IMG/VR virus record: IMGVR_UViG_3300028394_000045
Coordinates: 1 to 64,000 of that record
Origin: a virus
Reading direction: 5' to 3' (one strand)
DNA length: 64,000 nucleotides
Of this stretch, positions 1-64,000 are shown one piece after another. The translations under genes were made by a program, and so were the position numbers. The notes beneath the pieces were generated by a model. That model was given only the letters and a program-made list of their open reading frames with translations, was not told the origin of the DNA and ran no database searches. The number at the start of each line of letters is the position of its first letter. Within the stretch, counting starts at the first letter, position 1.

Positions 1-53
1 TTTTTTACAGTTTTGCCGCGATACTCGCCGCGTACGATACGAATTGCACTCAT
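1..53 (-). CDS. Partial gene, N-terminal 17 residues only
   Basis: An ATG at 51-53 on the minus strand opens a frame that runs off the left edge of the window; it reads MSAIRIVRGEYRGKTVK. A good Shine-Dalgarno (TAGGAG) sits 8 nt upstream, and two sigma70-type promoters lie behind it at 99-127 and 227-255. The VRGEYRGKTV stretch resembles a KOW motif start, but 17 residues are too few to assign a family. Its promoters suggest early rather than late expression. Confidence 0.6.
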   Translation of the reverse strand, partial: MSAIRIVRGEYRGKTVK

Positions 54-98
54 TTGGTTGGCTCCTAATGTGCTGTTGAACTTACTTACTAAGCTGTT

Positions 99-127
99 AT
101 TATAGCAAAATACCCATTATTGGTCAA
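99..127 (-). promoter_or_regulatory. Sigma70-type promoter, proximal of a tandem pair
   Basis: On the minus strand there is TTGACC (122-127), a 17-nt spacer and a consensus TATAAT (99-104), preceded by TGC as in an extended -10. The predicted start near 92 gives a leader of about 40 nt that contains the TAGGAG ribosome binding site of the gene at 1-53. Confidence 0.75.
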
Positions 128-226
128 TCTCTTTGTGTTGTATTTTTTACCAACTGTTGTTGCGAAATTTGTGCTTATTTTGCGACTTTTTTCAGCAACT
201 AAGGTAGTTCTTGCTATCATGTGTGT

Positions 227-255
227 ATTGTAGCACAAGCAGAATTAATGGTCAA
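227..255 (-). promoter_or_regulatory. Sigma70-type promoter, distal of a tandem pair
   Basis: TTGACC (250-255), a 17-nt spacer and TACAAT (227-232) lie on the minus strand, again with TGC before the -10. It reads in the same direction as the promoter at 99-127, so the gene at 1-53 has two stacked promoters. The region 54-261 between the two genes holds only these promoters and the leader; I see no further gene there. Confidence 0.7.
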
Positions 256-261
256 TCGGAA

Positions 262-1002
262 TCAACGCCATAATTGTGTAATAGCAGGGTCGGATATCTG
301 ATGTGGTTTTGGCATGCCGTGGAATACCACTACCGCAGTATCCGCAGCAATCTTCACACCAGTGCCGGGTGCCCGTGGCTGACGTCGTTGGAAATTATAT
401 CCGCCATCTAAACATTGCCATCTAAAACTTTGGAACAGTCGATCTTCAAAAAATCTACGTTGATTGACATTGATGGATTTGGTGATATAATCCTGATCAC
501 CTTGATTGTTTTTGGTCAATTGTGAAATATCGCCCTTGGAGAACTGGTCCCATATTCGAGAAAAATTACTCACATTCCACCACATGAAACTGCTGTTGAA
601 TACAGAATGATGTGGATTTTGCAAATATCTAAAATCCCGTATGCCCCAGAAGTAACTGGTATCATGATTTGTCACCCAAGACAGATCTCTTACAACCACG
701 GTGTCAAGATCCAAGTACAAAAGATTGCCTGCATGATGTTCTGGATTGAACATCTGCATTTTATACCACCAGGATTTCTTTGGTCCTGCTATGCCCGGCC
801 ATTCAGTCAATATGTGTTTGATCATGTGCGGAGGCACCGATCTATCATGCTCGGTATATACATGGAATCTTATGCCGCCGGGCAAGGCTCTGGTTAGCAT
901 GCTGTATAAATTTTCTACATAGCGCCAATCATATCCGGTGCTGTGTATCACACAGGCACAATCAATCATAGTGTCAGATGTGATGCGATTCTTTTTAGCC
1001 AT
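262..1002 (-). CDS. Glycosyltransferase, GT-A-like with DLD motif
   Basis: A 246-residue protein of nucleotide-sugar transferase type. A beta strand followed by an acidic motif (LYLDLDTVVV, about residues 95-104) matches the DxD metal and nucleotide-sugar site of GT-A enzymes; the Trp/Tyr-rich WWYKMQMF just before it recurs in phage and bacterial members. The first ATG (1000-1002) has a GAGGG-type ribosome site and overlaps the upstream gene by 37 nt. A second ATG at 967-969 forms an exact ATGA overlap with that gene's stop and is a good alternative start (235 aa). It is the second gene of a leftward pair with the KpsC-like gene, so it probably works on the same glycan. The acceptor and sugar cannot be read from the sequence. 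Confidence 0.75.
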   Translation of the reverse strand: MAKKNRITSDTMIDCACVIHSTGYDWRYVENLYSMLTRALPGGIRFHVYTEHDRSVPPHMIKHILTEWPGIAGPKKSWWYKMQMFNPEHHAGNLLYLDLDTVVVRDLSWVTNHDTSYFWGIRDFRYLQNPHHSVFNSSFMWWNVSNFSRIWDQFSKGDISQLTKNNQGDQDYITKSINVNQRRFFEDRLFQSFRWQCLDGGYNFQRRQPRAPGTGVKIAADTAVVVFHGMPKPHQISDPAITQLWR

Positions 1003-1820
1003 AGGCCCTCTTTCAACTCATCAACGGTATATTCAGTATGGCAGATTTCAATTACCCATTGACTTCTATCTATATCATATGGTTTGTCTATATCTTCTAT
1101 GGCAACTGATACTGGTGCGGCAAGACTGGATTCATGCACCACGGGCCTGCACCCTGTGATAGCTGCTTGAATGCCCGGGCCAGAGTTGTAATTCACAACT
1201 GCATGATATGAGTGATCCATATCAAACCCGTCATAGGTATTGGGCACAGGTCTTGGTATTTCTAATCTCGCTCCTGCGGGCAAGTGTGGTAGATTCAGTC
1301 GAGATCTTGGATGTGGGCGAACAACAATAGGACGGTCACTCACACCCTGCAGATCCCGTATGCGATCCAACACCCAGGACTCTTGACTAGGCAAGTCTTG
1401 CACTTGTAGGCTGCGGCTGTGTTGTGCAGCTATCATGATATCTGGTCTGTGGATATTGGGTTTTGATAATTTCACACCTAACTTGGCTGGGCGATCGAGA
1501 TCGAGATCTTGTGTATGACCATAGTATCCTTGTGATGTCACATGGTTTACAGATACTTTCCAAGTGTGTCCTCTGTTTAACGCACCCACTTCAATGATAA
1601 TCACCGGGCGATTCAATCTACGATAATGTTCATACACCTGCCGATTGGCTCGCATACGCCCATTCCATAATACAGACCAAATGATCGCAGCATCTGTATC
1701 CCAGGAATTTTCCACAGTTTTTTGTCCGTTGGCTCGCAATGCATCCAGCACAGCACTCATCACTGGCGGACTGTTACCCGCACACTGGGCGGGAAAATAA
1801 GATAGGGTTTTTATGCTCAC
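966..1820 (-). CDS. KpsC/KpsS-like capsule-type glycosyltransferase (paralogue 1)
   Basis: About 284 residues from a GTG at 1818-1820; a TTG at 1857-1859 would add 13 residues but overlaps the divergent gene. Towards the C-terminus are RPIVVRPHPRSR (about 163-174) and the NSGPGIQAAITGCRPVV block, the pattern of CMP-Kdo or capsule-type GT-B enzymes in which a conserved Asn-Ser and a following Gly-x-Pro loop shape the nucleotide-sugar site. Three related proteins occur nearby (2667-3479, 5934-6881, 6874-7845), and all end in a similar Trp-rich helical tail. It is translationally coupled (ATGA) to the GT-A gene downstream. The family assignment is by motif only. Confidence 0.6.
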   Translation of the reverse strand: MSIKTLSYFPAQCAGNSPPVMSAVLDALRANGQKTVENSWDTDAAIIWSVLWNGRMRANRQVYEHYRRLNRPVIIIEVGALNRGHTWKVSVNHVTSQGYYGHTQDLDLDRPAKLGVKLSKPNIHRPDIMIAAQHSRSLQVQDLPSQESWVLDRIRDLQGVSDRPIVVRPHPRSRLNLPHLPAGARLEIPRPVPNTYDGFDMDHSYHAVVNYNSGPGIQAAITGCRPVVHESSLAAPVSVAIEDIDKPYDIDRSQWVIEICHTEYTVDELKEGLWLKRIASHLTL

Positions 1821-1826
1821 TAAATA
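1821..1826 (+). promoter_or_regulatory. Late-type TAAATA element, 4 nt before ATG
   Basis: TAAATA followed by TCTG and the ATG at 1831. There is no Shine-Dalgarno sequence. In T4 late promoters transcription begins about 6-7 nt after TATAAATA, so the transcript would start at or inside the start codon. Confidence 0.55.
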
Positions 1827-1830
1827 TCTG

Positions 1831-2670
1831 ATGAAATACAGTATAGTTACCACTTTCAATGCCGACGGCTACAAGAAATATGGTAAGCAAATGATCCAAA
1901 CTTGGCTATCTAACTGGCCAACTCAAGCCGAACTTCGAGTGTATGCTGAAAATTGTTCTGTGACCGAATCTGCACCCAATTTACAAGTTTTGGATTTAGA
2001 ATTCGCTAGCCCACAATTGGTTGCATTTAAAAATCAATGGAGAGATGTTCCCAAAGCCAACGGTGATATCAGTGCTATTACAGGGCTAAATCAACGCAAA
2101 GATTTCAAGAAACAATTCAAATGGAATGCAGTACGTTTCAGCCATAAAGTATATGCCATATTCCATGCAGCAAAAGCATCCAACGCAGATTGGTTGATAT
2201 GGATGGATGCTGATATGGTGTGTCATAGTCCCATATCTGAATCGGATCTAGATAGATTGATACCCGCACATACAGATCTATGCTATCTTGGACGGCAAGG
2301 TAAGTTTTCTGAATGTGGGTTATATGCCATGAAACTACGCACACCGGCTATGGATCGATTCCTTGCTGAGTTTCAACGTGTGTATGATCAAGCAGACACG
2401 GGTATATTTGAATTGGCCGAATGGCATGATAGCTTTGTGTTTGATAGTGTGCGTGTTCGCATGCCCGACCTTGTACAACACAATTGGAGCGAAGCATTGA
2501 TTGATCTACGAGCGACCAAGACCACGAGTGTGGGTGAAGGCCATCCATTGATCAATACAGAATGGGGCGAATACCTGGATCATCTCAAAGGCAGTCGCAA
2601 AGATACAGGGCGTAGCGAACGTGCAGATCTCAAAATGCCACGGCGCAGCAGTTACTGGAAGAACACATGA
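1831..2670 (+). CDS. Glycosyltransferase, GT-A-like with DAD motif
   Basis: A 279-residue protein. The N-terminus KYSIVTTFNADGY and the strand LIWMDADMV (about 122-130) have the layout of a GT-A nucleotide-sugar transferase with a DxD-type metal site. An ATG at 1813 is also in frame, but the ATG at 1831 begins the fold directly and lies 4 nt behind a TAAATA element. It heads a six-gene rightward operon (KpsC-like protein and four methyltransferases) in which every junction overlaps. It differs in sequence from the other two GT-A enzymes of the module, so they likely add different sugars or use different acceptors. Confidence 0.7.
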   Translation: MKYSIVTTFNADGYKKYGKQMIQTWLSNWPTQAELRVYAENCSVTESAPNLQVLDLEFASPQLVAFKNQWRDVPKANGDISAITGLNQRKDFKKQFKWNAVRFSHKVYAIFHAAKASNADWLIWMDADMVCHSPISESDLDRLIPAHTDLCYLGRQGKFSECGLYAMKLRTPAMDRFLAEFQRVYDQADTGIFELAEWHDSFVFDSVRVRMPDLVQHNWSEALIDLRATKTTSVGEGHPLINTEWGEYLDHLKGSRKDTGRSERADLKMPRRSSYWKNT

Positions 2671-3479
2671 GCTGGATCTGTCTAAGCAAAAACGGCGAGG
2701 ACGAATACATAGACATGTTTGCACGTGGCGCAGGAATGGAACCTACCCCATTGGAAACATGGAACTACGCAGACAATCAGGATCCACTGGTGCTGCGTGG
2801 TATTATGAAACACAAGATAATCAAAAAGTGCTGGCAAGACAAAAGATTCTTTTGGTACATGGATTCGGGTTACTTGGGCAATCGACCCAGTATCAAAAAC
2901 CCGTATGGATGGAAACATTGGCATCGTATTGTACCCAATGATTTGCAACACGATCAGATCATACCACGGCCAGCTGATAGATTACAACGATTAGAACTGT
3001 ACATGAGACCGTATCATCGACACAGTCGCAATATATTGATTGTTGCTCCTGATCACAAACCTTGTGCATTTTACGGATTTGAATTGGAAGACTGGGTGAA
3101 AGATGTCACTAACGAATTACAGATGTACACCGATCGCCCAATTTGTATCCGAGAACGTCCTCCTAGTAGGATGGATCGTAAAACACAACGGGCCGAAGAT
3201 TGGTTGGCCGATGTACATGCTGTGGTCACGTTTAACAGTACAGCAGCCACTGAGGCTATATTAGCTGGTGTGCCTGTGTTCACCACGGCACCATGTAATG
3301 CCGCCAACCCAATGAGCAATCACGATCTTTCCAAGATAGAAGAACCGTGGTTTCCTACAGATGATCAACGCCATGCTTGGCTGTGTCATCTTGCGTATGG
3401 ACAATTTCATATAGATGAATTCAAGAGTGGTATGGCATATCGCATACTGAAACAAACACAGGAGATGATAAATGGCTGA
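2667..3479 (+). CDS. KpsC/KpsS-like capsule-type glycosyltransferase (paralogue 2)
   Basis: A 270-residue protein starting in an ATGA overlap with the GT-A gene. It carries YMDSGYLGN (about 64-72), HRIVPNDLQ, RPADRL, then RPICIRERP (157-165) and VVTFNSTAATEAILAGVPVF (186-205). The first three motifs are shared almost exactly with the protein at 6874-7845, so these two are the closest pair among the four paralogues. The Asn-Ser followed by a Gly-x-Pro loop is the expected nucleotide-sugar end of a GT-B fold. A product in surface polysaccharide or capsid glycan synthesis or modification is inferred from family and neighbours. Confidence 0.6.
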   Translation: MSWICLSKNGEDEYIDMFARGAGMEPTPLETWNYADNQDPLVLRGIMKHKIIKKCWQDKRFFWYMDSGYLGNRPSIKNPYGWKHWHRIVPNDLQHDQIIPRPADRLQRLELYMRPYHRHSRNILIVAPDHKPCAFYGFELEDWVKDVTNELQMYTDRPICIRERPPSRMDRKTQRAEDWLADVHAVVTFNSTAATEAILAGVPVFTTAPCNAANPMSNHDLSKIEEPWFPTDDQRHAWLCHLAYGQFHIDEFKSGMAYRILKQTQEMING

Positions 3480-4122
3480 ACATTATGGATGGCACTTTCC
3501 GGATTTTGAAACACACTTTCCCAAGATGCTGAAAAAAAGTGTTGATAAAGGGCTACCTCCCGAATATCAAGTGGCGGTGAGAAAAAGAAGCATTGATCTT
3601 TGCAAGTCTCGTGGCATTGCATTGGACATCGGTGCCAATGTGGGACTATGGAGTCGAGATTTAGTAAAGAATTTTGCCAAAGTCATTGCATTTGAACCAG
3701 TAGGATTGTTTAGAGAATGCTTGGAAAAAAATGTCACTGGCGATAATTTTTTCATCAGTCCATTGGCCTTGGGAGATCAAGACAGTCAAGGAACCATGAT
3801 CATAACCGAAGAGAACAGTGGCCACAGCCATTTAGATCCCAACAGCATGGGCACCGGAGATGTGCAGATTGTGCGTCTCGATAATCTAAACTTGCAAGGT
3901 GTGGATTATATAAAGATCGACTGCGAAGGCTACGAATATCGTGTGTTGCAAGGTGCAGAACAAACCGTAAAACGCTGCCGACCTGTTATGGTAATTGAAC
4001 AAAAACCACACGATGCTTACAGCAAAGAATACGGACAGTTTGCTGCTATTGCATTGTTGGAATCCTGGGGTATGGTCAAACTAGATCAAGTTAGAGATGA
4101 TTGGATCATGGGATGGATGTAG
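3472..4122 (+). CDS. FkbM-family methyltransferase
   Basis: A 216-residue class I SAM methyltransferase. Motif I is LDIGANVGLWS (51-61), followed by an acidic loop (FEPV) and the FkbM hallmark VDYIKIDCEGYEY with a following ALQGAE-like helix (here VLQGAE). FkbM enzymes O-methylate sugars and other hydroxyl groups, which suits a place in a glycan operon. It overlaps the preceding gene by 8 nt and has GGAG just upstream. The exact acceptor is unknown. Confidence 0.8.
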   Translation: MAEHYGWHFPDFETHFPKMLKKSVDKGLPPEYQVAVRKRSIDLCKSRGIALDIGANVGLWSRDLVKNFAKVIAFEPVGLFRECLEKNVTGDNFFISPLALGDQDSQGTMIITEENSGHSHLDPNSMGTGDVQIVRLDNLNLQGVDYIKIDCEGYEYRVLQGAEQTVKRCRPVMVIEQKPHDAYSKEYGQFAAIALLESWGMVKLDQVRDDWIMGWM

Positions 4123-4739
4123 AAAACCCATCCAAGGGTGCAGAAGATTCCGCAGCATGGGATCGTAAATGGTCTCATGAACGATATGTGACCAAACGCC
4201 GTGCTAGTTTTAAAATTGTTGATGCATATTTGAATCAACCCGTTGGCAGATTGCTGGATATAGGATGCGGATTTGCGTATGACAGCAGATGGTTTAACGA
4301 AAAGTACGGTACAGAACTTTGGTTACTGGATGGAGATGCTAGCACCAATGCTGCCAAATCAGAGTCAGCCAGCTATGGCAACTGGAACACCACCAGCAGT
4401 GAGCTAAAGTTTTATCACACATTTGAATTCTTGGACGCAAAACTAAAAGCACTGGGCACACAGAATTATCGATTAATTGATACCAACAATATTTCTATAC
4501 CCGATGATATTAAGTTTGATGTCATAACCAGTTGGCTCAGCTGCGGGCATCACTATCCTGTAAAGACTTACATAGAACTCATGAAGAGACATTCACATGC
4601 CGGCACTAGAATTATTTTAGACATTAGATGCAAAGGCACTGAAACCAATTTCATTGGGGTAGATGGATTTGAAATTGTCAATGTGATATCCAACGTGGGG
4701 GGCAAGAAAAGAGCCACTGTGGAGATACGATTGTTATGA
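4113..4739 (+). CDS. Class I SAM-dependent methyltransferase
   Basis: A 208-residue protein with SAM motif I RLLDIGCGFAYDSR (about 46-59) and an acidic LLDGDA post-motif strand that would bind the ribose. The open frame extends to a TTG at 4101, but the ATG at 4113, overlapping the upstream stop by 10 nt, is the better start. The sequence KFDVITSWLSCGHHYPVKTYIELM corresponds to motif IV and the following helix. It is the second of four consecutive methyltransferases. The substrate is not deducible; a sugar or sugar nucleotide is likely from context. Confidence 0.7.
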   Translation: MDVENPSKGAEDSAAWDRKWSHERYVTKRRASFKIVDAYLNQPVGRLLDIGCGFAYDSRWFNEKYGTELWLLDGDASTNAAKSESASYGNWNTTSSELKFYHTFEFLDAKLKALGTQNYRLIDTNNISIPDDIKFDVITSWLSCGHHYPVKTYIELMKRHSHAGTRIILDIRCKGTETNFIGVDGFEIVNVISNVGGKKRATVEIRLL

Positions 4740-5407
4740 GTCCTTATTACCAAGAGTCTGTTAGGCTGGGCACCGAGTTCCAAAAGAACAACAAGAACTG
4801 GGCCGGATATGATGTGGTTAAATATCAAAAACTCATCAAGGATCTGGTGGTTAGATATGACGCCAAGACCATATTAGATTACGGCTGCGGCAAAGGATTG
4901 CAATACACGGAAAAACTACCATATGGTCAGTTGCCCGGGGATCCGATACCATTAGAAGATTGGAAAACATTTGATGAATATCTTGGTGTTACGGCCTATG
5001 CCTATGATCCATGCGTGGAAGAGCACAATCAGTTGCCCGATCCTGCAATAAAGTTTGATGGTGTGATCTGCACACAGGTGCTGAACAGCATACCCGACGA
5101 TGACATGACATGGGTGCGAGATCTATTGCAGCAGCATTCAGCTAAATTCTGTTTCATTGGTGTGAATTTTCAACGTGAAGCCAAAAGCAAAAAAACCATG
5201 TATGATCCTGAGTATTTTAGACAGCCGCGCACAAGAGAGTTTTTTCGCAGCTACTACAACAATTGGTCCGGAAGTGATTTGTTCTGGTGGTGGAAGGATC
5301 GTCCTTACTATGCTGCATGGGCAGATGATCAATTGGCAGGCACATGGCAGGATGTGCCCGAGCAGTTCGAAGGCAAATATAAGTATATAGAGGTCAATCA
5401 CAGATGA
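4736..5407 (+). CDS. Class I SAM-dependent methyltransferase
   Basis: A 223-residue protein beginning in an ATGA overlap. SAM motif I is TILDYGCGKGLQY (45-57). A long insertion rich in Pro and acidic residues separates this from the YAYDPCVEEH strand, after which FDGVICTQVLNSIPDDD forms motif IV. The C-terminal third is unusually rich in aromatic residues (WWWKDRPYYAAW) and may form the acceptor pocket. Its methyl acceptor is unknown; its position between two other methyltransferases suggests they act in sequence on one molecule. Confidence 0.7.
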   Translation: MSPYYQESVRLGTEFQKNNKNWAGYDVVKYQKLIKDLVVRYDAKTILDYGCGKGLQYTEKLPYGQLPGDPIPLEDWKTFDEYLGVTAYAYDPCVEEHNQLPDPAIKFDGVICTQVLNSIPDDDMTWVRDLLQQHSAKFCFIGVNFQREAKSKKTMYDPEYFRQPRTREFFRSYYNNWSGSDLFWWWKDRPYYAAWADDQLAGTWQDVPEQFEGKYKYIEVNHR

Positions 5408-5964
5408 TAATCAATCAAGAATACAAAGATCAACTAGCTACCATGCATGGTCAAGGCAGATTCAGAAGAGGTAGCAAAATACTATCTACCATAACTCCTT
5501 TCCTTAAACAATATCAACCCACAAGCGTATTAGATTTTGGATGCGGGCACGGCGAGCTGATTCAGAGTATTGCAGAAGCATACCCGGGCACAACAGTAGA
5601 TGGCTATGATCCAGGATCAGCCACACATGGCGAAATGCCAGTGGAGTCATTTGACTGTGTGGTCAGCGCAGATGTTTTTGAACATATTGAACCCGAGCAT
5701 TTGGATCAAACATTGCAGTTGATCGGTTTAAAGATGCAGCGTGTGGGCTGGTTCCGTATTGCTTGTTACCCGGCTAAAAAGATATTACTGGATGGGCGCA
5801 ATGCTCATCTCATTGTAGAACAACCTGCATGGTGGCGCGAACGGCTATTAAAAAATATGTCAATCGAAATTGTGGATGAGGTAATCAGTGTGTTTGACAA
5901 GAGCTACAAATGGCCACATGTCAAAGGCTGCAACTACGACGTGACTGTGTTGCGGGCCAAGTAA
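5404..5964 (+). CDS. Class I SAM-dependent methyltransferase
   Basis: A 186-residue protein, again starting in an ATGA overlap. SAM motif I is SVLDFGCGHGELI (41-53), followed by VDGYDPG and the motif IV strand FDCVVSADVFEHIEP, which resembles UbiG/COQ5-like small-molecule methyltransferases. It is the last gene of the rightward operon and overlaps the convergent gene at 5934 by 31 nt, leaving no room for an intergenic terminator. Substrate unknown. Confidence 0.7.
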   Translation: MIINQEYKDQLATMHGQGRFRRGSKILSTITPFLKQYQPTSVLDFGCGHGELIQSIAEAYPGTTVDGYDPGSATHGEMPVESFDCVVSADVFEHIEPEHLDQTLQLIGLKMQRVGWFRIACYPAKKILLDGRNAHLIVEQPAWWRERLLKNMSIEIVDEVISVFDKSYKWPHVKGCNYDVTVLRAK

Positions 5965-6881
5965 GGCAAGAACTTCTGATAGATGCGGCCTTCTTTGGCA
6001 TCATCGTCGCTCCAATGTGCTGCTGCTAGATCACTAATCCATTGTTGTCGATCAAATTGCTCTGGTGATTCGATCTTGGCAATGTCTTTGTTGGCCACTG
6101 CCCAACTTACACAGCTAGCATCATCAACAAAAATAGGTATGCCAGCACAGGCTGCTGCCACACTTGCACTACTGTTAAAGAATACCGCAGCATGTGCTCG
6201 TTGCAAATTGTCTGTGAGTCTTGCAGTTGATGGTTCTAATACCTGCACTCCAAGATGTGACTGATAATGTTTTGTCCTAAACTGCAAAAAATCTGTTGGC
6301 TTGTACGCACCCGGATGCGGGCGTACCATGATAGTGCGGTCTGTATATTTTCTTATTTCGGCAATTTTTTGTGTTAGCCATACCAATGGATCCAATGCTT
6401 TCATAGCAAATCCACCATCTCGTTGCATACAGATCAACACATGTCCGCCGGAATTGGTCTGTGGTGGGTCTAATGAAATGCCCAACGCTTGACTGATCTC
6501 TTGCCATTTGCTACTGTCGCTGTTGCGGTTGGCATATTCTGCTCGATCATAAAATGGACCATCTAAACTGTAACGTAGGTAGCTGCTGGCATTGTCTAGA
6601 TATTTCCAACAACTGGCATCGATGCACATGGTATGGAATCCATGTCGGCGTTGTTGTGAGATGATTTCTTTTCTCAATGCTATGTTTGGCCCGCCGGTAT
6701 TTGTTGTAGCCCACCCCAGCATCAACGCTAACCGACTGGGAGTATATCTGTGAGCAGTCTCAAGCGTAACACTGTGCCCGAGTTTGCTTACACCGGCAGC
6801 AAAACTTTCCAAGCATTGTGTCTTCCTGATGTGTTTCTGGAAGTTGGCCACACTGGAGATATAAACTACAACATCAACCAT
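5934..6881 (-). CDS. KpsC/KpsS-like capsule-type glycosyltransferase (paralogue 3)
   Basis: A 315-residue protein. The N-terminal half (VVVYISSVANFQKHIRK) looks like the first Rossmann domain of a GT-B enzyme; the second half has RTIMVRPHPGAY (about 186-197) and AAVFFNSSASVAAACAGIPI, the Asn-Ser and Gly-x-Pro pattern shared by its three paralogues. It starts within the end of the upstream gene (8-nt overlap), so it is coupled to paralogue 4. It is the most divergent of the four and keeps a fuller N-terminal domain, so it may have a different acceptor. Confidence 0.6.
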   Translation of the reverse strand: MVDVVVYISSVANFQKHIRKTQCLESFAAGVSKLGHSVTLETAHRYTPSRLALMLGWATTNTGGPNIALRKEIISQQRRHGFHTMCIDASCWKYLDNASSYLRYSLDGPFYDRAEYANRNSDSSKWQEISQALGISLDPPQTNSGGHVLICMQRDGGFAMKALDPLVWLTQKIAEIRKYTDRTIMVRPHPGAYKPTDFLQFRTKHYQSHLGVQVLEPSTARLTDNLQRAHAAVFFNSSASVAAACAGIPIFVDDASCVSWAVANKDIAKIESPEQFDRQQWISDLAAAHWSDDDAKEGRIYQKFLPYLARNTVTS

Positions 6882-7845
6882 CGTTTAGTATGCGCCAAGC
6901 TGTGCCATCACGCATTTCCACTTCGGTAAATTGGCAATAGGCCATGTGTCGAGCCCATGCGGCAATCTCGTCGAGGCTTGGGGTTTTGATTGTTTCAAGA
7001 TCAGAAATGCTGGTGCTGCATACTGCTGCGGCTGCATTGGGCCCTAGTGTGATTGCTGGTTTGCCAAACAAGATTGCTTCGCCGGCTGCAATACTGCTGT
7101 AGGTGATCAAGCAATAGATATCTTGATCCAATGCCATTTCTATAGTGTTATCGTTTATCCTGGTACTACGACCTTGCTTGCGCCGGATCACTACTTCTCT
7201 ATCCGTATGAGTACCGATCTCGGCCAGAGTCTGGGTCAGCCATGTTTCTAAATCAATGTCGTATAGATTCAGCAGTTTTTGGCTGGGTGGTGCCAGTAAT
7301 ATTTTGCTGCCATCGGCACGTACTTTTTTCAAGCTGACGCCTGTGCGATCTAATCTGTCAGATGGGCGTTCTCTCACAGGCCCAAAGTTCTGTACATCGT
7401 TGCGTGTGATGCGATGATAGTTTTTCTTCTTGCCATTGCCAAAGTAGCCGGTATCGATGTAGTAGAAATCTCTGCCGGCCTCACGGCAGGTGTCCATCTG
7501 TTTGCGTTTGGTTATGCCGCGTAGCACCACAGGGGTGTTGGTGTTTTCTTCTTTTGACCAGGTGCTGATCTGACCGCCAGCACCTTGCACAAAACTTTGT
7601 AATGTAGGATCGTACATGTGTCCTTTTCTTTCATATCTATACTCACTATCCAATGCCACTATGCGATCAACTGGTAATTCAGCGATCTGTTGCATGAGTG
7701 CTTGTTGTGTGATACCATAGTATAGCCCTGCTGGATCCACACGGTATTTCAATATGTCATCGAACAGCTTTCGTATCTCTGGAACCACCATGTCCAGTAC
7801 ATGTTTTTCCAACGGTGGCGAATATTGTTCTTCTTCGGACATCAT
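6874..7845 (-). CDS. KpsC/KpsS-like capsule-type glycosyltransferase (paralogue 4)
   Basis: About 323 residues from an ATG at 7843-7845 that overlaps the TGA of the GT8-like gene; an in-frame TTG at 7860 is less likely. It shares YIDTGYFGN, HRITRNDVQ and RPSDRL with paralogue 2, followed by EVVIRRKQG and ITYSSIAAGEAILFGKPAI. In the nucleotide-sugar block the usual Asn-Ser is Ser-Ser here, which could alter activity. Its coupling to a DxD glycosyltransferase repeats the pairing seen at 966-1820/262-1002 and at 1831-3479. Confidence 0.6.
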   Translation of the reverse strand: MMSEEEQYSPPLEKHVLDMVVPEIRKLFDDILKYRVDPAGLYYGITQQALMQQIAELPVDRIVALDSEYRYERKGHMYDPTLQSFVQGAGGQISTWSKEENTNTPVVLRGITKRKQMDTCREAGRDFYYIDTGYFGNGKKKNYHRITRNDVQNFGPVRERPSDRLDRTGVSLKKVRADGSKILLAPPSQKLLNLYDIDLETWLTQTLAEIGTHTDREVVIRRKQGRSTRINDNTIEMALDQDIYCLITYSSIAAGEAILFGKPAITLGPNAAAAVCSTSISDLETIKTPSLDEIAAWARHMAYCQFTEVEMRDGTAWRILNDG

Positions 7846-8522
7846 AGTCTCTGTTGGCAATGCTCAGTGAGCTGTCGTTCCGCATGCCAGTGTTCGTTCA
7901 TTGGCGTGTCTTTGAATTCATCAAAGCAAGGCGTGCCTAGTGTGTAGTGCAGCAGTTTTGCATCAGGATTGGCACCGTATTCATCGGGTAACCAATTCCA
8001 CTCTTTTGGCAGCTCGCCCAGTCGTTCATCATCTATCCAGGAGAAACGATGCAGGAATGCGCCTGTTGATTTTTGCACAAATTCAGGAGTGAGCTGTCTA
8101 TTTCGTATAGCATTGCAATTCCACAATATCACACTTGACCAGTTTTTACGTGGGTAATCTTCATTGGGACTGCCCAGATACTTCTCTTTCATTCGAGTCT
8201 TGTAGTCATGTTTGACCACCATAGCATCTCGGGTGTATTCTTTGAGATTCCATAGCTCGGTAATATCCCCACGAACGATCATGTCCCCATCAATGAATAT
8301 GGCCCAACCCTGGTGATCCATGAGATACGGCACTAGGAAACGTGTGTAGATAAAGTGATTGCTACCGTCAGTATGTGTTTCGGCATAGTCTTTGAACAAG
8401 TTCAACGCCACAGGTACAATAGCCACTGGACTGGTGCTGTTGCGTATGATAGAATTTACGCAGGTGTGATACGCGATGGCTTCTCTGGGATCGTACCCCA
8501 CAAAAACAGGAATTGGTTTCAT
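7842..8522 (-). CDS. GT8-like glycosyltransferase
   Basis: A 226-residue protein that reads well as a family 8-type retaining glycosyltransferase: PVFVGYDPREAIAYHTCVNSI at the start, the metal site IFIDGDMIV (about 97-105) and a late HYTLGTPCF that matches the His-x-x-Gly motif of the family. Lys and Trp residues near the C-terminus fit the same fold. The ATG at 8520-8522 follows a perfect TATAAATA element by 5 nt and has no Shine-Dalgarno sequence. It is the first gene of the leftward operon ending at 5934, just downstream of uvsY, and so marks the switch from recombination genes to the glycan module. Confidence 0.8.
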   Translation of the reverse strand: MKPIPVFVGYDPREAIAYHTCVNSIIRNSTSPVAIVPVALNLFKDYAETHTDGSNHFIYTRFLVPYLMDHQGWAIFIDGDMIVRGDITELWNLKEYTRDAMVVKHDYKTRMKEKYLGSPNEDYPRKNWSSVILWNCNAIRNRQLTPEFVQKSTGAFLHRFSWIDDERLGELPKEWNWLPDEYGANPDAKLLHYTLGTPCFDEFKDTPMNEHWHAERQLTEHCQQRL

Positions 8523-8527
8523 GAAGA

Positions 8528-8535
8528 TATTTATA
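8528..8535 (-). promoter_or_regulatory. Late promoter TATAAATA, 5 nt before ATG
   Basis: A perfect match to the T4 late -10 element on the minus strand, separated by TCTTC from the ATG at 8522. The predicted start point is the A of the ATG, giving a leaderless message for the GT8-like gene. Confidence 0.65.
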
Positions 8536-8543
8536 GGCGTAGA

Positions 8544-8996
8544 TTACACCGTGATATCTTCCATGCCTGCTGTTCTAAGTCGCACCACATGCCCCATCTG
8601 CCATTGTTTGGTATCCAGACCTTTCATTATGCCCAGCCACCGATTGCGCAAGTATGCTACTTCGTTGATGATAGTTTCATAGTCAATCACTTCGTCCTCG
8701 CCCTCCACGTACTTTTCTGCATCTCTCGAGGTGAGTGCCCGGGCATAGCCTTCAAGATACTTCTGAAAGTGTTTTCTACGGATCTTGCGTAGTTGTATGT
8801 TGAGATAGTTTAACACAGCTTCAATCTCCTGAAGCTGATTAAATCTCTGTTCAGTAATGCCCGGCAATGCTGTGATATTGCGTTCTACCAAGCCGCCAAT
8901 CTTGCAGTCTTTTTTAGCATCATCAAGCTCGCGCTCGTAGTGAGTTATAAAGTCTGGGATAGAACCTAGATTGGCGACTACACGGCTGTACCACAT
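8544..8996 (-). CDS. uvsY: UvsY recombination mediator
   Basis: A 150-residue protein, close in size to T4 UvsY (137 aa). The stretch IRRKHFQKYLEGYARALTSR followed by DAEKYVEGEDEVIDYE is the recognisable UvsY core. UvsY loads the UvsX recombinase onto gp32-coated single-stranded DNA during recombination-dependent replication and repair. Its start codon overlaps the stop of the acidic gene upstream (TAATG), and uvsX and gp32 follow in the same leftward block, the full set of presynaptic filament proteins. Confidence 0.88.
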   Translation of the reverse strand: MWYSRVVANLGSIPDFITHYERELDDAKKDCKIGGLVERNITALPGITEQRFNQLQEIEAVLNYLNIQLRKIRRKHFQKYLEGYARALTSRDAEKYVEGEDEVIDYETIINEVAYLRNRWLGIMKGLDTKQWQMGHVVRLRTAGMEDITV

Positions 8997-9274
8997 TAAT
9001 TTTCCCAGTCGTCTTCGCGATAGTCTTCTTCTGCATCAATGCCATCATCTTCATCGTCATCATCTGTGTATGATTTATCGTTGTCAAGATACGCTGTGAG
9101 AGCTCGTTTGATGTCTGCATCGCCTTTGAATGTGTCTTTGATATCATCTACATCACAGTCGTTGTCGATCAAGATGGCCACCACTGTCTCTGCTGCTTCA
9201 TTGCGATCCACTGTGTTCACATAACGCTTGAGTTCTGACCACAATTCGCTGGCCACTGCTACTGCTTCACTCAT
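8996..9274 (-). CDS. Small acidic protein between uvsX and uvsY
   Basis: A 92-residue protein of unknown function. The N-terminal 65 residues are predicted helical (RNEAAETVVAILIDND, DDIKDTFKGDADIKRAL); the C-terminal 25 are almost all Asp and Glu, which could mimic DNA or bind a basic partner. It starts in an ATGA overlap with uvsX and ends in a TAATG overlap with uvsY, so the three are made together, and it may assist in filament assembly. I do not recognise a named family. Confidence 0.75.
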   Translation of the reverse strand: MSEAVAVASELWSELKRYVNTVDRNEAAETVVAILIDNDCDVDDIKDTFKGDADIKRALTAYLDNDKSYTDDDDEDDGIDAEEDYREDDWEN

Positions 9275-10326
9275 TCTGCTGCCTCCTCGATGGTACTTAC
9301 CTCTTCTTTGTGATTTCCAAAATCTGCCATGGCACGATCCAAACAGCCTTCTTCATTGGCTTCCCACTTCTTGCGGAACTTCTTGATGATCTCACCATCG
9401 CTGGTCACAAACACCAGACTGTTGCCTTCCTTCTTTAAGAGATTGCGTTTCTCCATGAGATCCACCATGCCGGAGAAAGGACTCATTCCTGTTTCATAAG
9501 GAATCTTGACCTGCACACCTTCAAACGGTTTGGCATAGCGTGTTTTCATCACTTTGCAGGCAGCACGGATACCCATCACATCAGTGATCTTGTTGCCGTC
9601 TTCATCTTCTTTCAGCTTGAGTTTCTTCATGGCCACAACAATTGAGCTGGCATAGATGAAACCTTGACCGCCGGAGATCTTGTCATCGGGATCAAACATG
9701 TCTTGACTTGCGTATGTGTGGTTGGTACAGACCAGGCCCACATTGTAGCTACCAAACATGTTCACACAGTTACGCACAAGACTGGTCAGTGCCTTGGGCT
9801 TGCGACCCATGTCACCTTTCATGTCGCCTGCATCAAACTGATTCACATCAGTGGGTGTGAGCAACATGCCCAAGCTGTCAATCACAAACATTACTTTAGG
9901 TCGCTCACCGTCGGGCAGGGCCTTGTAGTCGCTCATGAATGTACTGATGGTTTTGGCCACATCGTCGATCATGGCCATGCTGAGTTTAAGCAGTTTGTCT
10001 TGACCGGTATCCACACCCAATGCTTTGAGCCAATCCTCGTCCAGTGCGTTCTCGCTGTCGATCAACACCACATAGATACCCTGTGCTTGGGCGTTCTTGA
10101 TGATGTTGCCAGAGCAGATATAACTTTTACCTGCGCCAGATTCACCGGCAAACACAGTGACCTTGCCCAGAGGAATACCTTTGTTGAAGTCGCCGGAGAT
10201 GAGATAGTTCAAGGCATAGTTGCCTGTGGAGATCCAGTCTGTAGGATCGTTGAAACCAATGCTCAATCCTTCGATTGACTTGGTGATTTCCTTGCGGAAT
10301 TTTGAAACGTCAAAAGGTTTACCCAT
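9271..10326 (-). CDS. uvsX: UvsX RecA-like recombinase
   Basis: A 351-residue RecA-superfamily strand exchange protein. Walker A is GESGAGKS (61-68), Walker B is VMFVIDSLGML (about 145-155), and ISGGQGFIYASSIVVAMKKL corresponds to the L2 and following strand region. The acidic C-terminus (STIEEAAE) is typical. It catalyses homologous pairing with UvsY and gp32. A ribosome site AGGTAA precedes the ATG at 10324-10326, and a strong hairpin terminator separates it from gp32, so uvsX has either read-through or its own start. No clear promoter was found in the short gap. Confidence 0.95.
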   Translation of the reverse strand: MGKPFDVSKFRKEITKSIEGLSIGFNDPTDWISTGNYALNYLISGDFNKGIPLGKVTVFAGESGAGKSYICSGNIIKNAQAQGIYVVLIDSENALDEDWLKALGVDTGQDKLLKLSMAMIDDVAKTISTFMSDYKALPDGERPKVMFVIDSLGMLLTPTDVNQFDAGDMKGDMGRKPKALTSLVRNCVNMFGSYNVGLVCTNHTYASQDMFDPDDKISGGQGFIYASSIVVAMKKLKLKEDEDGNKITDVMGIRAACKVMKTRYAKPFEGVQVKIPYETGMSPFSGMVDLMEKRNLLKKEGNSLVFVTSDGEIIKKFRKKWEANEEGCLDRAMADFGNHKEEVSTIEEAAE

Positions 10327-10351
10327 ATATTACCTGTTATGAAATGAAAGA

Positions 10352-10376
10352 ACACAGAGGGGTTGCCCCTCTGTGT
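10352..10376 (-). terminator. Terminator between gp32 and uvsX
   Basis: A perfect 11-bp stem (10352-10362 with 10366-10376) and a 3-nt loop lie just after the gp32 stop; on the minus strand the hairpin is followed by the pyrimidine run TTCTTTCATTT. It should end most gp32 transcripts and so lower uvsX expression relative to the abundantly needed gp32. Confidence 0.8.
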
Positions 10377-10383
10377 GGTGCTA

Positions 10384-11367
10384 TTACTTGTTCTGACGAG
10401 AACGGATCATAGCCAGGATGTCCTGGGTCTTGCTATCACCGGCAGGCTTGGTCACTGGAGCAGTGGCCACTGCTGGCTCATCGTCAAAGTCATCTGCTGC
10501 CTTGGCAGGTGCTGCCACTCGCAAAGCTGGCTTGGGAGTGTCTTCATCCACATCAACAGCAGGTGCTGCGCCAGCAGGTGCATTCACACCAGCAGGGCGG
10601 AAGTACTGACCCCAACGCTCTGTGTCGTAAGGCTGTCCATCTACTGATGCTTCGAACATTTCCTTGATCACACGCAGTTCCACGTCAGTGGGCTTCTTGG
10701 GTAAGAAAGTGTTCAAGTCAAACAGGCCATGTGCATCCACTGCTGCTTGTTCCACATCAGTCAATGCAGATTCTTTACGAGCCCACTTGCTGCTGTTGTA
10801 GTCAGCGAATCCACCTTTTTGTGTTTTGCTGATACGGAAGTCCAGGCCGCTCATGTAGTCAGTTGGCAGGTTTTCCAACTCAGGATCCATCAACGCACCT
10901 TTGATCAAGGTGAATAACTGTGGTCCAATGATGAACTTGCGAATGGGATTTTCTGGAGTCTTGTCGTCTGCGATGGGATTCTCACGCACGAATCCTTGAA
11001 AGATGTAGCTGCGTTTTTTCCAGTACTTGCGACCCATATCTTCAAGACTCTTGTCCTTGAACCAGGTACGCACTTCTGCCAAGATTGGGCAGGCGTCGCC
11101 CCACATCTCCACGCAAGGTACCTGTACCATGACCTGTTTGGAATCCATCTCACCTTTGACGCCATTGAATGGCAGTCGGATCATGGCTCGTTCCACCCAG
11201 AAGAATGTGTTCTTGGAATTGCCGTCGGGTAAAAAGCGCAGGGTGGCTGATTGACCTTCTTCCATATTCCAATGTGGATAAATGGATCTGTCACCGCCTC
11301 CAGTGGATTGCCCACCTTTGTTCTCTGCTGCCTGTAGTCGTGCTCGGATTTCTGCTAAAGTTGCCAT
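10384..11367 (-). CDS. gp32: gp32 single-stranded DNA-binding protein
   Basis: A 327-residue homologue of T4 gp32 (301 aa). The basic N-terminus (ATLAEIRARLQAA) would serve cooperative self-binding; the OB-fold core holds aromatic and basic residues such as YPHWNMEEGQ, FFWVERAMIRLPF and KKRSYIFQGFV; the C-terminus is acidic and disordered (DDFDDEP), the part that binds partners in T4. The T4 zinc site needs His-x12-Cys-x8-Cys-x2-Cys; here only a Cys-x7-Cys pair (PCVEMWGDACP) remains, so zinc binding of the T4 type is doubtful. A 190-nt structured and AT-rich upstream region suggests regulated synthesis. Confidence 0.93.
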   Translation of the reverse strand: MATLAEIRARLQAAENKGGQSTGGGDRSIYPHWNMEEGQSATLRFLPDGNSKNTFFWVERAMIRLPFNGVKGEMDSKQVMVQVPCVEMWGDACPILAEVRTWFKDKSLEDMGRKYWKKRSYIFQGFVRENPIADDKTPENPIRKFIIGPQLFTLIKGALMDPELENLPTDYMSGLDFRISKTQKGGFADYNSSKWARKESALTDVEQAAVDAHGLFDLNTFLPKKPTDVELRVIKEMFEASVDGQPYDTERWGQYFRPAGVNAPAGAAPAVDVDEDTPKPALRVAAPAKAADDFDDEPAVATAPVTKPAGDSKTQDILAMIRSRQNK

Positions 11368-11404
11368 ATTGTGTTGCCTTTCTATGCTTTAATATGATTA
11401 AAAA

Positions 11405-11410
11405 TATTTA
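11405..11410 (-). promoter_or_regulatory. AT-rich gp32 leader with TAAATA
   Basis: The minus-strand leader of gp32 (about 11368-11435) is nearly free of G and C and includes TAAATA at 11405-11410. GGCAACACA occurs twice, at the ribosome site (next to 11374) and again near 11425-11433. T4 gp32 represses its own translation by cooperative binding to an unstructured A/U-rich leader; this leader has the same character. Confidence 0.4.
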
Positions 11411-11441
11411 AGATTAACTTAAATGTGTTGCCTACAAGGTT

Positions 11442-11470
11442 ATTATACACAGCCTTGTCTGTGTTTGCTA
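11442..11470 (-). promoter_or_regulatory. Possible promoter of gp32 with overlapping palindrome
   Basis: TATAAT at 11442-11447 on the minus strand with a poor -35 (TAGCAA) at 17-nt spacing. An ACACAG/CTGTGT inverted repeat (11447-11464) fills the spacer and a second one, GCTACC/GGTAGC (11467-11483), lies on the -35. They may be an operator or RNA hairpins. Confidence 0.4.
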
Positions 11471-11509
11471 CCTTTACGGTAGCGAAATTTGCCTATCTAG
11501 TTGCTTACG

Positions 11510-11535
11510 GAAGTGTGTGCCACTGCACACCCTTC
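11510..11535 (-). terminator. Hairpin after the 1257-residue gene
   Basis: GTGTGC/GCACAC (11515-11530, loop CACT) extends by a GAAG/CTTC pair across one mismatch. It lies about 20 nt past the stop at 11556. There is no U run on the minus side; on the plus side a T-rich run follows, so it could be bidirectional. CATAAATA at 11548-11555 (minus) could be a late promoter reading towards gp32. Confidence 0.4.
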
Positions 11536-11555
11536 TTTTGTTTGTTTTATTTATG

Positions 11556-14500
11556 TTATCTAATCAAAGCCAAGGATTTTATTCTTGCCAGCAATGCATC
11601 ACCTTCACGTGATTCGTAATTGAGCGAACGTCCGGATTCGTCCATGCTATCGCCCGGCAAGTCACGTGTGGTAATATCCGGAGACCGAACTGGCATGGCC
11701 ACTGCTCCTGTGTCTTTACGACCAAGTCGTGCTGTTTCAGCATCGCTTTGATCTGGTTCTTCGTCGCTGTAGTCATAACCTCTTTGACCGGCAGTTGGCC
11801 GCTTTGGCTGTTCAGGTGCTTTGCCGTTGTATCCTTGTTTTACACCTTTGAAGAAATTGCTTATGGGCTCAGAGATGTTGTCGGCTGTCTTGCCAAGGAA
11901 ATCACGTGCTGAGCGGGCTGCTTGCCCTACCACATCGCCGACATCTGTCATGTCTTCATCTATGCCATAGGCATTTTTGAACAGGTCCTGATTGTCTTGC
12001 ATGCTGTTTTGTGCGTCAATGGTTGCACCTTTGCTTTTTTGTGCTCTGGTGTAGCCGGTTGGCGAGTAGTCATTTGGCATGGCATCTCTTTGAAACTGGC
12101 CAAATCCTTTTTGAACATTCTGATCATGATTGAAAGACTTGAGCAGGTCTGCATCTGACTGTGGTGCCCATGGGATCTCAGGATACCGTTTGTTCCAGAC
12201 TTTCATGTTTCCCTGTTCCCGATCGCGGGCTGCTTGTAGCAATGGAAAATCAGGATGCTCTTCGGGATACTTGATTGCGCGGGGAGGAGGTGGGCCACGC
12301 AATGCGCTGACTTCGGGTTCTGCCTTGAACAAACTCTTCACAGCATTCGCTGCCTTGCCGCCTAATTCACCTGCGCCCCGAAGTGCTGCACCCATGCCTG
12401 GCATGCCGCCTTCATCCAGGTCTTCGATCAGCCGAGAGCCAGTGGCCAGGATGCTGAGATTCATTTCCTCCAACCAGCACTCTTTTAGGCCATGCACAGG
12501 GCAGTAGTTGTTTTCCATGGTGTAGTTGCACTCTTCCAAGGGCGCACTTTCTTCCAGCCCGGCAGATATTTCAATGCGTGGGATTCCGTCGGCAGTGTAA
12601 GATACGGATGGACTGGTTAGGTTGTTGTCAGGCATCTGTTGTTGCATGCGTGTTATTCTGTCTCTTTGATCTTGCGTCATCTGATCCCGTGCAGCCATAC
12701 GCATTATCCTATCTCTCTGAGCTTGGGTGTCACTGGACATGCCGGTTGCTGCCGGTTGGCTATCTTTGTAATCCCACTGTGGCTCATCAATTGCCAACTC
12801 TGGATTCTTTATCAGATCGACTGCTTTGACTGTTCTTGGTGCTATTGTTGGCAGGCCTGCAGCCGTTTTCATAGCATCCAATGGGTCTGGCTCTGTCTGC
12901 TGCTTGGTTAGATCAAGGGCAGCAACACGGCGAGCATCCGGGGAGGCTAATGGTGTGGGAGTGACCTGAAATCCTTTAGGATTACGACGCATTATTTCAG
13001 ACCGAGCTTGATCCTCTTCCACGGGTGCGGGCTTGGCCAGGCTTCGAGTGGTTGCCCCGCTGGGCAAGACATTGTTCTTTAATGAATTAAAAGCATTAGG
13101 GTCTGCTGGCGCAGGTGCTGCTGCCGGAGCAGGTGGGGGCGGTGCCGAGGCATTAGGTTTGCCGGTCAATCGATTGATACCCGGAGCAAGATTGGTCGGG
13201 GCTCCACCGGCAGTGGGGCCTGTGTATTCTGCTGCCGGAGGCGGTGCTGATTTGGGCACAAACTGACCACCGGTGGCATCTTTCACTGCTTGCTGCACAG
13301 CAGGGTTGGTGCTGGCACCAACCACTGGTCCTGCTGCCGGTGATGTTGTGGGCGTGGGTCTAATGGTCAATTGCCCAGTGGAAAGCGCATCAGCTGGCAG
13401 CGGTTGAGTAGCAGCAACTTCTGGATATTTGCTGGGATCGCTCGGTGGTGGAAATTCGCCCTCGGCTTCGTCTATCATGTCATTTGTGCCATGCTGTGCA
13501 TAGTGATAGAATGAATTGGCCACATCACCTAAAAAATCTTCATCATTGATTAAATTCATAGCAGACTTTGGTGTCATTCCCAACGCAATCATTTCGGGAT
13601 AAACTGCTTGAACAAATTGATCAGAATCCACATCCAACATGGGCTGTTTCTGTGCCAGTGTTTTACCAATTTTTTCATACATGAATTCACTGGATTCTTC
13701 AATGCGAGATTCTTTCAGTGGCACACCTGCCAAATGGCGCATGCGTTGAAGGCTTTCAAAGGTGCTGATGTTGTCGGCTTCATTTGTATCCTTACCAACA
13801 AAAAATCGAGAATTACTTGGCGGATTTTTTGTAAGGAATTGCGAAGCGATATCATCGTCTTGTGTGACAGTGACTTTGTGCATGCCTCGACTATCAGGGC
13901 CTGTGACACTGGCTGTTCTTTCTCGAAAATCTGGGCCAGTAGTTGTGCGTTGCCCGCCAACTCTTGCGTCCATCGGTTGCCCAATTTTTTGGAAATTTGC
14001 TATGCGATCATCTTGATCTGGATCATCCATGTTTTCGTCTGGAGATTGATCTACAAATTCTTCCGCCATTGCCTGTTGTGGCCGAGCGTCCATGTCAGGT
14101 GCAGCACGGTCAGGCATCTGTATGCCCAGTGCCTGCAATATGTCTTGTACTTCGGTGTCATCCCATAAATTGGCATCGGGATCTTGTGCAGCCAAATCTT
14201 CAATACGGTTGAACAAATCATCATCACCGATGATATCACGCAGTTGCTCTTTGGCATTGGTACCGTCTGGTCCCACGATCAATTCGCCACTCATGAGTGT
14301 TTTGAGCTTGTTCAGTTGTTCCGGAGTTTCGGGCAGGTTCCAGTGGCTTTCTGTCACGCTATTCACCCAGTTTTCAAATATGTCAGCTTCTTTCATTTCA
14401 CGTCCTCGTTGTATTTTTGCCAACAGTGGTAGAGCTTGCTCAATCCTGTCGTCAATGGTCTGTTCTACGAACAGTGTTTTGATATCTTCTACCAATTGGT

Positions 14501-15329
14501 CTTGTTCTGTGATGTCCGCAGGATGCCAAGATTCAAAGTAAGCAGCATAGCCACGTGGGCTGCTTAATCGCTTGATGTTTTCTCTTAGGGATTTGTAGTA
14601 GGTTTGCGCACCTTGTACCACACCTTGAGTGATGCCTTCTAACACACGCCCTTGGCTGGCACGATTGAAACGTGTGAGCACCTTGAGCTCTGTGATCATT
14701 TCACAGATGTGATTGCCACGCACGTCATAGGGCTTGCCACCTTGACGCACATGTTCCAGCATGGCTCGGCCGCCGGCTAGATTTGTGAATGGCAGTCGAT
14801 ATCGCTCGCCATCTGCTGTTTCCACAAAGATGCTTTCTACATAACGGAAACGTGCATCAGTCTCGCCCAGATTACGATTGTGTCGGATCATCAATCTTGC
14901 TTCAGTGGGCTCGCCTGCATAGCTGATTCGGCGTGTGCCATAATAGCCTTCAAACAACCCTTCTTTGATGGCTGCTAAGCCTTGCATGGTGTGCTTGAGC
15001 TGTCCCAGATCTTTGGCAGTGTATGTGTAACGATGTGCATTGGCAAACTGGCTCAGGTGCTGCTGGAAATCAAAGAATTCTTCTTTGTCATTGCCTTCCA
15101 TGGTACGACCCAGATTGTCGCCGTAGAATGCTTTTAGATCGTTGTCTGAATCCAGTATGACCACCATGGTGCCGTAGTTTTTACCAGTGCCGCTGATGTA
15201 GTCAAATGTGAATGTTTTGGCATCTTCGCTGTCGCAGACCTTGCCTTGTGCATCCAGCATGTCCGGATGGAAATTGCGTGTGACCAACAGGTCATTCAGT
15301 TGCTGCGCGATATTGTTTTGTTGTGCCAT
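11556..15329 (-). CDS. Large probable virion protein, disordered C-terminal half
   Basis: A 1257-residue protein of no family I recognise. The first 390 residues look folded (strands around TFTFDYISGTGKNYGTMVVIL, then helices); the rest is rich in Pro, Ala, Asp and Gln and probably disordered. Within it are the motif FESLQRMRHLAGV (near 550), shared with the protein at 22612-25131, and a compact Cys/His cluster CNYTMENNYCPVHGLKEC (near 965) that may bind zinc. It starts 7 nt behind a TAAATA element directly after gp17, so it is a late gene and likely a structural or internal head protein. This rests on context; no function is claimed. Confidence 0.8.
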   Translation of the reverse strand: MAQQNNIAQQLNDLLVTRNFHPDMLDAQGKVCDSEDAKTFTFDYISGTGKNYGTMVVILDSDNDLKAFYGDNLGRTMEGNDKEEFFDFQQHLSQFANAHRYTYTAKDLGQLKHTMQGLAAIKEGLFEGYYGTRRISYAGEPTEARLMIRHNRNLGETDARFRYVESIFVETADGERYRLPFTNLAGGRAMLEHVRQGGKPYDVRGNHICEMITELKVLTRFNRASQGRVLEGITQGVVQGAQTYYKSLRENIKRLSSPRGYAAYFESWHPADITEQDQLVEDIKTLFVEQTIDDRIEQALPLLAKIQRGREMKEADIFENWVNSVTESHWNLPETPEQLNKLKTLMSGELIVGPDGTNAKEQLRDIIGDDDLFNRIEDLAAQDPDANLWDDTEVQDILQALGIQMPDRAAPDMDARPQQAMAEEFVDQSPDENMDDPDQDDRIANFQKIGQPMDARVGGQRTTTGPDFRERTASVTGPDSRGMHKVTVTQDDDIASQFLTKNPPSNSRFFVGKDTNEADNISTFESLQRMRHLAGVPLKESRIEESSEFMYEKIGKTLAQKQPMLDVDSDQFVQAVYPEMIALGMTPKSAMNLINDEDFLGDVANSFYHYAQHGTNDMIDEAEGEFPPPSDPSKYPEVAATQPLPADALSTGQLTIRPTPTTSPAAGPVVGASTNPAVQQAVKDATGGQFVPKSAPPPAAEYTGPTAGGAPTNLAPGINRLTGKPNASAPPPPAPAAAPAPADPNAFNSLKNNVLPSGATTRSLAKPAPVEEDQARSEIMRRNPKGFQVTPTPLASPDARRVAALDLTKQQTEPDPLDAMKTAAGLPTIAPRTVKAVDLIKNPELAIDEPQWDYKDSQPAATGMSSDTQAQRDRIMRMAARDQMTQDQRDRITRMQQQMPDNNLTSPSVSYTADGIPRIEISAGLEESAPLEECNYTMENNYCPVHGLKECWLEEMNLSILATGSRLIEDLDEGGMPGMGAALRGAGELGGKAANAVKSLFKAEPEVSALRGPPPPRAIKYPEEHPDFPLLQAARDREQGNMKVWNKRYPEIPWAPQSDADLLKSFNHDQNVQKGFGQFQRDAMPNDYSPTGYTRAQKSKGATIDAQNSMQDNQDLFKNAYGIDEDMTDVGDVVGQAARSARDFLGKTADNISEPISNFFKGVKQGYNGKAPEQPKRPTAGQRGYDYSDEEPDQSDAETARLGRKDTGAVAMPVRSPDITTRDLPGDSMDESGRSLNYESREGDALLARIKSLALIR

Positions 15330-15336
15330 GATTGTT

Positions 15337-15342
15337 TATTTA
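15337..15342 (-). promoter_or_regulatory. Late-type TAAATA element, 7 nt before ATG
   Basis: TAAATA on the minus strand in the 16-nt gap between the gp17 stop and the ATG at 15329, with no Shine-Dalgarno sequence. Confidence 0.5.
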
Positions 15343-15345
15343 GTT

Positions 15346-16929
15346 TCAACGCATGATAGAGATGAATGGCATGGGTTCGATTATGACGTCGCCATGATCC
15401 TTGAGATGTGTGTCCAATTCGGTGTGATATGTCTGCAACATCACCAACATACGCACGGCCAGCAATGTGGCCATGACCAAGTCATCAGTTTCTCCGGGTT
15501 TGGCAGCAAAACTAGTACCATGTGCCACAAATGTTTTTAGTTCAGAAATCAGCGGCCTGCTCTGTATCTTCATCCTGCCGGATTCTATCAGGATCTTGAC
15601 CTTGTTGCAGGCCATGATTTTGCTTTTGTTTGTGGTGGTAAACCCCTTGCGGATCCTGCGTCCTGCTGTGCCCTGTACTGAATTGTCGCTGAGAAAGTAG
15701 CCCGGAATGTTTTCTTCACCGTATTCTGCAATAGAAATCAACGCTGCTTCACCCAGTGTGTTGTTTTCCACTGAATAGTAAATTTTGCTAGCATCTTTTA
15801 CTACCGCATTGATTTCTTTAATGATGTCTGCTAGTATTTTGACTTGGGTAGGCACATCTGTACGATCATGCCGCCACTCTGCCACTTGTATGGTGGTGTC
15901 AGCTTCGAATACCTGGATGGCACTGGGGTCACCGCCTGTTCCCAGGCTGGGATCCAATGAGACAATATACATCTTGTCTTTTTTGGGTTCTTGGTACCAT
16001 CGCACCTGCCCGGTCTTACGCAAGGGCTCAATACCTTCAAGATCCAATAATTTGATTGGAGAGATCAAGGTTTCGTCATTGATAATGAATTCGCAACCCA
16101 TCTCTCGACGGAAACGTTCTTCGCCCAGAGCTGCACGTTGTTGATCGGCCCAGGTGGTGTCACGATCAGGATGCTCATTCCAGTAGCTGCGAAATGCTCT
16201 GAATCCGTTAGTGCCCAACACAGTTTGATTGCCGTATTCATCCACTGTTTTGTTGGCACCTTTCCACAAGAAAGCAAACTGATCTTCGTCTGAGTTGGGA
16301 GTGCTTGTGATGATGGCTTTACCACCTGTGGCCAGTGTGGGTGATATTGAGGTCCAGAATTCTTTGGCAATAGTTGGACGAACAAATGCAAACTCATCGC
16401 AGTACAGCAGCGAAATACTCATACCACGACCGGTATTTTCTGTAGTGGTAGCACTAACAATACGACTGCCGTTGTCAAATTCCAAACTGCCTTTATTGTA
16501 GCTGGTTGCACCTGCACGTATGTGATTAGGGCACAGCTCATAGGCATAGCGAATACGTTGCATGATCTCTTGAGCACCTGTGTATTTGTGTGCAGCAATC
16601 AACACAGTGCTGTCAGGCACAAACATGGCATACCACAACAAGTAACCAGCAGCTGAAGTTGATTTGCCTGTTTGCCGAGGCATCATGCTGATGCTGTATC
16701 TGTAGTTGTGGTAGGTACCAATCAGTCTCTCTTGATATTCAAAAGGAGAATATCGCATCTTGCCACGAATAGGATGTTGAATGTAGAAAAAATGATCCAT
16801 GAAGTACAATGGACCGGTCACGGGATCAGCACACAGCATGAATTCTGTGATCTCCTGCTCGGTATAAGTCTCGCGACGATGCGGAGCCTTGACCAACACG
16901 GTTTCTAAGTTATTTTTTGGCAATATCAT
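15346..16929 (-). CDS. gp17: Terminase large subunit gp17
   Basis: A 527-residue packaging motor. The ATPase half has Walker A PRQTGKST (84-91) and Walker B SLLYCDEF (173-180). The RNase H-like nuclease half shows its acidic sites at VSLDPSLGTGGDP, YYSVENNTLGEA and TDDLVMATLLAV. It docks on the portal (gp20), pumps DNA into the prohead and cuts concatemers. It is somewhat shorter than T4 gp17 (610 aa), lacking part of the N-terminal extension. The ATG at 16927-16929 lies inside the end of the SGNH-like gene, so gp17 is the last gene of the operon that begins with the radical SAM genes. The partner small subunit is at 25767-26264. Confidence 0.95.
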   Translation of the reverse strand: MILPKNNLETVLVKAPHRRETYTEQEITEFMLCADPVTGPLYFMDHFFYIQHPIRGKMRYSPFEYQERLIGTYHNYRYSISMMPRQTGKSTSAAGYLLWYAMFVPDSTVLIAAHKYTGAQEIMQRIRYAYELCPNHIRAGATSYNKGSLEFDNGSRIVSATTTENTGRGMSISLLYCDEFAFVRPTIAKEFWTSISPTLATGGKAIITSTPNSDEDQFAFLWKGANKTVDEYGNQTVLGTNGFRAFRSYWNEHPDRDTTWADQQRAALGEERFRREMGCEFIINDETLISPIKLLDLEGIEPLRKTGQVRWYQEPKKDKMYIVSLDPSLGTGGDPSAIQVFEADTTIQVAEWRHDRTDVPTQVKILADIIKEINAVVKDASKIYYSVENNTLGEAALISIAEYGEENIPGYFLSDNSVQGTAGRRIRKGFTTTNKSKIMACNKVKILIESGRMKIQSRPLISELKTFVAHGTSFAAKPGETDDLVMATLLAVRMLVMLQTYHTELDTHLKDHGDVIIEPMPFISIMR

Positions 16930-17659
16930 CTATTATCTTTTCTGCAAACAACCTATGACCCAAGGGGCCGGCATGCATGCGATCTCTTGCGTATTCTATT
17001 TCTTCACGACTTTTGGCAAACCAATCATGTGCGTTGTAGGTCAAACATTTGATCCCCAGTTCAGCACATAGTCCTTGCACAGCCAATCGGTTACGCGAGT
17101 TATTTAACTCAGCGTTGCGATCATTTAAAAACCAATTCTTGATAAAATCGTTGGTCTCGGTTCGCCCCGATTCGTGTCCGGGCATGTATGTTTCGTGTGG
17201 TAGTGCTCGGTCTTCAGTTATGAGATCAAATCTATGCCGGGGTGGTGCTGCCATCACCACCCATCGGGGGCGCAGTACCGGCAACCAATAACTGGCCAAC
17301 ATAAAACAAGTATCTGCACTAACGCCGCCCCAGGCAAGATTGTAGTTTTTTAGTCCTGTGGCTTGAGACACTAGGTAGGGCCATGTAGTGTTTTCTGGTA
17401 AGCCGATACCAATGGTGTAGCTGCATCCTAAAGAAACCATGCTGGCAGCGGCGGGATCAAATTCTTCAGATCTGAATCCGTTGCTGTTTATTTGATAAGT
17501 TATAGCGCCTGGTTCGAGCCATCCTTTGCTGCGATAATACTCGTGATATTCAGGATTTTGATTCAATCGTTGGAAATTTTCTTCGGTATCAGTTGGCAAC
17601 CAGGATACTGTTTGTCCAGCATACTTCATACCAAAATGCCAAGGTGCTTTAATTTTCAT
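16910..17659 (-). CDS. SGNH/GDSL-like hydrolase or acyltransferase
   Basis: A 249-residue protein from ATG 17657-17659, which overlaps the end of the radical SAM gene; an ATG 12 nt further upstream is also open. SGNH blocks are visible: SLGCSYTIGIGL around residue 80 (nucleophile Ser), NLAWGGVSADT (Gly and nearby polar residue) and RDRMHAGPLGHRLFAEKI near the C-terminus with the catalytic Asp-x-x-His spacing. Such enzymes remove or move acyl groups on polysaccharides, lipids or peptidoglycan. Its position after two radical SAM genes and an oxygenase, and before gp17, links it to a late modification task. A second SGNH-like protein is at 34011-34781. Confidence 0.65.
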   Translation of the reverse strand: MKIKAPWHFGMKYAGQTVSWLPTDTEENFQRLNQNPEYHEYYRSKGWLEPGAITYQINSNGFRSEEFDPAAASMVSLGCSYTIGIGLPENTTWPYLVSQATGLKNYNLAWGGVSADTCFMLASYWLPVLRPRWVVMAAPPRHRFDLITEDRALPHETYMPGHESGRTETNDFIKNWFLNDRNAELNNSRNRLAVQGLCAELGIKCLTYNAHDWFAKSREEIEYARDRMHAGPLGHRLFAEKIIDDIAKK

Positions 17660-18809
17660 TAGCGTTCTCATTTAATATAGTTGCCGTTGCGGGCCATAGA
17701 TCTGCAAAGCTAATTGATTTTTTTAACAATGCTTCGGTTCTAGTGTGCCAGGTCACGGTGCGTTTTGCGATGTCATCCTGATGTTTAATGTAATCGGGAT
17801 TTTCCAATGTGCGTCTATAGCTTTTTAACACATGTGTAGATAAGTTTATACGATCATCGTAACGATCAATGATGCGATCTATCTCTTGTATGGCCAATTG
17901 TCGTAATTGTAACGAATGCCGACGAATGTCCAATTCAACAGGATCATTGAGCTCACACCAATATATGCCTAGATTTTCTTTGTTGCAAAATTCATAATAT
18001 TCTTCAAGATCCAATGCACAATAGATAGAATACGCAGGATGGGCATTTACTCTTAGTCCATCTTGTTTCATCTGACGTATATTCTTTACAAATTGTGCCC
18101 AGTTGGCCCCGTCCCTGACATATTCAAATTTTTGCTCGTTGGCATTGTCAAAACTGATCTGCCATTCAACATCAGGCCAGGTGCGCAACAATTGATAGAT
18201 AGGATTTTTAGTGATTTCCATGCTGAGATTTGTTGTGACCATCACACGTACTTTGTCAGGATTTAGATAACTTAAAAATGTATCTAGACCTTTCTGTAGT
18301 AACGGCTCTCCACCGCCGAGACTGAGCCCTTGTATGTTGTGCCCTTGTGTTTTTACCAGCTCTATTAAATCCTCGTGGGCGTTTTTCACATGATTAATAG
18401 GTATCTTTCGAACACTCTGCCATGCAGTTGATGTTTGCGGATTGCAATACACACAGGTCAGATTACATAGATTGCTCCAATTAACCACAAGATGTTCTAG
18501 TTTAAAAAAATCTGGATCGCTGTTGATTGCTGCCAAAGTATCTTCACTCACAATTCTCACAGTCCTTCCACTAGCACCGGTAGTATCTTCCAGCCGCTTG
18601 CACCAGGTGCATCCAGAGTGCCATTCACCTCGTGACATTGCCGATCGCATGGCGGCGGCAACGGGCCCATGTATAATTTCTTGTATGGGTGTTTTTTTGT
18701 TATTACCAATCATTTCCACGCAATGGAAGCATGGGCTGACCGCGCCAGCTTGATCGATGTTGAGACTGGTCCAAGGTGCTGGACAGAATGTAGGACTATC
18801 AGAAATCAT
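17649..18809 (-). CDS. Radical SAM protein with Cys-rich N-terminal twitch/SPASM-like part
   Basis: A 386-residue radical SAM enzyme. The cluster motif is CNLTCVYC (C115, C119, C122); GGGEPLL (near 160) is the SAM-binding glycine motif. Unusually the auxiliary cluster cysteines (C9, C27, C30, C67, C70) precede the radical SAM core, as in phage proteins called twitch-domain radical SAM proteins. Such enzymes abstract hydrogen with 5'-deoxyadenosyl radical and often modify peptides or sugars. It starts in an ATGA overlap with the Fe/2OG-like gene. It is related to, but not close to, the protein at 19351-20493. Substrate unknown. Confidence 0.85.
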   Translation of the reverse strand: MISDSPTFCPAPWTSLNIDQAGAVSPCFHCVEMIGNNKKTPIQEIIHGPVAAAMRSAMSRGEWHSGCTWCKRLEDTTGASGRTVRIVSEDTLAAINSDPDFFKLEHLVVNWSNLCNLTCVYCNPQTSTAWQSVRKIPINHVKNAHEDLIELVKTQGHNIQGLSLGGGEPLLQKGLDTFLSYLNPDKVRVMVTTNLSMEITKNPIYQLLRTWPDVEWQISFDNANEQKFEYVRDGANWAQFVKNIRQMKQDGLRVNAHPAYSIYCALDLEEYYEFCNKENLGIYWCELNDPVELDIRRHSLQLRQLAIQEIDRIIDRYDDRINLSTHVLKSYRRTLENPDYIKHQDDIAKRTVTWHTRTEALLKKSISFADLWPATATILNENANEN

Positions 18810-19360
18810 TTTGCCACCAACCAGGAATAAGAACTTACTCTAAAAGAGTTGTTGGGTACAGGATTCAGCATGCCATGCCATTGTAATTTTCTGTAGCCAA
18901 TTGAATCTGGGGTGTTTATCATAATATATCCTGTGTTAGTCACAAACTCAAAAACGTGCCGTATGTGATCTGGATCTTTATACTGATACCATGTGGTACC
19001 GATATCAGGAGAGGATCCAATCCAATATAATTGTATGGCTCCCGGTAACTCTCCATCAGTGTGCAAGGGGCATGTGTAGGTGGCCATGTCAATCCAAAAT
19101 CCAGTATCTAAATATTTTAAATGCTCGCATCCAGTTTGTTCTGCTATGTGGTCCCATTGGGACTTTATGCTGTCATGCCAGCTGCTGATCCAACTCAATT
19201 GGTTGTTATTGATTCGTTTTCTTAATTCTCTATTGCCTTCTTCTAATGTGTAATCCAAACTCAGCCAAGGTGTTTGTAGTATCTGTTCAACCAATGATTT
19301 GGGCATGAGGTCAGTCACATGGAACAGATTCTGATCTTGATCGACCGCAGTTATTTGCAT
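18806..19360 (-). CDS. Putative Fe(II)/2-oxoglutarate-type oxygenase
   Basis: About 184 residues from ATG 19358-19360, which overlaps the upstream stop by 10 nt. The facial triad pattern is present: HTDGEL (H100, D102), then QWHGMLNP (H162) and a downstream Arg in NSFRVSSYSW (R174) placed to hold 2-oxoglutarate. Such enzymes hydroxylate proteins, sugars or small molecules and are common in T4-like aquatic phages. The gene is sandwiched between two radical SAM genes with overlaps on both sides, so all three are made together and may act on one substrate. The assignment rests on the motif and size. Confidence 0.65.
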   Translation of the reverse strand: MQITAVDQDQNLFHVTDLMPKSLVEQILQTPWLSLDYTLEEGNRELRKRINNNQLSWISSWHDSIKSQWDHIAEQTGCEHLKYLDTGFWIDMATYTCPLHTDGELPGAIQLYWIGSSPDIGTTWYQYKDPDHIRHVFEFVTNTGYIMINTPDSIGYRKLQWHGMLNPVPNNSFRVSSYSWLVAK

Positions 19361-20493
19361 AAGTGTGCCAACTCCGGCCATAATTTCACAAACCCACCTG
19401 ATTGGTCTGTGTGATACACATGCTCAATGTTGTGTATATGTTGTTGAAATTGATTTGAAATTTCAGGATTGACTGATTTTACTTGTTGATATGTTGCCAG
19501 TGCTTGATCAAAAAACTGCTGCTCTGCTGCGGTAGCAATGCCCAATGCATAAAATCGTTCAATCTCTTGAGTAGCCTGTACTGCTATCTCGGGTCCATGC
19601 AAAGTGGGATCTAGATATTCGGGCTGGAATAAACTCTGCCAGAGTACGCTAACTCCTGCTTGTTCAGCAAATTGTCTCAACTCACAGATGCGTGTGGCAT
19701 TGTAGATATTATATACCGCATGTATTCCGCCCCAATGCCCCTGTGTGTGCATGAGTTGTTTGATCTTGAGAACATTTTGTTTGATTTGATCCCAGGTGGC
19801 TCCGTGACGCACATATTCCAGTTGGGCACCGATGTTGTCAAAGCTCATGCTCCAGCCTACTCGATTGCGTTTGGATAGTTTTTGGAATATCTTGTTGTTG
19901 TCTAGATCCACGCTCAAATTTGTGATCAAGGTCACGATGGCATTTGCTGGTATTACATCCAACAATCGATCGTTTTCGGGTAGCATGAGTGGCTCACCAC
20001 CTACTAGTGCCACTTCATGTATGCGATCGTGGTGTTGCGATAGGAAGTCACACACTGATTCATAATAAGGTCTCGTGCCCGATTTAGCTGCGATACCTTT
20101 GATCGACGCCCACTTTGAACTGCATGCTTCTCCGCAATAGTTGCAGCTGAGATTGCAGGTGGTATTCCATCGTACATCTACTATCACAGGATAGTGATAT
20201 TGATCCCCAGCTGTGGCATAGTCAAAGTCGGTATTGACATCATTGTGCCAGGCACGTTCAGAACGGCCGCCAAATCTTTCGGCATTGACACAATTGGAGC
20301 AATACTCGTGTGCTTGCCCTTGAGACAAACTACTGCGTATGTGTTTCATCTGGCTGCTGTTGAGGATTTCGATTATACCATGCTGATTCAAGTTGCCCAG
20401 CATGTTAGGATTGCCAGCACAACAGGTTTTGACATCACCACGTGGATTGATATGCAGCCCACGCCATGGGGCTGCACAATAGAAATCGGTCAT
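19351..20493 (-). CDS. Radical SAM protein with Cys-rich N-terminal twitch/SPASM-like part
   Basis: A 380-residue radical SAM enzyme. Core motif CNLSCNYC (C113, C117, C120) and VGGEPLM (near 165) for SAM binding. Cysteines C6, C24, C25, C65 and C68 in the N-terminal part (FYCAAPWRGLHINPRGDVKTCC) would hold an auxiliary iron-sulfur cluster. The layout is the same as in the enzyme at 17649-18809, so they are paralogues of a shared architecture. It is the first clear gene of the block that ends with gp17; the 33-nt gap before it (20494-20526) shows no promoter, so it may be read from further upstream. Confidence 0.85.
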   Translation of the reverse strand: MTDFYCAAPWRGLHINPRGDVKTCCAGNPNMLGNLNQHGIIEILNSSQMKHIRSSLSQGQAHEYCSNCVNAERFGGRSERAWHNDVNTDFDYATAGDQYHYPVIVDVRWNTTCNLSCNYCGEACSSKWASIKGIAAKSGTRPYYESVCDFLSQHHDRIHEVALVGGEPLMLPENDRLLDVIPANAIVTLITNLSVDLDNNKIFQKLSKRNRVGWSMSFDNIGAQLEYVRHGATWDQIKQNVLKIKQLMHTQGHWGGIHAVYNIYNATRICELRQFAEQAGVSVLWQSLFQPEYLDPTLHGPEIAVQATQEIERFYALGIATAAEQQFFDQALATYQQVKSVNPEISNQFQQHIHNIEHVYHTDQSGGFVKLWPELAHLCK

Positions 20494-20526
20494 GTAGTAT
20501 TTACATCCGGACCGCTTGGGCAGATA

Positions 20527-21342
20527 TTAATCGTCTGATGCACCACACTTGGCGCGTTTGGCTCGGGTGAGCGCACCAAAATCCACTGCCCATTCTTTAC
20601 CCGGTGCCAGTTCTACTGCACCCGGAGGAAACGCAAACTCTACACCAGCTGAGTTCTCGATCATATCAATGGGCAGTCGGAATCGGGTTAAGTCATTGCC
20701 TAGATTAGGATATGGTGCTAGATGTGGGAATGCCCATCCGGCTATTTCCCGGGTCTTGTTGTTGATAACAATCTTGTAAAAGCCATTTGGTACTATCACT
20801 CCCTTTCCAATTTTCTTGCTTGACGCATCATATGTGCTGCCGGCGATGATGGTATATGTTTGATTGTGCTGCACAGCCCAACCACGCACTGATGTTTCTA
20901 GCAATTTCCAGATGCCGCGGTTCAAGCTGCCGGCTTGTGGGCTCATGTTGGTCATCAAGAAACTTTCGTATTCCACCTGTTGATCCCAGCTGAGATCGCC
21001 GTCTGGTGCCATGTGTCCTTTGTCATATCCTGTGCCAGCATAGTCATCGGGTGTGGCCCCATTGGTAATGCTTTGATCCACTGCAAAAGCATTAGTACGA
21101 GCAACACAACCCAGTGCGTTGGGCGGAGTGAGTGTGTAGGCCACATAGTTAGGGATTTTGGCCTGTGCGTCGTAGGCCACAAGATATGCTTGACGACAGA
21201 TGGGTTGCAGTTGGCGTTCAGTTTTTGCAAATCCATATGGTTGATGCACTCGGCACATGGGCAACGGATTCGCCGGGCGTTGAGTCCAGGCCTGTGCCAG
21301 ATTAACGGCTGCGAGCAACAGTACCAAGAGTAGTTTTTTCAT
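20527..21342 (-). CDS. Exported DNA/RNA non-specific endonuclease (NucA family)
   Basis: A 271-residue protein with a clear signal peptide (KK followed by LLLVLLLAAVNLAQA, predicted cleavage near residue 18). The NucA/Serratia nuclease signature is GYDKGHMAP with catalytic H110, and NRGIWKLLE supplies the metal-binding Asn141 and helix Glu149. The mature enzyme would cut single- and double-stranded DNA and RNA with Mg2+. The signal peptide points to the periplasm or outside, which is unusual for a phage nuclease. Six or more cysteines would suit disulfides there. No ribosome site is obvious before the ATG at 21342. Confidence 0.88.
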   Translation of the reverse strand: MKKLLLVLLLAAVNLAQAWTQRPANPLPMCRVHQPYGFAKTERQLQPICRQAYLVAYDAQAKIPNYVAYTLTPPNALGCVARTNAFAVDQSITNGATPDDYAGTGYDKGHMAPDGDLSWDQQVEYESFLMTNMSPQAGSLNRGIWKLLETSVRGWAVQHNQTYTIIAGSTYDASSKKIGKGVIVPNGFYKIVINNKTREIAGWAFPHLAPYPNLGNDLTRFRLPIDMIENSAGVEFAFPPGAVELAPGKEWAVDFGALTRAKRAKCGASDD

Positions 21343-21349
21343 GTTAAAA

Positions 21350-21730
21350 TTAATAACCTTTGAAGGGCCGGACTGGGCTGGTGTGATTTACTGATGCAGG
21401 TTCTAAGCTGTTTGGCGTGCTTATTTGTACTTTTTTAGCAGGCAAGCCAGCCATTTTCAATGCTTGATCAATCACTGGTTCAACGCTGGCATTAAATCCT
21501 GCAATTACTGCATCTTCACCAAATGCTGCTTGTGCAGACCAGGCAGGTAGTTTGTCGGTGATGCCATCTGTTCCGGCATCACTTCTGGCACGGGCCATAG
21601 CCACACCCAGTCTGTAGATCTGATATGGGTCGCTGGATTTTACTCCAGGCAACACAAACACATGATTCATGGGATCTGCTTGCTCCGGAGGTAAAGTTTT
21701 TTCTTCGGTTATAAACTCTCGAGCTCTCAT
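21350..21730 (-). CDS. Unknown protein with T4 internal-protein-like N-terminus (tandem copy 2)
   Basis: A 126-residue protein. The start MRAREFITE closely resembles the capsid targeting peptide of T4 internal proteins (MKTYQEFIAE) and contains an I-x-E site for the gp21 protease. The C-terminus SPVRPFKGY matches SPVQAFRGY of the gene upstream, so the two are tandem paralogues; the middle (YQIYRLGVAMARA, AGLPAKKVQI) also aligns loosely. It starts in an ATGA overlap with copy 1. I infer a packaged internal head protein, but the function is not known. Confidence 0.7.
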   Translation of the reverse strand: MRAREFITEEKTLPPEQADPMNHVFVLPGVKSSDPYQIYRLGVAMARARSDAGTDGITDKLPAWSAQAAFGEDAVIAGFNASVEPVIDQALKMAGLPAKKVQISTPNSLEPASVNHTSPVRPFKGY

Positions 21731-22098
21731 CTGTAACCCCGGAATGCTTGTACAGGGCTAGTGGTGTTGGTGCTGGGCAATTCTAAACTGCGGAGATCGC
21801 CTTTGTTGAGATCCTGGATGTCGGAACCAATGGCCTTGTAGGCCATATTCAGCATGTTTTGTTCTTCCGGCGTATAAGGTGCTGCAATGTTGTATCGACC
21901 GGCCCAGGATTCACCATCTATATCAGGCACAAAGGTGCCATCGGTGCTGGCGGCAGCCATCATGATGCGATTTAATTCATACACACGATCAGCATGGTTT
22001 GGATCAACAAATTTGTTCAAGCCCACAGTGGCAAAACTTTTGGTCTTGCTCAATCGGCCAATCTGCTGACCTTCGGCAATGAATTCACTGGCACGCAT
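21727..22098 (-). CDS. Unknown protein with T4 internal-protein-like N-terminus (tandem copy 1)
   Basis: A 123-residue protein beginning MRASEFIAEG, with the I-A-E that T4 gp21 would cut. The middle has ADRVYELNRIMMAAAS and AGRYNIAAPYTPEEQNMLN, and the end SPVQAFRGYR recurs in the next gene. Copy 1 and copy 2 are divergent in between. It lies 9 nt after the small beta-rich gene. As for copy 2, an internal or capsid-associated role is inferred only from the N-terminal peptide and the surrounding late genes. Confidence 0.7.
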   Translation of the reverse strand: MRASEFIAEGQQIGRLSKTKSFATVGLNKFVDPNHADRVYELNRIMMAAASTDGTFVPDIDGESWAGRYNIAAPYTPEEQNMLNMAYKAIGSDIQDLNKGDLRSLELPSTNTTSPVQAFRGYR

Positions 22099-22106
22099 GG
22101 TATCTA

Positions 22107-22436
22107 TTAAGACGCGCCGGTCACACCTGCTGTGGCTGATGTTGCTGATCCAATTGCTGTGGCAGTAAAACCGCCTGTACCGGTCAAGATGTTGAGATAA
22201 TTGCCTGCACCCACATAGTATTCTTGACTGGAGTTGCCGGGCAAAGCGATAGCATTGGCATACAAGTTGCCAGTGGAGATTGGCATGGCAGCATTGGTGG
22301 GAACACCATTGGCCTGTATATAAGTCAGTTGTACTGCACTGACCTGGAATGTGACATTGGACAGCGTGGTATTAAACTGCACTTTGTCAGTGGTCCATAA
22401 CACATTTCCTATAGCATTTACAACTTGAGTGGCCAT
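22107..22436 (-). CDS. Small Gly/Ala/Thr-rich probable structural protein
   Basis: A 109-residue protein rich in Ala, Gly, Thr and Asn with alternating beta-type patterns (NTTLSNVTFQVSAVQLTYIQ, GNYLNILTGTGG). It has no charge clusters or catalytic motifs. The composition is that of a surface or decoration protein, but I do not recognise a family. Its ATG overlaps the stop of the 56-residue gene (TAATG), so it is translated with it. Confidence 0.65.
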   Translation of the reverse strand: MATQVVNAIGNVLWTTDKVQFNTTLSNVTFQVSAVQLTYIQANGVPTNAAMPISTGNLYANAIALPGNSSQEYYVGAGNYLNILTGTGGFTATAIGSATSATAGVTGAS

Positions 22437-22606
22437 TATGACTTATCCTTGGGAACTTCTGTCACCACCGGCTGATACAGCTGGCGTGACTGGTGTAACA
22501 CACCTGGAATCTCCACAGGCTGTGGTTTCCAACTGGCAGCGGCCGGACTATGCGGATTGTGCTGTGTGGGTGTGTTGAGATTTTCGTTGTATGGTTTGTA
22601 TGACAT
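22436..22606 (-). CDS. Small 56-residue Pro/Gln-rich protein
   Basis: A short gene filling the gap between 22436 and 22612. The ATG (22604-22606) follows an AAGGAT ribosome site by a few bases, and the TAA overlaps the next ATG (TAATG). The protein begins MSYKPYNENLNTPTQ and ends VVTEVPKDKS; it is rich in Pro, Gln and Asn and probably unstructured. The tight fit at both ends is the main support. Function unknown. Confidence 0.65.
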   Translation of the reverse strand: MSYKPYNENLNTPTQHNPHSPAAASWKPQPVEIPGVLHQSRQLYQPVVTEVPKDKS

Positions 22607-22611
22607 GACTG

Positions 22612-25131
22612 TTATCCTTTATAGCTTTTCCACAGATTGGCAGTATCAGTAAAGATACTTTCATTTGTGCTGTTTTCAGAATCCTTGTTTTCAGAGTCTC
22701 TTTTGTCAGGATCAATGTATTTTTGATCTTTTTTATCAAGATTAACATATCTTGAAGGAATGGTCGCGGTCAATCGCTCATCTTTAACCTTAGGCGCATA
22801 CACATAGCTATTGCCTTCTTTTTTCTTAACAACACCGCCGGGTGCAGTGGGTTCAGATCCAGCCATGCCTTCGGGCTTGAGCCATTCGGCTTTGTCTTCA
22901 CTCACTGGCTTGATGCCTGCTATTTCGCGCATGCGTTGAATGCTTTCCTGGAAATCATCGTCTTGACCACGCACTGCTGTGACAGGAACAGTGCTTTGAC
23001 CGTTGCCGGCAACATCACGTTTGGGCTTGTTTATACCGCCGCTGTAGCCAAAGTTGTCTTGAGCACGTTCGGTGTTGGTAGGATAGTCTGGACTGTTCAT
23101 ATCTACTGTGTTATCGCCGTAGGTCTCGTCCATCTGTTCCATGTCGCCGCAGCCGCAGTCGGACATGCCGCAGACGGGACAGGTTTCGTTTTGGCCGCCG
23201 CCCATGCCGGCCATCTTCAGCAGTTGTGCCAGCTGCACAGCATCTTCATCTGTGGCAGTGATAGTGAGCGACTGACCAGGACCACCGTGCTCGTCTGTGC
23301 TCATGTTCATGCTGATGTTCATGCTTTCCGTGATCTGACGTTCAACTGCACGATCAATGCTGTCGTAGATGCCTTTGCCAAAGCTCATGCCGCCTTTGCT
23401 GGCCTTGCCCGACGTGGATGCGGTGGCCACAGAACCTGAAGTGGTTGATTCTTCAACTTCTTCTTCTTTCTTGGCCTTGGGCTTGCTTGGCTTGCTCTTG
23501 CCACCCATTTCGTCTTTGCCAAGACGTCCTGCAACAACATCACCCTGAGTGACTTTGTCATAGGGTTTGGCATTGTTGGCCAAGTTGCCGTCATTGCCAC
23601 TGCGTTTTTTAGTTGGTCTGGCTTTTTTTTCAGCCAGTTCTACTTCTACTTCACGACCGGTCTGGTCTTCAGCATCAGTTTCTTTTTCGCTGGCCAAGTA
23701 GTCAGCAATGGTCTGCATGTAGTCGCTGGCCAAGCTGAGTTTTTTCTGTACCCATTCTGGCAAGTCATCGTCGTTGCCCAACATCTTTTCCAGTTGCTTG
23801 GCATTGCGCATCATGGTGTGGATCTCGTTGCGACCCATTTCGCCTTCGCGATCGTATTCACCTTGATCTGCTGGATCCTGGTCGCCTTCACGAGTCATCA
23901 GCTTTGATGTGCCACGATTGATCTTGGCTCCAATCTTCTTGCCCTGGCCTGCTCCAACTGGACGACGGCCAGCACGGGCAGCTCGCTCATCAGCAGCATC
24001 GGCCTGTTGGTTGGCGCGACGCTCTTCGCCACTGTGGGCAGCACCGCTGTAGTTGCCTTTTACTGGACGATGGCGTGTGACGCCTGGTGTGCCGGTATCG
24101 ATCTCACCACCGCTGCTGCTTCTGCGGCGAGTAGGCGTGTCGTCAAAGTCACCTGCTTTGAACGGTTTGTGTAGCTGTGACCAGTCAGATGCTTCATCCA
24201 TTTCGGCATTGCGACCACGGCCGCTGCCGATGGCTTTTTTCATGGCATCAGCTGCCACTTGTCCCAACATCTCATCAACTTCTTTCTTGGCGCTGGCCAC
24301 GTTGTCAGCAAATGATTTTTTTCTGGCAGGCATGCCCATGCCTTGTTCTTGAACAGGATATTCTTTTCCACCCACACGGATTTTTTCACCAGGTTGGATA
24401 CCATCACGCTTGGCTCGGACCACTGCACCCGAGAACGCATTGCCTTCGTCGGTCATGCTTTCATCATACTGATTGTACTTCTTGCGAGCCGCAGCCTTGG
24501 TTTTTTCGCTGGCACCAATTCGGCCTAGTCGCTGTAGTTCTTTCATTCCTGGTTCGCCGTATTTCTTCATGCCAAAAGCAGCTTGTAATGCACTTTCGTC
24601 TATCTCATCATCATCCACGGCCCCCGAAGGCTTTGGTAAGGGTGTAATTCGTTTTACTTCTGGTTTGTAGGAGGGTCTAACTGGCGTGCGTTGGCCAGGA
24701 CGTATTTCACCAACCGGATCAACAACACCACCTTCATTGGTTGTTTTTTTAACTGGCTCATCCACGGGCACAGAATCTTTGTACAATCTGTTGTCGTCAG
24801 TTTTCTTGGGCGGAGGGCCGTTGTCTGGGCCTACTATGATACCGGAACCGGGTATGTTTGGATCATATTTCTTAGACGAACTGCGGTTGGCTGCGCTGGA
24901 CTTAGACACTGGCTCATCAACTGGTCGGTCTTCCTCCACTTGGCCTTTTTCACGCATGTGTGCCAGCTGTGCACCGGCAATTCGAGGATTAGTTTTCTTG
25001 GCCAATGCAGCAAACCCAGTGTTAGCATTGTTGTGCTTGCCCAGATCACGCTCGTTCAGCTGCTGATGTGTCACTTCAGGCATGGCACGGATGCTGTCTA
25101 ATTTTTTGTTCAGGTCGTAAAAAAAACTCAT
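22612..25131 (-). CDS. Large low-complexity virion-associated protein
   Basis: An 839-residue protein, highly charged and mostly disordered. Visible pieces: a helical start (MSFFYDLNKKLDSIRAM) followed by QLNERDLGKHNNANTGFAAL; a folded-looking KKYGEPGMKELQRLGRIGAS near 195; acidic helices near 440-500; a small zinc-like CPVCGMSDCGCG near 650; and FQESIQRMREIAGI near 735, shared with the 1257-residue protein. Similar mixtures occur in aquatic T4-like phages without a known role. It lies among head and packaging genes, so a prohead core or internal role is plausible. Unproven. Confidence 0.75.
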   Translation of the reverse strand: MSFFYDLNKKLDSIRAMPEVTHQQLNERDLGKHNNANTGFAALAKKTNPRIAGAQLAHMREKGQVEEDRPVDEPVSKSSAANRSSSKKYDPNIPGSGIIVGPDNGPPPKKTDDNRLYKDSVPVDEPVKKTTNEGGVVDPVGEIRPGQRTPVRPSYKPEVKRITPLPKPSGAVDDDEIDESALQAAFGMKKYGEPGMKELQRLGRIGASEKTKAAARKKYNQYDESMTDEGNAFSGAVVRAKRDGIQPGEKIRVGGKEYPVQEQGMGMPARKKSFADNVASAKKEVDEMLGQVAADAMKKAIGSGRGRNAEMDEASDWSQLHKPFKAGDFDDTPTRRRSSSGGEIDTGTPGVTRHRPVKGNYSGAAHSGEERRANQQADAADERAARAGRRPVGAGQGKKIGAKINRGTSKLMTREGDQDPADQGEYDREGEMGRNEIHTMMRNAKQLEKMLGNDDDLPEWVQKKLSLASDYMQTIADYLASEKETDAEDQTGREVEVELAEKKARPTKKRSGNDGNLANNAKPYDKVTQGDVVAGRLGKDEMGGKSKPSKPKAKKEEEVEESTTSGSVATASTSGKASKGGMSFGKGIYDSIDRAVERQITESMNISMNMSTDEHGGPGQSLTITATDEDAVQLAQLLKMAGMGGGQNETCPVCGMSDCGCGDMEQMDETYGDNTVDMNSPDYPTNTERAQDNFGYSGGINKPKRDVAGNGQSTVPVTAVRGQDDDFQESIQRMREIAGIKPVSEDKAEWLKPEGMAGSEPTAPGGVVKKKEGNSYVYAPKVKDERLTATIPSRYVNLDKKDQKYIDPDKRDSENKDSENSTNESIFTDTANLWKSYKG

Positions 25132-25137
25132 TTGATA

Positions 25138-25746
25138 TTATCCTCTTGGGTTGGCGCCAGTGGCTGGCTTGGGCGGACGCTTGACGTTGGTCATTGGGCT
25201 TTTGTTTCCCATTGGCAACTCATTTGTGGTTTTGGCTGGCGGTGTTTTGTTGCCAGCGATGGTGAAGTTTGAACGATAGGCATTTTTCAATACCGCATGA
25301 TCATATGGACCTGTGGCATAGTCTTTGCTGAGTGCTCGTTGTTCTGCATCAGGTGCAGGATAGTCTGGCTTGTCCAACAGATCCTTATTTTCGCTGCCAA
25401 TCTTGCGGCTTTCGTCATTCATGCTGTCTTCGTATGGTACGGTGTTCATGACGATCCTGTTGGGATCCATGCCCAGTAGTTGTGCCAGCTGTTTGATCTG
25501 TGGTTCAATAGCAGGATAACGAAACTCCACATCCACGATGCTCATGGGCTGATTGGGGAACGCCGGAAAGTCTGGGATCTCTTTGCGCACTGGTGCAGTC
25601 TTGATCTTTGACATCTTGACCACATCAAACTGTGCCAGTTTGCCTTCCAGCTCTTTGACGAACATTGAAGGCACATCACCTACCATCTTGATCCGATAGT
25701 TGTAGGTTTTTTCGCTTTCAGTTAGGTATTTTGCAAATGGTTTCAT
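25138..25746 (-). CDS. Conserved-type late protein of unknown function
   Basis: A 202-residue protein. Residues 14-105 look like a compact alpha/beta domain (TYNYRIKMVGDVPSMF, SIVDVEFRYP, IKQLAQLLGM); the rest is extended and Pro/Lys-rich. The first residues MKPFAKYLTE again resemble an internal-protein targeting peptide with an L-T-E cleavage site. An AGGACA ribosome site precedes the ATG at 25746, and an AATAAATA element lies at 25764-25771. A late, possibly capsid-associated role is inferred. Confidence 0.7.
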   Translation of the reverse strand: MKPFAKYLTESEKTYNYRIKMVGDVPSMFVKELEGKLAQFDVVKMSKIKTAPVRKEIPDFPAFPNQPMSIVDVEFRYPAIEPQIKQLAQLLGMDPNRIVMNTVPYEDSMNDESRKIGSENKDLLDKPDYPAPDAEQRALSKDYATGPYDHAVLKNAYRSNFTIAGNKTPPAKTTNELPMGNKSPMTNVKRPPKPATGANPRG

Positions 25747-25763
25747 ATGAGTGTCCTATGGTA

Positions 25764-25771
25764 TATTTATT
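25764..25771 (-). promoter_or_regulatory. Late-type AATAAATA element
   Basis: On the minus strand, about 17 nt before the ATG at 25746, with an AGGACA ribosome site in between, the arrangement of an ordinary short-leader T4 late gene. Confidence 0.4.
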
Positions 25772-26264
25772 CTTTTTGAGTGTTTTGGTCTTTACCGCGC
25801 AACAATCGTTCCAGTAAATCATTGCGGCTCAGCACCATACCCTGGGCCGTTTCCATTGCACCACCTGCAGGATCTTCTGTCTTGACATTTTGATCCAGGC
25901 GCATCTTCTTCAGTTGCAGGTCAATCATCTTGAGTTTTTTGTCCAGTTTGGCTGTTTTAGCTGTGATAGCATGGCCCAACATGTTGCTGGCCACTGAAAA
26001 TATCTCAGCAGCAAATCTTGAATCCACTTGCATGCCCAGGTCCATGAGATCTTTATAGCTGTGTTGGGCCAAGTCGGACAGCTCGTCCATTTCTTGGTCA
26101 GAACTTTCTAGGCCTCGCACAGCGGGCAATGCAGCATTGATTTTGTCTATGCTGTCATCCAGTGCAGCCAGAGTTTGACGTGTGGTTTCTGCTGGCAGTA
26201 CAGCAGGCGGAGGATCTTCTTCAGTGGGTGGTAAGTCGAACAACTCTTCGAGTTTTTTGGTCAT
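25767..26264 (-). CDS. gp16: Terminase small subunit gp16 (likely)
   Basis: A 165-residue protein, the same size as T4 gp16 (164 aa). The centre is a long helical pair: DLAQHSYKDLMDLGMQVDSR, then AAEIFSVASNMLGHAITAKT and a charged helix (KKLKMIDLQLKKMRLD), the coiled-coil oligomerisation part of small terminases. The C-terminal SRNDLLERLLRG fits the short conserved tail. It would recognise phage DNA and stimulate gp17. The ATG at 26264 lies 4 nt behind TAAATA with no ribosome site. The name is by size, pattern and neighbours (gp4), so moderately sure. Confidence 0.65.
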   Translation of the reverse strand: MTKKLEELFDLPPTEEDPPPAVLPAETTRQTLAALDDSIDKINAALPAVRGLESSDQEMDELSDLAQHSYKDLMDLGMQVDSRFAAEIFSVASNMLGHAITAKTAKLDKKLKMIDLQLKKMRLDQNVKTEDPAGGAMETAQGMVLSRNDLLERLLRGKDQNTQKE

Positions 26265-26268
26265 GCCA

Positions 26269-26274
26269 TATTTA
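26269..26274 (-). promoter_or_regulatory. Late-type TAAATA element, 4 nt before ATG
   Basis: TAAATA, then TGGC, then the ATG of the small terminase gene (26262-26264) on the minus strand; no Shine-Dalgarno sequence. Confidence 0.5.
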
Positions 26275-26292
26275 GTGGCTGCACTGCATGGC

Positions 26293-26727
26293 TTATTTAG
26301 ATCTACCGTTATGGAACATGTCTAATTCAGTGATAACTCTGAAACTGAGACCATTGTGTTTGCACCATTTCATTGCTTGGTCCCACTTGGCATAGTTCAC
26401 TGCTACTACTGCGCGGTCCCGACTGGTCATCTTGCTTTCAACCACACTTTGCTTTTTGGGTTTGATCTCAATCAACTCGGCACGCATGGTGTTGTCTTTG
26501 GTTCTGTAGCTTACCAAGAAATCCGGAATGTACCGTGACATCTTTCCTGTGACAGGATTGCGGTATGGAATGGCGATGCTTTCGCTGGCCCATTGCAGAA
26601 TATGGTCATTGCTGTCACAAAATCTCATGAAGCTGAGCTCCCAGCCTGAACGATATCTGGGAATACCGTTGCCCACATATTTGGCTGCGTTTTGAACTTC
26701 GTATTTGCCCTGTGCCCAGTGACTCAT
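26293..26727 (-). CDS. gp4: gp4 head completion nuclease-like protein
   Basis: A 144-residue protein matching T4 gp4 (also called gp50/65; 150 aa). The PD-(D/E)XK nuclease arrangement is complete: E30 in YRSGWELSF, D69 in YIPDFLV and E87-x-K89 in LIEIKPKKQ. T4 gp4 acts on filled heads before tail joining, probably trimming or sealing the packaged DNA end. It starts in an ATGA overlap with the unknown gene at 26724-27086. Confidence 0.88.
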   Translation of the reverse strand: MSHWAQGKYEVQNAAKYVGNGIPRYRSGWELSFMRFCDSNDHILQWASESIAIPYRNPVTGKMSRYIPDFLVSYRTKDNTMRAELIEIKPKKQSVVESKMTSRDRAVVAVNYAKWDQAMKWCKHNGLSFRVITELDMFHNGRSK

Positions 26728-27086
26728 TGCAACACCGCTTGTGCAGGATAAAAATTGGGTGTCACTGCTACGCCCACGCCCAGCAATGTTGCTCGATCAC
26801 GTATGAGATTCAAGTAGTATGCCAACGAAATATTGAGATTTACACCGTTGCCTTGGCCTGTAAATCCCTGCAATAATGTCAAAACAGGGATATTGGTCAG
26901 TTCGGCCACACGGAACAAGCTCACAGTAAAGTTACCTGCGGTGCGTGGCAAAGTCATCTCTTTCAGGAAAAAACTATACACGATGTCATATTCAGCCACA
27001 GGAACATTGGTGTCGTAGGCGTAGAATCTATCAAACACTCTCACAGTCTGATCAATATTGTAGTTGGTGGTATTGACAGTGGTCAT
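26724..27086 (-). CDS. Conserved-type virion protein of unknown function
   Basis: A 120-residue protein with hydrophobic pattern and no charged clusters: YDIVYSFFLKEM, then TAGNFTVSLFRVAEL and SLAYYLNLIRDRATLLGVGV. The pattern is one I associate with small proteins next to gp4 in aquatic T4-like phages, where it is unnamed. It is between the tube-fold gene and gp4, and coupled to gp4. A head-tail joining or baseplate role would suit the place, but there is no direct evidence. Confidence 0.7.
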   Translation of the reverse strand: MTTVNTTNYNIDQTVRVFDRFYAYDTNVPVAEYDIVYSFFLKEMTLPRTAGNFTVSLFRVAELTNIPVLTLLQGFTGQGNGVNLNISLAYYLNLIRDRATLLGVGVAVTPNFYPAQAVLQ

Positions 27087-27089
27087 TGA

Positions 27090-28274
27090 TTATCTCAATC
27101 CTGCACGTTGTGTCAGCGGAGTTTGTGGACCATTAGTAGAATTAAGCCAGGTGTTGGTCTGCGCAGTAGGAAATACCCAACCATCGGCCTTGTTGGCCGC
27201 TGCACGTACTGCACCCGGCAATGCTTGTTTTAAAGCATCTTTGCCCAATGCAACTGTTTCGTTGACTATCAGTGCCTTGAGTCCACCGGCTTTCTTGTTG
27301 GTATTGTAGAATGTGCCGGCTTTTTGTGCTGCTCCAATTAATCCTAACACCGAACCCGAACTGAGATCTTCTGCTATTCCGTCCACAGTGTCTAACAAGC
27401 CACCTTGACCAAAAATGCTATTGGTAGATCCCGGACGAGCAATTGGGCTTGTGGTTTGATCGTAGTGAGTAGAATTTTTTCCAAATCCCGGTGCCGAACT
27501 GTTGGGCGCTTTGTTGTAGTATTTGACTGTTTCGTAATCAATTGTCATGCTATTCTGCATGAGGCCGCCGGCCTGTGCATAATCATACGTGTCATGTTGC
27601 CAGGCCGTAATCAACGGATTGATCAGCACATATTCTGCATATTTGTGATTTTTGTCAAATCCAGCTATGCGTATGTCTTTGAAGAACGGAGGTTTTCCTG
27701 TAGCTGATGTTGATGAGTTAGTTCCGTCGCCATAGCTCTCACCGATGAATCCCCAGTCAGTGGTCTGACGAGTATTGTAGATATCTCTTTCCCATCCACC
27801 AAAGCCGTTTTGTTTGTTGCCACTTTGCCCCGCACTACCATTGGTGTTGGCTATGCTGCCATATTTCTGGCTGGAATCTTTGTAGTAGTAGAGAAAATAA
27901 TTGTACCACATGTTACGTGCCACATCGCCACCGTCGTCATGGAAAGTGATAGTGACCGGATTGTATTTGACTTTGGTCTGTATAACTCTTTTGCGATTGT
28001 ATTGATTCAGAGTAGATGTATCGATGCTGTACGTGGGCAAGGTTGCTGTCTTGACCACATAGCTTAGATTGGTTATATCGTCAGACGCAAATATGGCATT
28101 CAATGCTGGTATCTGTTCAACATTGACTGTGAATGTAACATGGAAGAGAAACTTAAATCTTGGTTTAAGTTCATATGCATTGCTCCTGAATACTTTGCTG
28201 GCGTGGGTGTAATCACGTACACCATCTGCGCCACCAAAGAATCCCTTGGCAAAATCTTGGCCAAAACTGCCCAC
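27090..28274 (-). CDS. Second tail-tube-fold protein, possible baseplate tube initiator (gp54/gp48-like)
   Basis: A 394-residue protein with a GTG start (28272-28274), 5 nt after the gp19 stop. Residues 24-130 (SKVFRSNAYELKPRFKFLFH, NLSYVVKTATLPTYSIDTST, VKYNPVTITFHDDGGDVARN) match the tail tube fold; a long insert, then FKDIRIAGF and ALITAW-like strands finish it. The last 130 residues are Ala/Gly-rich helices. T4 gp48 and gp54 share the tube fold and join baseplate to tube, and this protein has the right size and fold for one of them. Which of the two cannot be decided. Confidence 0.65.
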   Translation of the reverse strand: MGSFGQDFAKGFFGGADGVRDYTHASKVFRSNAYELKPRFKFLFHVTFTVNVEQIPALNAIFASDDITNLSYVVKTATLPTYSIDTSTLNQYNRKRVIQTKVKYNPVTITFHDDGGDVARNMWYNYFLYYYKDSSQKYGSIANTNGSAGQSGNKQNGFGGWERDIYNTRQTTDWGFIGESYGDGTNSSTSATGKPPFFKDIRIAGFDKNHKYAEYVLINPLITAWQHDTYDYAQAGGLMQNSMTIDYETVKYYNKAPNSSAPGFGKNSTHYDQTTSPIARPGSTNSIFGQGGLLDTVDGIAEDLSSGSVLGLIGAAQKAGTFYNTNKKAGGLKALIVNETVALGKDALKQALPGAVRAAANKADGWVFPTAQTNTWLNSTNGPQTPLTQRAGLR

Positions 28275-28279
28275 GAGCG

Positions 28280-28921
28280 TTACGCTGCGCCAGCGCCTGT
28301 TACCACGTCGCCTATTGTTCTGCCAATCACACCACCAATGCCCGAGTCAGTGAGACCGTTGGGACCAAGCTGAGCAGCATTGTCATAAGCAATTGTCATA
28401 CTCACTGTGACTGCTTCGTTGGTGCCATAATTCATAGCACCGTAGTCCGCAGCTTTGAGGTAGCAGCCATACAGTTCCCAAGATTCCAACACCACCGGTG
28501 TGCTGGCTCCGTTGCCACCGTCTAATATTTCAAATCTTGTGACAAACTTGTAGTCGATACCACTGGCAGCACTGGACATCTCCAGGAAGTCCATCTGCTT
28601 CTGTAGCTGTTCGCCAACCAGTTTAGACACTGAGTTGGAAGCATCATCACGCACTTCACACACTGTATCTGTCCAGCTATGACGTCCGGCCAATTTCAGT
28701 GTGCTGTTGTAGATTGGCACTAATATTTCTTCAAAACTAAGATTTGGTCGTGCAAAACTGATTACCTGTTTGGTCAATTCAGTTGTGGGTGTTGAAACAC
28801 CAAAGTTATCAAACATCACTCTAAAGCGATATCTGAGTTTAGGCATCAACAAGCCTTGGGTTGATGAGCTCTGGTCACTTGCCAAGGGTACTGTCATGCG
28901 CTGTAATGATGAAACTGCCAT
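28280..28921 (-). CDS. gp19: Tail tube protein gp19
   Basis: A 213-residue protein of the T4 gp19 family (163 aa in T4, longer in aquatic relatives). MPKLRYRFRVMFDNFG (26-41) is the first tube strand, KQVISFARPNLSFEEI the second, and SWELYGCYLKAADYG the late strand; hexamers stack to form the channel for DNA. An AGGAGA ribosome site precedes the ATG. A TAAATA lies at 28943-28948, and a strong hairpin separates the gene from gp18, so it has its own late promoter. Confidence 0.92.
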   Translation of the reverse strand: MAVSSLQRMTVPLASDQSSSTQGLLMPKLRYRFRVMFDNFGVSTPTTELTKQVISFARPNLSFEEILVPIYNSTLKLAGRHSWTDTVCEVRDDASNSVSKLVGEQLQKQMDFLEMSSAASGIDYKFVTRFEILDGGNGASTPVVLESWELYGCYLKAADYGAMNYGTNEAVTVSMTIAYDNAAQLGPNGLTDSGIGGVIGRTIGDVVTGAGAA

Positions 28922-28942
28922 TTGTTATCTCTCCTATATGTT

Positions 28943-28948
28943 TATTTA
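28943..28948 (-). promoter_or_regulatory. Late-type TAAATA element of gp19
   Basis: TAAATA on the minus strand, followed by AACATATAGGAGAGATAACA and the ATG at 28919-28921: a late -10 with a short leader and a good ribosome site. Confidence 0.5.
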
Positions 28949-28957
28949 CCTTTGAGA

Positions 28958-28979
28958 AGAGGCTGAAAAATCAGCCTCT
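28958..28979 (-). terminator. Hairpin after gp18
   Basis: AGAGGCTGA pairs perfectly with TCAGCCTCT around a 4-nt loop, 12 nt past the gp18 stop. The run after the stem on the minus side (TCTC) is not a true U tract, so it may act as a partial terminator or as an RNA 3' end protector. Confidence 0.6.
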
Positions 28980-28990
28980 AACTTTGATCA

Positions 28991-31900
28991 TTACGTACCA
29001 GCAGCAATTGCACCAGTGTTCTTGATGCGCAGAGGAATGTAGATAAACTCCACAGCCTTCACTGGTTCGATAGCAATGTCCACCCACAGCTCGTTCCTGT
29101 CAATACGTGCAGGAGTGTTATTGCTCAAGTCACATACCACCAGGTAGTCATAAATCGCGCGTTTGGCTACCAAGTCAATCATCAAGCTGTTGCACAGATT
29201 GGCGATAGAATTACGTGTGATCTGATCGTTAGGTTCAAACAAGAACAACTTACCAACTTCTTCCAATCGGCCACGCAAGAAGCAAACCAGTCGTGCCACG
29301 TTGATACGATCCAACGCTGTGGTTGTGGTTGTGGTAGTCTTGTTACCAAAGTTGGTAATACCAATTCCTGGAATGAACGTGATCGGATTGATGTTGCGTT
29401 CATACAGGATATCTCGCACACTTTGGCTCACACCAATCTGTGTGAATTCGCCAGTGGTAGCGTTGATATAACCAATGGCTGTGGCATTATCCACCACACC
29501 GCGACGTGTTCCTGCCGGGGCCAACCATGGATAACTCACAGCGTCTGAACGCAAGATAGTGCGAACCATCATGTGGCTTGGAGGTTGTACCACTGTGTTT
29601 CCGCCCAGGTCGTTGGTCAAGCAACTGGGATAGAACGCTCCGGCATAGTTACTGGTGCTGCTGTTGCCATCTTCTGTTGGCAGGCCTAGTCCGTTGTTGT
29701 TGGTAGCCCAATCAACCAAGCTGTTGCCATCTGGTCCTAAACGCATGGGAGTATCTGCAACCACGAACAATGTGTTGTTGCGTTCGTTGCTGAGTGCAAT
29801 CATGTTTGGAGTCAGTTCAGGATATGCTGGTGTAGCAATCAAGTTGTACTGATTCTGTTCTTCTCTAGCAGCTAAACTGGTATCAATACCACTCTTCATT
29901 GCAGCAACCACCATCTTGCGTTGGGCCAGGCGACCACCATACATGGCGCCGTTTGGACGATTGCCAGACGCTGTGAGCCAAGTGTTGAGCACAATCTCAT
30001 CCCAGTACGCTGTGTTGCTTGGAGCATTCCCTGTGCCAGCAGCAGTGGCCACATAGATGCCGTTGTTGTAGCTAACAAAGTCATTCACAGCATAGGCGGT
30101 AGTGCTCGAATATGCACTGATGCTGTAGTCGGTAGCTGTGGTAGTGAAGTAATTCAGTTGGAAAGTCTTCACATTGTATCCGCTGCGACGTGTGTTCCAT
30201 AGCAACATGCCCTGTGGATACAATGCAGGATCGGGCGCATCTGGATCTAAATAATCACTTACCAGCAAGCTGGTTATAGTGGGCAATGGGTCAGCCACAG
30301 GATCTGTAGTGCCGTTTGGTGCCCAACGAGCATCTGCAAACAAGATACCATCTTGAGTGGTCTGGTCTGTGGTATTGATTTCTACCCATTGATCAATGCC
30401 GCTGGCTGATTCCCAACGATACAGTTTAGGATAGTTTTCTAGGTCGCCGGTATCCACCCATAGGTCACCATAAACCAATGGTGATTCTGCTGTGTCATTT
30501 TGTGTGACAGGTGCAGTAGCTGATACAATCGGTCCTGACGCATTTGTGTTTGTAAGATCGTATCCACGGACATCATTGCTGACGTTTTGATAACCTTGCC
30601 ATGTTCCATTGTCTTGGATCATGATATCGCAATCATCCACAGAACTGTAGTACCACATGCGTCCGTCAGCTGGACTTTGGTACGGTGATGTGTCGCTTGC
30701 GGTGTAGGTGAACAATGGTGAAGTCACAAAGTTGCTGAGCACTAATCTTCCACTGGTTGAGCTAGATGGTTTTACTTTGGGAGTACTGGTGCTGAAACCA
30801 GCAGTTGTTATTGGCGTTCCAGTGAGATTTTGAAGCTGGATAACACCACCTTGACTATGGGTGAATACGATATTGCCTGCAGAATTTACACTAGCGCTCA
30901 CGTATGGGATAGCAGCGGCACTGACTGCGCTGATAAAGTCAGCCACAGTACCAGTGCCGCCAATAGTTACTGTTGCGGAATTGGCTGCTGATGATCCGGG
31001 TTCAGAACCTCGCAGATTAAAAGTATTTCCCACAACAAATGCAGTTCCAGTCGGAGTGGTTGTTCCTGTCACAATGGTGGCACCTAATGCTATACGTTCA
31101 AAAATTTGAAGTGACATAACTTCATTGGGAGTATATGTTACCTGTTCAGAATCATAAGCTACGTAGGTTGTGCCAACAGGAATATTTTTGCCTCCTCCAG
31201 TTGGATCTAATCCAAAGATTGCTGTTAGGTCACTTGAATATGCTGGAACAGCTTGTGCAATCCATAAATCCAATGCGGTACTATAACTTTTAAGTGATAA
31301 AGAAATGCCATTATTTGCAGCACTGAGATTATTCCATACAGAGCCAGTTGGCCGCGGAACATCATCTGTGGTTCTCCAACGTGGTGCTTGGTAACTATAT
31401 CCTGGGAAATAGATAGGTGTGTAGTACTCACCTTCGGTTATACCTAAAGTAGTCAACAATGCTGCACCACTATTTGGTCCTGGTTGAATGACCACATGTC
31501 CTTCACCGGCAGTGGATCCATCGCTGGTGGCAAGAGAATTAGCATAGATGTTCAGCTGTCCGCTGACCGCGGCTGCTGTGACACCAGCGATAGCTGCTGC
31601 ATTGATCACTGCTGCAAAGCCAGTCACAGTGTTTGTGGCACCAACAGTGACCAAATTGCCGTTAATGTACATGTTGTAACCCACGGTCAAGCTGCTGGGT
31701 GCATTTGTGCCAGTGATAGTAGGATACGATGTTTGCCAGGCTCGAGATCCCAGTGCAACCCATGTATTGCTGCTATTTTTATAATAACCGTCTAGATACG
31801 TTGATACAGCAGATATCGCATAGTCACCAATGCTGCCAATTGATTGTTGAGGTGCATAGTCACCACCACTGTAATTTACCACATCGGCGGTATCGGTTAT

Positions 31901-32389
31901 TACCATTGGAGTCATGACATCAAAAGTATTTGTATCTGCATTCCACTCTTGAATACCCCATATAGATGACGAAGTGTCTAACCAAAATGCTCCGTTGGCA
32001 GGGTTACCAGTTGGGCGAGTTAGACTGGCTGTAAGGTCAGTAAGATTGATATCTGCACGCTGGATATACGCACGATTGGTCACGCCTAACGCACTGTATG
32101 CTGCTAATAGTCCATATTCATTGAGCTCATAGCCATTGATTGGAGTGCCTGTTGTGGTGTTGTAGAAGAATGGAACACCAAATGTAGCAGTAAGATCACG
32201 CTGACTGGTGATGAGATAAGTTTTGTTAGCATTGGCTGCTGTGGTACCTGCTGCTACTGTGACGCCGTCACCGGACACTTTGTTCTGTGCGGTAGCGATC
32301 ACGAAATAAGGTACGGTATTGACCGCAGATGGAATGTATTGGCTTTCGTCAATTACAATTACTTCTACGCCGGGTGATGTTAAAGCCAT
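28991..32389 (-). CDS. gp18: Tail sheath protein gp18
   Basis: A 1132-residue sheath protein, much longer than T4 gp18 (659 aa). The N-terminus MALTSPGVEVIVIDES and the C-terminus (NVARLVCFLRGRLEEV, ANLCNSLMIDLVAKRA, WVDIAIEPVKAVEFIYIPLR) are the conserved handshake and core regions that polymerise round the tube. The extra length is in the middle: two beta modules (about 228-320 and 448-525) with a shared DFISAVSAA-type pattern, several LWVDT-type strands, and a CBM5/12-like stretch near 755-800. These would be on the sheath surface. An AAGGAA ribosome site and a CATAAATA element precede the ATG. Confidence 0.93.
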   Translation of the reverse strand: MALTSPGVEVIVIDESQYIPSAVNTVPYFVIATAQNKVSGDGVTVAAGTTAANANKTYLITSQRDLTATFGVPFFYNTTTGTPINGYELNEYGLLAAYSALGVTNRAYIQRADINLTDLTASLTRPTGNPANGAFWLDTSSSIWGIQEWNADTNTFDVMTPMVITDTADVVNYSGGDYAPQQSIGSIGDYAISAVSTYLDGYYKNSSNTWVALGSRAWQTSYPTITGTNAPSSLTVGYNMYINGNLVTVGATNTVTGFAAVINAAAIAGVTAAAVSGQLNIYANSLATSDGSTAGEGHVVIQPGPNSGAALLTTLGITEGEYYTPIYFPGYSYQAPRWRTTDDVPRPTGSVWNNLSAANNGISLSLKSYSTALDLWIAQAVPAYSSDLTAIFGLDPTGGGKNIPVGTTYVAYDSEQVTYTPNEVMSLQIFERIALGATIVTGTTTPTGTAFVVGNTFNLRGSEPGSSAANSATVTIGGTGTVADFISAVSAAAIPYVSASVNSAGNIVFTHSQGGVIQLQNLTGTPITTAGFSTSTPKVKPSSSTSGRLVLSNFVTSPLFTYTASDTSPYQSPADGRMWYYSSVDDCDIMIQDNGTWQGYQNVSNDVRGYDLTNTNASGPIVSATAPVTQNDTAESPLVYGDLWVDTGDLENYPKLYRWESASGIDQWVEINTTDQTTQDGILFADARWAPNGTTDPVADPLPTITSLLVSDYLDPDAPDPALYPQGMLLWNTRRSGYNVKTFQLNYFTTTATDYSISAYSSTTAYAVNDFVSYNNGIYVATAAGTGNAPSNTAYWDEIVLNTWLTASGNRPNGAMYGGRLAQRKMVVAAMKSGIDTSLAAREEQNQYNLIATPAYPELTPNMIALSNERNNTLFVVADTPMRLGPDGNSLVDWATNNNGLGLPTEDGNSSTSNYAGAFYPSCLTNDLGGNTVVQPPSHMMVRTILRSDAVSYPWLAPAGTRRGVVDNATAIGYINATTGEFTQIGVSQSVRDILYERNINPITFIPGIGITNFGNKTTTTTTTALDRINVARLVCFLRGRLEEVGKLFLFEPNDQITRNSIANLCNSLMIDLVAKRAIYDYLVVCDLSNNTPARIDRNELWVDIAIEPVKAVEFIYIPLRIKNTGAIAAGT

Positions 32390-32414
32390 AGTGGTTTCCT
32401 TTTCAAGTTACTGA

Positions 32415-32422
32415 TATTTATG
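32415..32422 (-). promoter_or_regulatory. Late-type CATAAATA element of gp18
   Basis: CATAAATA on the minus strand about 26 nt before the gp18 ATG, with AAGGAA in the leader. It is back to back with the plus-strand TAAATA at 32475. Confidence 0.5.
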
Positions 32423-32474
32423 GGCAACATCAAAAAATGCCACGATACAGCACCCTTTGGCAAAGGTCCATAGG

Positions 32475-32480
32475 TAAATA
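32475..32480 (+). promoter_or_regulatory. Late-type TAAATA element, 4 nt before ATG
   Basis: TAAATA, ATCC, then the ATG at 32485 on the plus strand; no Shine-Dalgarno sequence. Confidence 0.5.
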
Positions 32481-32484
32481 ATCC

Positions 32485-32829
32485 ATGAGACCTATCTGCC
32501 AAGCCTGCGGCCAACGACCTTGTGCTGTGAATTACATCCGTGAAGATGTCAAACACTATAGAAAACGCTGTGAAACATGTGCAAGGAAGAATCGTGGAAT
32601 CCGACCACGAGAACCGCGCTGGAAATCAGCGGGCTATAAAAAGAAGATGAGCTGTGATCGCTGCGGATTCCGAGCCAGATATGCCAGCCAGATACTGGTG
32701 TATCACCAGGACGGTGATCTCAACAATGCAGCACTGAAAAATCTCAAATCAGTGTGCAAAAACTGTGTGGAGGAGCTGCTTAGATCTGACTTGCCTTGGC
32801 GGCCTGGAGATCTTGAGCCGGATGTATAG
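32485..32829 (+). CDS. HNH-like zinc-binding protein
   Basis: A 114-residue protein with two Cys pairs in each half: CQACGQRPC and CETC near the start, then CDRCG (57-61) and CKNC (91-94). Between the last two pairs is VYHQDGDLNNAALKNLK, which has the His and Asn spacing of an HNH fold with its flanking zinc ribs. It may be a small HNH endonuclease or a DNA-binding relative. Its 3' end overlaps the convergent dNMP kinase by 50 nt. Confidence 0.6.
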   Translation: MRPICQACGQRPCAVNYIREDVKHYRKRCETCARKNRGIRPREPRWKSAGYKKKMSCDRCGFRARYASQILVYHQDGDLNNAALKNLKSVCKNCVEELLRSDLPWRPGDLEPDV

Positions 32830-33454
32830 TCAGCTGCTGTATCTGTAGGTACAGGTCATCCAAGGACCCGTTGTTGTCCAGTACAGCATCAAACTTGGTA
32901 CCCACCCAGGCAGTTTCGCTGGCATGTATCTTGAGCCGTGCCAACTGTGATTTGCTAGTGGCCCATCGCATGTTGCCATTTTCTCCATGGTTGAATGCCA
33001 GTGCAGCATCGTACCATTCGGGCTCAGGCCCACGAACTACACGTACCACTTGGCCGCCGGCACGTTTGATAGCAGCAATTTCATTTGGGAATCTACAGTC
33101 TGAAATCACCACATCATCCTGGCTGTGGCGCAGTTTGTTTTCCAAGCTGGCAATCCAGATATCGTCGTGGAACCCATGTCTGCATACCTCTGTGCCCCAG
33201 TGCTGTAGCACCCATCTAGGAGTGAGCTCGGGCATTTTTAAACGATCTGACCACCATAAATCTAATTGTTCTCGCCATTCACGGGCTTGTTTTGTGCGCC
33301 CTTCCAGCATGGTTCTATCCCAGCCAAAAACTTGTGCCACAGCATCTTTGAGGCTGTTGGCAAAACTTTCTCTACGGAATTCGTGAAAATTGGTGAGATA
33401 GTCTGCCACTGTGTCTTTGCCGGATCCTATGAATCCACAGATGCCTATGATCAT
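32780..33454 (-). CDS. Deoxynucleoside monophosphate kinase (T4 gp1-like)
   Basis: A 224-residue P-loop kinase. Walker A is GFIGSGKDT (7-15); LQHWGTEVCRHGFHDDIWI and VVISDCRFPNEIAAIKR match T4 gp1, which phosphorylates dTMP, dGMP and 5-hydroxymethyl-dCMP. It supplies dNDPs for phage DNA synthesis in the cytoplasm. The start overlaps the stop of the exonuclease gene (AATGA). Whether it accepts a modified base cannot be told from the sequence, and no hydroxymethylase gene is in the window. Confidence 0.88.
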   Translation of the reverse strand: MIIGICGFIGSGKDTVADYLTNFHEFRRESFANSLKDAVAQVFGWDRTMLEGRTKQAREWREQLDLWWSDRLKMPELTPRWVLQHWGTEVCRHGFHDDIWIASLENKLRHSQDDVVISDCRFPNEIAAIKRAGGQVVRVVRGPEPEWYDAALAFNHGENGNMRWATSKSQLARLKIHASETAWVGTKFDAVLDNNGSLDDLYLQIQQLTIHPAQDLQAAKASQI

Positions 33455-33975
33455 TTTAATTCCTTGACGTTGAGATGTTTCAATGTTGCCTGCAACATGT
33501 CAATCTGCCTGCGACAATCTTCCAGTGCATGATGGCTGGTAGCAGGACGAGGCAGATCGGGCCACAAACTATATATGGTTCTGGCATCGCGTACCACGTA
33601 GAATTGCCAGGGCAGGGGCTTGCCATAGCTTTTGTAGGCATGCTCAATGATGTTCATGTCGTAAGTGGGGCCGTTGGCCCAGATCAACTTGCTTTGCCAT
33701 ATAAACTTGGCCAGCTCGTCCAGTGCCTGGTCTAAGGGTATGCGGCCTTGTTCGTTGAATGCTTCGTCCCGTGCTGCTGCTGGTTGAGTAGCCCACCAGT
33801 CTATGGTACTTTGTTGTATGCTGCGATTGGCCTGGCTTTCTAAGTCAATTCTAGCATAGTAGAATCGTTCATGATAGCCGGAGCCTACAGGATCAAAACT
33901 TTGGGCTGCAATGGTCAGGATAGTGGTATCCGGTCCAGTGCCCAATCCTTCAATGTCAATCATTAAATCTGCCAT
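33451..33975 (-). CDS. dexA: DEDDh 3'-5' exonuclease, DexA-like
   Basis: A 174-residue exonuclease. The DEDDh residues are D7 and E9 (MIDIEGLG), D106 (GPTYDMNIIEH) and H149...D153 (SHHALEDC). It matches T4 DexA (227 aa) in its core and probably degrades single-stranded DNA ends, salvaging host nucleotides together with the adjacent dNMP kinase. A TATAAT at 33981-33986 is too close to the ATG to be a normal promoter and was not accepted. Confidence 0.85.
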   Translation of the reverse strand: MADLMIDIEGLGTGPDTTILTIAAQSFDPVGSGYHERFYYARIDLESQANRSIQQSTIDWWATQPAAARDEAFNEQGRIPLDQALDELAKFIWQSKLIWANGPTYDMNIIEHAYKSYGKPLPWQFYVVRDARTIYSLWPDLPRPATSHHALEDCRRQIDMLQATLKHLNVKELK

Positions 33976-34010
33976 AGCACATTATAACACATGCCTATAG
34001 CGACAACGAC

Positions 34011-34781
34011 TCAACTGGTTATGTTGAATCCCACTTGTGTTTCAAACCATTCGGCCATACCAAAACTGGTGGGGTGGAATTTATCAATCTGCAACAGATT
34101 GCGTTCGGCACAGTATTCATATGGCGGCACTGGTACTGTGAATTTGGTCCAATCTACCATGCTGTACAAAGTGGATGTGGTGTCTATTTTGCCAAGACAA
34201 TGTTCCAATGCCAACCAACGTGGCCAACGATCTGTGCCTATGTTGCGGCGACGGGTGTTGGTCACCTTGTCCACCACTTCCTCGTAACTCTGATGCACAT
34301 CGTATATAAAACACATGCTATAATTCACATCGCGAGAATTCAGCAGTTCTTGTGTTTCCAAGATAGCTGCCAGCGTGGAATCTGTGGCAGATCTTGATGT
34401 CTGATTCACATACTGCTCTCGGAATTGAGACTTAACCTGTATTGGACAGTGGTCATCTGACTGCCAACTGCTGCCCATGCCACCGGATAGGTACCAGGCC
34501 CAATCTTCCAATACTGACACATATGGATACGTGTCCGGCAATTTTTCATGCACAATTTTTTCAATTGGAATGTCTATGCGGTTTATTCCGGACCACATGA
34601 CTAACACATGATCGTATTTGCCCCTGGGCAGTTGGTGTCGTAATCGGGCTGCAATGGCCCTGTTGCCCGCAGCAGCATCTCCAAAAAAATGAAATCGTTC
34701 CAGATTGACTGTAGGAGCCGGATGAGAATATCCTGCTGCGATGCCAGCAAAACTGCAACCTACTATCAGAGTTGGATTCAT
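34011..34781 (-). CDS. SGNH/GDSL-like hydrolase family protein
   Basis: About 256 residues from ATG 34779-34781, which is 2 nt past the gp13 stop; a TTG at 34787 is also open. The SGNH order is present: VGCSFAG (Ser nucleophile), FGDAAAGNRAIAARL, VLVMWSGINRID (block III Asn) and DKFHPTSFGMAEW (Asp-x-x-His). The second block, AGN, matches better than in the protein at 16910-17659. It may trim acyl groups from a surface glycan, or be a virion enzyme; it sits directly behind gp13 in a late operon. Confidence 0.65.
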   Translation of the reverse strand: MNPTLIVGCSFAGIAAGYSHPAPTVNLERFHFFGDAAAGNRAIAARLRHQLPRGKYDHVLVMWSGINRIDIPIEKIVHEKLPDTYPYVSVLEDWAWYLSGGMGSSWQSDDHCPIQVKSQFREQYVNQTSRSATDSTLAAILETQELLNSRDVNYSMCFIYDVHQSYEEVVDKVTNTRRRNIGTDRWPRWLALEHCLGKIDTTSTLYSMVDWTKFTVPVPPYEYCAERNLLQIDKFHPTSFGMAEWFETQVGFNITS

Positions 34782-34783
34782 GA

Positions 34784-35545
34784 TCAACCAATCACAAAGG
34801 TGATGGGCTGCGCTCCGTCGATGTACCTGCGAAGATCTTCGAGCAATAGATCTATCTGTGTTTGAGCTTCGGCTTTCATGGCAGTGCCGTTTAGGGTGCC
34901 GCCACCTTGTGGGCCAGCGATAGTACCAAATTTCTCACGTGCTTCGCCAATGATCATCTTGCAGCCAGCCACCATGTAATCTCGTATCCATTGCTGTATC
35001 TGATAGTCGCTCAACAGATTGATTTCGGGTTTGAGCTGATAACACCAGATCAACACATTCTCTCCGGTGTTTTTGGGATCACGGATCAGTTGCAGTTTTT
35101 TATTCACTGGATTCCATGTGTAGTTCATGAACCCACCGAACATCTTGGCCGCCAGTTCCACATACTGGCTGTAGAAATCGTATGTGGCCAGGCCACCTGC
35201 CACGTTGAAGTTCATGAGATACACATTGATCGACGCCTGTGCAAAAGGATCAAAGTTTGATGCGAAAGGACCAGTAGCATCACCAAATGTGCGACGGAAT
35301 ATCTGTCTCACACTTTGCACTTCTTGCGGCAGTGTGTAGATGTTGAGATCTCGGATCAACTCCATGAAGATGTAGGCTTCTTCATATGCAGCATTGGACC
35401 GCTGTCTGAAAACACCTATGGCTCGCTGATATGCTGCTTCATAGTGTTCAGGATCCAACTCAAGATCGATTATCTGCCCGCCCAAGGTTAGGCGAGTGTA
35501 ATCAATCAGGGCTTGCTTGAGTTGTGGTAGTGTGTTGTCAGACAT
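34784..35545 (-). CDS. gp13: Neck protein gp13
   Basis: A 253-residue relative of T4 gp13 (309 aa). The N-terminal DYTRLTLGGQIIDLELDPEH and the following AYQRAIGVFRQRS are the typical helices, then YTLPQEVQSVRQIFRRTFG. With gp14 it closes the filled head and makes the tail binding site. A perfect 10-bp hairpin lies directly between the previous gene and the ATG and contains the only purine-rich ribosome site. Confidence 0.85.
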   Translation of the reverse strand: MSDNTLPQLKQALIDYTRLTLGGQIIDLELDPEHYEAAYQRAIGVFRQRSNAAYEEAYIFMELIRDLNIYTLPQEVQSVRQIFRRTFGDATGPFASNFDPFAQASINVYLMNFNVAGGLATYDFYSQYVELAAKMFGGFMNYTWNPVNKKLQLIRDPKNTGENVLIWCYQLKPEINLLSDYQIQQWIRDYMVAGCKMIIGEAREKFGTIAGPQGGGTLNGTAMKAEAQTQIDLLLEDLRRYIDGAQPITFVIG

Positions 35546-35568
35546 AAGGGGGAACTCCGTTCCCCCTT
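35546..35568 (-). promoter_or_regulatory. Hairpin at the start codon of gp13
   Basis: AAGGGGGAAC and GTTCCCCCTT form a 10-bp stem with a 3-nt loop; the 3' arm ends at the base before the ATG. The AAGGGGG arm is the only ribosome-site-like sequence. It may terminate transcripts from the gene upstream, hide the ribosome site, or both. Confidence 0.55.
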
Positions 35569-35570
35569 AT

Positions 35571-36719
35571 TTACCAGCTTTTGAGCACTAGCAGATTCTC
35601 GCTGCTGCGACCATTAAACTGAGTCTCAGTGGTGGTCAAGTCTTTGAAAATCTTTCTAGCAGCAGGCTTGCCCGCAGCTTGTATGGCCTTGATGGTCTCT
35701 GCGGGTTTGCGCACGGTCTTCTGCTGTGTCTCGCTCACAGAGAACCCAATGATCGAGCTGCTCTTGATGGTGAAACTGCCAGCATGGCTGTCTGCTACCA
35801 CATGGATCAGTTTGCGCTTCTTGGTGTCGTACAACCAAGCTTCGCTCTTGTCTACCAAGGATGCAGCCGGCAATCCTTTCAGCTTGAGCTCTGCAAATTC
35901 CACTTGATGCTTGAACTTGGCTGCTTTTTTCTCAGGACTCACAGGCTTGACCTTGCGCGGTTTGCGTTCCACTTTCTTGATCTGCACGTATGCGCCGCAG
36001 TCAGAGATCACAGACTCGCAGAACTTCACGATGTTTCTCAACTGCACCTTGGTGAGATAAGAATAACCTTCAACCAACTGAGAGTCTTTGCCAGCCACAA
36101 CCAGCTCAAAGTGGGCCAGTCGTGTTTTCCAGATGTCTGCAATGTGATACACCATCTGTGGTGCCACATTCATGCCGCGGATCTGTGCGATGGGTTTCCA
36201 GTCTGCTGACATCTTGCAGCCGGCAGCCACAAAGTCGTCAAACATGCCTTCTAGTTCGCCGGCACAATCCTTCATCTTTTCTCGCAGTCGATCTTGGATG
36301 TTGGGCTTGGCCACTGCTTCGGGCTCTGCCACTTCTACAGCAGCCTGATCTTTGATGGCCAACAAGTCTGCGATGAGATTGTCCAGTTTGATCTGTTCTT
36401 GGTCAGTGAGCTCCAGTCCCATCATGCTCATGCGGCACAGCCAGCCTGTGGTCAGTCGCACTTGGCTGTCGGGCAAGGTGCGCATTTTTTTAGCGTCCTT
36501 GACTCGTTTGTGTGCATCCAAGTAGGCCACGATCATTTCCTTGGCTTCTTTCTTGCCGTAGAAATAGTTGTACCAACCAAACGCATTGCTCATGGCACTG
36601 ATGCGATTTCTGTCTTGTTCGGGTTGCACACGCCACTCGGGTTCGTTGCCAACATACTTGGTGTCGGGGCTGCGCGGGTTCATCGATTTCAGTGCGACTT
36701 TAGCTGCTAGGGTTGCCAT
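35571..36719 (-). CDS. Unknown 382-residue protein with an early-type promoter
   Basis: A hydrophilic alpha-rich protein not assigned to a family. Visible parts: an N-terminal block with FGWYNYFYGKKEAKEMIVAY; a predicted helical middle (KPNIQDRLREKMKDCAGELE); a very basic stretch KKVERKPRKVKPVSPEKKAA; then a beta-type tail (AWLYDTKKRKLIHVVADS). The basic stretch could contact nucleic acid. It has a good ribosome site (AAGGAA) and the promoter at 36749-36777, which is of host sigma70 type, unlike the late genes on both sides. An early role in host takeover is possible but not shown. Confidence 0.8.
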   Translation of the reverse strand: MATLAAKVALKSMNPRSPDTKYVGNEPEWRVQPEQDRNRISAMSNAFGWYNYFYGKKEAKEMIVAYLDAHKRVKDAKKMRTLPDSQVRLTTGWLCRMSMMGLELTDQEQIKLDNLIADLLAIKDQAAVEVAEPEAVAKPNIQDRLREKMKDCAGELEGMFDDFVAAGCKMSADWKPIAQIRGMNVAPQMVYHIADIWKTRLAHFELVVAGKDSQLVEGYSYLTKVQLRNIVKFCESVISDCGAYVQIKKVERKPRKVKPVSPEKKAAKFKHQVEFAELKLKGLPAASLVDKSEAWLYDTKKRKLIHVVADSHAGSFTIKSSSIIGFSVSETQQKTVRKPAETIKAIQAAGKPAARKIFKDLTTTETQFNGRSSENLLVLKSW

Positions 36720-36748
36720 GGAGTTCCTTTGCTAGTGTTTATGATGTA

Positions 36749-36777
36749 ATTATAGCACACTATGATTTTTTGGTCAA
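36749..36777 (-). promoter_or_regulatory. Sigma70-type promoter of the 382-residue gene
   Basis: TTGACC (36772-36777), 17-nt spacer, TATAAT (36749-36754) with TGC before it, on the minus strand. It overlaps the end of the small gene at 36760. The start would be near 36742, leaving a leader with AAGGAA. Confidence 0.75.
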
Positions 36778-37044
36778 GTCCGCGCACAACAGCACAAAGG
36801 TCATGTCTGATTGTCTGCGGAACATGATGTAGTAGGGTGTCTCTACGTTGCGTCCCCGTTTTCCAAAATACCCAAGCCAATCAGAGGTCGTGGCCGTCCA
36901 GCTGGTGCCCAAGCGACTTTGGCAGATCCGTTCAATCTGAGAAATTTTGTCTTTATGATCCCACCAGCCCTCAAACCGCAAGCCAGATTCATACCCGGCT
37001 TCTTTGTGCGGACGGTATCTGCGATCCAGCTTTATGACTTTCAT
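36760..37044 (-). CDS. Small unknown protein, possibly leaderless early gene
   Basis: A 94-residue basic protein with many aromatic residues (FEGWWDHKDKISQIERI, WTATTSDWLGYFGKRGRNVE, YYIMFRR). No family is recognised. Its promoter is the sigma70-type pair at 37051-37079, whose predicted start falls on the A of the ATG; no Shine-Dalgarno is present. It is upstream of the 382-residue gene in the same direction, so both are probably early genes within a late region. Confidence 0.65.
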   Translation of the reverse strand: MKVIKLDRRYRPHKEAGYESGLRFEGWWDHKDKISQIERICQSRLGTSWTATTSDWLGYFGKRGRNVETPYYIMFRRQSDMTFVLLCADLTKKS

Positions 37045-37050
37045 GTGAGT

Positions 37051-37079
37051 ATTATAACTGAAACAGAATTTCCGGTCAA
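37051..37079 (-). promoter_or_regulatory. Sigma70-type promoter of the 94-residue gene
   Basis: TTGACC (37074-37079), 17-nt spacer, TATAAT (37051-37056) on the minus strand; the -10 ends 6 nt before the ATG. It is divergent from, and 7 nt away from, the late element at 37086. Confidence 0.7.
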
Positions 37080-37085
37080 CCTGCC

Positions 37086-37093
37086 CATAAATA
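37086..37093 (+). promoter_or_regulatory. Late-type CATAAATA element, 7 nt before ATG
   Basis: CATAAATA, ACACACT, then the gp14 ATG at 37101 on the plus strand; no Shine-Dalgarno sequence. Confidence 0.55.
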
Positions 37094-37100
37094 ACACACT

Positions 37101-38471
37101 ATGCCTAAACTTTCCATGTACCGTCCCAATCGAACACGGGATTATCAGTTCCTGGACCGAACCATTTCTGAAATGTACACCGTGGGCGGCTTGGATCTTT
37201 ATTGCCACAAATATCTAGGACCCGAAACCGGTGGTGCTGATTCTGCATTTTCAGGCAATGCAGATGCTACCCAACCGGTATATGAAACACAAAGCCCACT
37301 AAACATACAAGACCTGCTGTTGCTAGAAAACCGTGATCGAGCATACGATCCAGATGTGTACACCATGCGGGGTGTGTACAATACCCAAGACATTGATTTT
37401 GATCTTACACAATTTGGCTTGTTTCTAAACAACGATACCCTGTTCATCACGTTTCATTACAATGACATGATCGATGCGTTTGGACGAAAATTAATGAATG
37501 GTGATGTGCTAGAAGTGCCCAATCTCAAAGACTTCCATCCTTTAAATCCAAACTTGCCTACTGCATTTTCCAAGTATTACGTGATCCAGGATGCAGCCTA
37601 TGCCAGCGAAGGATTCAGTGTGACATGGTTGCCTCACTTGTGGCGTGTGAAAGCCACACCGCTCACAGATGCACAAGAATTCAATACTATCACCAACAAG
37701 CCATTTGTTAGCCAACAGATCTGGGACAATGGCAATTTTTACCCAACAGGCAGCATAGTGAATTATGGTGATGCGTACTATCAAGCCCAGGTCAACACAC
37801 CAGCTGGCACAGACATAAACAATACTGCCTATTGGCAACCGTACACACCACCTACCATATCTGACAGTCAAGGTACCAGAGTCAAAGATACTGAGATCAA
37901 CGATGCCATACTCACACAGGCCGATGTTGAAGTGCCACTCAGTGGATATGATGTGACCAAATTCTATGTTCTCCCCACAGAGAATTCACAACCAGGCAAT
38001 CCAACCACACTCACTGCTGATGGCGGTACAACTGTGGATGGCACACAAAGTGGCATGGATGTCACTCCCAAAGGGCCAGGTTATACTGTGGGCTATCTTA
38101 CCGGGCAAGGTGTTGCACCAAACGGATTGCCGGTTACACCTGGAGTGAGCTTTCCTCTTAACCCGGTACAAGGAGATTATGCATTGAGATTAGATTATCA
38201 GCCCAATCGATTGTTCCGTTATGATGGCAAACGCTGGATCAAGATCGAAGATAGTGTTCGTGCTAATCTCAACAACGGTGCGACCAACGATACTTTACGC
38301 AGCACTTTTGTTAACAATACATACACTGTGAATACCACAGACATGGGCAACATACCTAGCCGCCAGAGTCTCAGCGAGATACTCCGGCCCAGAGCAGACA
38401 ATGGCGATCAAGGCGGTAATTTTCCACCAAACCCATACCCACGTACACAACCAGGACAGAAGTCCAGCTAA
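37101..38471 (+). CDS. gp14: Neck protein gp14
   Basis: A 456-residue homologue of T4 gp14 (256 aa), extended as in aquatic relatives. The conserved part is the N-terminal half: RTRDYQFLDRTISEMYTVGG, DIDFDLTQFGLFLNNDTLFI, TFHYNDMIDAFGRKLMNGDV and a Trp-rich strand FSVTWLPHLWRVKATP. Residues 204-250 hold a CBM5/12-like insert (Trp, GSIVNYGDAYYQA, NTAYW). The C-terminus (ILRPRADNGDQGG) is extended. It joins the neck with gp13. It opens a short rightward operon with gp15 and a Nudix gene. Confidence 0.85.
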   Translation: MPKLSMYRPNRTRDYQFLDRTISEMYTVGGLDLYCHKYLGPETGGADSAFSGNADATQPVYETQSPLNIQDLLLLENRDRAYDPDVYTMRGVYNTQDIDFDLTQFGLFLNNDTLFITFHYNDMIDAFGRKLMNGDVLEVPNLKDFHPLNPNLPTAFSKYYVIQDAAYASEGFSVTWLPHLWRVKATPLTDAQEFNTITNKPFVSQQIWDNGNFYPTGSIVNYGDAYYQAQVNTPAGTDINNTAYWQPYTPPTISDSQGTRVKDTEINDAILTQADVEVPLSGYDVTKFYVLPTENSQPGNPTTLTADGGTTVDGTQSGMDVTPKGPGYTVGYLTGQGVAPNGLPVTPGVSFPLNPVQGDYALRLDYQPNRLFRYDGKRWIKIEDSVRANLNNGATNDTLRSTFVNNTYTVNTTDMGNIPSRQSLSEILRPRADNGDQGGNFPPNPYPRTQPGQKSS

Positions 38472-38474
38472 CAC

Positions 38475-39863
38475 ATGCAATCATTCTTTTACGACGAACA
38501 AATACGCAGGTTTTTGCTGCAATTTACCAGGATAGTATCAAACTTCCAGGTGCAGTACGGACGTGATGGTGAGCAACCTGCGCTGCTGCGTGTGCCTGTG
38601 CGGTACGGTGATGCCAGTAGGAATGCACAAACTATCCTGCAGGAAAATTCCGCAGCCAGCATGCCCAGCACTCCGCTGATGACTTTTTACGTGTCAGCCC
38701 TGACGTATGATCGCCCTAGGATGCAGGAACCCTATCATGTGAATACAGTATCTGTGCGCCAACGCACCTATGACAGTGCCACAGACAGTTACGAAACCAC
38801 GCAAGGTAATGCATTCACTATCGAACGCTTGATGCCTGTGCCATACAGATTGGGCATCACACTGGATATCTGGACCAGTAATACCAACCAAAAATTCCAA
38901 CTGCTGGAACAGATCCTGACCTTGTTCAATCCCAGCTTGGAGATACAGAGTACGGACAACTATCTTGATTGGACCAGCCTCAGCGTGGTAGAACTAGATG
39001 ACTGTGTATGGACATCTAGAGTTATTCCACAAGGCACAGACAATCCCATTGATGTGGCTACACTAAAATTTGGGCTGCCTATCTGGATTTCATCACCGGC
39101 CAAGGTCAAGAAACTGGGTGTGGTGGAACGTGTGATCGCCAGCATGTACGACGCACAAGGCGATCTAAACAATGCCATATATCAAAACGATCTGTTGTTA
39201 GGCACCAGACAGGTGATCACTCCGTACAATTGGGCTGTGGTGTTGATCAACAACAAACTGCAATGTTTACAACAGCAAGAAACAGCACAAGAACCGGCAA
39301 ATGACTCATTGACACCGCCAACCATCGTGTCCGACAGCAATCTGTTGTGGCCAGCAGTGATTGGAGTATATGGTGCGTTCCGTCCGGGCATCAGTCAAGT
39401 GAGACTGGTGCAGCCCGACGAAACCGAAGTGATAGGAACTGTGTCATTGGATCCCAATGACGATCGTTTCTTGTTGTTTGACGTGGATATTGATACTGTG
39501 CCCGGCAACACATTGGAACCGATTGATGCTATCATCAATCCTTTGACCTACGCTCCTAATCCGGATGATTCAAATTTTCAAGGTGTAAGATATCTATTAA
39601 CTGAGGCAACCGGTAATATTGACAATGATTATCCTGCTGAAGGATGGTTGGGGGCCAACGGACGTGGCTTGGTTGCCGGTGCCAACGACATCATTGAATA
39701 CAGCAACAACTACTGGCGTGTGGTGTTCAACTCAGCGGTTGTCACAGAAGTGCAATATGTTACCAATATCACAACCAGTATCCAATATGAGTGGGACGGG
39801 CAGCAATGGATCAAGAGTTATCAAGGTGTGTATCTAGGCGGTGAATGGAGCCTTGTACTTTGA
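38475..39863 (+). CDS. gp15: Tail completion/sheath stabiliser gp15
   Basis: A 462-residue homologue of T4 gp15 (272 aa). The N-terminal 230 residues match: FFYDEQIRRFLLQFTRIVSN, VPVRYGDASRNAQTI, FTIERLMPVPYRLGITLDIW and NPSLEIQSTDNYLDWTSLSV. T4 gp15 forms the ring capping tube and sheath and binds the neck. The extra C-terminal 200 residues (DVDIDTVPGNTLEPIDA, YWRVVFNSAVVTEVQY) are beta-rich and specific to such relatives. It follows gp14 by 3 nt. Confidence 0.88.
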   Translation: MQSFFYDEQIRRFLLQFTRIVSNFQVQYGRDGEQPALLRVPVRYGDASRNAQTILQENSAASMPSTPLMTFYVSALTYDRPRMQEPYHVNTVSVRQRTYDSATDSYETTQGNAFTIERLMPVPYRLGITLDIWTSNTNQKFQLLEQILTLFNPSLEIQSTDNYLDWTSLSVVELDDCVWTSRVIPQGTDNPIDVATLKFGLPIWISSPAKVKKLGVVERVIASMYDAQGDLNNAIYQNDLLLGTRQVITPYNWAVVLINNKLQCLQQQETAQEPANDSLTPPTIVSDSNLLWPAVIGVYGAFRPGISQVRLVQPDETEVIGTVSLDPNDDRFLLFDVDIDTVPGNTLEPIDAIINPLTYAPNPDDSNFQGVRYLLTEATGNIDNDYPAEGWLGANGRGLVAGANDIIEYSNNYWRVVFNSAVVTEVQYVTNITTSIQYEWDGQQWIKSYQGVYLGGEWSLVL

Positions 39864-40285
39864 AAGCGGTAGGGGTTTGGTTCCGTAGTCATGCCACTGG
39901 CAGATACCTGTATCTCATGAGATCTGATGCCAAGCATCCGGGTGCATGGGGCTTGCCAGGTGGCAAGGTAGAGACCGGAGAAACCTTGTTGGGCGGCATG
40001 GAACGCGAGTGTGTGGAAGAACTGGGCAGCATGCCTGACTACTTGCGATTGATCCCATTAGAAAAATTCACATCCACGGACAATGCATTTGAATATCACA
40101 CCTGGGTGTGTATTGTTGATAGGGAGTTTGTGCCTGTGTTGAATCACGAACACTTGGGCTATGCTTGGTTAGACGGTGGACACTGGCCCAAGCCCATGCA
40201 TCCGGGACTGTGGAGCACAGTGAATCTCGAAGCTGTGCAACAAAAAATCGAAGCAGTTGAACGCAGTTTTCAGCCTGCGAAATAA
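39845..40285 (+). CDS. Nudix hydrolase
   Basis: A 146-residue Nudix protein. The Nudix box G-x5-E-x7-R-E-x2-E-E-x-G is complete: GKVETGETLLGGMERECVEE plus LG at residues 40-61. It hydrolyses nucleoside diphosphates linked to other groups; candidates are nucleotide sugars, (d)NTPs or NAD-type cofactors. Its length suits a small single-domain Nudix enzyme. It overlaps the end of gp15 by 19 nt, with GGCGGTG as a weak ribosome site. Late co-expression with tail genes is unusual for a nucleotide-pool enzyme; a link to the glycan module is possible. Confidence 0.85.
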   Translation: MEPCTLKAVGVWFRSHATGRYLYLMRSDAKHPGAWGLPGGKVETGETLLGGMERECVEELGSMPDYLRLIPLEKFTSTDNAFEYHTWVCIVDREFVPVLNHEHLGYAWLDGGHWPKPMHPGLWSTVNLEAVQQKIEAVERSFQPAK

Positions 40286-40288
40286 CTG

Positions 40289-43200
40289 TTACAATCTTCC
40301 AACCAATATTTCGATAACGCCGGCAACACCGGTGTGATCCTGCACAGCTTTACCAAGTATGGATCCCGGCGCTGGATTGGATTCTGATCTAGCAGCACCA
40401 TTGCCGGCGCTGACCATCATGTCTCCTCGACGCACTGTACCGACCACACTGCATGGCACACGACCTATCAGCGCCACTGCGGTAGGGTGATTGGCTTGTA
40501 AATCACTGTTCATCAAGTGAGCAGGATCTGTAGATACCACACCGATTATTCTGGTGCTCATGTCACTATCGCTTAGTGTAATTTCTTCCGAGCCGCCAAA
40601 CTCAAGCACTGTTCCGGGTGTGTAGTAAGCGTCAGCTGCATACATCTCGGCCAAGTCAGCATATTGTGCCGATGTTGCCTTGGCAAACACAGTATTGAAC
40701 ACAGCGCCGCTGGCACCAATATTACCAGTACCTGTTGTGGCAGCATTGTTGATGGCTGTGGTCGCATTGTTGATGGTCAGGCCAGTCAGCGTACCCAAGC
40801 TGGTGATATTGCCTTGTGCTGCTGTGGTCACTGTGCCTGCTGTGGTTGCACTGCCTGCTGAACCAGATACACTACCATTTATAGTTGCTGATACAGTCAA
40901 GCCAGTCAATGTACCCACACTGGTGATATTGCCCTGTGCTGCTGTGGTCACTGTGCCTGCCGTTGTGGCCGATGTGGCCGATGGAACTGTGCCAGTTACG
41001 TTGGCACCTGGAATACTTGTAAGTCCTGCACCCGATCCATTGAATTGGCTTCCAGTCACAGTGCTGGTTACTGATACTGTGGTACCTGTGTGTGTGGTTG
41101 CATTCACATTGGCACCACCTAACACATTGCCACCTGAGATATTACCGGTCACTGCCAAACTGGTCAGTGTGCCCACACTGGTGATATTGGTCTGTGCTGC
41201 TGTGGTCAATGTACCCACGATACTGGTACCACTCAAGTTGCCACTGGTTATGTTGCCAGTAACCGCTAAACTGCCCAGTGTTCCAACTGAGGTGATATTG
41301 GTCTGTGCTGCCGTGGTCAAGGTGCCCACGATGCTAGTACCTGACAGATTGCCACTGGTTATGTTTCCTGTCACTGCTAAACTAGTTAGGGTACCAACTG
41401 AAGTGATGTTGCCTTGTGCTGCTGTGGTCACAGTTCCTGCCGTTGTGGCCGATGTAGCCAGTGGAACTGTACCTGTTACGTTGGCACCTGGAATACTGGT
41501 CAATCCTGCACCTGATCCGTTGAATTGACTTCCTGTTACAGTGCTGGTCACACTCACAGTGGTACCTGTGTGAGTGGTAGCATTCACGTTGGCACCACCT
41601 AACACATTACCGCCTGTGATATTACCGGTTACATTCAAACTACCTAATGTACCCACTGAGGTTATGTTGGTTTGTGCTGCGGTAAGCAAGGTGCCCACGA
41701 TGCTAGTACCTGACAGGTTGCCACTGGTGATGTTGCCAGTAACTGCCAAACTGGTCAGTGTGCCCACACTGGTGATATTGGTCTGTGCTGCTGTGGTCAA
41801 GGTGCCCACGATGCTAGTACCTGACAGGTTGCCACTGGTGATGTTGCCAGTAACTGCCAAACTGCCCAGTGTTCCAACTGAGGTGATGTTGCCTTGTGCT
41901 GCACCACTCACAGTGGCAGCATAGCCAGATGTATTAACACTTAACGTACCAGTTACGTTGGCAGCAGGAATTGAAGTTAGGCCTGCGCCTGATCCGTTGA
42001 ATTGGCTTGCAGTGACAGCACCAGTTGATGATATCAATCCACCTGTGAGCAAATTACCACTTGTGGTATTGCCGGTCACTGCCAGGCTGCCTAGAGTTCC
42101 CAAGCTGGTGATATTGGTCTGTGCTGCTGTGGTCAGCGTACCCACAATGCTGGTACCTGACAGGTTGCCGCCACTAATATTACCAGTCACAGCCAAACTG
42201 GTCAATGTACCAACACTGGTAATATTACCCTGAGCTGCTGTGGTCACCGTGCCTGCCGTTGTGGCCGATGGCACAGTGCCAGTTACGTTGGCGCCAGGAA
42301 TTGAAGTCAATCCAGCACCAGATCCATTGAATTGGCTTCCAGTAACTGTGCTTGTTGCACTGATTAATCCGCCTGTTAAAATATTACCGCCGGTGATGTT
42401 ACCAGTGGCGCTATAACTTCCGGCGGTGCTTGATCCACTGCCCAGACTTAAAGAAGTAGCACTAAGTGCCGCTGCGGATATGATGTTACCGCCGTTTATA
42501 TTGCCAGTCACACTCACTGTGGTACCTGTGTGTGTGGTTGCATTCACATTGGCACCACCTAACACATTGCCACCCGAGATATTACCGGTCACCGCCAAAC
42601 TGCCCAGAGTACCTACCGAGGTGATGTTAGTTTGTGCTGCTGTGGTCAATGTACCCACGATACTGGTACCACTCAAGTTGCCACCACTAATATTGCCAGT
42701 TGCAGATACTATGCCAGAAGTGGTTAGGTTGCCGCCAATCACATTGGCAGTTGCACTCAAGGTGGTAGCATTGACCACGTTGGCTCCGCTGATGTTGCCA
42801 CCGGATCCTGCTGTTATGATGTTGCCACCGGTGATGTTAGCACTTACTGAGACTGTAGTACCCGATAGCAATACAGCATTCACATTGGCTCCACCCAGCA
42901 CGTTGCCACCTGAGATGTTGCCTGTGGCCGATATTGCACCACCTGTTATCAAGTTGCCAGTAGTGGTATTGCCAGTCACGCTCAAACTTGCCAATGTGCC
43001 AACTGTGGTAGCTGCTACTCCTGTGAGCAGTGATCCATTACCAATATAGTAGTTGCCAGTGATGTTGCCTGTGACACTTACGATGCCACCGGTGTTGATG
43101 TTGGCGCCAGTGATGTTGCCTGTGGCACTTACGATGCCACCGGTGTTGATGTTAGCACCACTGATGTTGCCTGTGACAGCCAGACTGGTCAATGTGCCCA

Positions 43201-46200
43201 CTGACGTGATATTGGTCTGTGCTGCTGTGGTCAGTGTGCCCACGATACTTGTGCCACTCAAGTTACCACCAGTGATGTTACCAGTTACCGAGACTGTGGT
43301 ACCTGTGTGTGTGGTTGCATTCACATTGGCTCCACCTAACACATTACCACCGGTGATATTACCAGTTACCGAAACTGTGGTACCTGTATGTGTGGTTGCA
43401 TTCACATTGGCGCCGCCCAGGATGTTGCCACCAGTGATATTGCCTGTTGCACTTACCAAGCCACCTGTATTGATATTGGCACCAGTTACATTGCCCGAAG
43501 CTGACATCAATCCAGCAACGCCGGCACCATTGGACACTGTCCAAATATTACCGGTGCTGTTGTAGGTTAATGTAGCATATTCAGCGCCAACTGGACCAAC
43601 TCCAATGCCACCACCGTTGGCAGCGGCCGCAGTAGCAGCATTATTGGCCATGTTGATTACCAAATCATTTGTGGTGATTGTATTGGAATCAATATAAGTT
43701 ACATTGCCAGTAACGCTCAAGTTACCTTGAATAATTACCGCACCAGTGTTACCAGCAGCAGCAGGATCAATTGTGATTATGTTATCACTTGAACTGATTG
43801 TATTGCCTGTCAATGACAGTGTGCCAAAGGTGGCATTGCCACCTGTGATGTTGCCAGTTACTGAAACTGTGGTACCTGTGTGAGTTGTGGCATTCACATT
43901 GGCACCACCCAGCACATTACCGCCTGTGATGTTGCCAGTTACTGAAACTGTGGTACCTGTGTGAGTTGTGGCATTCACATTGGAACCACCCAGCACATTA
44001 CCGCCTGTGATATTGCCGGTCACATTCAAACTGCCCAATGTGCCCACTGCGGTAATATTGGTCTGTGTGGCAGTGATTATTGTACCTGCAATGCTTCCAC
44101 CTACTGTGAGGTTGCCGCCAGTGATATTACCAGTTGAACTGATCACGCCGGCTGTGAGCAAATTACCACCAGTGGTATTACCAGTCACAGCCAAGCTGGT
44201 CAGTGTGCCCACACTAGTAATATTGGTCTGTGCAGCAGTGGTCAATGTGCCCACGATGCTGGTACCTAACAGATTGCCACCTGTAATATTGCCTGTGGCA
44301 CTAATAAGACCGCTGGTCAAGATGTTGGCGCTGGCCGATACTGTGCCAGGAGTTGTTAGATTACCGCCAGCAATGTTTGCAGTGACATTGAGTGCTGACA
44401 CCACATTTGAGCTCAAGCTCAATCCTGCGGCATTTAGATTAGCGCCGGTGATGTTGCCATAGGCGCTTATGGTACCACGGGTGATACCTGTACCAACTCT
44501 TAGATCTTCAGCAATAGCAGTGTTTGTGGTAACAACATTTCCAACAGTGGTGACGTTGCCACCAATCACATTGCCTGCGGCCGAAATAGAGTTGGTAGAT
44601 AACAACACACCCGAAACTGCAATATTGCCGCCGGTGATGTTGCCACTACCTGTTACTACACCAGTGCTAAAATATACACTACCATTAAACGCCGCGCCAT
44701 TAACATTGCCGCCGGTGCTGATTTGAGTCCCGACTCCGCCGGCCAATATATTGCCGCCTGTGATGTTGCCGGTTGCGCTAATTAATCCTCCGGTTACTAA
44801 ATTACCGCCAATGACATTGGCAGTTGCGCTGACATTGCCGCCAGTTAAGATGTTGCCGGTTGCACTTACGATATTACCAACAACAAGATTGCCAACACCT
44901 GGGCCATTACTAACAGTTAAATTACCAACTTGTGCATCACCAGTGCCAAGTAATCCGAATATACCAAACAGAATGTTGCCAGCGGTGATGTTGCCACTGG
45001 TTGATATCGGGTTTGTTCCAAATGCTGCCAAGTTAGCTGCCACGTTGGCATTACCGTATGTTGCTGGTAATCCGGTTAGTTGAGATCCGTTACCCAGGAA
45101 ATAATTTCCAGTTATATTGCCTGTGGTGCTGTAGCTTGCAGCAGTTGATGCACCTGTAGTGATAGTTGCGCCACCGGTGATGATATTGCCACCCGTGACG
45201 TTGCCAGTGGCGCTGTAGCTTGCGGCAGTTGAAGTACCAGATGAACTGATCCCGCCTGTGATAATGTTACCACCGGTGATGTTGCCTGTGGTTAATATTG
45301 GGTTTGAGCCAAATGCTGCCAGATTAGCTGCCACGTTGGCATTGCCATAACCGGCTGCAATACCCGTCAGCTGAGATCCGTTACCGATAAAGTAGTTGCC
45401 CGTGACGTTACCAGTGGCACTTACGATTCCGCCTGTTAATATGTTTCCGCCGGTTGCATTACCTGTCACCGCTAAACTGATCAATGTGCCCACGCTGGTG
45501 ATATTGGTCTGTGCTGCTGTGGTCAAAGTACCCACAATGCTGGTGCCTGACAGATTGCCGCCAGTGATGTTACCTGTTACTGATACAGTGGCACCTGTAT
45601 GTGTGGTAGCATTTACATTGGCACCACCAAGAATGTTGCCTGCTGTGATATTGCCACTGGTTGATATGGGATTTGAGCCAAATGCTGCTAGATTAGCTAC
45701 AACATTGGCATTGCCATATGTGGCTGCAAGGCCGGTCAGTTGAGATCCGTTACCGATAAAAAAGTTGCCGGTTACGTTACCTGTTGCTAGCACTATGCCG
45801 GCAGTGGTTAGGTTGCCGCCAATCACATTGGCAGTTGCACTCAACGTGGTACTGTTAATTACATTGGCTCCGCTGATGTTGCCACCGGATCCTGTTGTTA
45901 CGATGTTGCCACCGGTGATATTGCCAGTTGCACTTACCAGGCCGGCTGTTAATACATTTCCACCAGTGACATTACCGGTACTACTTACAATTCCGGCTGT
46001 TAGTAAATTTCCACTTGTGGCATTGCCTGTGACTGTTAAACTGCCTAACGTACCCACTGAAGTGATATTGGTCTGTGCTGCTGTGGTCAGTGTGCCCACG
46101 ATGCTGGTACCACTTAGGTTACCGCCAGTGATGTTACCGGTTACTGATACAGTGGCACCTGTGTGTGTGGTTGCATTCACATTAGCACCACCTAGTATGT

Positions 46201-48064
46201 TGCCACCAGTGATGTTACCAGTTACCGAAACTGTGGTACCTGTATGTGTGGTTGCATTCACATTGGCACCACCTAGGATATTACCACCAGTGATGTTACC
46301 GCTGGTGGATATTGGGTTTGAGCCAAATGCTGCCAAGTTAGCTGCCACGTTGGCATTGCCATAACCGGCTGCAATACCCGTCAGCTGAGAGCCATTACCG
46401 ATAAAAAAGTTGCCGGTGATATTGCCCGTGGCACTCACAATGCCAGCAGTTAAGATGTTGCCGCCGGTGACGTTGGCACTGACTGAAACAGTGGTACCTG
46501 TATGAGTTGTGGCGTTGACATTGGCACCACCTAGGATATTACCACCAGTGATATTGCCACTTGTGGATATTGGGTTTGAGCCAAATGCTGCCAAGTTAGC
46601 TGCCACATTGGCATTGCCATATGTGGCTGCAATACCCGTCAGCTGAGAGCCATTACCGATAAAAAAGTTGCCGGTGATATTGCCGGTTGTGCTGACTGGA
46701 TTTGTGCCCAATGCAGCCAAGTTGGCAACAACATTGGCGTTGCCGTAACTGGCAGCAATACCTGTCAGCTGAGATCCATTGCCAATAAAGAAATTGCCGG
46801 TTACATTACCGGTTGATGATACAATGCCAGCAGTTAATATATTACCACCAGAGATGTTGCCGGTTACCGCTACGGTGCCCAACGTACCCACTGAGGTTAT
46901 ATTGGTCTGTGCTGCTGTGGTCAGGGTACCCGCAATACTGGCGCCGCTGAGGTTGCCACCGGTTATATTACCTGTTGCACTTATCACACCACCTGTCAAT
47001 ACATTGCCGCCGGTGACATTGGCACTGACTGAAACTGTGGTACCTGTATGTGTGGTAGCATTCACGTTGGCGCCGCCTAACACATTACCACCAGTGATGT
47101 TACCAGTCACTGCTAGACTAGTCAATGTGCCCACTGAGGTAACATTGGTCTGTGCTGCTGTGGTCAGGGCACCCGCGATACTGGTGCCTGAGAGATTGCC
47201 ACCTGTGATGTTGCCGGTGGTGGATACTGGATTGGTTCCAAGTGCTGCCAAGTTGGCCACCACATTGGCATTGCCATATGCGGCTGCAAGACCGGTAAGT
47301 TGTGATCCATTGCCAACAAAGTAGTTGCCAGTGATATTGCCTGTGGTTGATACAGGATTAGTGCCAAATGCTGCCAAGTTGGCAGCCACGTTGGCATTGC
47401 CGTATGGAGTAAGAGTTCCGGCGCCGGATATCACTGAAGTCTGTCCTGATTCATTTACAAAAACAATGCTGGTACTGTTGGCACTGATACTGGCGTTGCC
47501 TAAGAAAAGAGAATTGTTTGAAAGATAAAGATCGTTAAATGCAGCAGTTGGGCTACCTAGATTATAGGTGATATTAGCTGTTGGAATTATGTTGGCTTTG
47601 ACAACAATATTAGCCGGAGTAAAAACTGCTATATTGCTAACACCACCCACGCCCACGGAAACATTGCTATTGGCCGCTACACTCACATTGCTGTTGCCGT
47701 TGATAATTGATGTTCCGCCGCCACCGGCAGAGATGCCAGTCAGTTGAGATCCGTTACCTACAAAATATGTTGAGTAAACTGTATCGAATCGAACATTGGC
47801 GGTACCGATATCATACACCGCATCAATGCCGGGCACAATTGTGCTGTTGGCCTGAATGTTGCCAACACCATTGCCTGCCAGTACCAAATTGTTATTTGTC
47901 CCAATCACACCAATGGTGTTTCCGGAGATCACCACATTACTATCTACAGGTCCTGCTGCATATATTTCGGAAAAATTTTCATTTACTGCGGTAAATGCAT
48001 CGCGTAATGACTCGCCGGTGCCATCATTTGTTGTGTTACCGGTGTTGATGATCTGTTGTGCCAT
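40289..48064 (-). CDS. Giant repetitive tail fibre protein
   Basis: A 2591-residue fibre. The N-terminus (IINTGNTTNDGTGESLRDAF, NENFSEIYAA) is of a type that anchors fibres in aquatic T4-like phages. Residues 100-2450 are a run of short repeats based on GNITGGNVLGGANVNATTHT and GTLTTAAQTNITSVGTL, predicted to form a long beta-helix or triple beta-spiral. The C-terminal 140 residues (FAKATSAQYADLAEMYAAD, DPAHLMNSD, GRVPCSVVGTVRRGDMM) form a unique domain nearly shared with the fibre at 48127-52095; it could be the receptor-binding tip or a folding domain. Its ATG lies behind a hairpin carrying a TAAATA in its loop. Confidence 0.88.
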   Translation of the reverse strand: MAQQIINTGNTTNDGTGESLRDAFTAVNENFSEIYAAGPVDSNVVISGNTIGVIGTNNNLVLAGNGVGNIQANSTIVPGIDAVYDIGTANVRFDTVYSTYFVGNGSQLTGISAGGGGTSIINGNSNVSVAANSNVSVGVGGVSNIAVFTPANIVVKANIIPTANITYNLGSPTAAFNDLYLSNNSLFLGNASISANSTSIVFVNESGQTSVISGAGTLTPYGNANVAANLAAFGTNPVSTTGNITGNYFVGNGSQLTGLAAAYGNANVVANLAALGTNPVSTTGNITGGNLSGTSIAGALTTAAQTNVTSVGTLTSLAVTGNITGGNVLGGANVNATTHTGTTVSVSANVTGGNVLTGGVISATGNITGGNLSGASIAGTLTTAAQTNITSVGTLGTVAVTGNISGGNILTAGIVSSTGNVTGNFFIGNGSQLTGIAASYGNANVVANLAALGTNPVSTTGNITGNFFIGNGSQLTGIAATYGNANVAANLAAFGSNPISTSGNITGGNILGGANVNATTHTGTTVSVSANVTGGNILTAGIVSATGNITGNFFIGNGSQLTGIAAGYGNANVAANLAAFGSNPISTSGNITGGNILGGANVNATTHTGTTVSVTGNITGGNILGGANVNATTHTGATVSVTGNITGGNLSGTSIVGTLTTAAQTNITSVGTLGSLTVTGNATSGNLLTAGIVSSTGNVTGGNVLTAGLVSATGNITGGNIVTTGSGGNISGANVINSTTLSATANVIGGNLTTAGIVLATGNVTGNFFIGNGSQLTGLAATYGNANVVANLAAFGSNPISTSGNITAGNILGGANVNATTHTGATVSVTGNITGGNLSGTSIVGTLTTAAQTNITSVGTLISLAVTGNATGGNILTGGIVSATGNVTGNYFIGNGSQLTGIAAGYGNANVAANLAAFGSNPILTTGNITGGNIITGGISSSGTSTAASYSATGNVTGGNIITGGATITTGASTAASYSTTGNITGNYFLGNGSQLTGLPATYGNANVAANLAAFGTNPISTSGNITAGNILFGIFGLLGTGDAQVGNLTVSNGPGVGNLVVGNIVSATGNILTGGNVSATANVIGGNLVTGGLISATGNITGGNILAGGVGTQISTGGNVNGAAFNGSVYFSTGVVTGSGNITGGNIAVSGVLLSTNSISAAGNVIGGNVTTVGNVVTTNTAIAEDLRVGTGITRGTISAYGNITGANLNAAGLSLSSNVVSALNVTANIAGGNLTTPGTVSASANILTSGLISATGNITGGNLLGTSIVGTLTTAAQTNITSVGTLTSLAVTGNTTGGNLLTAGVISSTGNITGGNLTVGGSIAGTIITATQTNITAVGTLGSLNVTGNITGGNVLGGSNVNATTHTGTTVSVTGNITGGNVLGGANVNATTHTGTTVSVTGNITGGNATFGTLSLTGNTISSSDNIITIDPAAAGNTGAVIIQGNLSVTGNVTYIDSNTITTNDLVINMANNAATAAAANGGGIGVGPVGAEYATLTYNSTGNIWTVSNGAGVAGLMSASGNVTGANINTGGLVSATGNITGGNILGGANVNATTHTGTTVSVTGNITGGNVLGGANVNATTHTGTTVSVTGNITGGNLSGTSIVGTLTTAAQTNITSVGTLTSLAVTGNISGANINTGGIVSATGNITGANINTGGIVSVTGNITGNYYIGNGSLLTGVAATTVGTLASLSVTGNTTTGNLITGGAISATGNISGGNVLGGANVNAVLLSGTTVSVSANITGGNIITAGSGGNISGANVVNATTLSATANVIGGNLTTSGIVSATGNISGGNLSGTSIVGTLTTAAQTNITSVGTLGSLAVTGNISGGNVLGGANVNATTHTGTTVSVTGNINGGNIISAAALSATSLSLGSGSSTAGSYSATGNITGGNILTGGLISATSTVTGSQFNGSGAGLTSIPGANVTGTVPSATTAGTVTTAAQGNITSVGTLTSLAVTGNISGGNLSGTSIVGTLTTAAQTNITSLGTLGSLAVTGNTTSGNLLTGGLISSTGAVTASQFNGSGAGLTSIPAANVTGTLSVNTSGYAATVSGAAQGNITSVGTLGSLAVTGNITSGNLSGTSIVGTLTTAAQTNITSVGTLTSLAVTGNITSGNLSGTSIVGTLLTAAQTNITSVGTLGSLNVTGNITGGNVLGGANVNATTHTGTTVSVTSTVTGSQFNGSGAGLTSIPGANVTGTVPLATSATTAGTVTTAAQGNITSVGTLTSLAVTGNITSGNLSGTSIVGTLTTAAQTNITSVGTLGSLAVTGNITSGNLSGTSIVGTLTTAAQTNITSVGTLTSLAVTGNISGGNVLGGANVNATTHTGTTVSVTSTVTGSQFNGSGAGLTSIPGANVTGTVPSATSATTAGTVTTAAQGNITSVGTLTGLTVSATINGSVSGSAGSATTAGTVTTAAQGNITSLGTLTGLTINNATTAINNAATTGTGNIGASGAVFNTVFAKATSAQYADLAEMYAADAYYTPGTVLEFGGSEEITLSDSDMSTRIIGVVSTDPAHLMNSDLQANHPTAVALIGRVPCSVVGTVRRGDMMVSAGNGAARSESNPAPGSILGKAVQDHTGVAGVIEILVGRL
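40709..47764 (-). repeat. Fibre repeat array 1
   Basis: About 7 kb of imperfect in-frame repeats, both at DNA and protein level. Two main units alternate: one about 27 residues with GGNVLGGANVNATTHTGTTV and one about 37 residues with GTSIVGTLTTAAQTNITSVG. Many copies are nearly identical, which favours recombination and length change. Confidence 0.9.
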
Positions 48065-48070
48065 GTGGGT

Positions 48071-48105
48071 TCCTGAGTTTATGATATATTTACCATAACT
48101 CAGGA
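48071..48105 (-). terminator. Hairpin between the two fibre genes
   Basis: TCCTGAGTT/AACTCAGGA form a 9-bp stem, extended by 3 bp past a bulge. It follows the stop of the fibre gene at 48127. No U tract follows. The loop contains the TAAATA (48087-48092, minus) that would start the next fibre gene. Confidence 0.5.
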
Positions 48106-48126
48106 ATTAGGATTGCACGGATCAGT

Positions 48127-51100
48127 TTATAGTCGGCCTACTACCACGTGGATTGTGCCCGAGTCGCCTGAAAAATCTTCTAATGATTTGCCAATCACAG
48201 TGCCAATAGAGGGTGTTGCACAGGCTTGAGCATGACCGTTGCCCGCAGAAATCATCATGGCACCTTTCCAAACTGTGCCAGTGACTCGGGTAGGTACTCT
48301 TCCGGTCAGGGCCACTGCCACCACATGTTCGCCTGTTTGTGTGGAGTTCATTAGATGTGCCGGATCAGTTGATACCACACCGGCCACTCGATCGCTGGCT
48401 GATGTGGTGCTAATGGTGATTTCTTGTGTGCCGCCAAAATCCACCACAGTGCCTGGCGCATAGTCGGCATCGCTTGCATACATCTCAGCCAAGTCGGCGT
48501 ATTGTGCTGTGGTTGCCTTGGCAAATACTGTGTTGAATGTGCCAGCAGCCGAGCCAATATTACCGGTACCGGTTGTGGCAGCATTGGTAATTGCTGTAGT
48601 GCCGTTGTTGATCGTCAAGCCAGTCAATGTGCCCACGCTGGTGATGTTGGTCTGTGCAGCAGTGGTCAATGTGCCCACAATGCTGGTGCCAGAAAGATTA
48701 CCGCCAATGATGTTACCTGTGATACTGAGCCCACTGGAACCACCTTGATACCCGGCAGCACTGATGTTTCCTGTTAATACTGTTCCTGCTGCACTCACGG
48801 TACCAGTTATACTAACTGTGGTACCGGTGTGTGTAGTAGCACTGATATTACCACCGGTGATGTTGCCGGTCACTGCCAAACTACCCAATGTGCCTACTGA
48901 AGTGATATTGGTTTGTGCTGCTGTGGTCAATGTGCCCACGATGCTAGTACCAGAAAGATTACCACCCGTGATGTTGCCCGAAACATATGCTGTACCTGTC
49001 ACGCCCAGTGTGGTGGTCGGAGCGGTGTTTCCAATCCCCACATTGCCGCTGGAGGTGATACGCATGCGTTCTGTAGTATTAGTATACCAGATATGGCTAT
49101 AGTCGGCGCTTATAACATATTGCTCACCACCACTACCATTATACAAGCTAAATGCACGACTAGATCCTGCATTAGAAAATATGTACGTACCCTGCGTAGA
49201 GTTATAACCAAGTACACCAGCAGAATCTACAGCAGTCGATGTAGTGGCTATGAAACGTGTTGCAGTCACCGTGCCCGATACTGACAAGCTGCCTAGCGTG
49301 CCCACACTGGTGATGTTGGTCTGTGCTGCTGTGGTCAATGTGCCCACAATACTGGTACCAGAAAGATTACCACCGGTTATGTTACCGGTAGCTGAGATCA
49401 ATCCAGTTACATATTCGCCGGTGCTGGCAAACACGGCCACATTTGATGTGCCGGCTACGCCAACTGTGATGTTGCCGCCTGCACTTACCACAGTCACATT
49501 ACTGGTACCGCTGTTGATATTGGCCACGCTGGTAATAACACCAGTCAGCAATGCGCCGTTGCCCAAGATGTAGTTGCCGGTTACGTTGCCTGTCACACTG
49601 ACTACAGTACCAGTCAAACTTACTGCATTCACAGTTCCACCACCATTTACATTGGCACCGGTGATGTTTCCTGATGTTGATAACACGCCCGGAGTTAATA
49701 AATTGCCGCCGGTTACGTTGGCACTGACTGACACTGTGGTACCTGTGTGTGTTGTGGCATTTACATTGGCACCACCTAACACATTACCACCGGTGATGTT
49801 GCCAGTTACAGAGACTGTGGTACCTGTATGTGTGGTGGCATTCACATTAGCTCCGCCCAGCACATTGCCACCTGTGATGTTGCCAGTAGCACTTACGATA
49901 CCACCTGTTAATACGTTGCCACCGGTGGCATTGCCAGTTACTGCAAGGCTACCCAATGTACCCACTGACGTAATGTTAGTTTGTGCAGCAGTGGTCAGGG
50001 TACCCACAATACTTGTGCCGCTTAGGTTGCCACCTGTGATATTACCAGTTGCTGAAACCACTCCAGCGGTGTTGATATTGGCTCCGGTCACATTGCCGGT
50101 TGCACTAGAATATCCAATTATGTTGTATCCACTTGGACTTATGTTACCAACACTGACATTGCCCACAACTATCAACACATTGGCGCCGGTGCTGGTGATG
50201 GACATGGAAGTGGTTCCATTGGCGATCGTTGTGACCGATACGTTGGCAGCGGCAGTCACATTGCTGAGATATCCGCCGTCACCTACAAAATATGCACTGG
50301 TCACAATATTTCCGGCGCCGCTTATCAGTCCCGATCCAAACAAGATATTGCCGCCGGTGATGTTTCCAGTAGCACTAAATGTTGTTCCTGTGTGAGTTGT
50401 GGCAGCTATGTTGCCGCTGGTGATATTGCCAGTCACACTCACCGTGGTACCTGTAAGGGTAGTAGCATTCACATTAGCGCCACCTGAAATATTGCCGCCG
50501 GTGATGTTGCCAGTTGCAGATACCTGGCCGGCTGTTAATACATTGCCACCGGCGATATTGGCACTCACACTCACGGTGGTACCTGTGAGAGTTGTAGCAT
50601 TGACATTGGCTCCGCCTAATACGTTGCCACCTGTAATATTGCCAGTAACTGATACCGTGGTTCCGGATAACAATGTGGCATTCACGTTGGCACCACCATT
50701 AACATTGCCGCCTGTTATGTTGCCGGTTACACTTAGATTGGTGCCTGTGAGATTGATCGCATTCACATTGGCACCACCTAACACATTACCACCAGTGATG
50801 TTGCCAGTTACTGACACAGTGGTGCCTGTGTGTGTGGTAGCATTAACATTGGCACCGCCTAACACATTGCCTGCTGTGATGTTGCCTGTGGCACTGACTG
50901 AGCCGGTTGTTCTTAAGTTACCTGCTTGCACATCTGAGTTGGCTATGAGGTAAGCACCGGTGATGTTGCCTACTGAATTTATTGATACAGTAGAAAGTAA
51001 ATTTCCAGTTGTGACGTTACCAACTACACTCAATCCACTAGCACTGGAAAAGGTAGCCACTGCTGTGGGAGTTATAGCACCTGAGGCTGTGGTGAATATT

Positions 51101-52095
51101 TGTACATTGGTAGCACGACTGGTATCGGTAAATGCCTCTGCGGCCGTGACATCTAATCTCCCAGTTGATGCATTACCAAACTGCAAAGTACCACTGCTAA
51201 ATCCACGTGCTGTAAATTGAGCCAGTGTGTCACCTGATTGTGTTCCAGTAGGAGTGGCGCCTGTACCGCCAGCTGATCGTCCGGTAAATGCACTATACGA
51301 TCCTGTACCAAATGCATCTTGAACGATCCTGGTGTTGGCCGTATCTGCACCTGAAATATGCAAATCGGTTCCCAATGTTGTGCTGTTGCCTGTTATAGAA
51401 TATACCACAGTCTGTGGAGTTGCCAGTATGGTCAATTCGCAATCTGGCGTGTTTGTTCCTACTGCTAAATTAGCACCAGTAATATTGCCAGTTGCTGAGA
51501 TTATACCACCAGTACGTATGTTACCACCTTGGATGTTGCCGGTCACAGTGGCGATACCACCAGTAACCAGATTGCCACCGGTGACATTAGCTGTTGCAGA
51601 AATTAATCCACCAGTGACTAAATTGCCACCAGTTACGTTTGCACTTACCGAGACTGTGGTACCTGTAAGGGTAGTAGCATTTACATTAGCACCGCCTAAT
51701 ACATTACCTCCGGTGATATTGCCAGTAGCCGAAATCAATCCTGCTGTTCTTAGATTTCCACCTTGAATGTTACCAGTAGCACTCACTGTGCTGGCCGTAC
51801 TCACTGCACCAGTGATGTTGGCAGTACCTGTGATATTAGCCCCGGTTGAAGTGAATACTGCTACGTTTGCAGTACCACCTACACTGATATTTGCATTGCC
51901 GCTGGGAGAAGGAATACCAAGGTTAGTAGTACCGCTGTTCAATGCAGTGGCAGAAAGATTACCGGTCAGCGTGGTGGTACCCGATACCGTAAGATTTCCG
52001 GTTACGGTCACTGTACCACCTTGCAGGGTAATAACATCCGATGCTGTAACAGTTTGTATGGTAAGATTACCGAGCACACGCTTGAAAGTAGACAT
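48127..52095 (-). CDS. Second long repetitive tail fibre protein
   Basis: A 1322-residue fibre, paralogue of the 2591-residue one. The start (MSTFKRVLGNLTIQTVTASD, VITLQGGTVTVTGNLTVSGT) differs from the other fibre, so it should attach elsewhere. The same GNITGGN and GTLTTAAQTNITSVG units fill residues 90-1180, broken by two unique islands (about 220-360, with SITGNSTTLGTDLHISGADT, and near 985-1050). The C-terminal 140 residues match the other fibre (FAKATTAQYADLAEMYASD, STDPAHLMNS). A perfect late promoter and an AAGGAA ribosome site precede the ATG. Confidence 0.88.
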   Translation of the reverse strand: MSTFKRVLGNLTIQTVTASDVITLQGGTVTVTGNLTVSGTTTLTGNLSATALNSGTTNLGIPSPSGNANISVGGTANVAVFTSTGANITGTANITGAVSTASTVSATGNIQGGNLRTAGLISATGNITGGNVLGGANVNATTLTGTTVSVSANVTGGNLVTGGLISATANVTGGNLVTGGIATVTGNIQGGNIRTGGIISATGNITGANLAVGTNTPDCELTILATPQTVVYSITGNSTTLGTDLHISGADTANTRIVQDAFGTGSYSAFTGRSAGGTGATPTGTQSGDTLAQFTARGFSSGTLQFGNASTGRLDVTAAEAFTDTSRATNVQIFTTASGAITPTAVATFSSASGLSVVGNVTTGNLLSTVSINSVGNITGAYLIANSDVQAGNLRTTGSVSATGNITAGNVLGGANVNATTHTGTTVSVTGNITGGNVLGGANVNAINLTGTNLSVTGNITGGNVNGGANVNATLLSGTTVSVTGNITGGNVLGGANVNATTLTGTTVSVSANIAGGNVLTAGQVSATGNITGGNISGGANVNATTLTGTTVSVTGNITSGNIAATTHTGTTFSATGNITGGNILFGSGLISGAGNIVTSAYFVGDGGYLSNVTAAANVSVTTIANGTTSMSITSTGANVLIVVGNVSVGNISPSGYNIIGYSSATGNVTGANINTAGVVSATGNITGGNLSGTSIVGTLTTAAQTNITSVGTLGSLAVTGNATGGNVLTGGIVSATGNITGGNVLGGANVNATTHTGTTVSVTGNITGGNVLGGANVNATTHTGTTVSVSANVTGGNLLTPGVLSTSGNITGANVNGGGTVNAVSLTGTVVSVTGNVTGNYILGNGALLTGVITSVANINSGTSNVTVVSAGGNITVGVAGTSNVAVFASTGEYVTGLISATGNITGGNLSGTSIVGTLTTAAQTNITSVGTLGSLSVSGTVTATRFIATTSTAVDSAGVLGYNSTQGTYIFSNAGSSRAFSLYNGSGGEQYVISADYSHIWYTNTTERMRITSSGNVGIGNTAPTTTLGVTGTAYVSGNITGGNLSGTSIVGTLTTAAQTNITSVGTLGSLAVTGNITGGNISATTHTGTTVSITGTVSAAGTVLTGNISAAGYQGGSSGLSITGNIIGGNLSGTSIVGTLTTAAQTNITSVGTLTGLTINNGTTAITNAATTGTGNIGSAAGTFNTVFAKATTAQYADLAEMYASDADYAPGTVVDFGGTQEITISTTSASDRVAGVVSTDPAHLMNSTQTGEHVVAVALTGRVPTRVTGTVWKGAMMISAGNGHAQACATPSIGTVIGKSLEDFSGDSGTIHVVVGRL
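48547..51825 (-). repeat. Fibre repeat array 2
   Basis: The same two repeat units as in array 1, on about 3.3 kb, with two non-repetitive islands. Shared near-identical units between the two arrays allow exchange between the fibre genes. Confidence 0.85.
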
Positions 52096-52683
52096 TCAAA
52101 GTTCCTTTGTGTTATTTATACGATTCAAAAAGTCCGCCATGGGCATGTGATGTAGATTGCCAACATTTTTGAAATCTGCTATGTCAGCAGTGGTCGGACC
52201 AACAACTCGATAAAAACTGACTTTGCGAAAATCCTTACAGAGCTTTGCAATCTGTTTGGCCCAATTGCCAGTGTAAGTGGGGTTTGCAGAACTCTTTTTA
52301 TAGAATTCTGTATCCGCATAACAGTTGTTGAACCGACCAGTTCGGGTTGGCCCCATATCAAACCCAATCATATAAACTGCTCGGTTGGCATCTGCTGCTG
52401 CTATACTCACAGCTACTGGCCCTGAACTGTAGCCAAAATATTCTTGATCGATACGTACTGCTCCAGAATCTGGCAAAGGACGGCGGGTGTACATTCTGTT
52501 TTTTTGTGCATAACCTGTTCGTTGTATGGCTTCACTGATAGGCACATCAGTACTGATCAACACTGTAGGAGTGAATTCACGATAGATCGCGTTGCATCCA
52601 TATACTGGCCCAAGCGACAGCAAGAGATCTAAGTCAATCCCTTGACGGCTCACGCCATTACCCAACACGAATGCTCTGCTCAT
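52096..52683 (-). CDS. Putative Rossmann-type protein, DUF115/sialyltransferase-like
   Basis: A 195-residue protein. The start RAFVLGNGVSRQGIDLDLL has the Gly-rich loop of a nucleotide-binding fold; VYGCNAIYREFTPTVLISTD and AVYMIGFDMGPT resemble proteins of the MptE/DUF115 or glycosyltransferase-29/42-like type that occur in flagellin or surface glycosylation. No firm family is claimed. Its start codon lies right after a terminator hairpin whose 3' arm supplies the GGAGGA ribosome site. It ends next to the fibre gene's ATG, with the fibre's late promoter inside its 3' end. Confidence 0.6.
   Translation of the reverse strand: MSRAFVLGNGVSRQGIDLDLLLSLGPVYGCNAIYREFTPTVLISTDVPISEAIQRTGYAQKNRMYTRRPLPDSGAVRIDQEYFGYSSGPVAVSIAAADANRAVYMIGFDMGPTRTGRFNNCYADTEFYKKSSANPTYTGNWAKQIAKLCKDFRKVSFYRVVGPTTADIADFKNVGNLHHMPMADFLNRINNTKEL
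52113..52120 (-). promoter_or_regulatory. Late promoter TATAAATA of the second fibre gene
   Basis: Perfect TATAAATA on the minus strand, 17 nt before the ATG at 52095, with AAGGAA in between. This is the classical short-leader T4 late layout. It lies within the 3' end of the upstream coding region. Confidence 0.75.
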
Positions 52684-52688
52684 AAAAA

Positions 52689-52715
52689 ATCCTCCCAGTA
52701 TGTAGCTGGGAGGAT
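52689..52715 (-). terminator. Terminator hairpin overlapping the next ribosome site
   Basis: ATCCTCCCAG pairs perfectly with CTGGGAGGAT (10 bp, 7-nt loop); on the minus strand six T follow and then the ATG of the next gene. GGGAGGA in the 3' arm is also the Shine-Dalgarno of that gene, so the stem both ends transcription and can hide the ribosome site. Confidence 0.85.
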
Positions 52716-52731
52716 CCGGACACCTAACAAA

Positions 52732-53562
52732 TTAGGATGTGACGCTGGCGATTTGAGCCAATTGCAGAGTACCATTTTGCGACTGAGCGCCGCCAATAAC
52801 TTCAGCACCAGACCATGTAACCGAACCTTCATCAGTGAAGAAGTTGGTAGGATAGAAGTTTTCTGCACTTTGGACATTGACACCCAAATTGCTGTTGCTA
52901 TAGTTGCCAACGGTCATGCCATTCCAGTCACGTACCCACTTGTTGGTGATATAACTGGCATACACAGCAGCACTATCGCCTACTGAATAACTAATACTCA
53001 TGTTGCCTGCAGACGGAGTTGCTGTGTTTGACAACACACATTGACCTACAGGATATACTGTACCATTACCGGCACCTACAGCCAATGCTGTGAATATTCT
53101 ACCTACTGCTGCTGTACCACTCAAGATTGTGGACCAATCACTTGTGCCCAAGGATACGATTTGATAACTTTGACCAACAATAAGACCGCTGCTGAGTGCA
53201 TAAGTTCCGCCGGTATAGGCTACCAGGAACTTGTGCGCACCTTTTTGGCGTATGATACGTCCGGTATAGCTGCTGGCCAATGAAAAAGTGTTTGACCCAT
53301 CTGCCAATAGAATATTGACCAATGCAGCAACTTCTGGATAGGTAGCACTGGCTGTGCTGGTCACCGGCGAACCGCCAACCACACCCAGATATTCAGTGTC
53401 ATTTAGAGTTTGAACTGGGGTGTTATAAGCAGGATTTGTCAATGCACTAAACGGTGGAAAACCTGCGTCAGTTAGAATGTTTTGATTGTAGCTGGTTGTT
53501 GAACCGGAAACACTTGTGCCTGAACCAGTGTTTGTTTTTTGAATTTTAAGAGCTCTTCCCAT
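52732..53562 (-). CDS. Probable virion surface or structural protein
   Basis: A 276-residue protein; the start at 53560-53562 (MGRALKIQKTNTG) follows AAGGAGA by 7 nt, and a frame extension to 53586 lacks support. After a Ser/Thr/Gly-rich linker comes DTEYLGVVGGSPVTST, RIIRQKGAHKFLVAY and then a beta module SYQIVSLGTSDWSTILSG and FTALAVGAGNGTV, which I know as a recurrent module in aquatic phage structural proteins. The C-terminus is Asn/Ser-rich. It is followed by a strong terminator, which suggests high late expression. Function unknown. Confidence 0.75.
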   Translation of the reverse strand: MGRALKIQKTNTGSGTSVSGSTTSYNQNILTDAGFPPFSALTNPAYNTPVQTLNDTEYLGVVGGSPVTSTASATYPEVAALVNILLADGSNTFSLASSYTGRIIRQKGAHKFLVAYTGGTYALSSGLIVGQSYQIVSLGTSDWSTILSGTAAVGRIFTALAVGAGNGTVYPVGQCVLSNTATPSAGNMSISYSVGDSAAVYASYITNKWVRDWNGMTVGNYSNSNLGVNVQSAENFYPTNFFTDEGSVTWSGAEVIGGAQSQNGTLQLAQIASVTS

Positions 53563-53644
53563 TTTTTTCTCCTTAAAGAAGCCCAATGTGGGTTCTAGCC
53601 ACTACGCAGTGGTTGCTGCATAAGACGCATTATCGCGTACATAG

Positions 53645-53673
53645 TTGACTTATATTTAGCTGCATGTTAAAAT
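53645..53673 (+). promoter_or_regulatory. Possible sigma70-type promoter of the TPR glycosyltransferase gene
   Basis: TTGACT (53645-53650), 17-nt spacer, TAAAAT (53668-53673) on the plus strand, starting near 53680. A late TAAATA follows at 53698, so this gene may have both classes. The minus-strand TAAATA at 53653-53658 points the other way, towards 53562. Confidence 0.45.
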
Positions 53674-53697
53674 TTGATACCGCACAGCGGATTTTAT

Positions 53698-53703
53698 TAA
53701 ATA
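53698..53703 (+). promoter_or_regulatory. Late-type TAAATA element, 4 nt before ATG
   Basis: TAAATA, TCTC, then the ATG at 53708 on the plus strand; no Shine-Dalgarno sequence. Confidence 0.5.
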
Positions 53704-53707
53704 TCTC

Positions 53708-54856
53708 ATGACATCAAACGAACTCATCGAAGCAGGCAATCAACATCGTGCCGAAGATAATCCTGCCCAAGCATTACAATGCTATGCTATGGCATTTGTA
53801 CAAGATCCAGAATCAGCGGCAGCATTCAACAACTATGGCAACGTGCAACGTGAGATGGGACACCCGGCCAGAGCCATTCCGTTCTTGCAGCACTCATTGG
53901 TGTTGGAACCCAACAATGTCACAGCACAGTTCAACTTGGCCGTGAGTTATCTGTTGATGGGCAACTATGCGCAAGGATGGCCAGCTTACGAATCAAGATG
54001 GAACTACGAACATCTGGCCGGCACAGAACCCAAGTATTCTCAACCTCGCTGGCGCGGCGAAGACCTTAGAGACAAGACCATCTTGGTGGTAGGCGAGCAA
54101 GGACATGGTGATTGCATACAGTTTGTTCGATTCTTGTACAACCTGCACATGATGGGTGCCCGGATCAAACTGCAAGTGACTGACGGATTGATTCCTGTGA
54201 TGAGCAGCAGCAGTATACTACAACAGGTCAGCAGTTATACCACTGACATGGGTGAGTTTGATTATTGGATTCCCATCATGAGCCTGCCGGGCATACTGGG
54301 CATCACTGTGGATACCATACCCAAGATACAAAGCTACCTCCATGCACAACCTGCATTGGTAAAAGACTGGCTGGATAGACTGGGACCAAAAACACGCATG
54401 CGTGTGGGCATCAGTTGGAGTGGGCGCAGAGACGCCTGGCTCAATCGTCACAAAGGCGTGCCGTTTCCTGTTATCCTGGACATGATACGTGCCAATCCTG
54501 AGTACGAGTGGATCAATCTGCAGATAGATGCCACACCGGATGAAGAACAAGCACTGGCCGATGCTGGTGTGACCAGATATCCCGGCAGCATCGTGAGCTT
54601 TGCAGAGACTGCGGCGTTGATCATGCACATGGACGTGGTCATAGGTGTTGATACTGCGGTGTCACATCTAGCCGGTGCACTGGGCCGACCAGCATGGATT
54701 ATGCTGAATGCTTATGCCACAGATTGGCGTTGGTTGTTGGACCGAGATTCCAGTCCTTGGTACGCCACAGCCAGATTGTTCCGACAGCCTGTAATGGGCG
54801 ATTGGGACAGCGTTACTAAAAAAGTATCCCAGTATCTCTCTTGGTTCAAAGTCTAG
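53708..54856 (+). CDS. TPR protein with GT9/GT41-like glycosyltransferase domain
   Basis: A 382-residue protein. Two or three TPR repeats occupy residues 1-85 (AAFNNYGNVQREMGHPARAI, AQFNLAVSYLLMGNYAQGW). The rest is a GT-B-like domain: ILVVGEQGHGDCIQFVRFL, RVGISWSGRRDAW and the nucleotide-binding VVIGVDTAVSHLAGALGRPA. This architecture is common in Proteobacteria, where such proteins glycosylate proteins or lipopolysaccharide. It stands alone on the plus strand between leftward late genes and overlaps the convergent gene by 11 nt. It may modify a phage structural protein or host surface; the target is unknown. Confidence 0.85.
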   Translation: MTSNELIEAGNQHRAEDNPAQALQCYAMAFVQDPESAAAFNNYGNVQREMGHPARAIPFLQHSLVLEPNNVTAQFNLAVSYLLMGNYAQGWPAYESRWNYEHLAGTEPKYSQPRWRGEDLRDKTILVVGEQGHGDCIQFVRFLYNLHMMGARIKLQVTDGLIPVMSSSSILQQVSSYTTDMGEFDYWIPIMSLPGILGITVDTIPKIQSYLHAQPALVKDWLDRLGPKTRMRVGISWSGRRDAWLNRHKGVPFPVILDMIRANPEYEWINLQIDATPDEEQALADAGVTRYPGSIVSFAETAALIMHMDVVIGVDTAVSHLAGALGRPAWIMLNAYATDWRWLLDRDSSPWYATARLFRQPVMGDWDSVTKKVSQYLSWFKV

Positions 54857-56102
54857 CCAGATATACCAGGCGGTTCAGTGCCGCGGTTGATTCGTCTACT
54901 TTGTTTTTTCTCGCTTGTTGTATAATATCCTGTATTTCGGCGTCAGTAGCGACTGCTGAATCACTGGCAGGAGCAGCAGGTGTTTTTTCAGCTGCTGGAG
55001 CCGGTGTCTCGGTAGAAGCAGCCGGTGAGGGAGGAGACCAGTCAGTTGGTATTTCTTTTACTGTTGGACCTGCACGTTCTGGTGGCAACGGCTTAGGAGC
55101 CAAAACTTTTTCAGGTCCTTGCGTGACAATAGAAACTGGATTGTAGTAGTCCGGAACTGTGCCGGGTCTGATTGCATTGATTGCTGATGGTGCAGCAGCG
55201 CCTAATGCGGCAACCCCAGCAGCGGTTAGTCCTTTTTTACCCCACCATCCCCATTGCTTGGCTTGTTCCTGGGCTGCTGCCGGATTTTGGGTGGCCAGGT
55301 CCAACAATCGATCTGCCATGTCTCGTGGTAAAGTCACAGTGTCTGCTTGGGGTTCCGGAGCAGCTCGCTGACCGGAACCTTGTCCAGGGCGGCGTGGTCT
55401 AACTTGTCTACCGCCTGTGGCCGCAGGTGCTGGCGCTGGTGCATTGGCAGACATCGGCGGCTCAAAGTCAGAAGGCAATCCAGGTTCTTGTCTCTCCGCT
55501 GCTGCTGCTTTTTCAGCAGCCGCTGTTCTTTCGGCGGCTGTTCTTTCAGCTTGTGCTGCTTTTTCAGCTGCATATGCCTCAGCTTCTGCGCTGGGTTTGC
55601 CTTTATTAGGCATACCTGGATTCATATCATGTCTGGCACGAACTTCCTGGTCGGCTGCAGATGTGTCTGCTTTGGGTTTTGGTTTTGGAAGCGAACCTAT
55701 TCTAGCAGGTGGTAGATTCTGCAAATAGTCCGGTAAGGCCTGTGTCTTGCTGAGGTTAGGATCAAATCCTTGATCTCCACGACGCCTAAAGAGTGATGGC
55801 AATTCTGATCTTTGTGGTGGAACTATTCCAAGTGCTGCTTTTTCTGCGTCTGACAATCGATCACCTGAGGCTTTAATACCACCTAATTCTGTATTTGTTG
55901 CTGCTTGTGTTCTAGCGATCGCTTGATCCATTGTTTCGCCAGGTTTCATAACAATCCTGGGTTTCATTGCCGACGATGCTGCTTGCACGGTTTTGTTAAG
56001 GTATGGTTCGACATACTTAACAACTGGTTGGATTCCTTTTGTTATCCAAGGTGGAAGTGTAACTTCGTCAAGACGTCTAGGTGCAATTTCGTTTATTTTC
56101 AT
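54846..56102 (-). CDS. Ala/Pro-rich protein with coiled coil and a possible membrane segment
   Basis: A 418-residue low-complexity protein from ATG 56100-56102; an upstream in-frame extension to 56171 lacks support. The start MKINEIAPRRLDEV contains L-D-E, a gp21-type cleavage site. Then come an amphipathic segment (TKGIQPVVKYVEPYLNK), a Glu/Ala coiled coil (AEAYAAEKAAQAERTAAERT), Pro-rich linkers, a Gly/Ala hydrophobic segment (GLTAAGVAALGAAAPSAI, about 290-308) and a helical tail (IIQQARKNKVDESTAALN). The hydrophobic segment could insert in a membrane on ejection. It lies next to the capsid gene; an internal, ejected protein is one possibility. Confidence 0.7.
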   Translation of the reverse strand: MKINEIAPRRLDEVTLPPWITKGIQPVVKYVEPYLNKTVQAASSAMKPRIVMKPGETMDQAIARTQAATNTELGGIKASGDRLSDAEKAALGIVPPQRSELPSLFRRRGDQGFDPNLSKTQALPDYLQNLPPARIGSLPKPKPKADTSAADQEVRARHDMNPGMPNKGKPSAEAEAYAAEKAAQAERTAAERTAAAEKAAAAERQEPGLPSDFEPPMSANAPAPAPAATGGRQVRPRRPGQGSGQRAAPEPQADTVTLPRDMADRLLDLATQNPAAAQEQAKQWGWWGKKGLTAAGVAALGAAAPSAINAIRPGTVPDYYNPVSIVTQGPEKVLAPKPLPPERAGPTVKEIPTDWSPPSPAASTETPAPAAEKTPAAPASDSAVATDAEIQDIIQQARKNKVDESTAALNRLVYLARL

Positions 56103-56125
56103 GGTGGTGTCCAATTGGTATGATT

Positions 56126-56133
56126 TATTTATT
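56126..56133 (-). promoter_or_regulatory. Late-type AATAAATA element
   Basis: AATAAATA on the minus strand about 24 nt before the ATG at 56102, in a run of AAATA repeats. A weak GGACACC lies between. Confidence 0.4.
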
Positions 56134-56170
56134 TTATCTTGTGCATAACATACCAAAACCACAGCCAACA

Positions 56171-56194
56171 AAAAACGCCCCGAAGGGCGTTTTT
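56171..56194 (-). terminator. Terminator after the major capsid gene
   Basis: Minus-strand AAAAACGCCC and GGGCGTTTTTT-type arms close a UUCG loop (GCCC-UUCG-GGGC), the most stable RNA tetraloop, followed by a long U run. It ends gp23 transcription 25 nt after the stop. On the plus strand the same element has a CGAA loop and also ends in T, so it works in both directions. Confidence 0.92.
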
Positions 56195-56219
56195 GTTTTC
56201 CAAATAAATGGATTGTGGA

Positions 56220-57416
56220 TCAGCTGAACGAGAGGTTCGAAACTGCGATTTCTCCAACATAGTCGCCCGCATTGCCAAAAGACGATGCAGTATTAGTGAG
56301 CTCTATGTAACCATAACGTGTCATGAACGACACGACTGGTTCGAAGGTGCTTGGATCCAGAACAACACCGCTGCTCATCAATGGAATGTATGGGCAGTAG
56401 AATGCAGGAGCGTCAGCTTCTGAAGAACCTTTGTAACCAACCAGCACAGGTGTGGTATCGCTGGCATAGCTGTCAACGAACACACGCATAGCGCCGTTCA
56501 GTGTGCCAACAAACTTGGTGTTGGTGGGTGCTTCAAAAGTACCTTCTGTGGTACGAGCAAATGCGCTTGTGGTCGCACTTTGCAGTACGGTCAATGCAGC
56601 AGAGCTAACAACAGCGTAGTTACCAGCGCCACGACGTGTGCGTTGGGCGATCAGGTTAGCAACACGGTTGATCAACACAGCCAGAGCAGCGTGTTCGTCA
56701 CCAACGAATGTAGCAGTACCAGAAACGGTAGCTTGGTTGTATGTGAACTCAGTAGCTGCCAACGAACGCAGAGACAACAAGATCTCTTGGTCAATTTCAG
56801 CTGTAATTTCTTGTGCCAGAGCAGCCATGATTTCTGCTTCAACGTCAATACCATGCATGGCTTGTGCGTCTTGTGCAGATTCAAAAGTCCAACGAGCTTG
56901 CAACTTGCGTGTGCGAGCTTCGACGGCCTGCTTCAGGATCTGAACAGAAATCTGCTTGCCGCCAGTACCTTCCATGGTAGCTGTGGCGCCACCGGTGTAG
57001 TTGGTAGCTGTAGCAGTATTTTGTGGTACTGTGGAATACGCAGTAGCGATTGTGAATGGACTCAATGCTTCTTGGCCAGCTGTGACACTGGTTGCAGCAG
57101 CACTTGTGTCAGTCAAACTCTGGGCATAACGCACACGCAGGGTGTGGATCTGACCAACAGGACCAGTCATGGGCTGGACGCCAACCAATTCGTTAGCGAT
57201 AACGGTTGGCATCACACGACGGATAACTGGCAGAATCACACGGTTCAGTGTGGCGATGTTGCCAGAACCTGTGGAGCCTGCTGTTGCATTCTCTTTCAGG
57301 TACTTGCGAGTGTTTTCAAGGATAACACCCATGCTATTGCGCTTAGATCCGTTAAGACCTTCGAGCAGGGCTTCTTTGGTTTCGCCCCAGCGGCTCTCTA
57401 ATAGTTCTTGTGACAT
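56220..57416 (-). CDS. gp23: Major capsid protein gp23
   Basis: A 398-residue gp23 homologue (521 aa in T4). The N-terminal pro-region ends at YLKE-NATAGS (E42), an L-x-E site for the gp21 protease. Conserved parts are LPVIRRVMPTVIANELVGVQ, QPMTGPVGQIHTLRVRYA, ALAQEITAEIDQEILLSLRS and PAFYCPYIPL near the C-terminus. It lacks most of the T4 insertion domain, which accounts for the shorter length. An AAAGGAG ribosome site gives strong translation and a perfect terminator follows. Confidence 0.96.
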   Translation of the reverse strand: MSQELLESRWGETKEALLEGLNGSKRNSMGVILENTRKYLKENATAGSTGSGNIATLNRVILPVIRRVMPTVIANELVGVQPMTGPVGQIHTLRVRYAQSLTDTSAAATSVTAGQEALSPFTIATAYSTVPQNTATATNYTGGATATMEGTGGKQISVQILKQAVEARTRKLQARWTFESAQDAQAMHGIDVEAEIMAALAQEITAEIDQEILLSLRSLAATEFTYNQATVSGTATFVGDEHAALAVLINRVANLIAQRTRRGAGNYAVVSSAALTVLQSATTSAFARTTEGTFEAPTNTKFVGTLNGAMRVFVDSYASDTTPVLVGYKGSSEADAPAFYCPYIPLMSSGVVLDPSTFEPVVSFMTRYGYIELTNTASSFGNAGDYVGEIAVSNLSFS

Positions 57417-57438
57417 TTAAGTCTCCTTTATTAAATGA

Positions 57439-58527
57439 TTATAATCCTGCCAAACGCTTCAAGTCGATCACATTGCTGCGTTCTTCTTGTGGAACATTTT
57501 GTACAGTTTTATTACCAGTTACTGCGGTGACTTGTTCTGTGATAACTTTAGAGGTTCTCACGGATCTGTCTTCCAACACTGCTGGTAGATATTTTTCAAA
57601 AGCATTTTTCAGACGGGCTGTTTGTACGCTTTCGAGCAAATTACGCATGGTTTCTGCTTTTTCCCGGTTGAGAGGAGCCAACAGCATCTCCAATGTGCTG
57701 TCACGCTCATTGGATTCTTTTAACATACGCACTTCGCGTTCCTTGTGCTCGATCAAGACTTTTGCCTTGGTACCGAGCTTGATGGCTTCCGCCAACTGAC
57801 GATCTTTGCGACTTACTAGGTCGTACAGCTTGCGGACTTCGGCTTTCTCATTGAGATGAGTTGCACCAAATTCAGCAGCGTATGCTTCAAAGATACGACG
57901 TCCAAAATTGTTCTCGCGAGCAACCTTGATGTCTTCGTGTAGTTGTGTAAGTTCAGCCTTGAGATGACGGCTTACAGATTGAGACATTTTTTCAGCACTT
58001 TCTTTGATGAAACGTGCTTTCAATTGCTCAAGTTTTCCACGTGCTTCGCGCACCAGACGTACTTTTGTCTCAACGACATCACGCTTGTCTTGTGCGAATT
58101 CTTGAATTTCACGGGCCAATGCATGCACCACGAAGTTTTCTAGTTTTTCTAGGCCTTCATTGTGCTGCTTGCGGTCTCGACGCAGTTCGCCAATTTCCTC
58201 AGCAAGTTTTGTGACCATAAAGTTGTTGAACTTTGTGGCCGACTCTTTCATCTTGCCGTGAAACTTCACGCGGTCTTCAGCGATAGCTTGCTTTTCAGCA
58301 GCAATTGCCTTGACTTCTGTGGTGAGACCTTCTGTAACCATACGATCTAGGGCTTCCACCATTACTGACTTATCGTGCTCATAGCGTTGTGCGAACTCTT
58401 CACGTAGTTCTGCACGAGCTTGCTCACGAGCTTCATTCAGCTTGGTTTCCCAGGCTTCATTAATCTCTTGACGAGTTTCCTCGGTGATCAAGTTGCTATC
58501 TAGCAATGGTTTGATTGCATCTAACAT
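57439..58527 (-). CDS. gp22: Prohead core scaffold gp22
   Basis: A 362-residue helical protein matching T4 gp22 (269 aa). Almost the whole length is coiled coil (NEAREQARAELREEFAQRYE, KRDVVETKVRLVREARGKLE, AFEKYLPAVLEDRSV). It forms the inner core around which gp23 assembles and is cut to peptides by gp21. It ends with VIDLKRLAGL, a motif also found inside the proteins at 11556-15329 and 22612-25131. AAGGAG precedes the ATG at 58525-58527. Confidence 0.93.
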   Translation of the reverse strand: MLDAIKPLLDSNLITEETRQEINEAWETKLNEAREQARAELREEFAQRYEHDKSVMVEALDRMVTEGLTTEVKAIAAEKQAIAEDRVKFHGKMKESATKFNNFMVTKLAEEIGELRRDRKQHNEGLEKLENFVVHALAREIQEFAQDKRDVVETKVRLVREARGKLEQLKARFIKESAEKMSQSVSRHLKAELTQLHEDIKVARENNFGRRIFEAYAAEFGATHLNEKAEVRKLYDLVSRKDRQLAEAIKLGTKAKVLIEHKEREVRMLKESNERDSTLEMLLAPLNREKAETMRNLLESVQTARLKNAFEKYLPAVLEDRSVRTSKVITEQVTAVTGNKTVQNVPQEERSNVIDLKRLAGL

Positions 58528-58540
58528 TAGTAGATTCTCC

Positions 58541-59179
58541 TTAGATTTTGAGTTCTTTGATCAGCTTTACAACTTCGCTTTTCAAATACCTCTGCACTTT
58601 GTTGTCTTGCCCAGCTTCACGTGCTACCTCTAGCAATCTATGTCCGTACTTCATGTTCATGAGACTTTCATAGATAGCTTTGGGATATGCATTTGGAGCA
58701 CTGGGTTGGGCAACCACATCTATAGTGACTATTTCAAAGTCACTTACATGTCCTGTTCTGTCATCAACATTGCCACTACCACGGCTGGAAACTCCCAGTT
58801 TCACTCCGGATGTTAGTAATGTCTTGATCAATTCTCCCATTGGTGTTGGAAGGATTTTTAATTTTCCACAACCAGCAGTTCCGTCCATCCACATGCCTTC
58901 AACGCTGTGGCAAACTCGGTCCAGATTGATCTTGAGATCTTCTGGATGATCCACTTCACCTAATACTGAATTGCCTTCACGTATTTGAGTGTTGATGGTA
59001 GTAACTGCTTTGTTGATTTCATGCAATGGATATATTCTGTCGTTGGCGTTGCGTTTGTCGCCTTCGATACAAATACCTTTGAGGTACAGATGCTTACCAG
59101 TGCCATCTGGTCCAGATTCTTCAAGAACCTGGATGTTGGCCTGTGTAAAAGTCAATTGTTCTCTTAGGTATTTCATCAA
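58541..59179 (-). CDS. gp21: Prohead protease gp21
   Basis: A 212-residue homologue of T4 gp21 (212 aa). Catalytic His is in LGEVDHPED (H78) and catalytic Ser in LGVSSRGSG (S131 or S132), with the HK97-type herpesvirus-like protease fold. It cuts gp23, gp22 and internal proteins after (L/I)-x-E. Its start overlaps the end of the acidic core gene. Confidence 0.94.
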   Translation of the reverse strand: MMKYLREQLTFTQANIQVLEESGPDGTGKHLYLKGICIEGDKRNANDRIYPLHEINKAVTTINTQIREGNSVLGEVDHPEDLKINLDRVCHSVEGMWMDGTAGCGKLKILPTPMGELIKTLLTSGVKLGVSSRGSGNVDDRTGHVSDFEIVTIDVVAQPSAPNAYPKAIYESLMNMKYGHRLLEVAREAGQDNKVQRYLKSEVVKLIKELKI

Positions 59180-59986
59180 TTATCCACGTGCAACTGGGCT
59201 TCGGGTGTTGACACCTGAGGCTTGACCCAAGTGCGGCTTGTTAGCTGGCTTGAGGTTTTGTGTGCCTTGTGCTGGTGTATTACCCACACGGCCGATCATG
59301 TCTTTGGTTGTGTTTCTGTAAGCAGCGGTATCGTGATTTCCGCCCATTTCGCCACCGGCATGCACAGGTTTTACACTGTTGCCAATTGGACCTTTTGCGC
59401 CTGCATTTGCTGCCACAGTAGACCGCTTGTTCACGCTGCCTTCTTCAGAAGTCACTGGTTTTGGGGCTGCTTTGAGTGTGACAGCTTCCATCATGCCCGG
59501 TGGCATTTCGCCGGTGTCGTCCATTTCAATAGCGTCGCCGCCTTCTTCAGGACCAAAACCATCGCCGTCGCCCATACCGCCCATACCATCCATGATGTCT
59601 TCAAATTCAGCCATCAATTGGTCCAGCTTGTCTTCAAGATTCATGATGTCGTCTTTGGTAGCTGGTTCATCGCCGTCGCCCATGTCATCCATTCCGCCCA
59701 TGTCACCGTCACCAGCTTCAACATCGCCAATGAATTTATTAGCAGCATCGCCGCCCATTTTGTCACCGTCGTCTTCGTCGTCGCCTTCAGCTTCCATGTT
59801 CATGTCGGACTCTTCTTCGGAATCGACTTCGTCCATTAGACTTTCTTCGATTTCCTCTTCATCGGCCTCCATCATGCTTTCATAAATCTGGCGGCTTTTT
59901 TCCACGATGATGTCATGAAAAAGTTCTTGAGCCTTGTGCTCTTCGTCATTGATCACATATTCAATCAATTGTTCAAATCTGTTCAT
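59180..59986 (-). CDS. Acidic prohead core protein, gp68 position
   Basis: A 268-residue protein. The N-terminal 40 residues (KAQELFHDIIVEKSRQIYES) are of a type found next to gp21 in aquatic T4-like phages. The middle is extremely acidic and Met/Gly-rich (DDEDDGDKMGGD, MGGMDDMGDGDE), with a short coiled coil (DIMNLEDKLDQLMAEFEDIM); the C-terminus is Asn/Lys-rich and probably cleaved off or disordered. It occupies the position of T4 gp68 between gp67 and gp21. TAGGAG precedes the ATG at 59986. Confidence 0.8.
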   Translation of the reverse strand: MNRFEQLIEYVINDEEHKAQELFHDIIVEKSRQIYESMMEADEEEIEESLMDEVDSEEESDMNMEAEGDDEDDGDKMGGDAANKFIGDVEAGDGDMGGMDDMGDGDEPATKDDIMNLEDKLDQLMAEFEDIMDGMGGMGDGDGFGPEEGGDAIEMDDTGEMPPGMMEAVTLKAAPKPVTSEEGSVNKRSTVAANAGAKGPIGNSVKPVHAGGEMGGNHDTAAYRNTTKDMIGRVGNTPAQGTQNLKPANKPHLGQASGVNTRSPVARG

Positions 59987-60010
59987 AAGAAAACTCCTAT
60001 AGGTAAAGTG

Positions 60011-60029
60011 TGCTGTTATTTACACAGCA
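60011..60029 (-). promoter_or_regulatory. Late-type TAAATA within a small palindrome
   Basis: TAAATA (60017-60022, minus) lies in the loop of TGCTGT/ACAGCA. The ATG of the core gene follows after about 30 nt with TAGGAG in the leader. Confidence 0.4.
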
Positions 60030-60061
60030 AGAGAAATCTATAGTGTTTAAGGGCAGAAAAT

Positions 60062-60090
60062 GACGATAAATTGCAGGAACTGCAATCGTC
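60062..60090 (-). terminator. Hairpin after the gp67-position gene
   Basis: GACG and ATTGCAG on one side pair with CTGCAAT and CGTC on the other with a 4-nt bulge and a GAA loop. It lies 7 nt past the stop at 60097, without a clear U tract. Confidence 0.5.
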
Positions 60091-60096
60091 TGGCTA

Positions 60097-60321
60097 TCAC
60101 AAGCCCGGTGGGGCTGCGGGTGCTGGTGCATACTGCTGACGCACCAATTTCAATTTGTCTTTGTACTCAACTGTACGCACGTCATTCATGCGGCGTAGTT
60201 TGTTCAACTGTCTCAGGGTCAAATGAGTCTTTCGCAGGTCGCCCAGTTCAGGCTGGCTGTTGTCCTGCTTGAGATCCTGATATGCCTCAGGATTTTTTTG
60301 AAAAAACTCGTGTAGTATCAT
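60097..60321 (-). CDS. Prohead core protein, gp67 position
   Basis: A 74-residue protein; T4 gp67 has 80. A basic helical core (LRKTHLTLRQLNKLRRMNDV) is followed by KDKLKLVRQQYAP and a Pro/Ala tail. It sits between portal and the acidic core protein exactly as gp67 does in T4. The sequence itself is not diagnostic, so the name is by position. CATAAATA ends 5 nt before its ATG, with no ribosome site. Confidence 0.75.
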   Translation of the reverse strand: MILHEFFQKNPEAYQDLKQDNSQPELGDLRKTHLTLRQLNKLRRMNDVRTVEYKDKLKLVRQQYAPAPAAPPGL

Positions 60322-60326
60322 ACTGG

Positions 60327-60334
60327 TATTTATG
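60327..60334 (-). promoter_or_regulatory. Late-type CATAAATA element, 5 nt before ATG
   Basis: CATAAATA, CCAGT, then the ATG at 60319-60321 on the minus strand; it overlaps the stop of the portal gene (60330). Confidence 0.5.
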
Positions 60335-62120
60335 CAGGAGCAGCAGGTGCGCTGCCCGGTGCTGCACCGGCCGGATTGGCCGGCATTGGTGCTCCAGGAG
60401 TTGCACCAGGGGTGCCAGGTGCGGCCGGTGCCATTCCTGCAATGTCTTGTCCTGTTTCAATGTCTGCTTCCATTCCTGCTGGATTGATACCCACACTACG
60501 CAAGTCTTGCCCGCTGGCTGCTTTTTCTTCTATGGTATCGTTTTCTTCGCGCCACATCTCTTCGTTTTCCTGGATCTCTTCTTCGGTCAAGCCCAAGAAA
60601 CGCTCCAGCAAGAATCTCTTGCTCATGTAAGGCAACGGCTCTAGGCTTTGGAATGATGTGATACGTGTGTTGTCCAGTTCACTCTGACGGTAGCTGGCAA
60701 AGTTCTGCGGCGGATTAAATCTGAGACTGAACAGGCTGGAGTCTATGTTGAATCCGCGCCATTTCATGAACATCTTGAATTCATCATCCAATTTCTGCAC
60801 AATAAGTGCTTGCAGTCGTTCGCAATACTGATTGAATCTGTACTCTTGTATTAGAGCTGTGCCCACTTTTCCGTCGTTCATTGTGGCGCCGCTGTCGTCT
60901 GGTCCAGTGGGCAAATAGCTGCTGGGCACACGCAGACCGCGGGCCATTTTGTTGTTGAAATACTTCAAATCGTCAATTTCGCCCAGGTTCTGACCACCGG
61001 CTAAAGTGTCAATACTGCTGCCACGGCCGTCTGCTGTGACTGGGAAAAAGTAATCTTCGCCCACACTCAGTGGGTTGTAGCTGGCATCCATCATGTTGGT
61101 TCCGCCACCTGTTATGGTAGGAATACGTCGCTGATGCATTTCGTTTTTGACCCGTTCCACAAACGCCATGGCCAGGTGGCTGGGCATGTTGCCCACGTCG
61201 ATCTTGAAGATTCGTCGTTCTGGAGCTCGTTGCACACGGTAAATCAGTATGGAATCTTCCAGCAGTTGTTTTTGCTTGAACACCATGTAGATCTGTTCCA
61301 AGATGCTGCGTCCAAAAGGCCAAAACACATCCAGGCCTTCATTCAAACTCATATGCACCACATGCTTGGCATCAATACAAACTTCGTTCATGGCCTGCAT
61401 GAATCTGCTGTTGCCCACTCCACCGCCGGTGCCGCCATTGGGCATGGTGTAGTTGGATGCTCCGGCCACACTGCCGGTCACAGGATTGGTCATGTAGTCT
61501 GTGGTGGTCTTGGCTGCCACGCTCATGTTCTGGAAGTTGGGGTTGATGTCACGGATCACATACTGTTCCGGACGCTTGCCTTCGCTTTCATTCACGATCA
61601 CACGAGCCAGTTTGCTCATGTCCACCCACATCATCTCAAATGTTTCTGGATCACGCACAAACACTTGATCACCGTACTTGATGGTGTTGCGGAACAGTTT
61701 GAAGATGCGTTGATCCAGCTTGTTCAGCTTGACCCATTGCTGTAGCTGCTTCTTGATGATGCTGATCTCGTGATCAGTGGGTTTTTCCTTGAAATCCACT
61801 TCAAACGGTGTGCCGTTCTGCTTGTTAGGCTGTGTGCTGAACTCTGCAATAATGTCCAAACAGGCATTGACTTCTGAGTCCATGTCCATGTTTTCGTACT
61901 GATTGTAGCGTTCAATTCGATTGGGATGGCCACTATACACTTCGGGCAAACGACTGGCATAGTTACGAAACACAAAGTCTGCTTGAGCACCGGTGCCGTC
62001 GTTTTTGCCGTAGTTGTCTAGACCAAATTGATTGCGACCCGATATAGGGCTGAGTTGTCCGGAAGTGTCGGCCACTTTGAAATACTTTTTCCAAGAGCCT
62101 TGTGGTGTTTTTTCTGCCAT
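60330..62120 (-). CDS. gp20: Portal vertex protein gp20
   Basis: A 596-residue portal protein (T4 gp20 is 524 aa). Conserved stretches include SRLPEVYSGHPNRIERYNQY, MDMDSEVNACLDIIAEFSTQ, FWPFGRSILEQIYMVFKQKQ, RRIFKIDVGNMPSHLAMAFV and KMARGLRVPSSYLPTGPDDS. It forms the 12-fold ring that starts head assembly and through which gp17 pumps DNA. The extra length is an Ala/Pro/Gly-rich C-terminal tail. The ATG lies 7 nt after TAAATA without a ribosome site. Confidence 0.96.
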   Translation of the reverse strand: MAEKTPQGSWKKYFKVADTSGQLSPISGRNQFGLDNYGKNDGTGAQADFVFRNYASRLPEVYSGHPNRIERYNQYENMDMDSEVNACLDIIAEFSTQPNKQNGTPFEVDFKEKPTDHEISIIKKQLQQWVKLNKLDQRIFKLFRNTIKYGDQVFVRDPETFEMMWVDMSKLARVIVNESEGKRPEQYVIRDINPNFQNMSVAAKTTTDYMTNPVTGSVAGASNYTMPNGGTGGGVGNSRFMQAMNEVCIDAKHVVHMSLNEGLDVFWPFGRSILEQIYMVFKQKQLLEDSILIYRVQRAPERRIFKIDVGNMPSHLAMAFVERVKNEMHQRRIPTITGGGTNMMDASYNPLSVGEDYFFPVTADGRGSSIDTLAGGQNLGEIDDLKYFNNKMARGLRVPSSYLPTGPDDSGATMNDGKVGTALIQEYRFNQYCERLQALIVQKLDDEFKMFMKWRGFNIDSSLFSLRFNPPQNFASYRQSELDNTRITSFQSLEPLPYMSKRFLLERFLGLTEEEIQENEEMWREENDTIEEKAASGQDLRSVGINPAGMEADIETGQDIAGMAPAAPGTPGATPGAPMPANPAGAAPGSAPAAPA

Positions 62121-62127
62121 GATCAGT

Positions 62128-62133
62128 TATTTA
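62128..62133 (-). promoter_or_regulatory. Late-type TAAATA element, 7 nt before ATG
   Basis: TAAATA on the minus strand between the stop at 62139 and the portal ATG at 62118-62120; no Shine-Dalgarno sequence. Confidence 0.5.
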
Positions 62134-62138
62134 CCGTG

Positions 62139-64000
62139 TTATGCGGTTACGTTGTATATCTTTTGCTGCACGTCCACGCTGTTTTTCTGTATGCGTATCA
62201 ACTCTTGCATGGCATCCAGCAAGGCCACATTGGTAGCTTTTTGCTCGGCCAAGGCAGATTTAACATCGCCCATGCTGCTTTCAAAACTTGCTTTGGCAGC
62301 TGATTGATCGGTCTGAGACAATGTACGTAATCCTTCTGCCAGGTCCGGAGACATAGTTGCCAGCATCTTGGCCACATCAGCAGAGTTGTCAAGACTAACA
62401 TTCATGCCTTTGCTGTTGAGTGTGGCCACATCTGAATTGATGGTCAAGCCTGCTGTGGCATCTGACATATCAAATGCTTGGGACAATGCTGAGGCAAGAT
62501 CAACATCGTTGGGCACAACTTCGCTGGCTTTCTTTTCTTTGGCCTTGGGCACACGTTGCCAGTGTCCAGGATCAGATTTTGGCAATGGCCGCATCCACCC
62601 GTTATCTTTAAGAATCTTTTCGAGATCCTTGGTCATGTCCTTTACTCTGACATCAAGAGCGTCGCCAGTTAGATGTTTGCTGTTTTCAGCAACAGGAAGA
62701 TTCTCTTTAGTAAACCTGTTGCCTTTTTCGTCTGTGTGATCTACCAGTGCTTCTTGCTCTTTCTGGGTTCGCACATTGCTGATCACTGGAACACCTTGTT
62801 TGACCAGTTCAAGCACATCGTCCAGCACTCGAGCACCGTTATCTAATACTGTGATATTTGCTGTTTCTTTTGCCTTGGATTTGTCTTTGGCTGCTGCTTC
62901 GTCCGCTGTTTTCCTGGCGGCTGCTTCGTCGGCCGCTTTTTTTGCGGCTGCTTCAGCAGCTTTAGCCTCCGATTCATTCTTTATTCTAGCTTGTTTTTCT
63001 GCATCGGTTTCGCCTACAGGTGGTGGTGGTGTAACTACCACTGGTGGTGGTGTAACTACTACGGGTTTACTTTTAGCGTCTGCTTTACTTTTAGCTTCGG
63101 CAGCGTGAACAGCTTCGTCAGCGGCTTTGCTTTTTTCTTCTGCTGCTTTTTGAAGTTTGTTGGCTTCATGAATCTTTTGCGCTGCGGCGCGCTGTTCTTC
63201 CGACCCATTGGTCATTTTGTTAAGTTCTGCTTGGGCCGTGGCTATTTGAGCTTTAATAAGTCTAAGCTCTTCCGTTGCTTTACTAGATTCCGCTCGTGCT
63301 TTCTCTACAGCAGGATCTGTTTCACTGACCTGTTGCTCTTTAGCACCAATCGGGGGCTTGGGCGCAGCTGGATTTTTTCCAAATGCTGCAAAATAATCAT
63401 TGATAGCATCAAGAACTGCTTTCTGCACATTTTTTTCAAAATCTTTCAGAGCAGCACCAAGTCCTATTTGTATTGGTCCAACATCAAATCCTTTGAATAT
63501 GGCCTGCTGCAAATTTGTCATGCCCTGTTGTTGCTGACGTAACAATTCTGCATATTTTTGTAAATTCTCATCTCCTGAACCAGGTGTAGCACCTGGACCG
63601 CCCACCGTGTCTTTTTGACCTTGTTCTAACTGTTTCTTCCTTGCTACCGGGTTGCTGTTTGCATATTGTTTAAGAGCCTGCGTTTCAACATATTTAATTC
63701 CGCTGTTATCTTGTATACCCAACTGCGCAGATGTATTCATTGCATCGCCATAATTCGCAGCCGCTCGGGACAGTTTTTCAGTGGCCTCTTCTGCGGTTAA
63801 TAGTCCAGCCTTCAAATCTTGAGTGACTTGCAGTATCACTCCCTGGGTACTTGTCACACCTTTTTGTCCTGCTTCGCTGGTGATTGCGCCCGATAGCGTA
63901 TCTTTAAAAGCCTGTTGTAATTCTGGACTGAGTTTAGACAAAATTGCATTGGTTCTATGAATTTCCTCGACTGCTTTGATCTGTTCAGGGTCTCCGCTTT
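62139..64000 (-). CDS. Partial coiled-coil virion protein with M15-type peptidase domain
   Basis: The frame is open to the right edge, so the N-terminus is missing; the apparent start near 63941 is only an internal TTG. At least 619 residues remain. It starts with helices, followed by long Ala/Glu/Lys coiled coils and a VVVTPPPVVVTPPPPVG linker. Then comes a zinc peptidase domain (about 62540-62830): SKHLTGDALDV gives the His and Asp ligands and DPGHWQRV the last His, as in the VanY/endolysin M15 group that cuts peptidoglycan peptides. The last 150 residues are helical. It is upstream of gp20 and probably a late virion component that opens the cell wall. Confidence 0.8.
   Translation of the reverse strand, partial: SGDPEQIKAVEEIHRTNAILSKLSPELQQAFKDTLSGAITSEAGQKGVTSTQGVILQVTQDLKAGLLTAEEATEKLSRAAANYGDAMNTSAQLGIQDNSGIKYVETQALKQYANSNPVARKKQLEQGQKDTVGGPGATPGSGDENLQKYAELLRQQQQGMTNLQQAIFKGFDVGPIQIGLGAALKDFEKNVQKAVLDAINDYFAAFGKNPAAPKPPIGAKEQQVSETDPAVEKARAESSKATEELRLIKAQIATAQAELNKMTNGSEEQRAAAQKIHEANKLQKAAEEKSKAADEAVHAAEAKSKADAKSKPVVVTPPPVVVTPPPPVGETDAEKQARIKNESEAKAAEAAAKKAADEAAARKTADEAAAKDKSKAKETANITVLDNGARVLDDVLELVKQGVPVISNVRTQKEQEALVDHTDEKGNRFTKENLPVAENSKHLTGDALDVRVKDMTKDLEKILKDNGWMRPLPKSDPGHWQRVPKAKEKKASEVVPNDVDLASALSQAFDMSDATAGLTINSDVATLNSKGMNVSLDNSADVAKMLATMSPDLAEGLRTLSQTDQSAAKASFESSMGDVKSALAEQKATNVALLDAMQELIRIQKNSVDVQQKIYNVTA

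What the first reader, a model, noticed from the sequence alone, without database searches (positions are those of the whole stretch)
16910..20493. Two radical SAM enzymes flanking an Fe/2OG oxygenase, with an SGNH hydrolase, in the terminase operon
Gene order radical SAM, oxygenase-like, radical SAM, SGNH-like, gp17 with overlaps at every junction. Both radical SAM proteins have auxiliary cysteines before the core, and the oxygenase-like protein has its His-x-Asp...His and Arg. Together they look like a peptide or sugar modification system made with the packaging motor. No small precursor peptide is obvious nearby; the 56-residue gene at 22436-22606 or the small proteins at 21350-22436 are possible substrates.
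Basis: partly seen in the sequence, partly recalled or inferred. Interest (0 to 1): 0.72.

Follow-up and report, generated by a model that had tools for sequence, protein, structure and literature searches.

The report
Phage radical-SAM tailoring cassette beside terminase
Just before its DNA-packaging motor gene, a large freshwater phage and its many uncultured relatives keep a small assembly line of oxygen- and radical-chemistry enzymes, probably used to decorate a sugar or a virion part; what it makes is unknown and can be tested.

Summary
Five overlapping minus-strand genes run radical SAM A (rA), Fe/2OG oxygenase (ox), radical SAM B (rB), SGNH-like protein, T4-type TerL. rA and rB belong to NF033640 (N-terminal twitch radical SAM). 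ox matches no Pfam, NCBIfam or PHROG family, but its model (pLDDT 92) folds as a 2OG oxygenase, with His107-x-Asp109, His169 and Arg181 invariant in 42 homologues. All cluster cysteines are invariant. In 79 non-redundant relatives with a complete nuclease-to-TerL interval the gene order is never broken. rA is in 67 and alone in about 14; ox, rB and SGNH come and go, so the set is modular. rA is fused in frame to ox in two contigs and to the SGNH domain in one, strong evidence of shared work. No precursor peptide gene fits, and the 56-residue gene is missing from rA-carrying relatives. Sugar chemistry is favoured: relatives add a GDP-mannose-3,5-epimerase inside the slot, and Vibrio phages K566/K567 interleave the same radical SAM family with family-8 glycosyltransferases. 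The record carries nine such radical SAMs above cut-off; relatives give up to 21 matches and often encode their own Fe-S assembly proteins. Substrate and product remain undetermined.

The parts
20527..21342 (-). Secreted DNA/RNA non-specific endonuclease; upstream boundary of the variable slot, replaced in many relatives by a secreted staphylococcal-nuclease-like protein
   Evidence: PF01223 143.6 bits; swap seen
19351..20493 (-). rA: N-terminal-twitch radical SAM enzyme, 380 aa, central gene of the cassette
   Evidence: NF033640 219.7 bits over cut-off 170; C6, C24, C65, C68 and C113xxxC117xxC120, GGEP 165-168 invariant in 61 homologues; present in 67 of 79 slots
18806..19381 (-). ox: Fe(II)/2-oxoglutarate oxygenase, 191 aa, no sequence-family match; true start may be Met8
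   Evidence: H107, D109, H169, R181 invariant in 42; AF2 pLDDT 92; the PDB hits shown are 2OG enzymes
17649..18809 (-). rB: second N-terminal-twitch radical SAM enzyme, 386 aa
   Evidence: NF033640 203.0 bits; C9, C27, C67, C70 and C115xxxC119xxC122 invariant in 24
16910..17671 (-). SGNH-like protein, 253 aa
   Evidence: Lipase_GDSL_2 19.6 bits, below gathering; S84, G116, D230, H233 conserved in 54, block III Asn not
15346..16929 (-). T4-type terminase large subunit (gp17); downstream boundary of the slot
   Evidence: PF03237 59.5 bits, PF17289 28.5 bits, phrog_36964 372.7 bits

Best explanation
The slot between a secreted nuclease gene and TerL holds a modular tailoring cassette. Shown: rA and rB are complete N-terminal-twitch radical SAM proteins, ox is a complete Fe/2OG oxygenase, the genes form one tightly overlapping operon in fixed order, and rA is physically fused to ox or to the SGNH domain in some relatives. 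Inferred: rA carries out a committed radical step (such as dehydrogenation, epimerisation or C-C/C-O rearrangement) on a sugar, nucleotide-sugar or glycan substrate; ox hydroxylates or epimerises the product; rB makes a second radical change; the SGNH-like protein adds or removes an acyl group. The finished unit most likely decorates a virion surface part (fibre, head decoration) or a host-surface glycan, and different phages carry different subsets and alleles, giving different end products. A protein or peptide side chain as the direct substrate is the main alternative.
For: Enzyme identities and intact catalytic residues. Order unbroken in 79 non-redundant slots; ox occurs only with rA (29 of 29, p=0.0029), rB nearly only with SGNH (18 of 19, p=3.5e-5). 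In-frame fusions rA::ox (L069, L071; identical 564-aa product in two metagenome contigs) and rA::SGNH (L150, 618 aa). Sugar link: GDP-mannose-3,5-epimerase in the same slot in L017-type relatives (phmmer 6.5e-91 to solved GME; PF01370); in Vibrio phage K566 four N_Twi-type radical SAMs interleave with two GT8 glycosyltransferases above Pfam cut-off; the record's second cluster of five radical SAMs adjoins a carbamoyltransferase and an amidinotransferase of the AGAT/StrB1 type. The auxiliary domain aligns with the twitch domain of BtrN, which acts on an aminocyclitol (substrate from general knowledge). Alleles of rA and ox are swapped between close relatives: dS 1.2-1.3 against 0.4-0.5 in flanks, dN/dS 0.10 and 0.27, as expected of a surface trait kept functional.
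Against: No glycosyltransferase or sugar-nucleotide gene lies in the window's own slot. The 344-aa and 330-aa accessory proteins that look like glycosyltransferases hit no family, and the model of one failed (pLDDT 52). The same A3 profile also hits the peptide-modifying SkfB, more strongly than BtrN. rA alone is common, so no downstream step is obligatory. Nothing shows that the product reaches the virion.
Confidence: 0.45

Rival explanations
1. Protein or peptide modification: rA and rB act directly on a virion or scaffold protein in trans (RiPP-like chemistry without a dedicated precursor), ox hydroxylates a side chain, SGNH trims or acylates.
For: Radical SAM enzymes with SPASM/twitch domains are often peptide maturases (general knowledge); profile hits SkfB; ox resembles viral collagen prolyl hydroxylase vCPH and PolD in fold; genes lie in the structural operon; Bdellovibrio MAG L204 has an N_Twi array beside a 1424-aa fibre-like protein.
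Against: No conserved short ORF in the slot; candidate small proteins persist without rA or are absent with rA (p56); fibre-like genes upstream are present or absent irrespective of rA.
Confidence: 0.3
2. Small-molecule or cofactor metabolism in the infected cell (auxiliary metabolism), unrelated to the virion, such as an aminocyclitol- or PQQ-like compound.
For: Six of ten tested relatives encode IscU and A-type Fe-S carriers and one encodes S-adenosylmethionine synthetase; amidinotransferase and carbamoyltransferase elsewhere in the record; a T4-like marine contig with 12 radical SAM genes was read as Fe-S metabolism (PMC5332604), and radical SAM genes in a Baikal phage as PQQ synthesis (PMC7678222).
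Against: Does not explain the fixed place beside TerL or the allele swapping; rA is not PqqE-like by family score.
Confidence: 0.15
3. DNA base hypermodification coupled to packaging.
For: Position beside TerL; radical SAM and 2OG enzymes both occur in known phage or other DNA modification (general knowledge).
Against: ox is nearest by fold to small-molecule and prolyl hydroxylases (AlkB-type DNA repair enzymes appear lower in the list); no other hypermodification gene was identified, though none was searched for systematically; the cassette varies in gene content between close relatives.
Confidence: 0.05
4. Anti-host or defence-related radical chemistry of the viperin type.
For: Weak viperin-family scores (32-36 bits).
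Against: Curated cut-off is 180 bits; profile architecture is N-terminal twitch, unlike viperin.
Confidence: 0.02

Closest known systems
NF033640 N_Twi_rSAM (twitch domain-containing radical SAM protein)
   Same: rA and rB pass its curated cut-off over nearly the whole model, with four Cys before the core
   Different: The family is defined by sequence; no function was found for it in the papers searched. Here two members flank an oxygenase at a fixed place beside TerL, and rA occurs fused to other domains
BtrN (2-deoxy-scyllo-inosamine dehydrogenase, twitch-type auxiliary cluster)
   Same: The N-terminal auxiliary region of the profile aligns with BtrN's C-terminal twitch domain; Cys spacing C-x17-C-x40-C-x2-C resembles it (recalled)
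   Different: Domain order is reversed; substrate of rA and rB unknown; match is weak (E 0.0016)
T4-like environmental phage TARA_ERS488813_N000010 with 12 radical SAM genes (PMC5332604)
   Same: Large T4-like phage with many radical SAM genes and its own Fe-S assembly gene
   Different: That paper groups them as Fe-S metabolism; no terminase-adjacent cassette is described in the passage read, and the sequences were not compared here
Vibrio phages K566 and K567 radical SAM/glycosyltransferase cluster
   Same: Radical SAM proteins of the N_Twi type, interleaved with GT8 glycosyltransferases
   Different: Only 23% identical to rA; not next to TerL in the stretch read; no ox or SGNH recognised there
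Viral collagen prolyl hydroxylase vCPH and PolD (2OG oxygenases)
   Same: Same fold and facial triad as ox (Foldseek E about 1e-5 to 1e-6)
   Different: 10-18% identity, TM about 0.6; substrate cannot be inferred

Membership tests
N_Twi_rSAM (NF033640) | Whole-protein score over curated cut-off 170 bits | tested here: met
   219.7 (rA) and 203.0 (rB)
N_Twi_rSAM (NF033640) | CxxxCxxC core and four-Cys auxiliary domain on the N-terminal side | tested here: met
   invariant in 61 rA and 24 rB
N_Twi_rSAM (NF033640) | Clusters assembled and SAM cleaved | not testable with these tools
   needs purified enzyme
Fe(II)/2-oxoglutarate oxygenase superfamily | HxD...H facial triad and 2OG-binding Arg conserved | tested here: met
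   H107, D109, H169, R181 invariant in 42
Fe(II)/2-oxoglutarate oxygenase superfamily | Double-stranded beta-helix fold | tested here: met
   pLDDT 92; 230 PDB matches E<=0.001, the 50 shown all belonging to the superfamily
Fe(II)/2-oxoglutarate oxygenase superfamily | Match to a named sequence family (Pfam, NCBIfam, PHROG) | tested here: not met
   no hit; this is not required for superfamily membership, which rests on fold and residues
SGNH hydrolase | Block I Ser, block II Gly, block V DxxH | tested here: met
   S84, G116, D230, H233 conserved in 54
SGNH hydrolase | Block III Asn and Pfam gathering score | tested here: not met
   no conserved Asn in that block; 19.6 bits against 32.9
RiPP biosynthetic cluster | Small precursor gene co-occurring with the radical SAM gene | tested here: not met
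   gaps usually 15-38 bp, no conserved short ORF in the slot; p56 absent from rA-positive loci
RiPP biosynthetic cluster | Peptide substrate modified | not testable with these tools
   needs assay
Glycan-tailoring cluster | Sugar-nucleotide or glycosyltransferase genes with the radical SAM genes | tested here: inconclusive
   GDP-mannose-3,5-epimerase in the slot of some relatives, GT8 in Vibrio phages, none in the window's own slot
Viperin | Score over NF038283 cut-off 180 | tested here: not met
   32-36 bits
T4-type TerL (gp17) | Terminase_6N and Terminase_6C domains | tested here: met
   59.5 and 28.5 bits

The most novel reading that the evidence does not exclude
A phage lineage runs a combinatorial radical-chemistry assembly line: a near-universal radical SAM step encoded beside the packaging motor, optional oxidation, second radical and acyl steps that are gained, lost, fused or allele-swapped in fixed order, plus a second conserved five-enzyme radical SAM cluster next to the fibre genes, supported in relatives by phage-encoded Fe-S assembly. 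Its product would be an undescribed sugar or virion modification specific to each phage.
Probability: 0.35. Interest if true: 0.87.

Novelty: new variant of a known kind. Interest (0 to 1): 0.66.

Why it matters
NF033640 radical SAM enzymes are abundant in large aquatic phages, yet no function for them turned up in the papers searched. A fixed, modular cassette with natural fusions gives a small, testable system (rA alone, rA::ox, rA::SGNH) for finding the substrate of the family. If the product decorates virions, it would mean that phages use oxygen-sensitive radical chemistry to build or vary their surface, with consequences for host recognition and for reading phage 'auxiliary metabolic genes'.

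Tried and rejected
Precursor peptide in or next to the cassette: rejected. The conserved 116-aa protein in the second cluster as a precursor or carrier: no hypervariable core and no match in the phage collection, left open. Fibre-like genes upstream as obligate partners: rejected, they vary independently of rA. Accessory 344-aa protein as glycosyltransferase by fold: model too poor; by PDB profile and PHROG: no hit. A profile of nine paralogues for a genome scan was too diverse, so a narrower one was used, which found only three records. T4 late-promoter motif TATAAATA: not enriched and none near the operon; sigma-70 and terminator scans no better than shuffles. Vertical co-inheritance of rA with TerL: not supported (Spearman 0.10, permutation p 0.09). 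Two slots first scored as 'rA rA' were mislabelled ox genes and were corrected. Literature searches for a described rSAM/2OG/terminase cassette found none.

Full report
What is there. The window is bases 1-64000 of a 151,644-base virus record. On the minus strand five genes overlap one another: rA 20493-19351, ox 19381-18806, rB 18809-17649, an SGNH-like gene 17671-16910 and TerL 16929-15346. Overlaps are 31, 4, 23 and 20 bp. A secreted Endonuclease_NS gene (PF01223, 143.6 bits) lies 33 bp upstream of rA. The coordinates and gene order of the finding are right.

Enzyme identities. rA and rB pass the curated cut-off of NF033640, twitch domain-containing radical SAM protein (219.7 and 203.0 bits against 170). 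Cys6, 24, 65, 68 and the core C113xxxC117xxC120 of rA are invariant in 61 homologues; the corresponding cysteines of rB are invariant in 24. ox matches no Pfam, NCBIfam or PHROG family, but in an alignment of 42 homologues H107, D109, H169 and R181 are invariant. Its AlphaFold model has mean pLDDT 92, and Foldseek finds 230 PDB chains at E up to 0.001, the 50 shown all members of the 2OG-oxygenase superfamily, led by PolD, a Shewanella oxygenase and viral collagen prolyl hydroxylase. The SGNH protein keeps S84, G116, D230 and H233 in 54 homologues but has no conserved block III Asn and scores below Pfam's threshold; it is SGNH-like only.

Spread and order. A scan of IMG/VR with rA gave 190 relatives, of which the best 80 were kept (69-80% identical besides the window's own copy); the SGNH gene gave 23 loci and ox 5, the last because ox diverges faster and single-protein patterns reach only close relatives. 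A TerL-anchored scan gave 80 more loci. After joining all loci, 136 have the whole interval from the upstream nuclease to TerL; 79 are non-redundant. rA is in 67, ox in 29, rB in 19, the SGNH gene in 43, and the order is never broken. ox is only found with rA in these slots, and rB is found with the SGNH gene in 18 of 19 cases. Fourteen slots hold rA alone and a few are empty. Many loci were fetched with rA or SGNH as the query, so the rA and SGNH frequencies are biased upward, and the counts come from relatives of this phage and are not independent events; the p-values are only indicative. In the nearest cultured relatives (PA5oct group, TerL 54.7%) the slot is empty: a structural gene directly precedes TerL.

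Fusions. In L069 and L071, contigs from two metagenomes, rA and ox form one 564-residue protein (rA residues 1-380, ox 382-560). In L150 rA continues in frame into an SGNH domain (618 residues). This is the strongest evidence that these proteins work on the same thing. The L069 and L071 products are identical, so they count as one event; the L150 fusion rests on one contig.

Boundary and swapping. The slot is bounded upstream by a secreted nuclease that is either of the Endonuclease_NS kind or a 145-residue staphylococcal-nuclease-like protein (the latter named from its sequence), also in most relatives without rA. In the closest relative (L095), DNA identity is 91% in the nuclease and TerL but 78% in rA and 67% in ox; dS is 0.40-0.47 in those flanks, 1.22 in rA and 1.34 in ox, while dN/dS stays at 0.10 and 0.27. 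Distances of rA do not follow those of TerL (Spearman 0.10, p 0.09). The plain reading is replacement of alleles in place, with function kept.

Sugar or peptide? For sugar: relatives of the L017 type carry, between the SGNH gene and TerL, a GDP-mannose-3,5-epimerase (phmmer 6.5e-91 to solved structures), a second SGNH-like protein and a protein of unknown family. Vibrio phage K566, the only named-phage match of rA besides its sister K567, has four radical SAM genes of this type interleaved with two family-8 glycosyltransferases above Pfam's cut-off (two of the four pass the NF033640 cut-off, one is just below it and the fourth was tested against Pfam only). The window's own record has a second cluster at 114.5-123.4 kb of five such radical SAM genes, preceded by fibre-like genes (identified from their sequence) and followed by a carbamoyltransferase and an amidinotransferase; the same cluster is conserved in four relatives, mostly at 63-76% identity. 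For peptide: the family resembles peptide maturases too, with SkfB scoring above BtrN, and a Bdellovibrio MAG has an array beside a fibre-like gene. Against a dedicated precursor: no conserved short ORF in the slot; the 56-residue gene is absent in rA-positive relatives; the other small genes persist without rA. I favour sugar, at 0.45, over protein, at 0.30.

How many radical SAM genes. NF033640 finds nine genes over cut-off in the record (ten matches) and 9-21 matches in most large relatives; none of 14 well-known control genomes has one over the cut-off. Six of ten records tested also encode IscU and A-type Fe-S carriers, and one encodes S-adenosylmethionine synthetase; the window's record has none of these, but it may be incomplete. 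A marine T4-like contig with 12 radical SAM genes and an A-type carrier was reported before (PMC5332604), so the abundance itself is not new.

Limits. Substrate, product, timing and virion location are inferred. rA, rB and the SGNH protein were not modelled. All relatives with the cassette are metagenome contigs. The host is unknown.

Noticed in passing
window 20527-21342; L016 7545-7982 and others: The gene upstream of the slot is nearly always a secreted nuclease, but of two unrelated kinds (Endonuclease_NS or staphylococcal-nuclease-like) that replace each other at the same place.
   Followed up: partly
L118 (record bases 108000-127500), 6445-15452: Five more N_Twi radical SAM genes in one cluster, preceded by fibre-like genes and followed by carbamoyltransferase and amidinotransferase genes, conserved in order in L199-L202.
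   Followed up: partly
L117 1215-7926 (record about 69-76 kb): A radical SAM gene sits between genes that look like recombination gp46 and gp47, with two aminotransferase-like genes and another radical SAM gene downstream.
   Followed up: no
window 21350-21730, 21727-22098 and 25138-25746: N-termini MRAREFITE, MRASEFIAE and MKPFAKYLTE recall T4 capsid-targeting peptides cut by the prohead protease; these may be internal head proteins.
   Followed up: no
L203 7662-17444 and L204 5015-10701: Tandem N_Twi radical SAM arrays in MAGs of unnamed and Bdellovibrio-type bacteria, in L203 flanked by respiratory-chain and ATP-synthase genes; one such genome has 26 matches.
   Followed up: partly
L119 12286-13230: The phage encodes a protein that reads like a periplasmic tripartite-tricarboxylate (Bug) binding protein, a possible hint at a betaproteobacterial host.
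   Followed up: no
G001, G002, G004, G009, G010, G016: Related phages carry IscU and A-type Fe-S carrier genes, often adjacent; G010 also has a methionine adenosyltransferase.
   Followed up: yes
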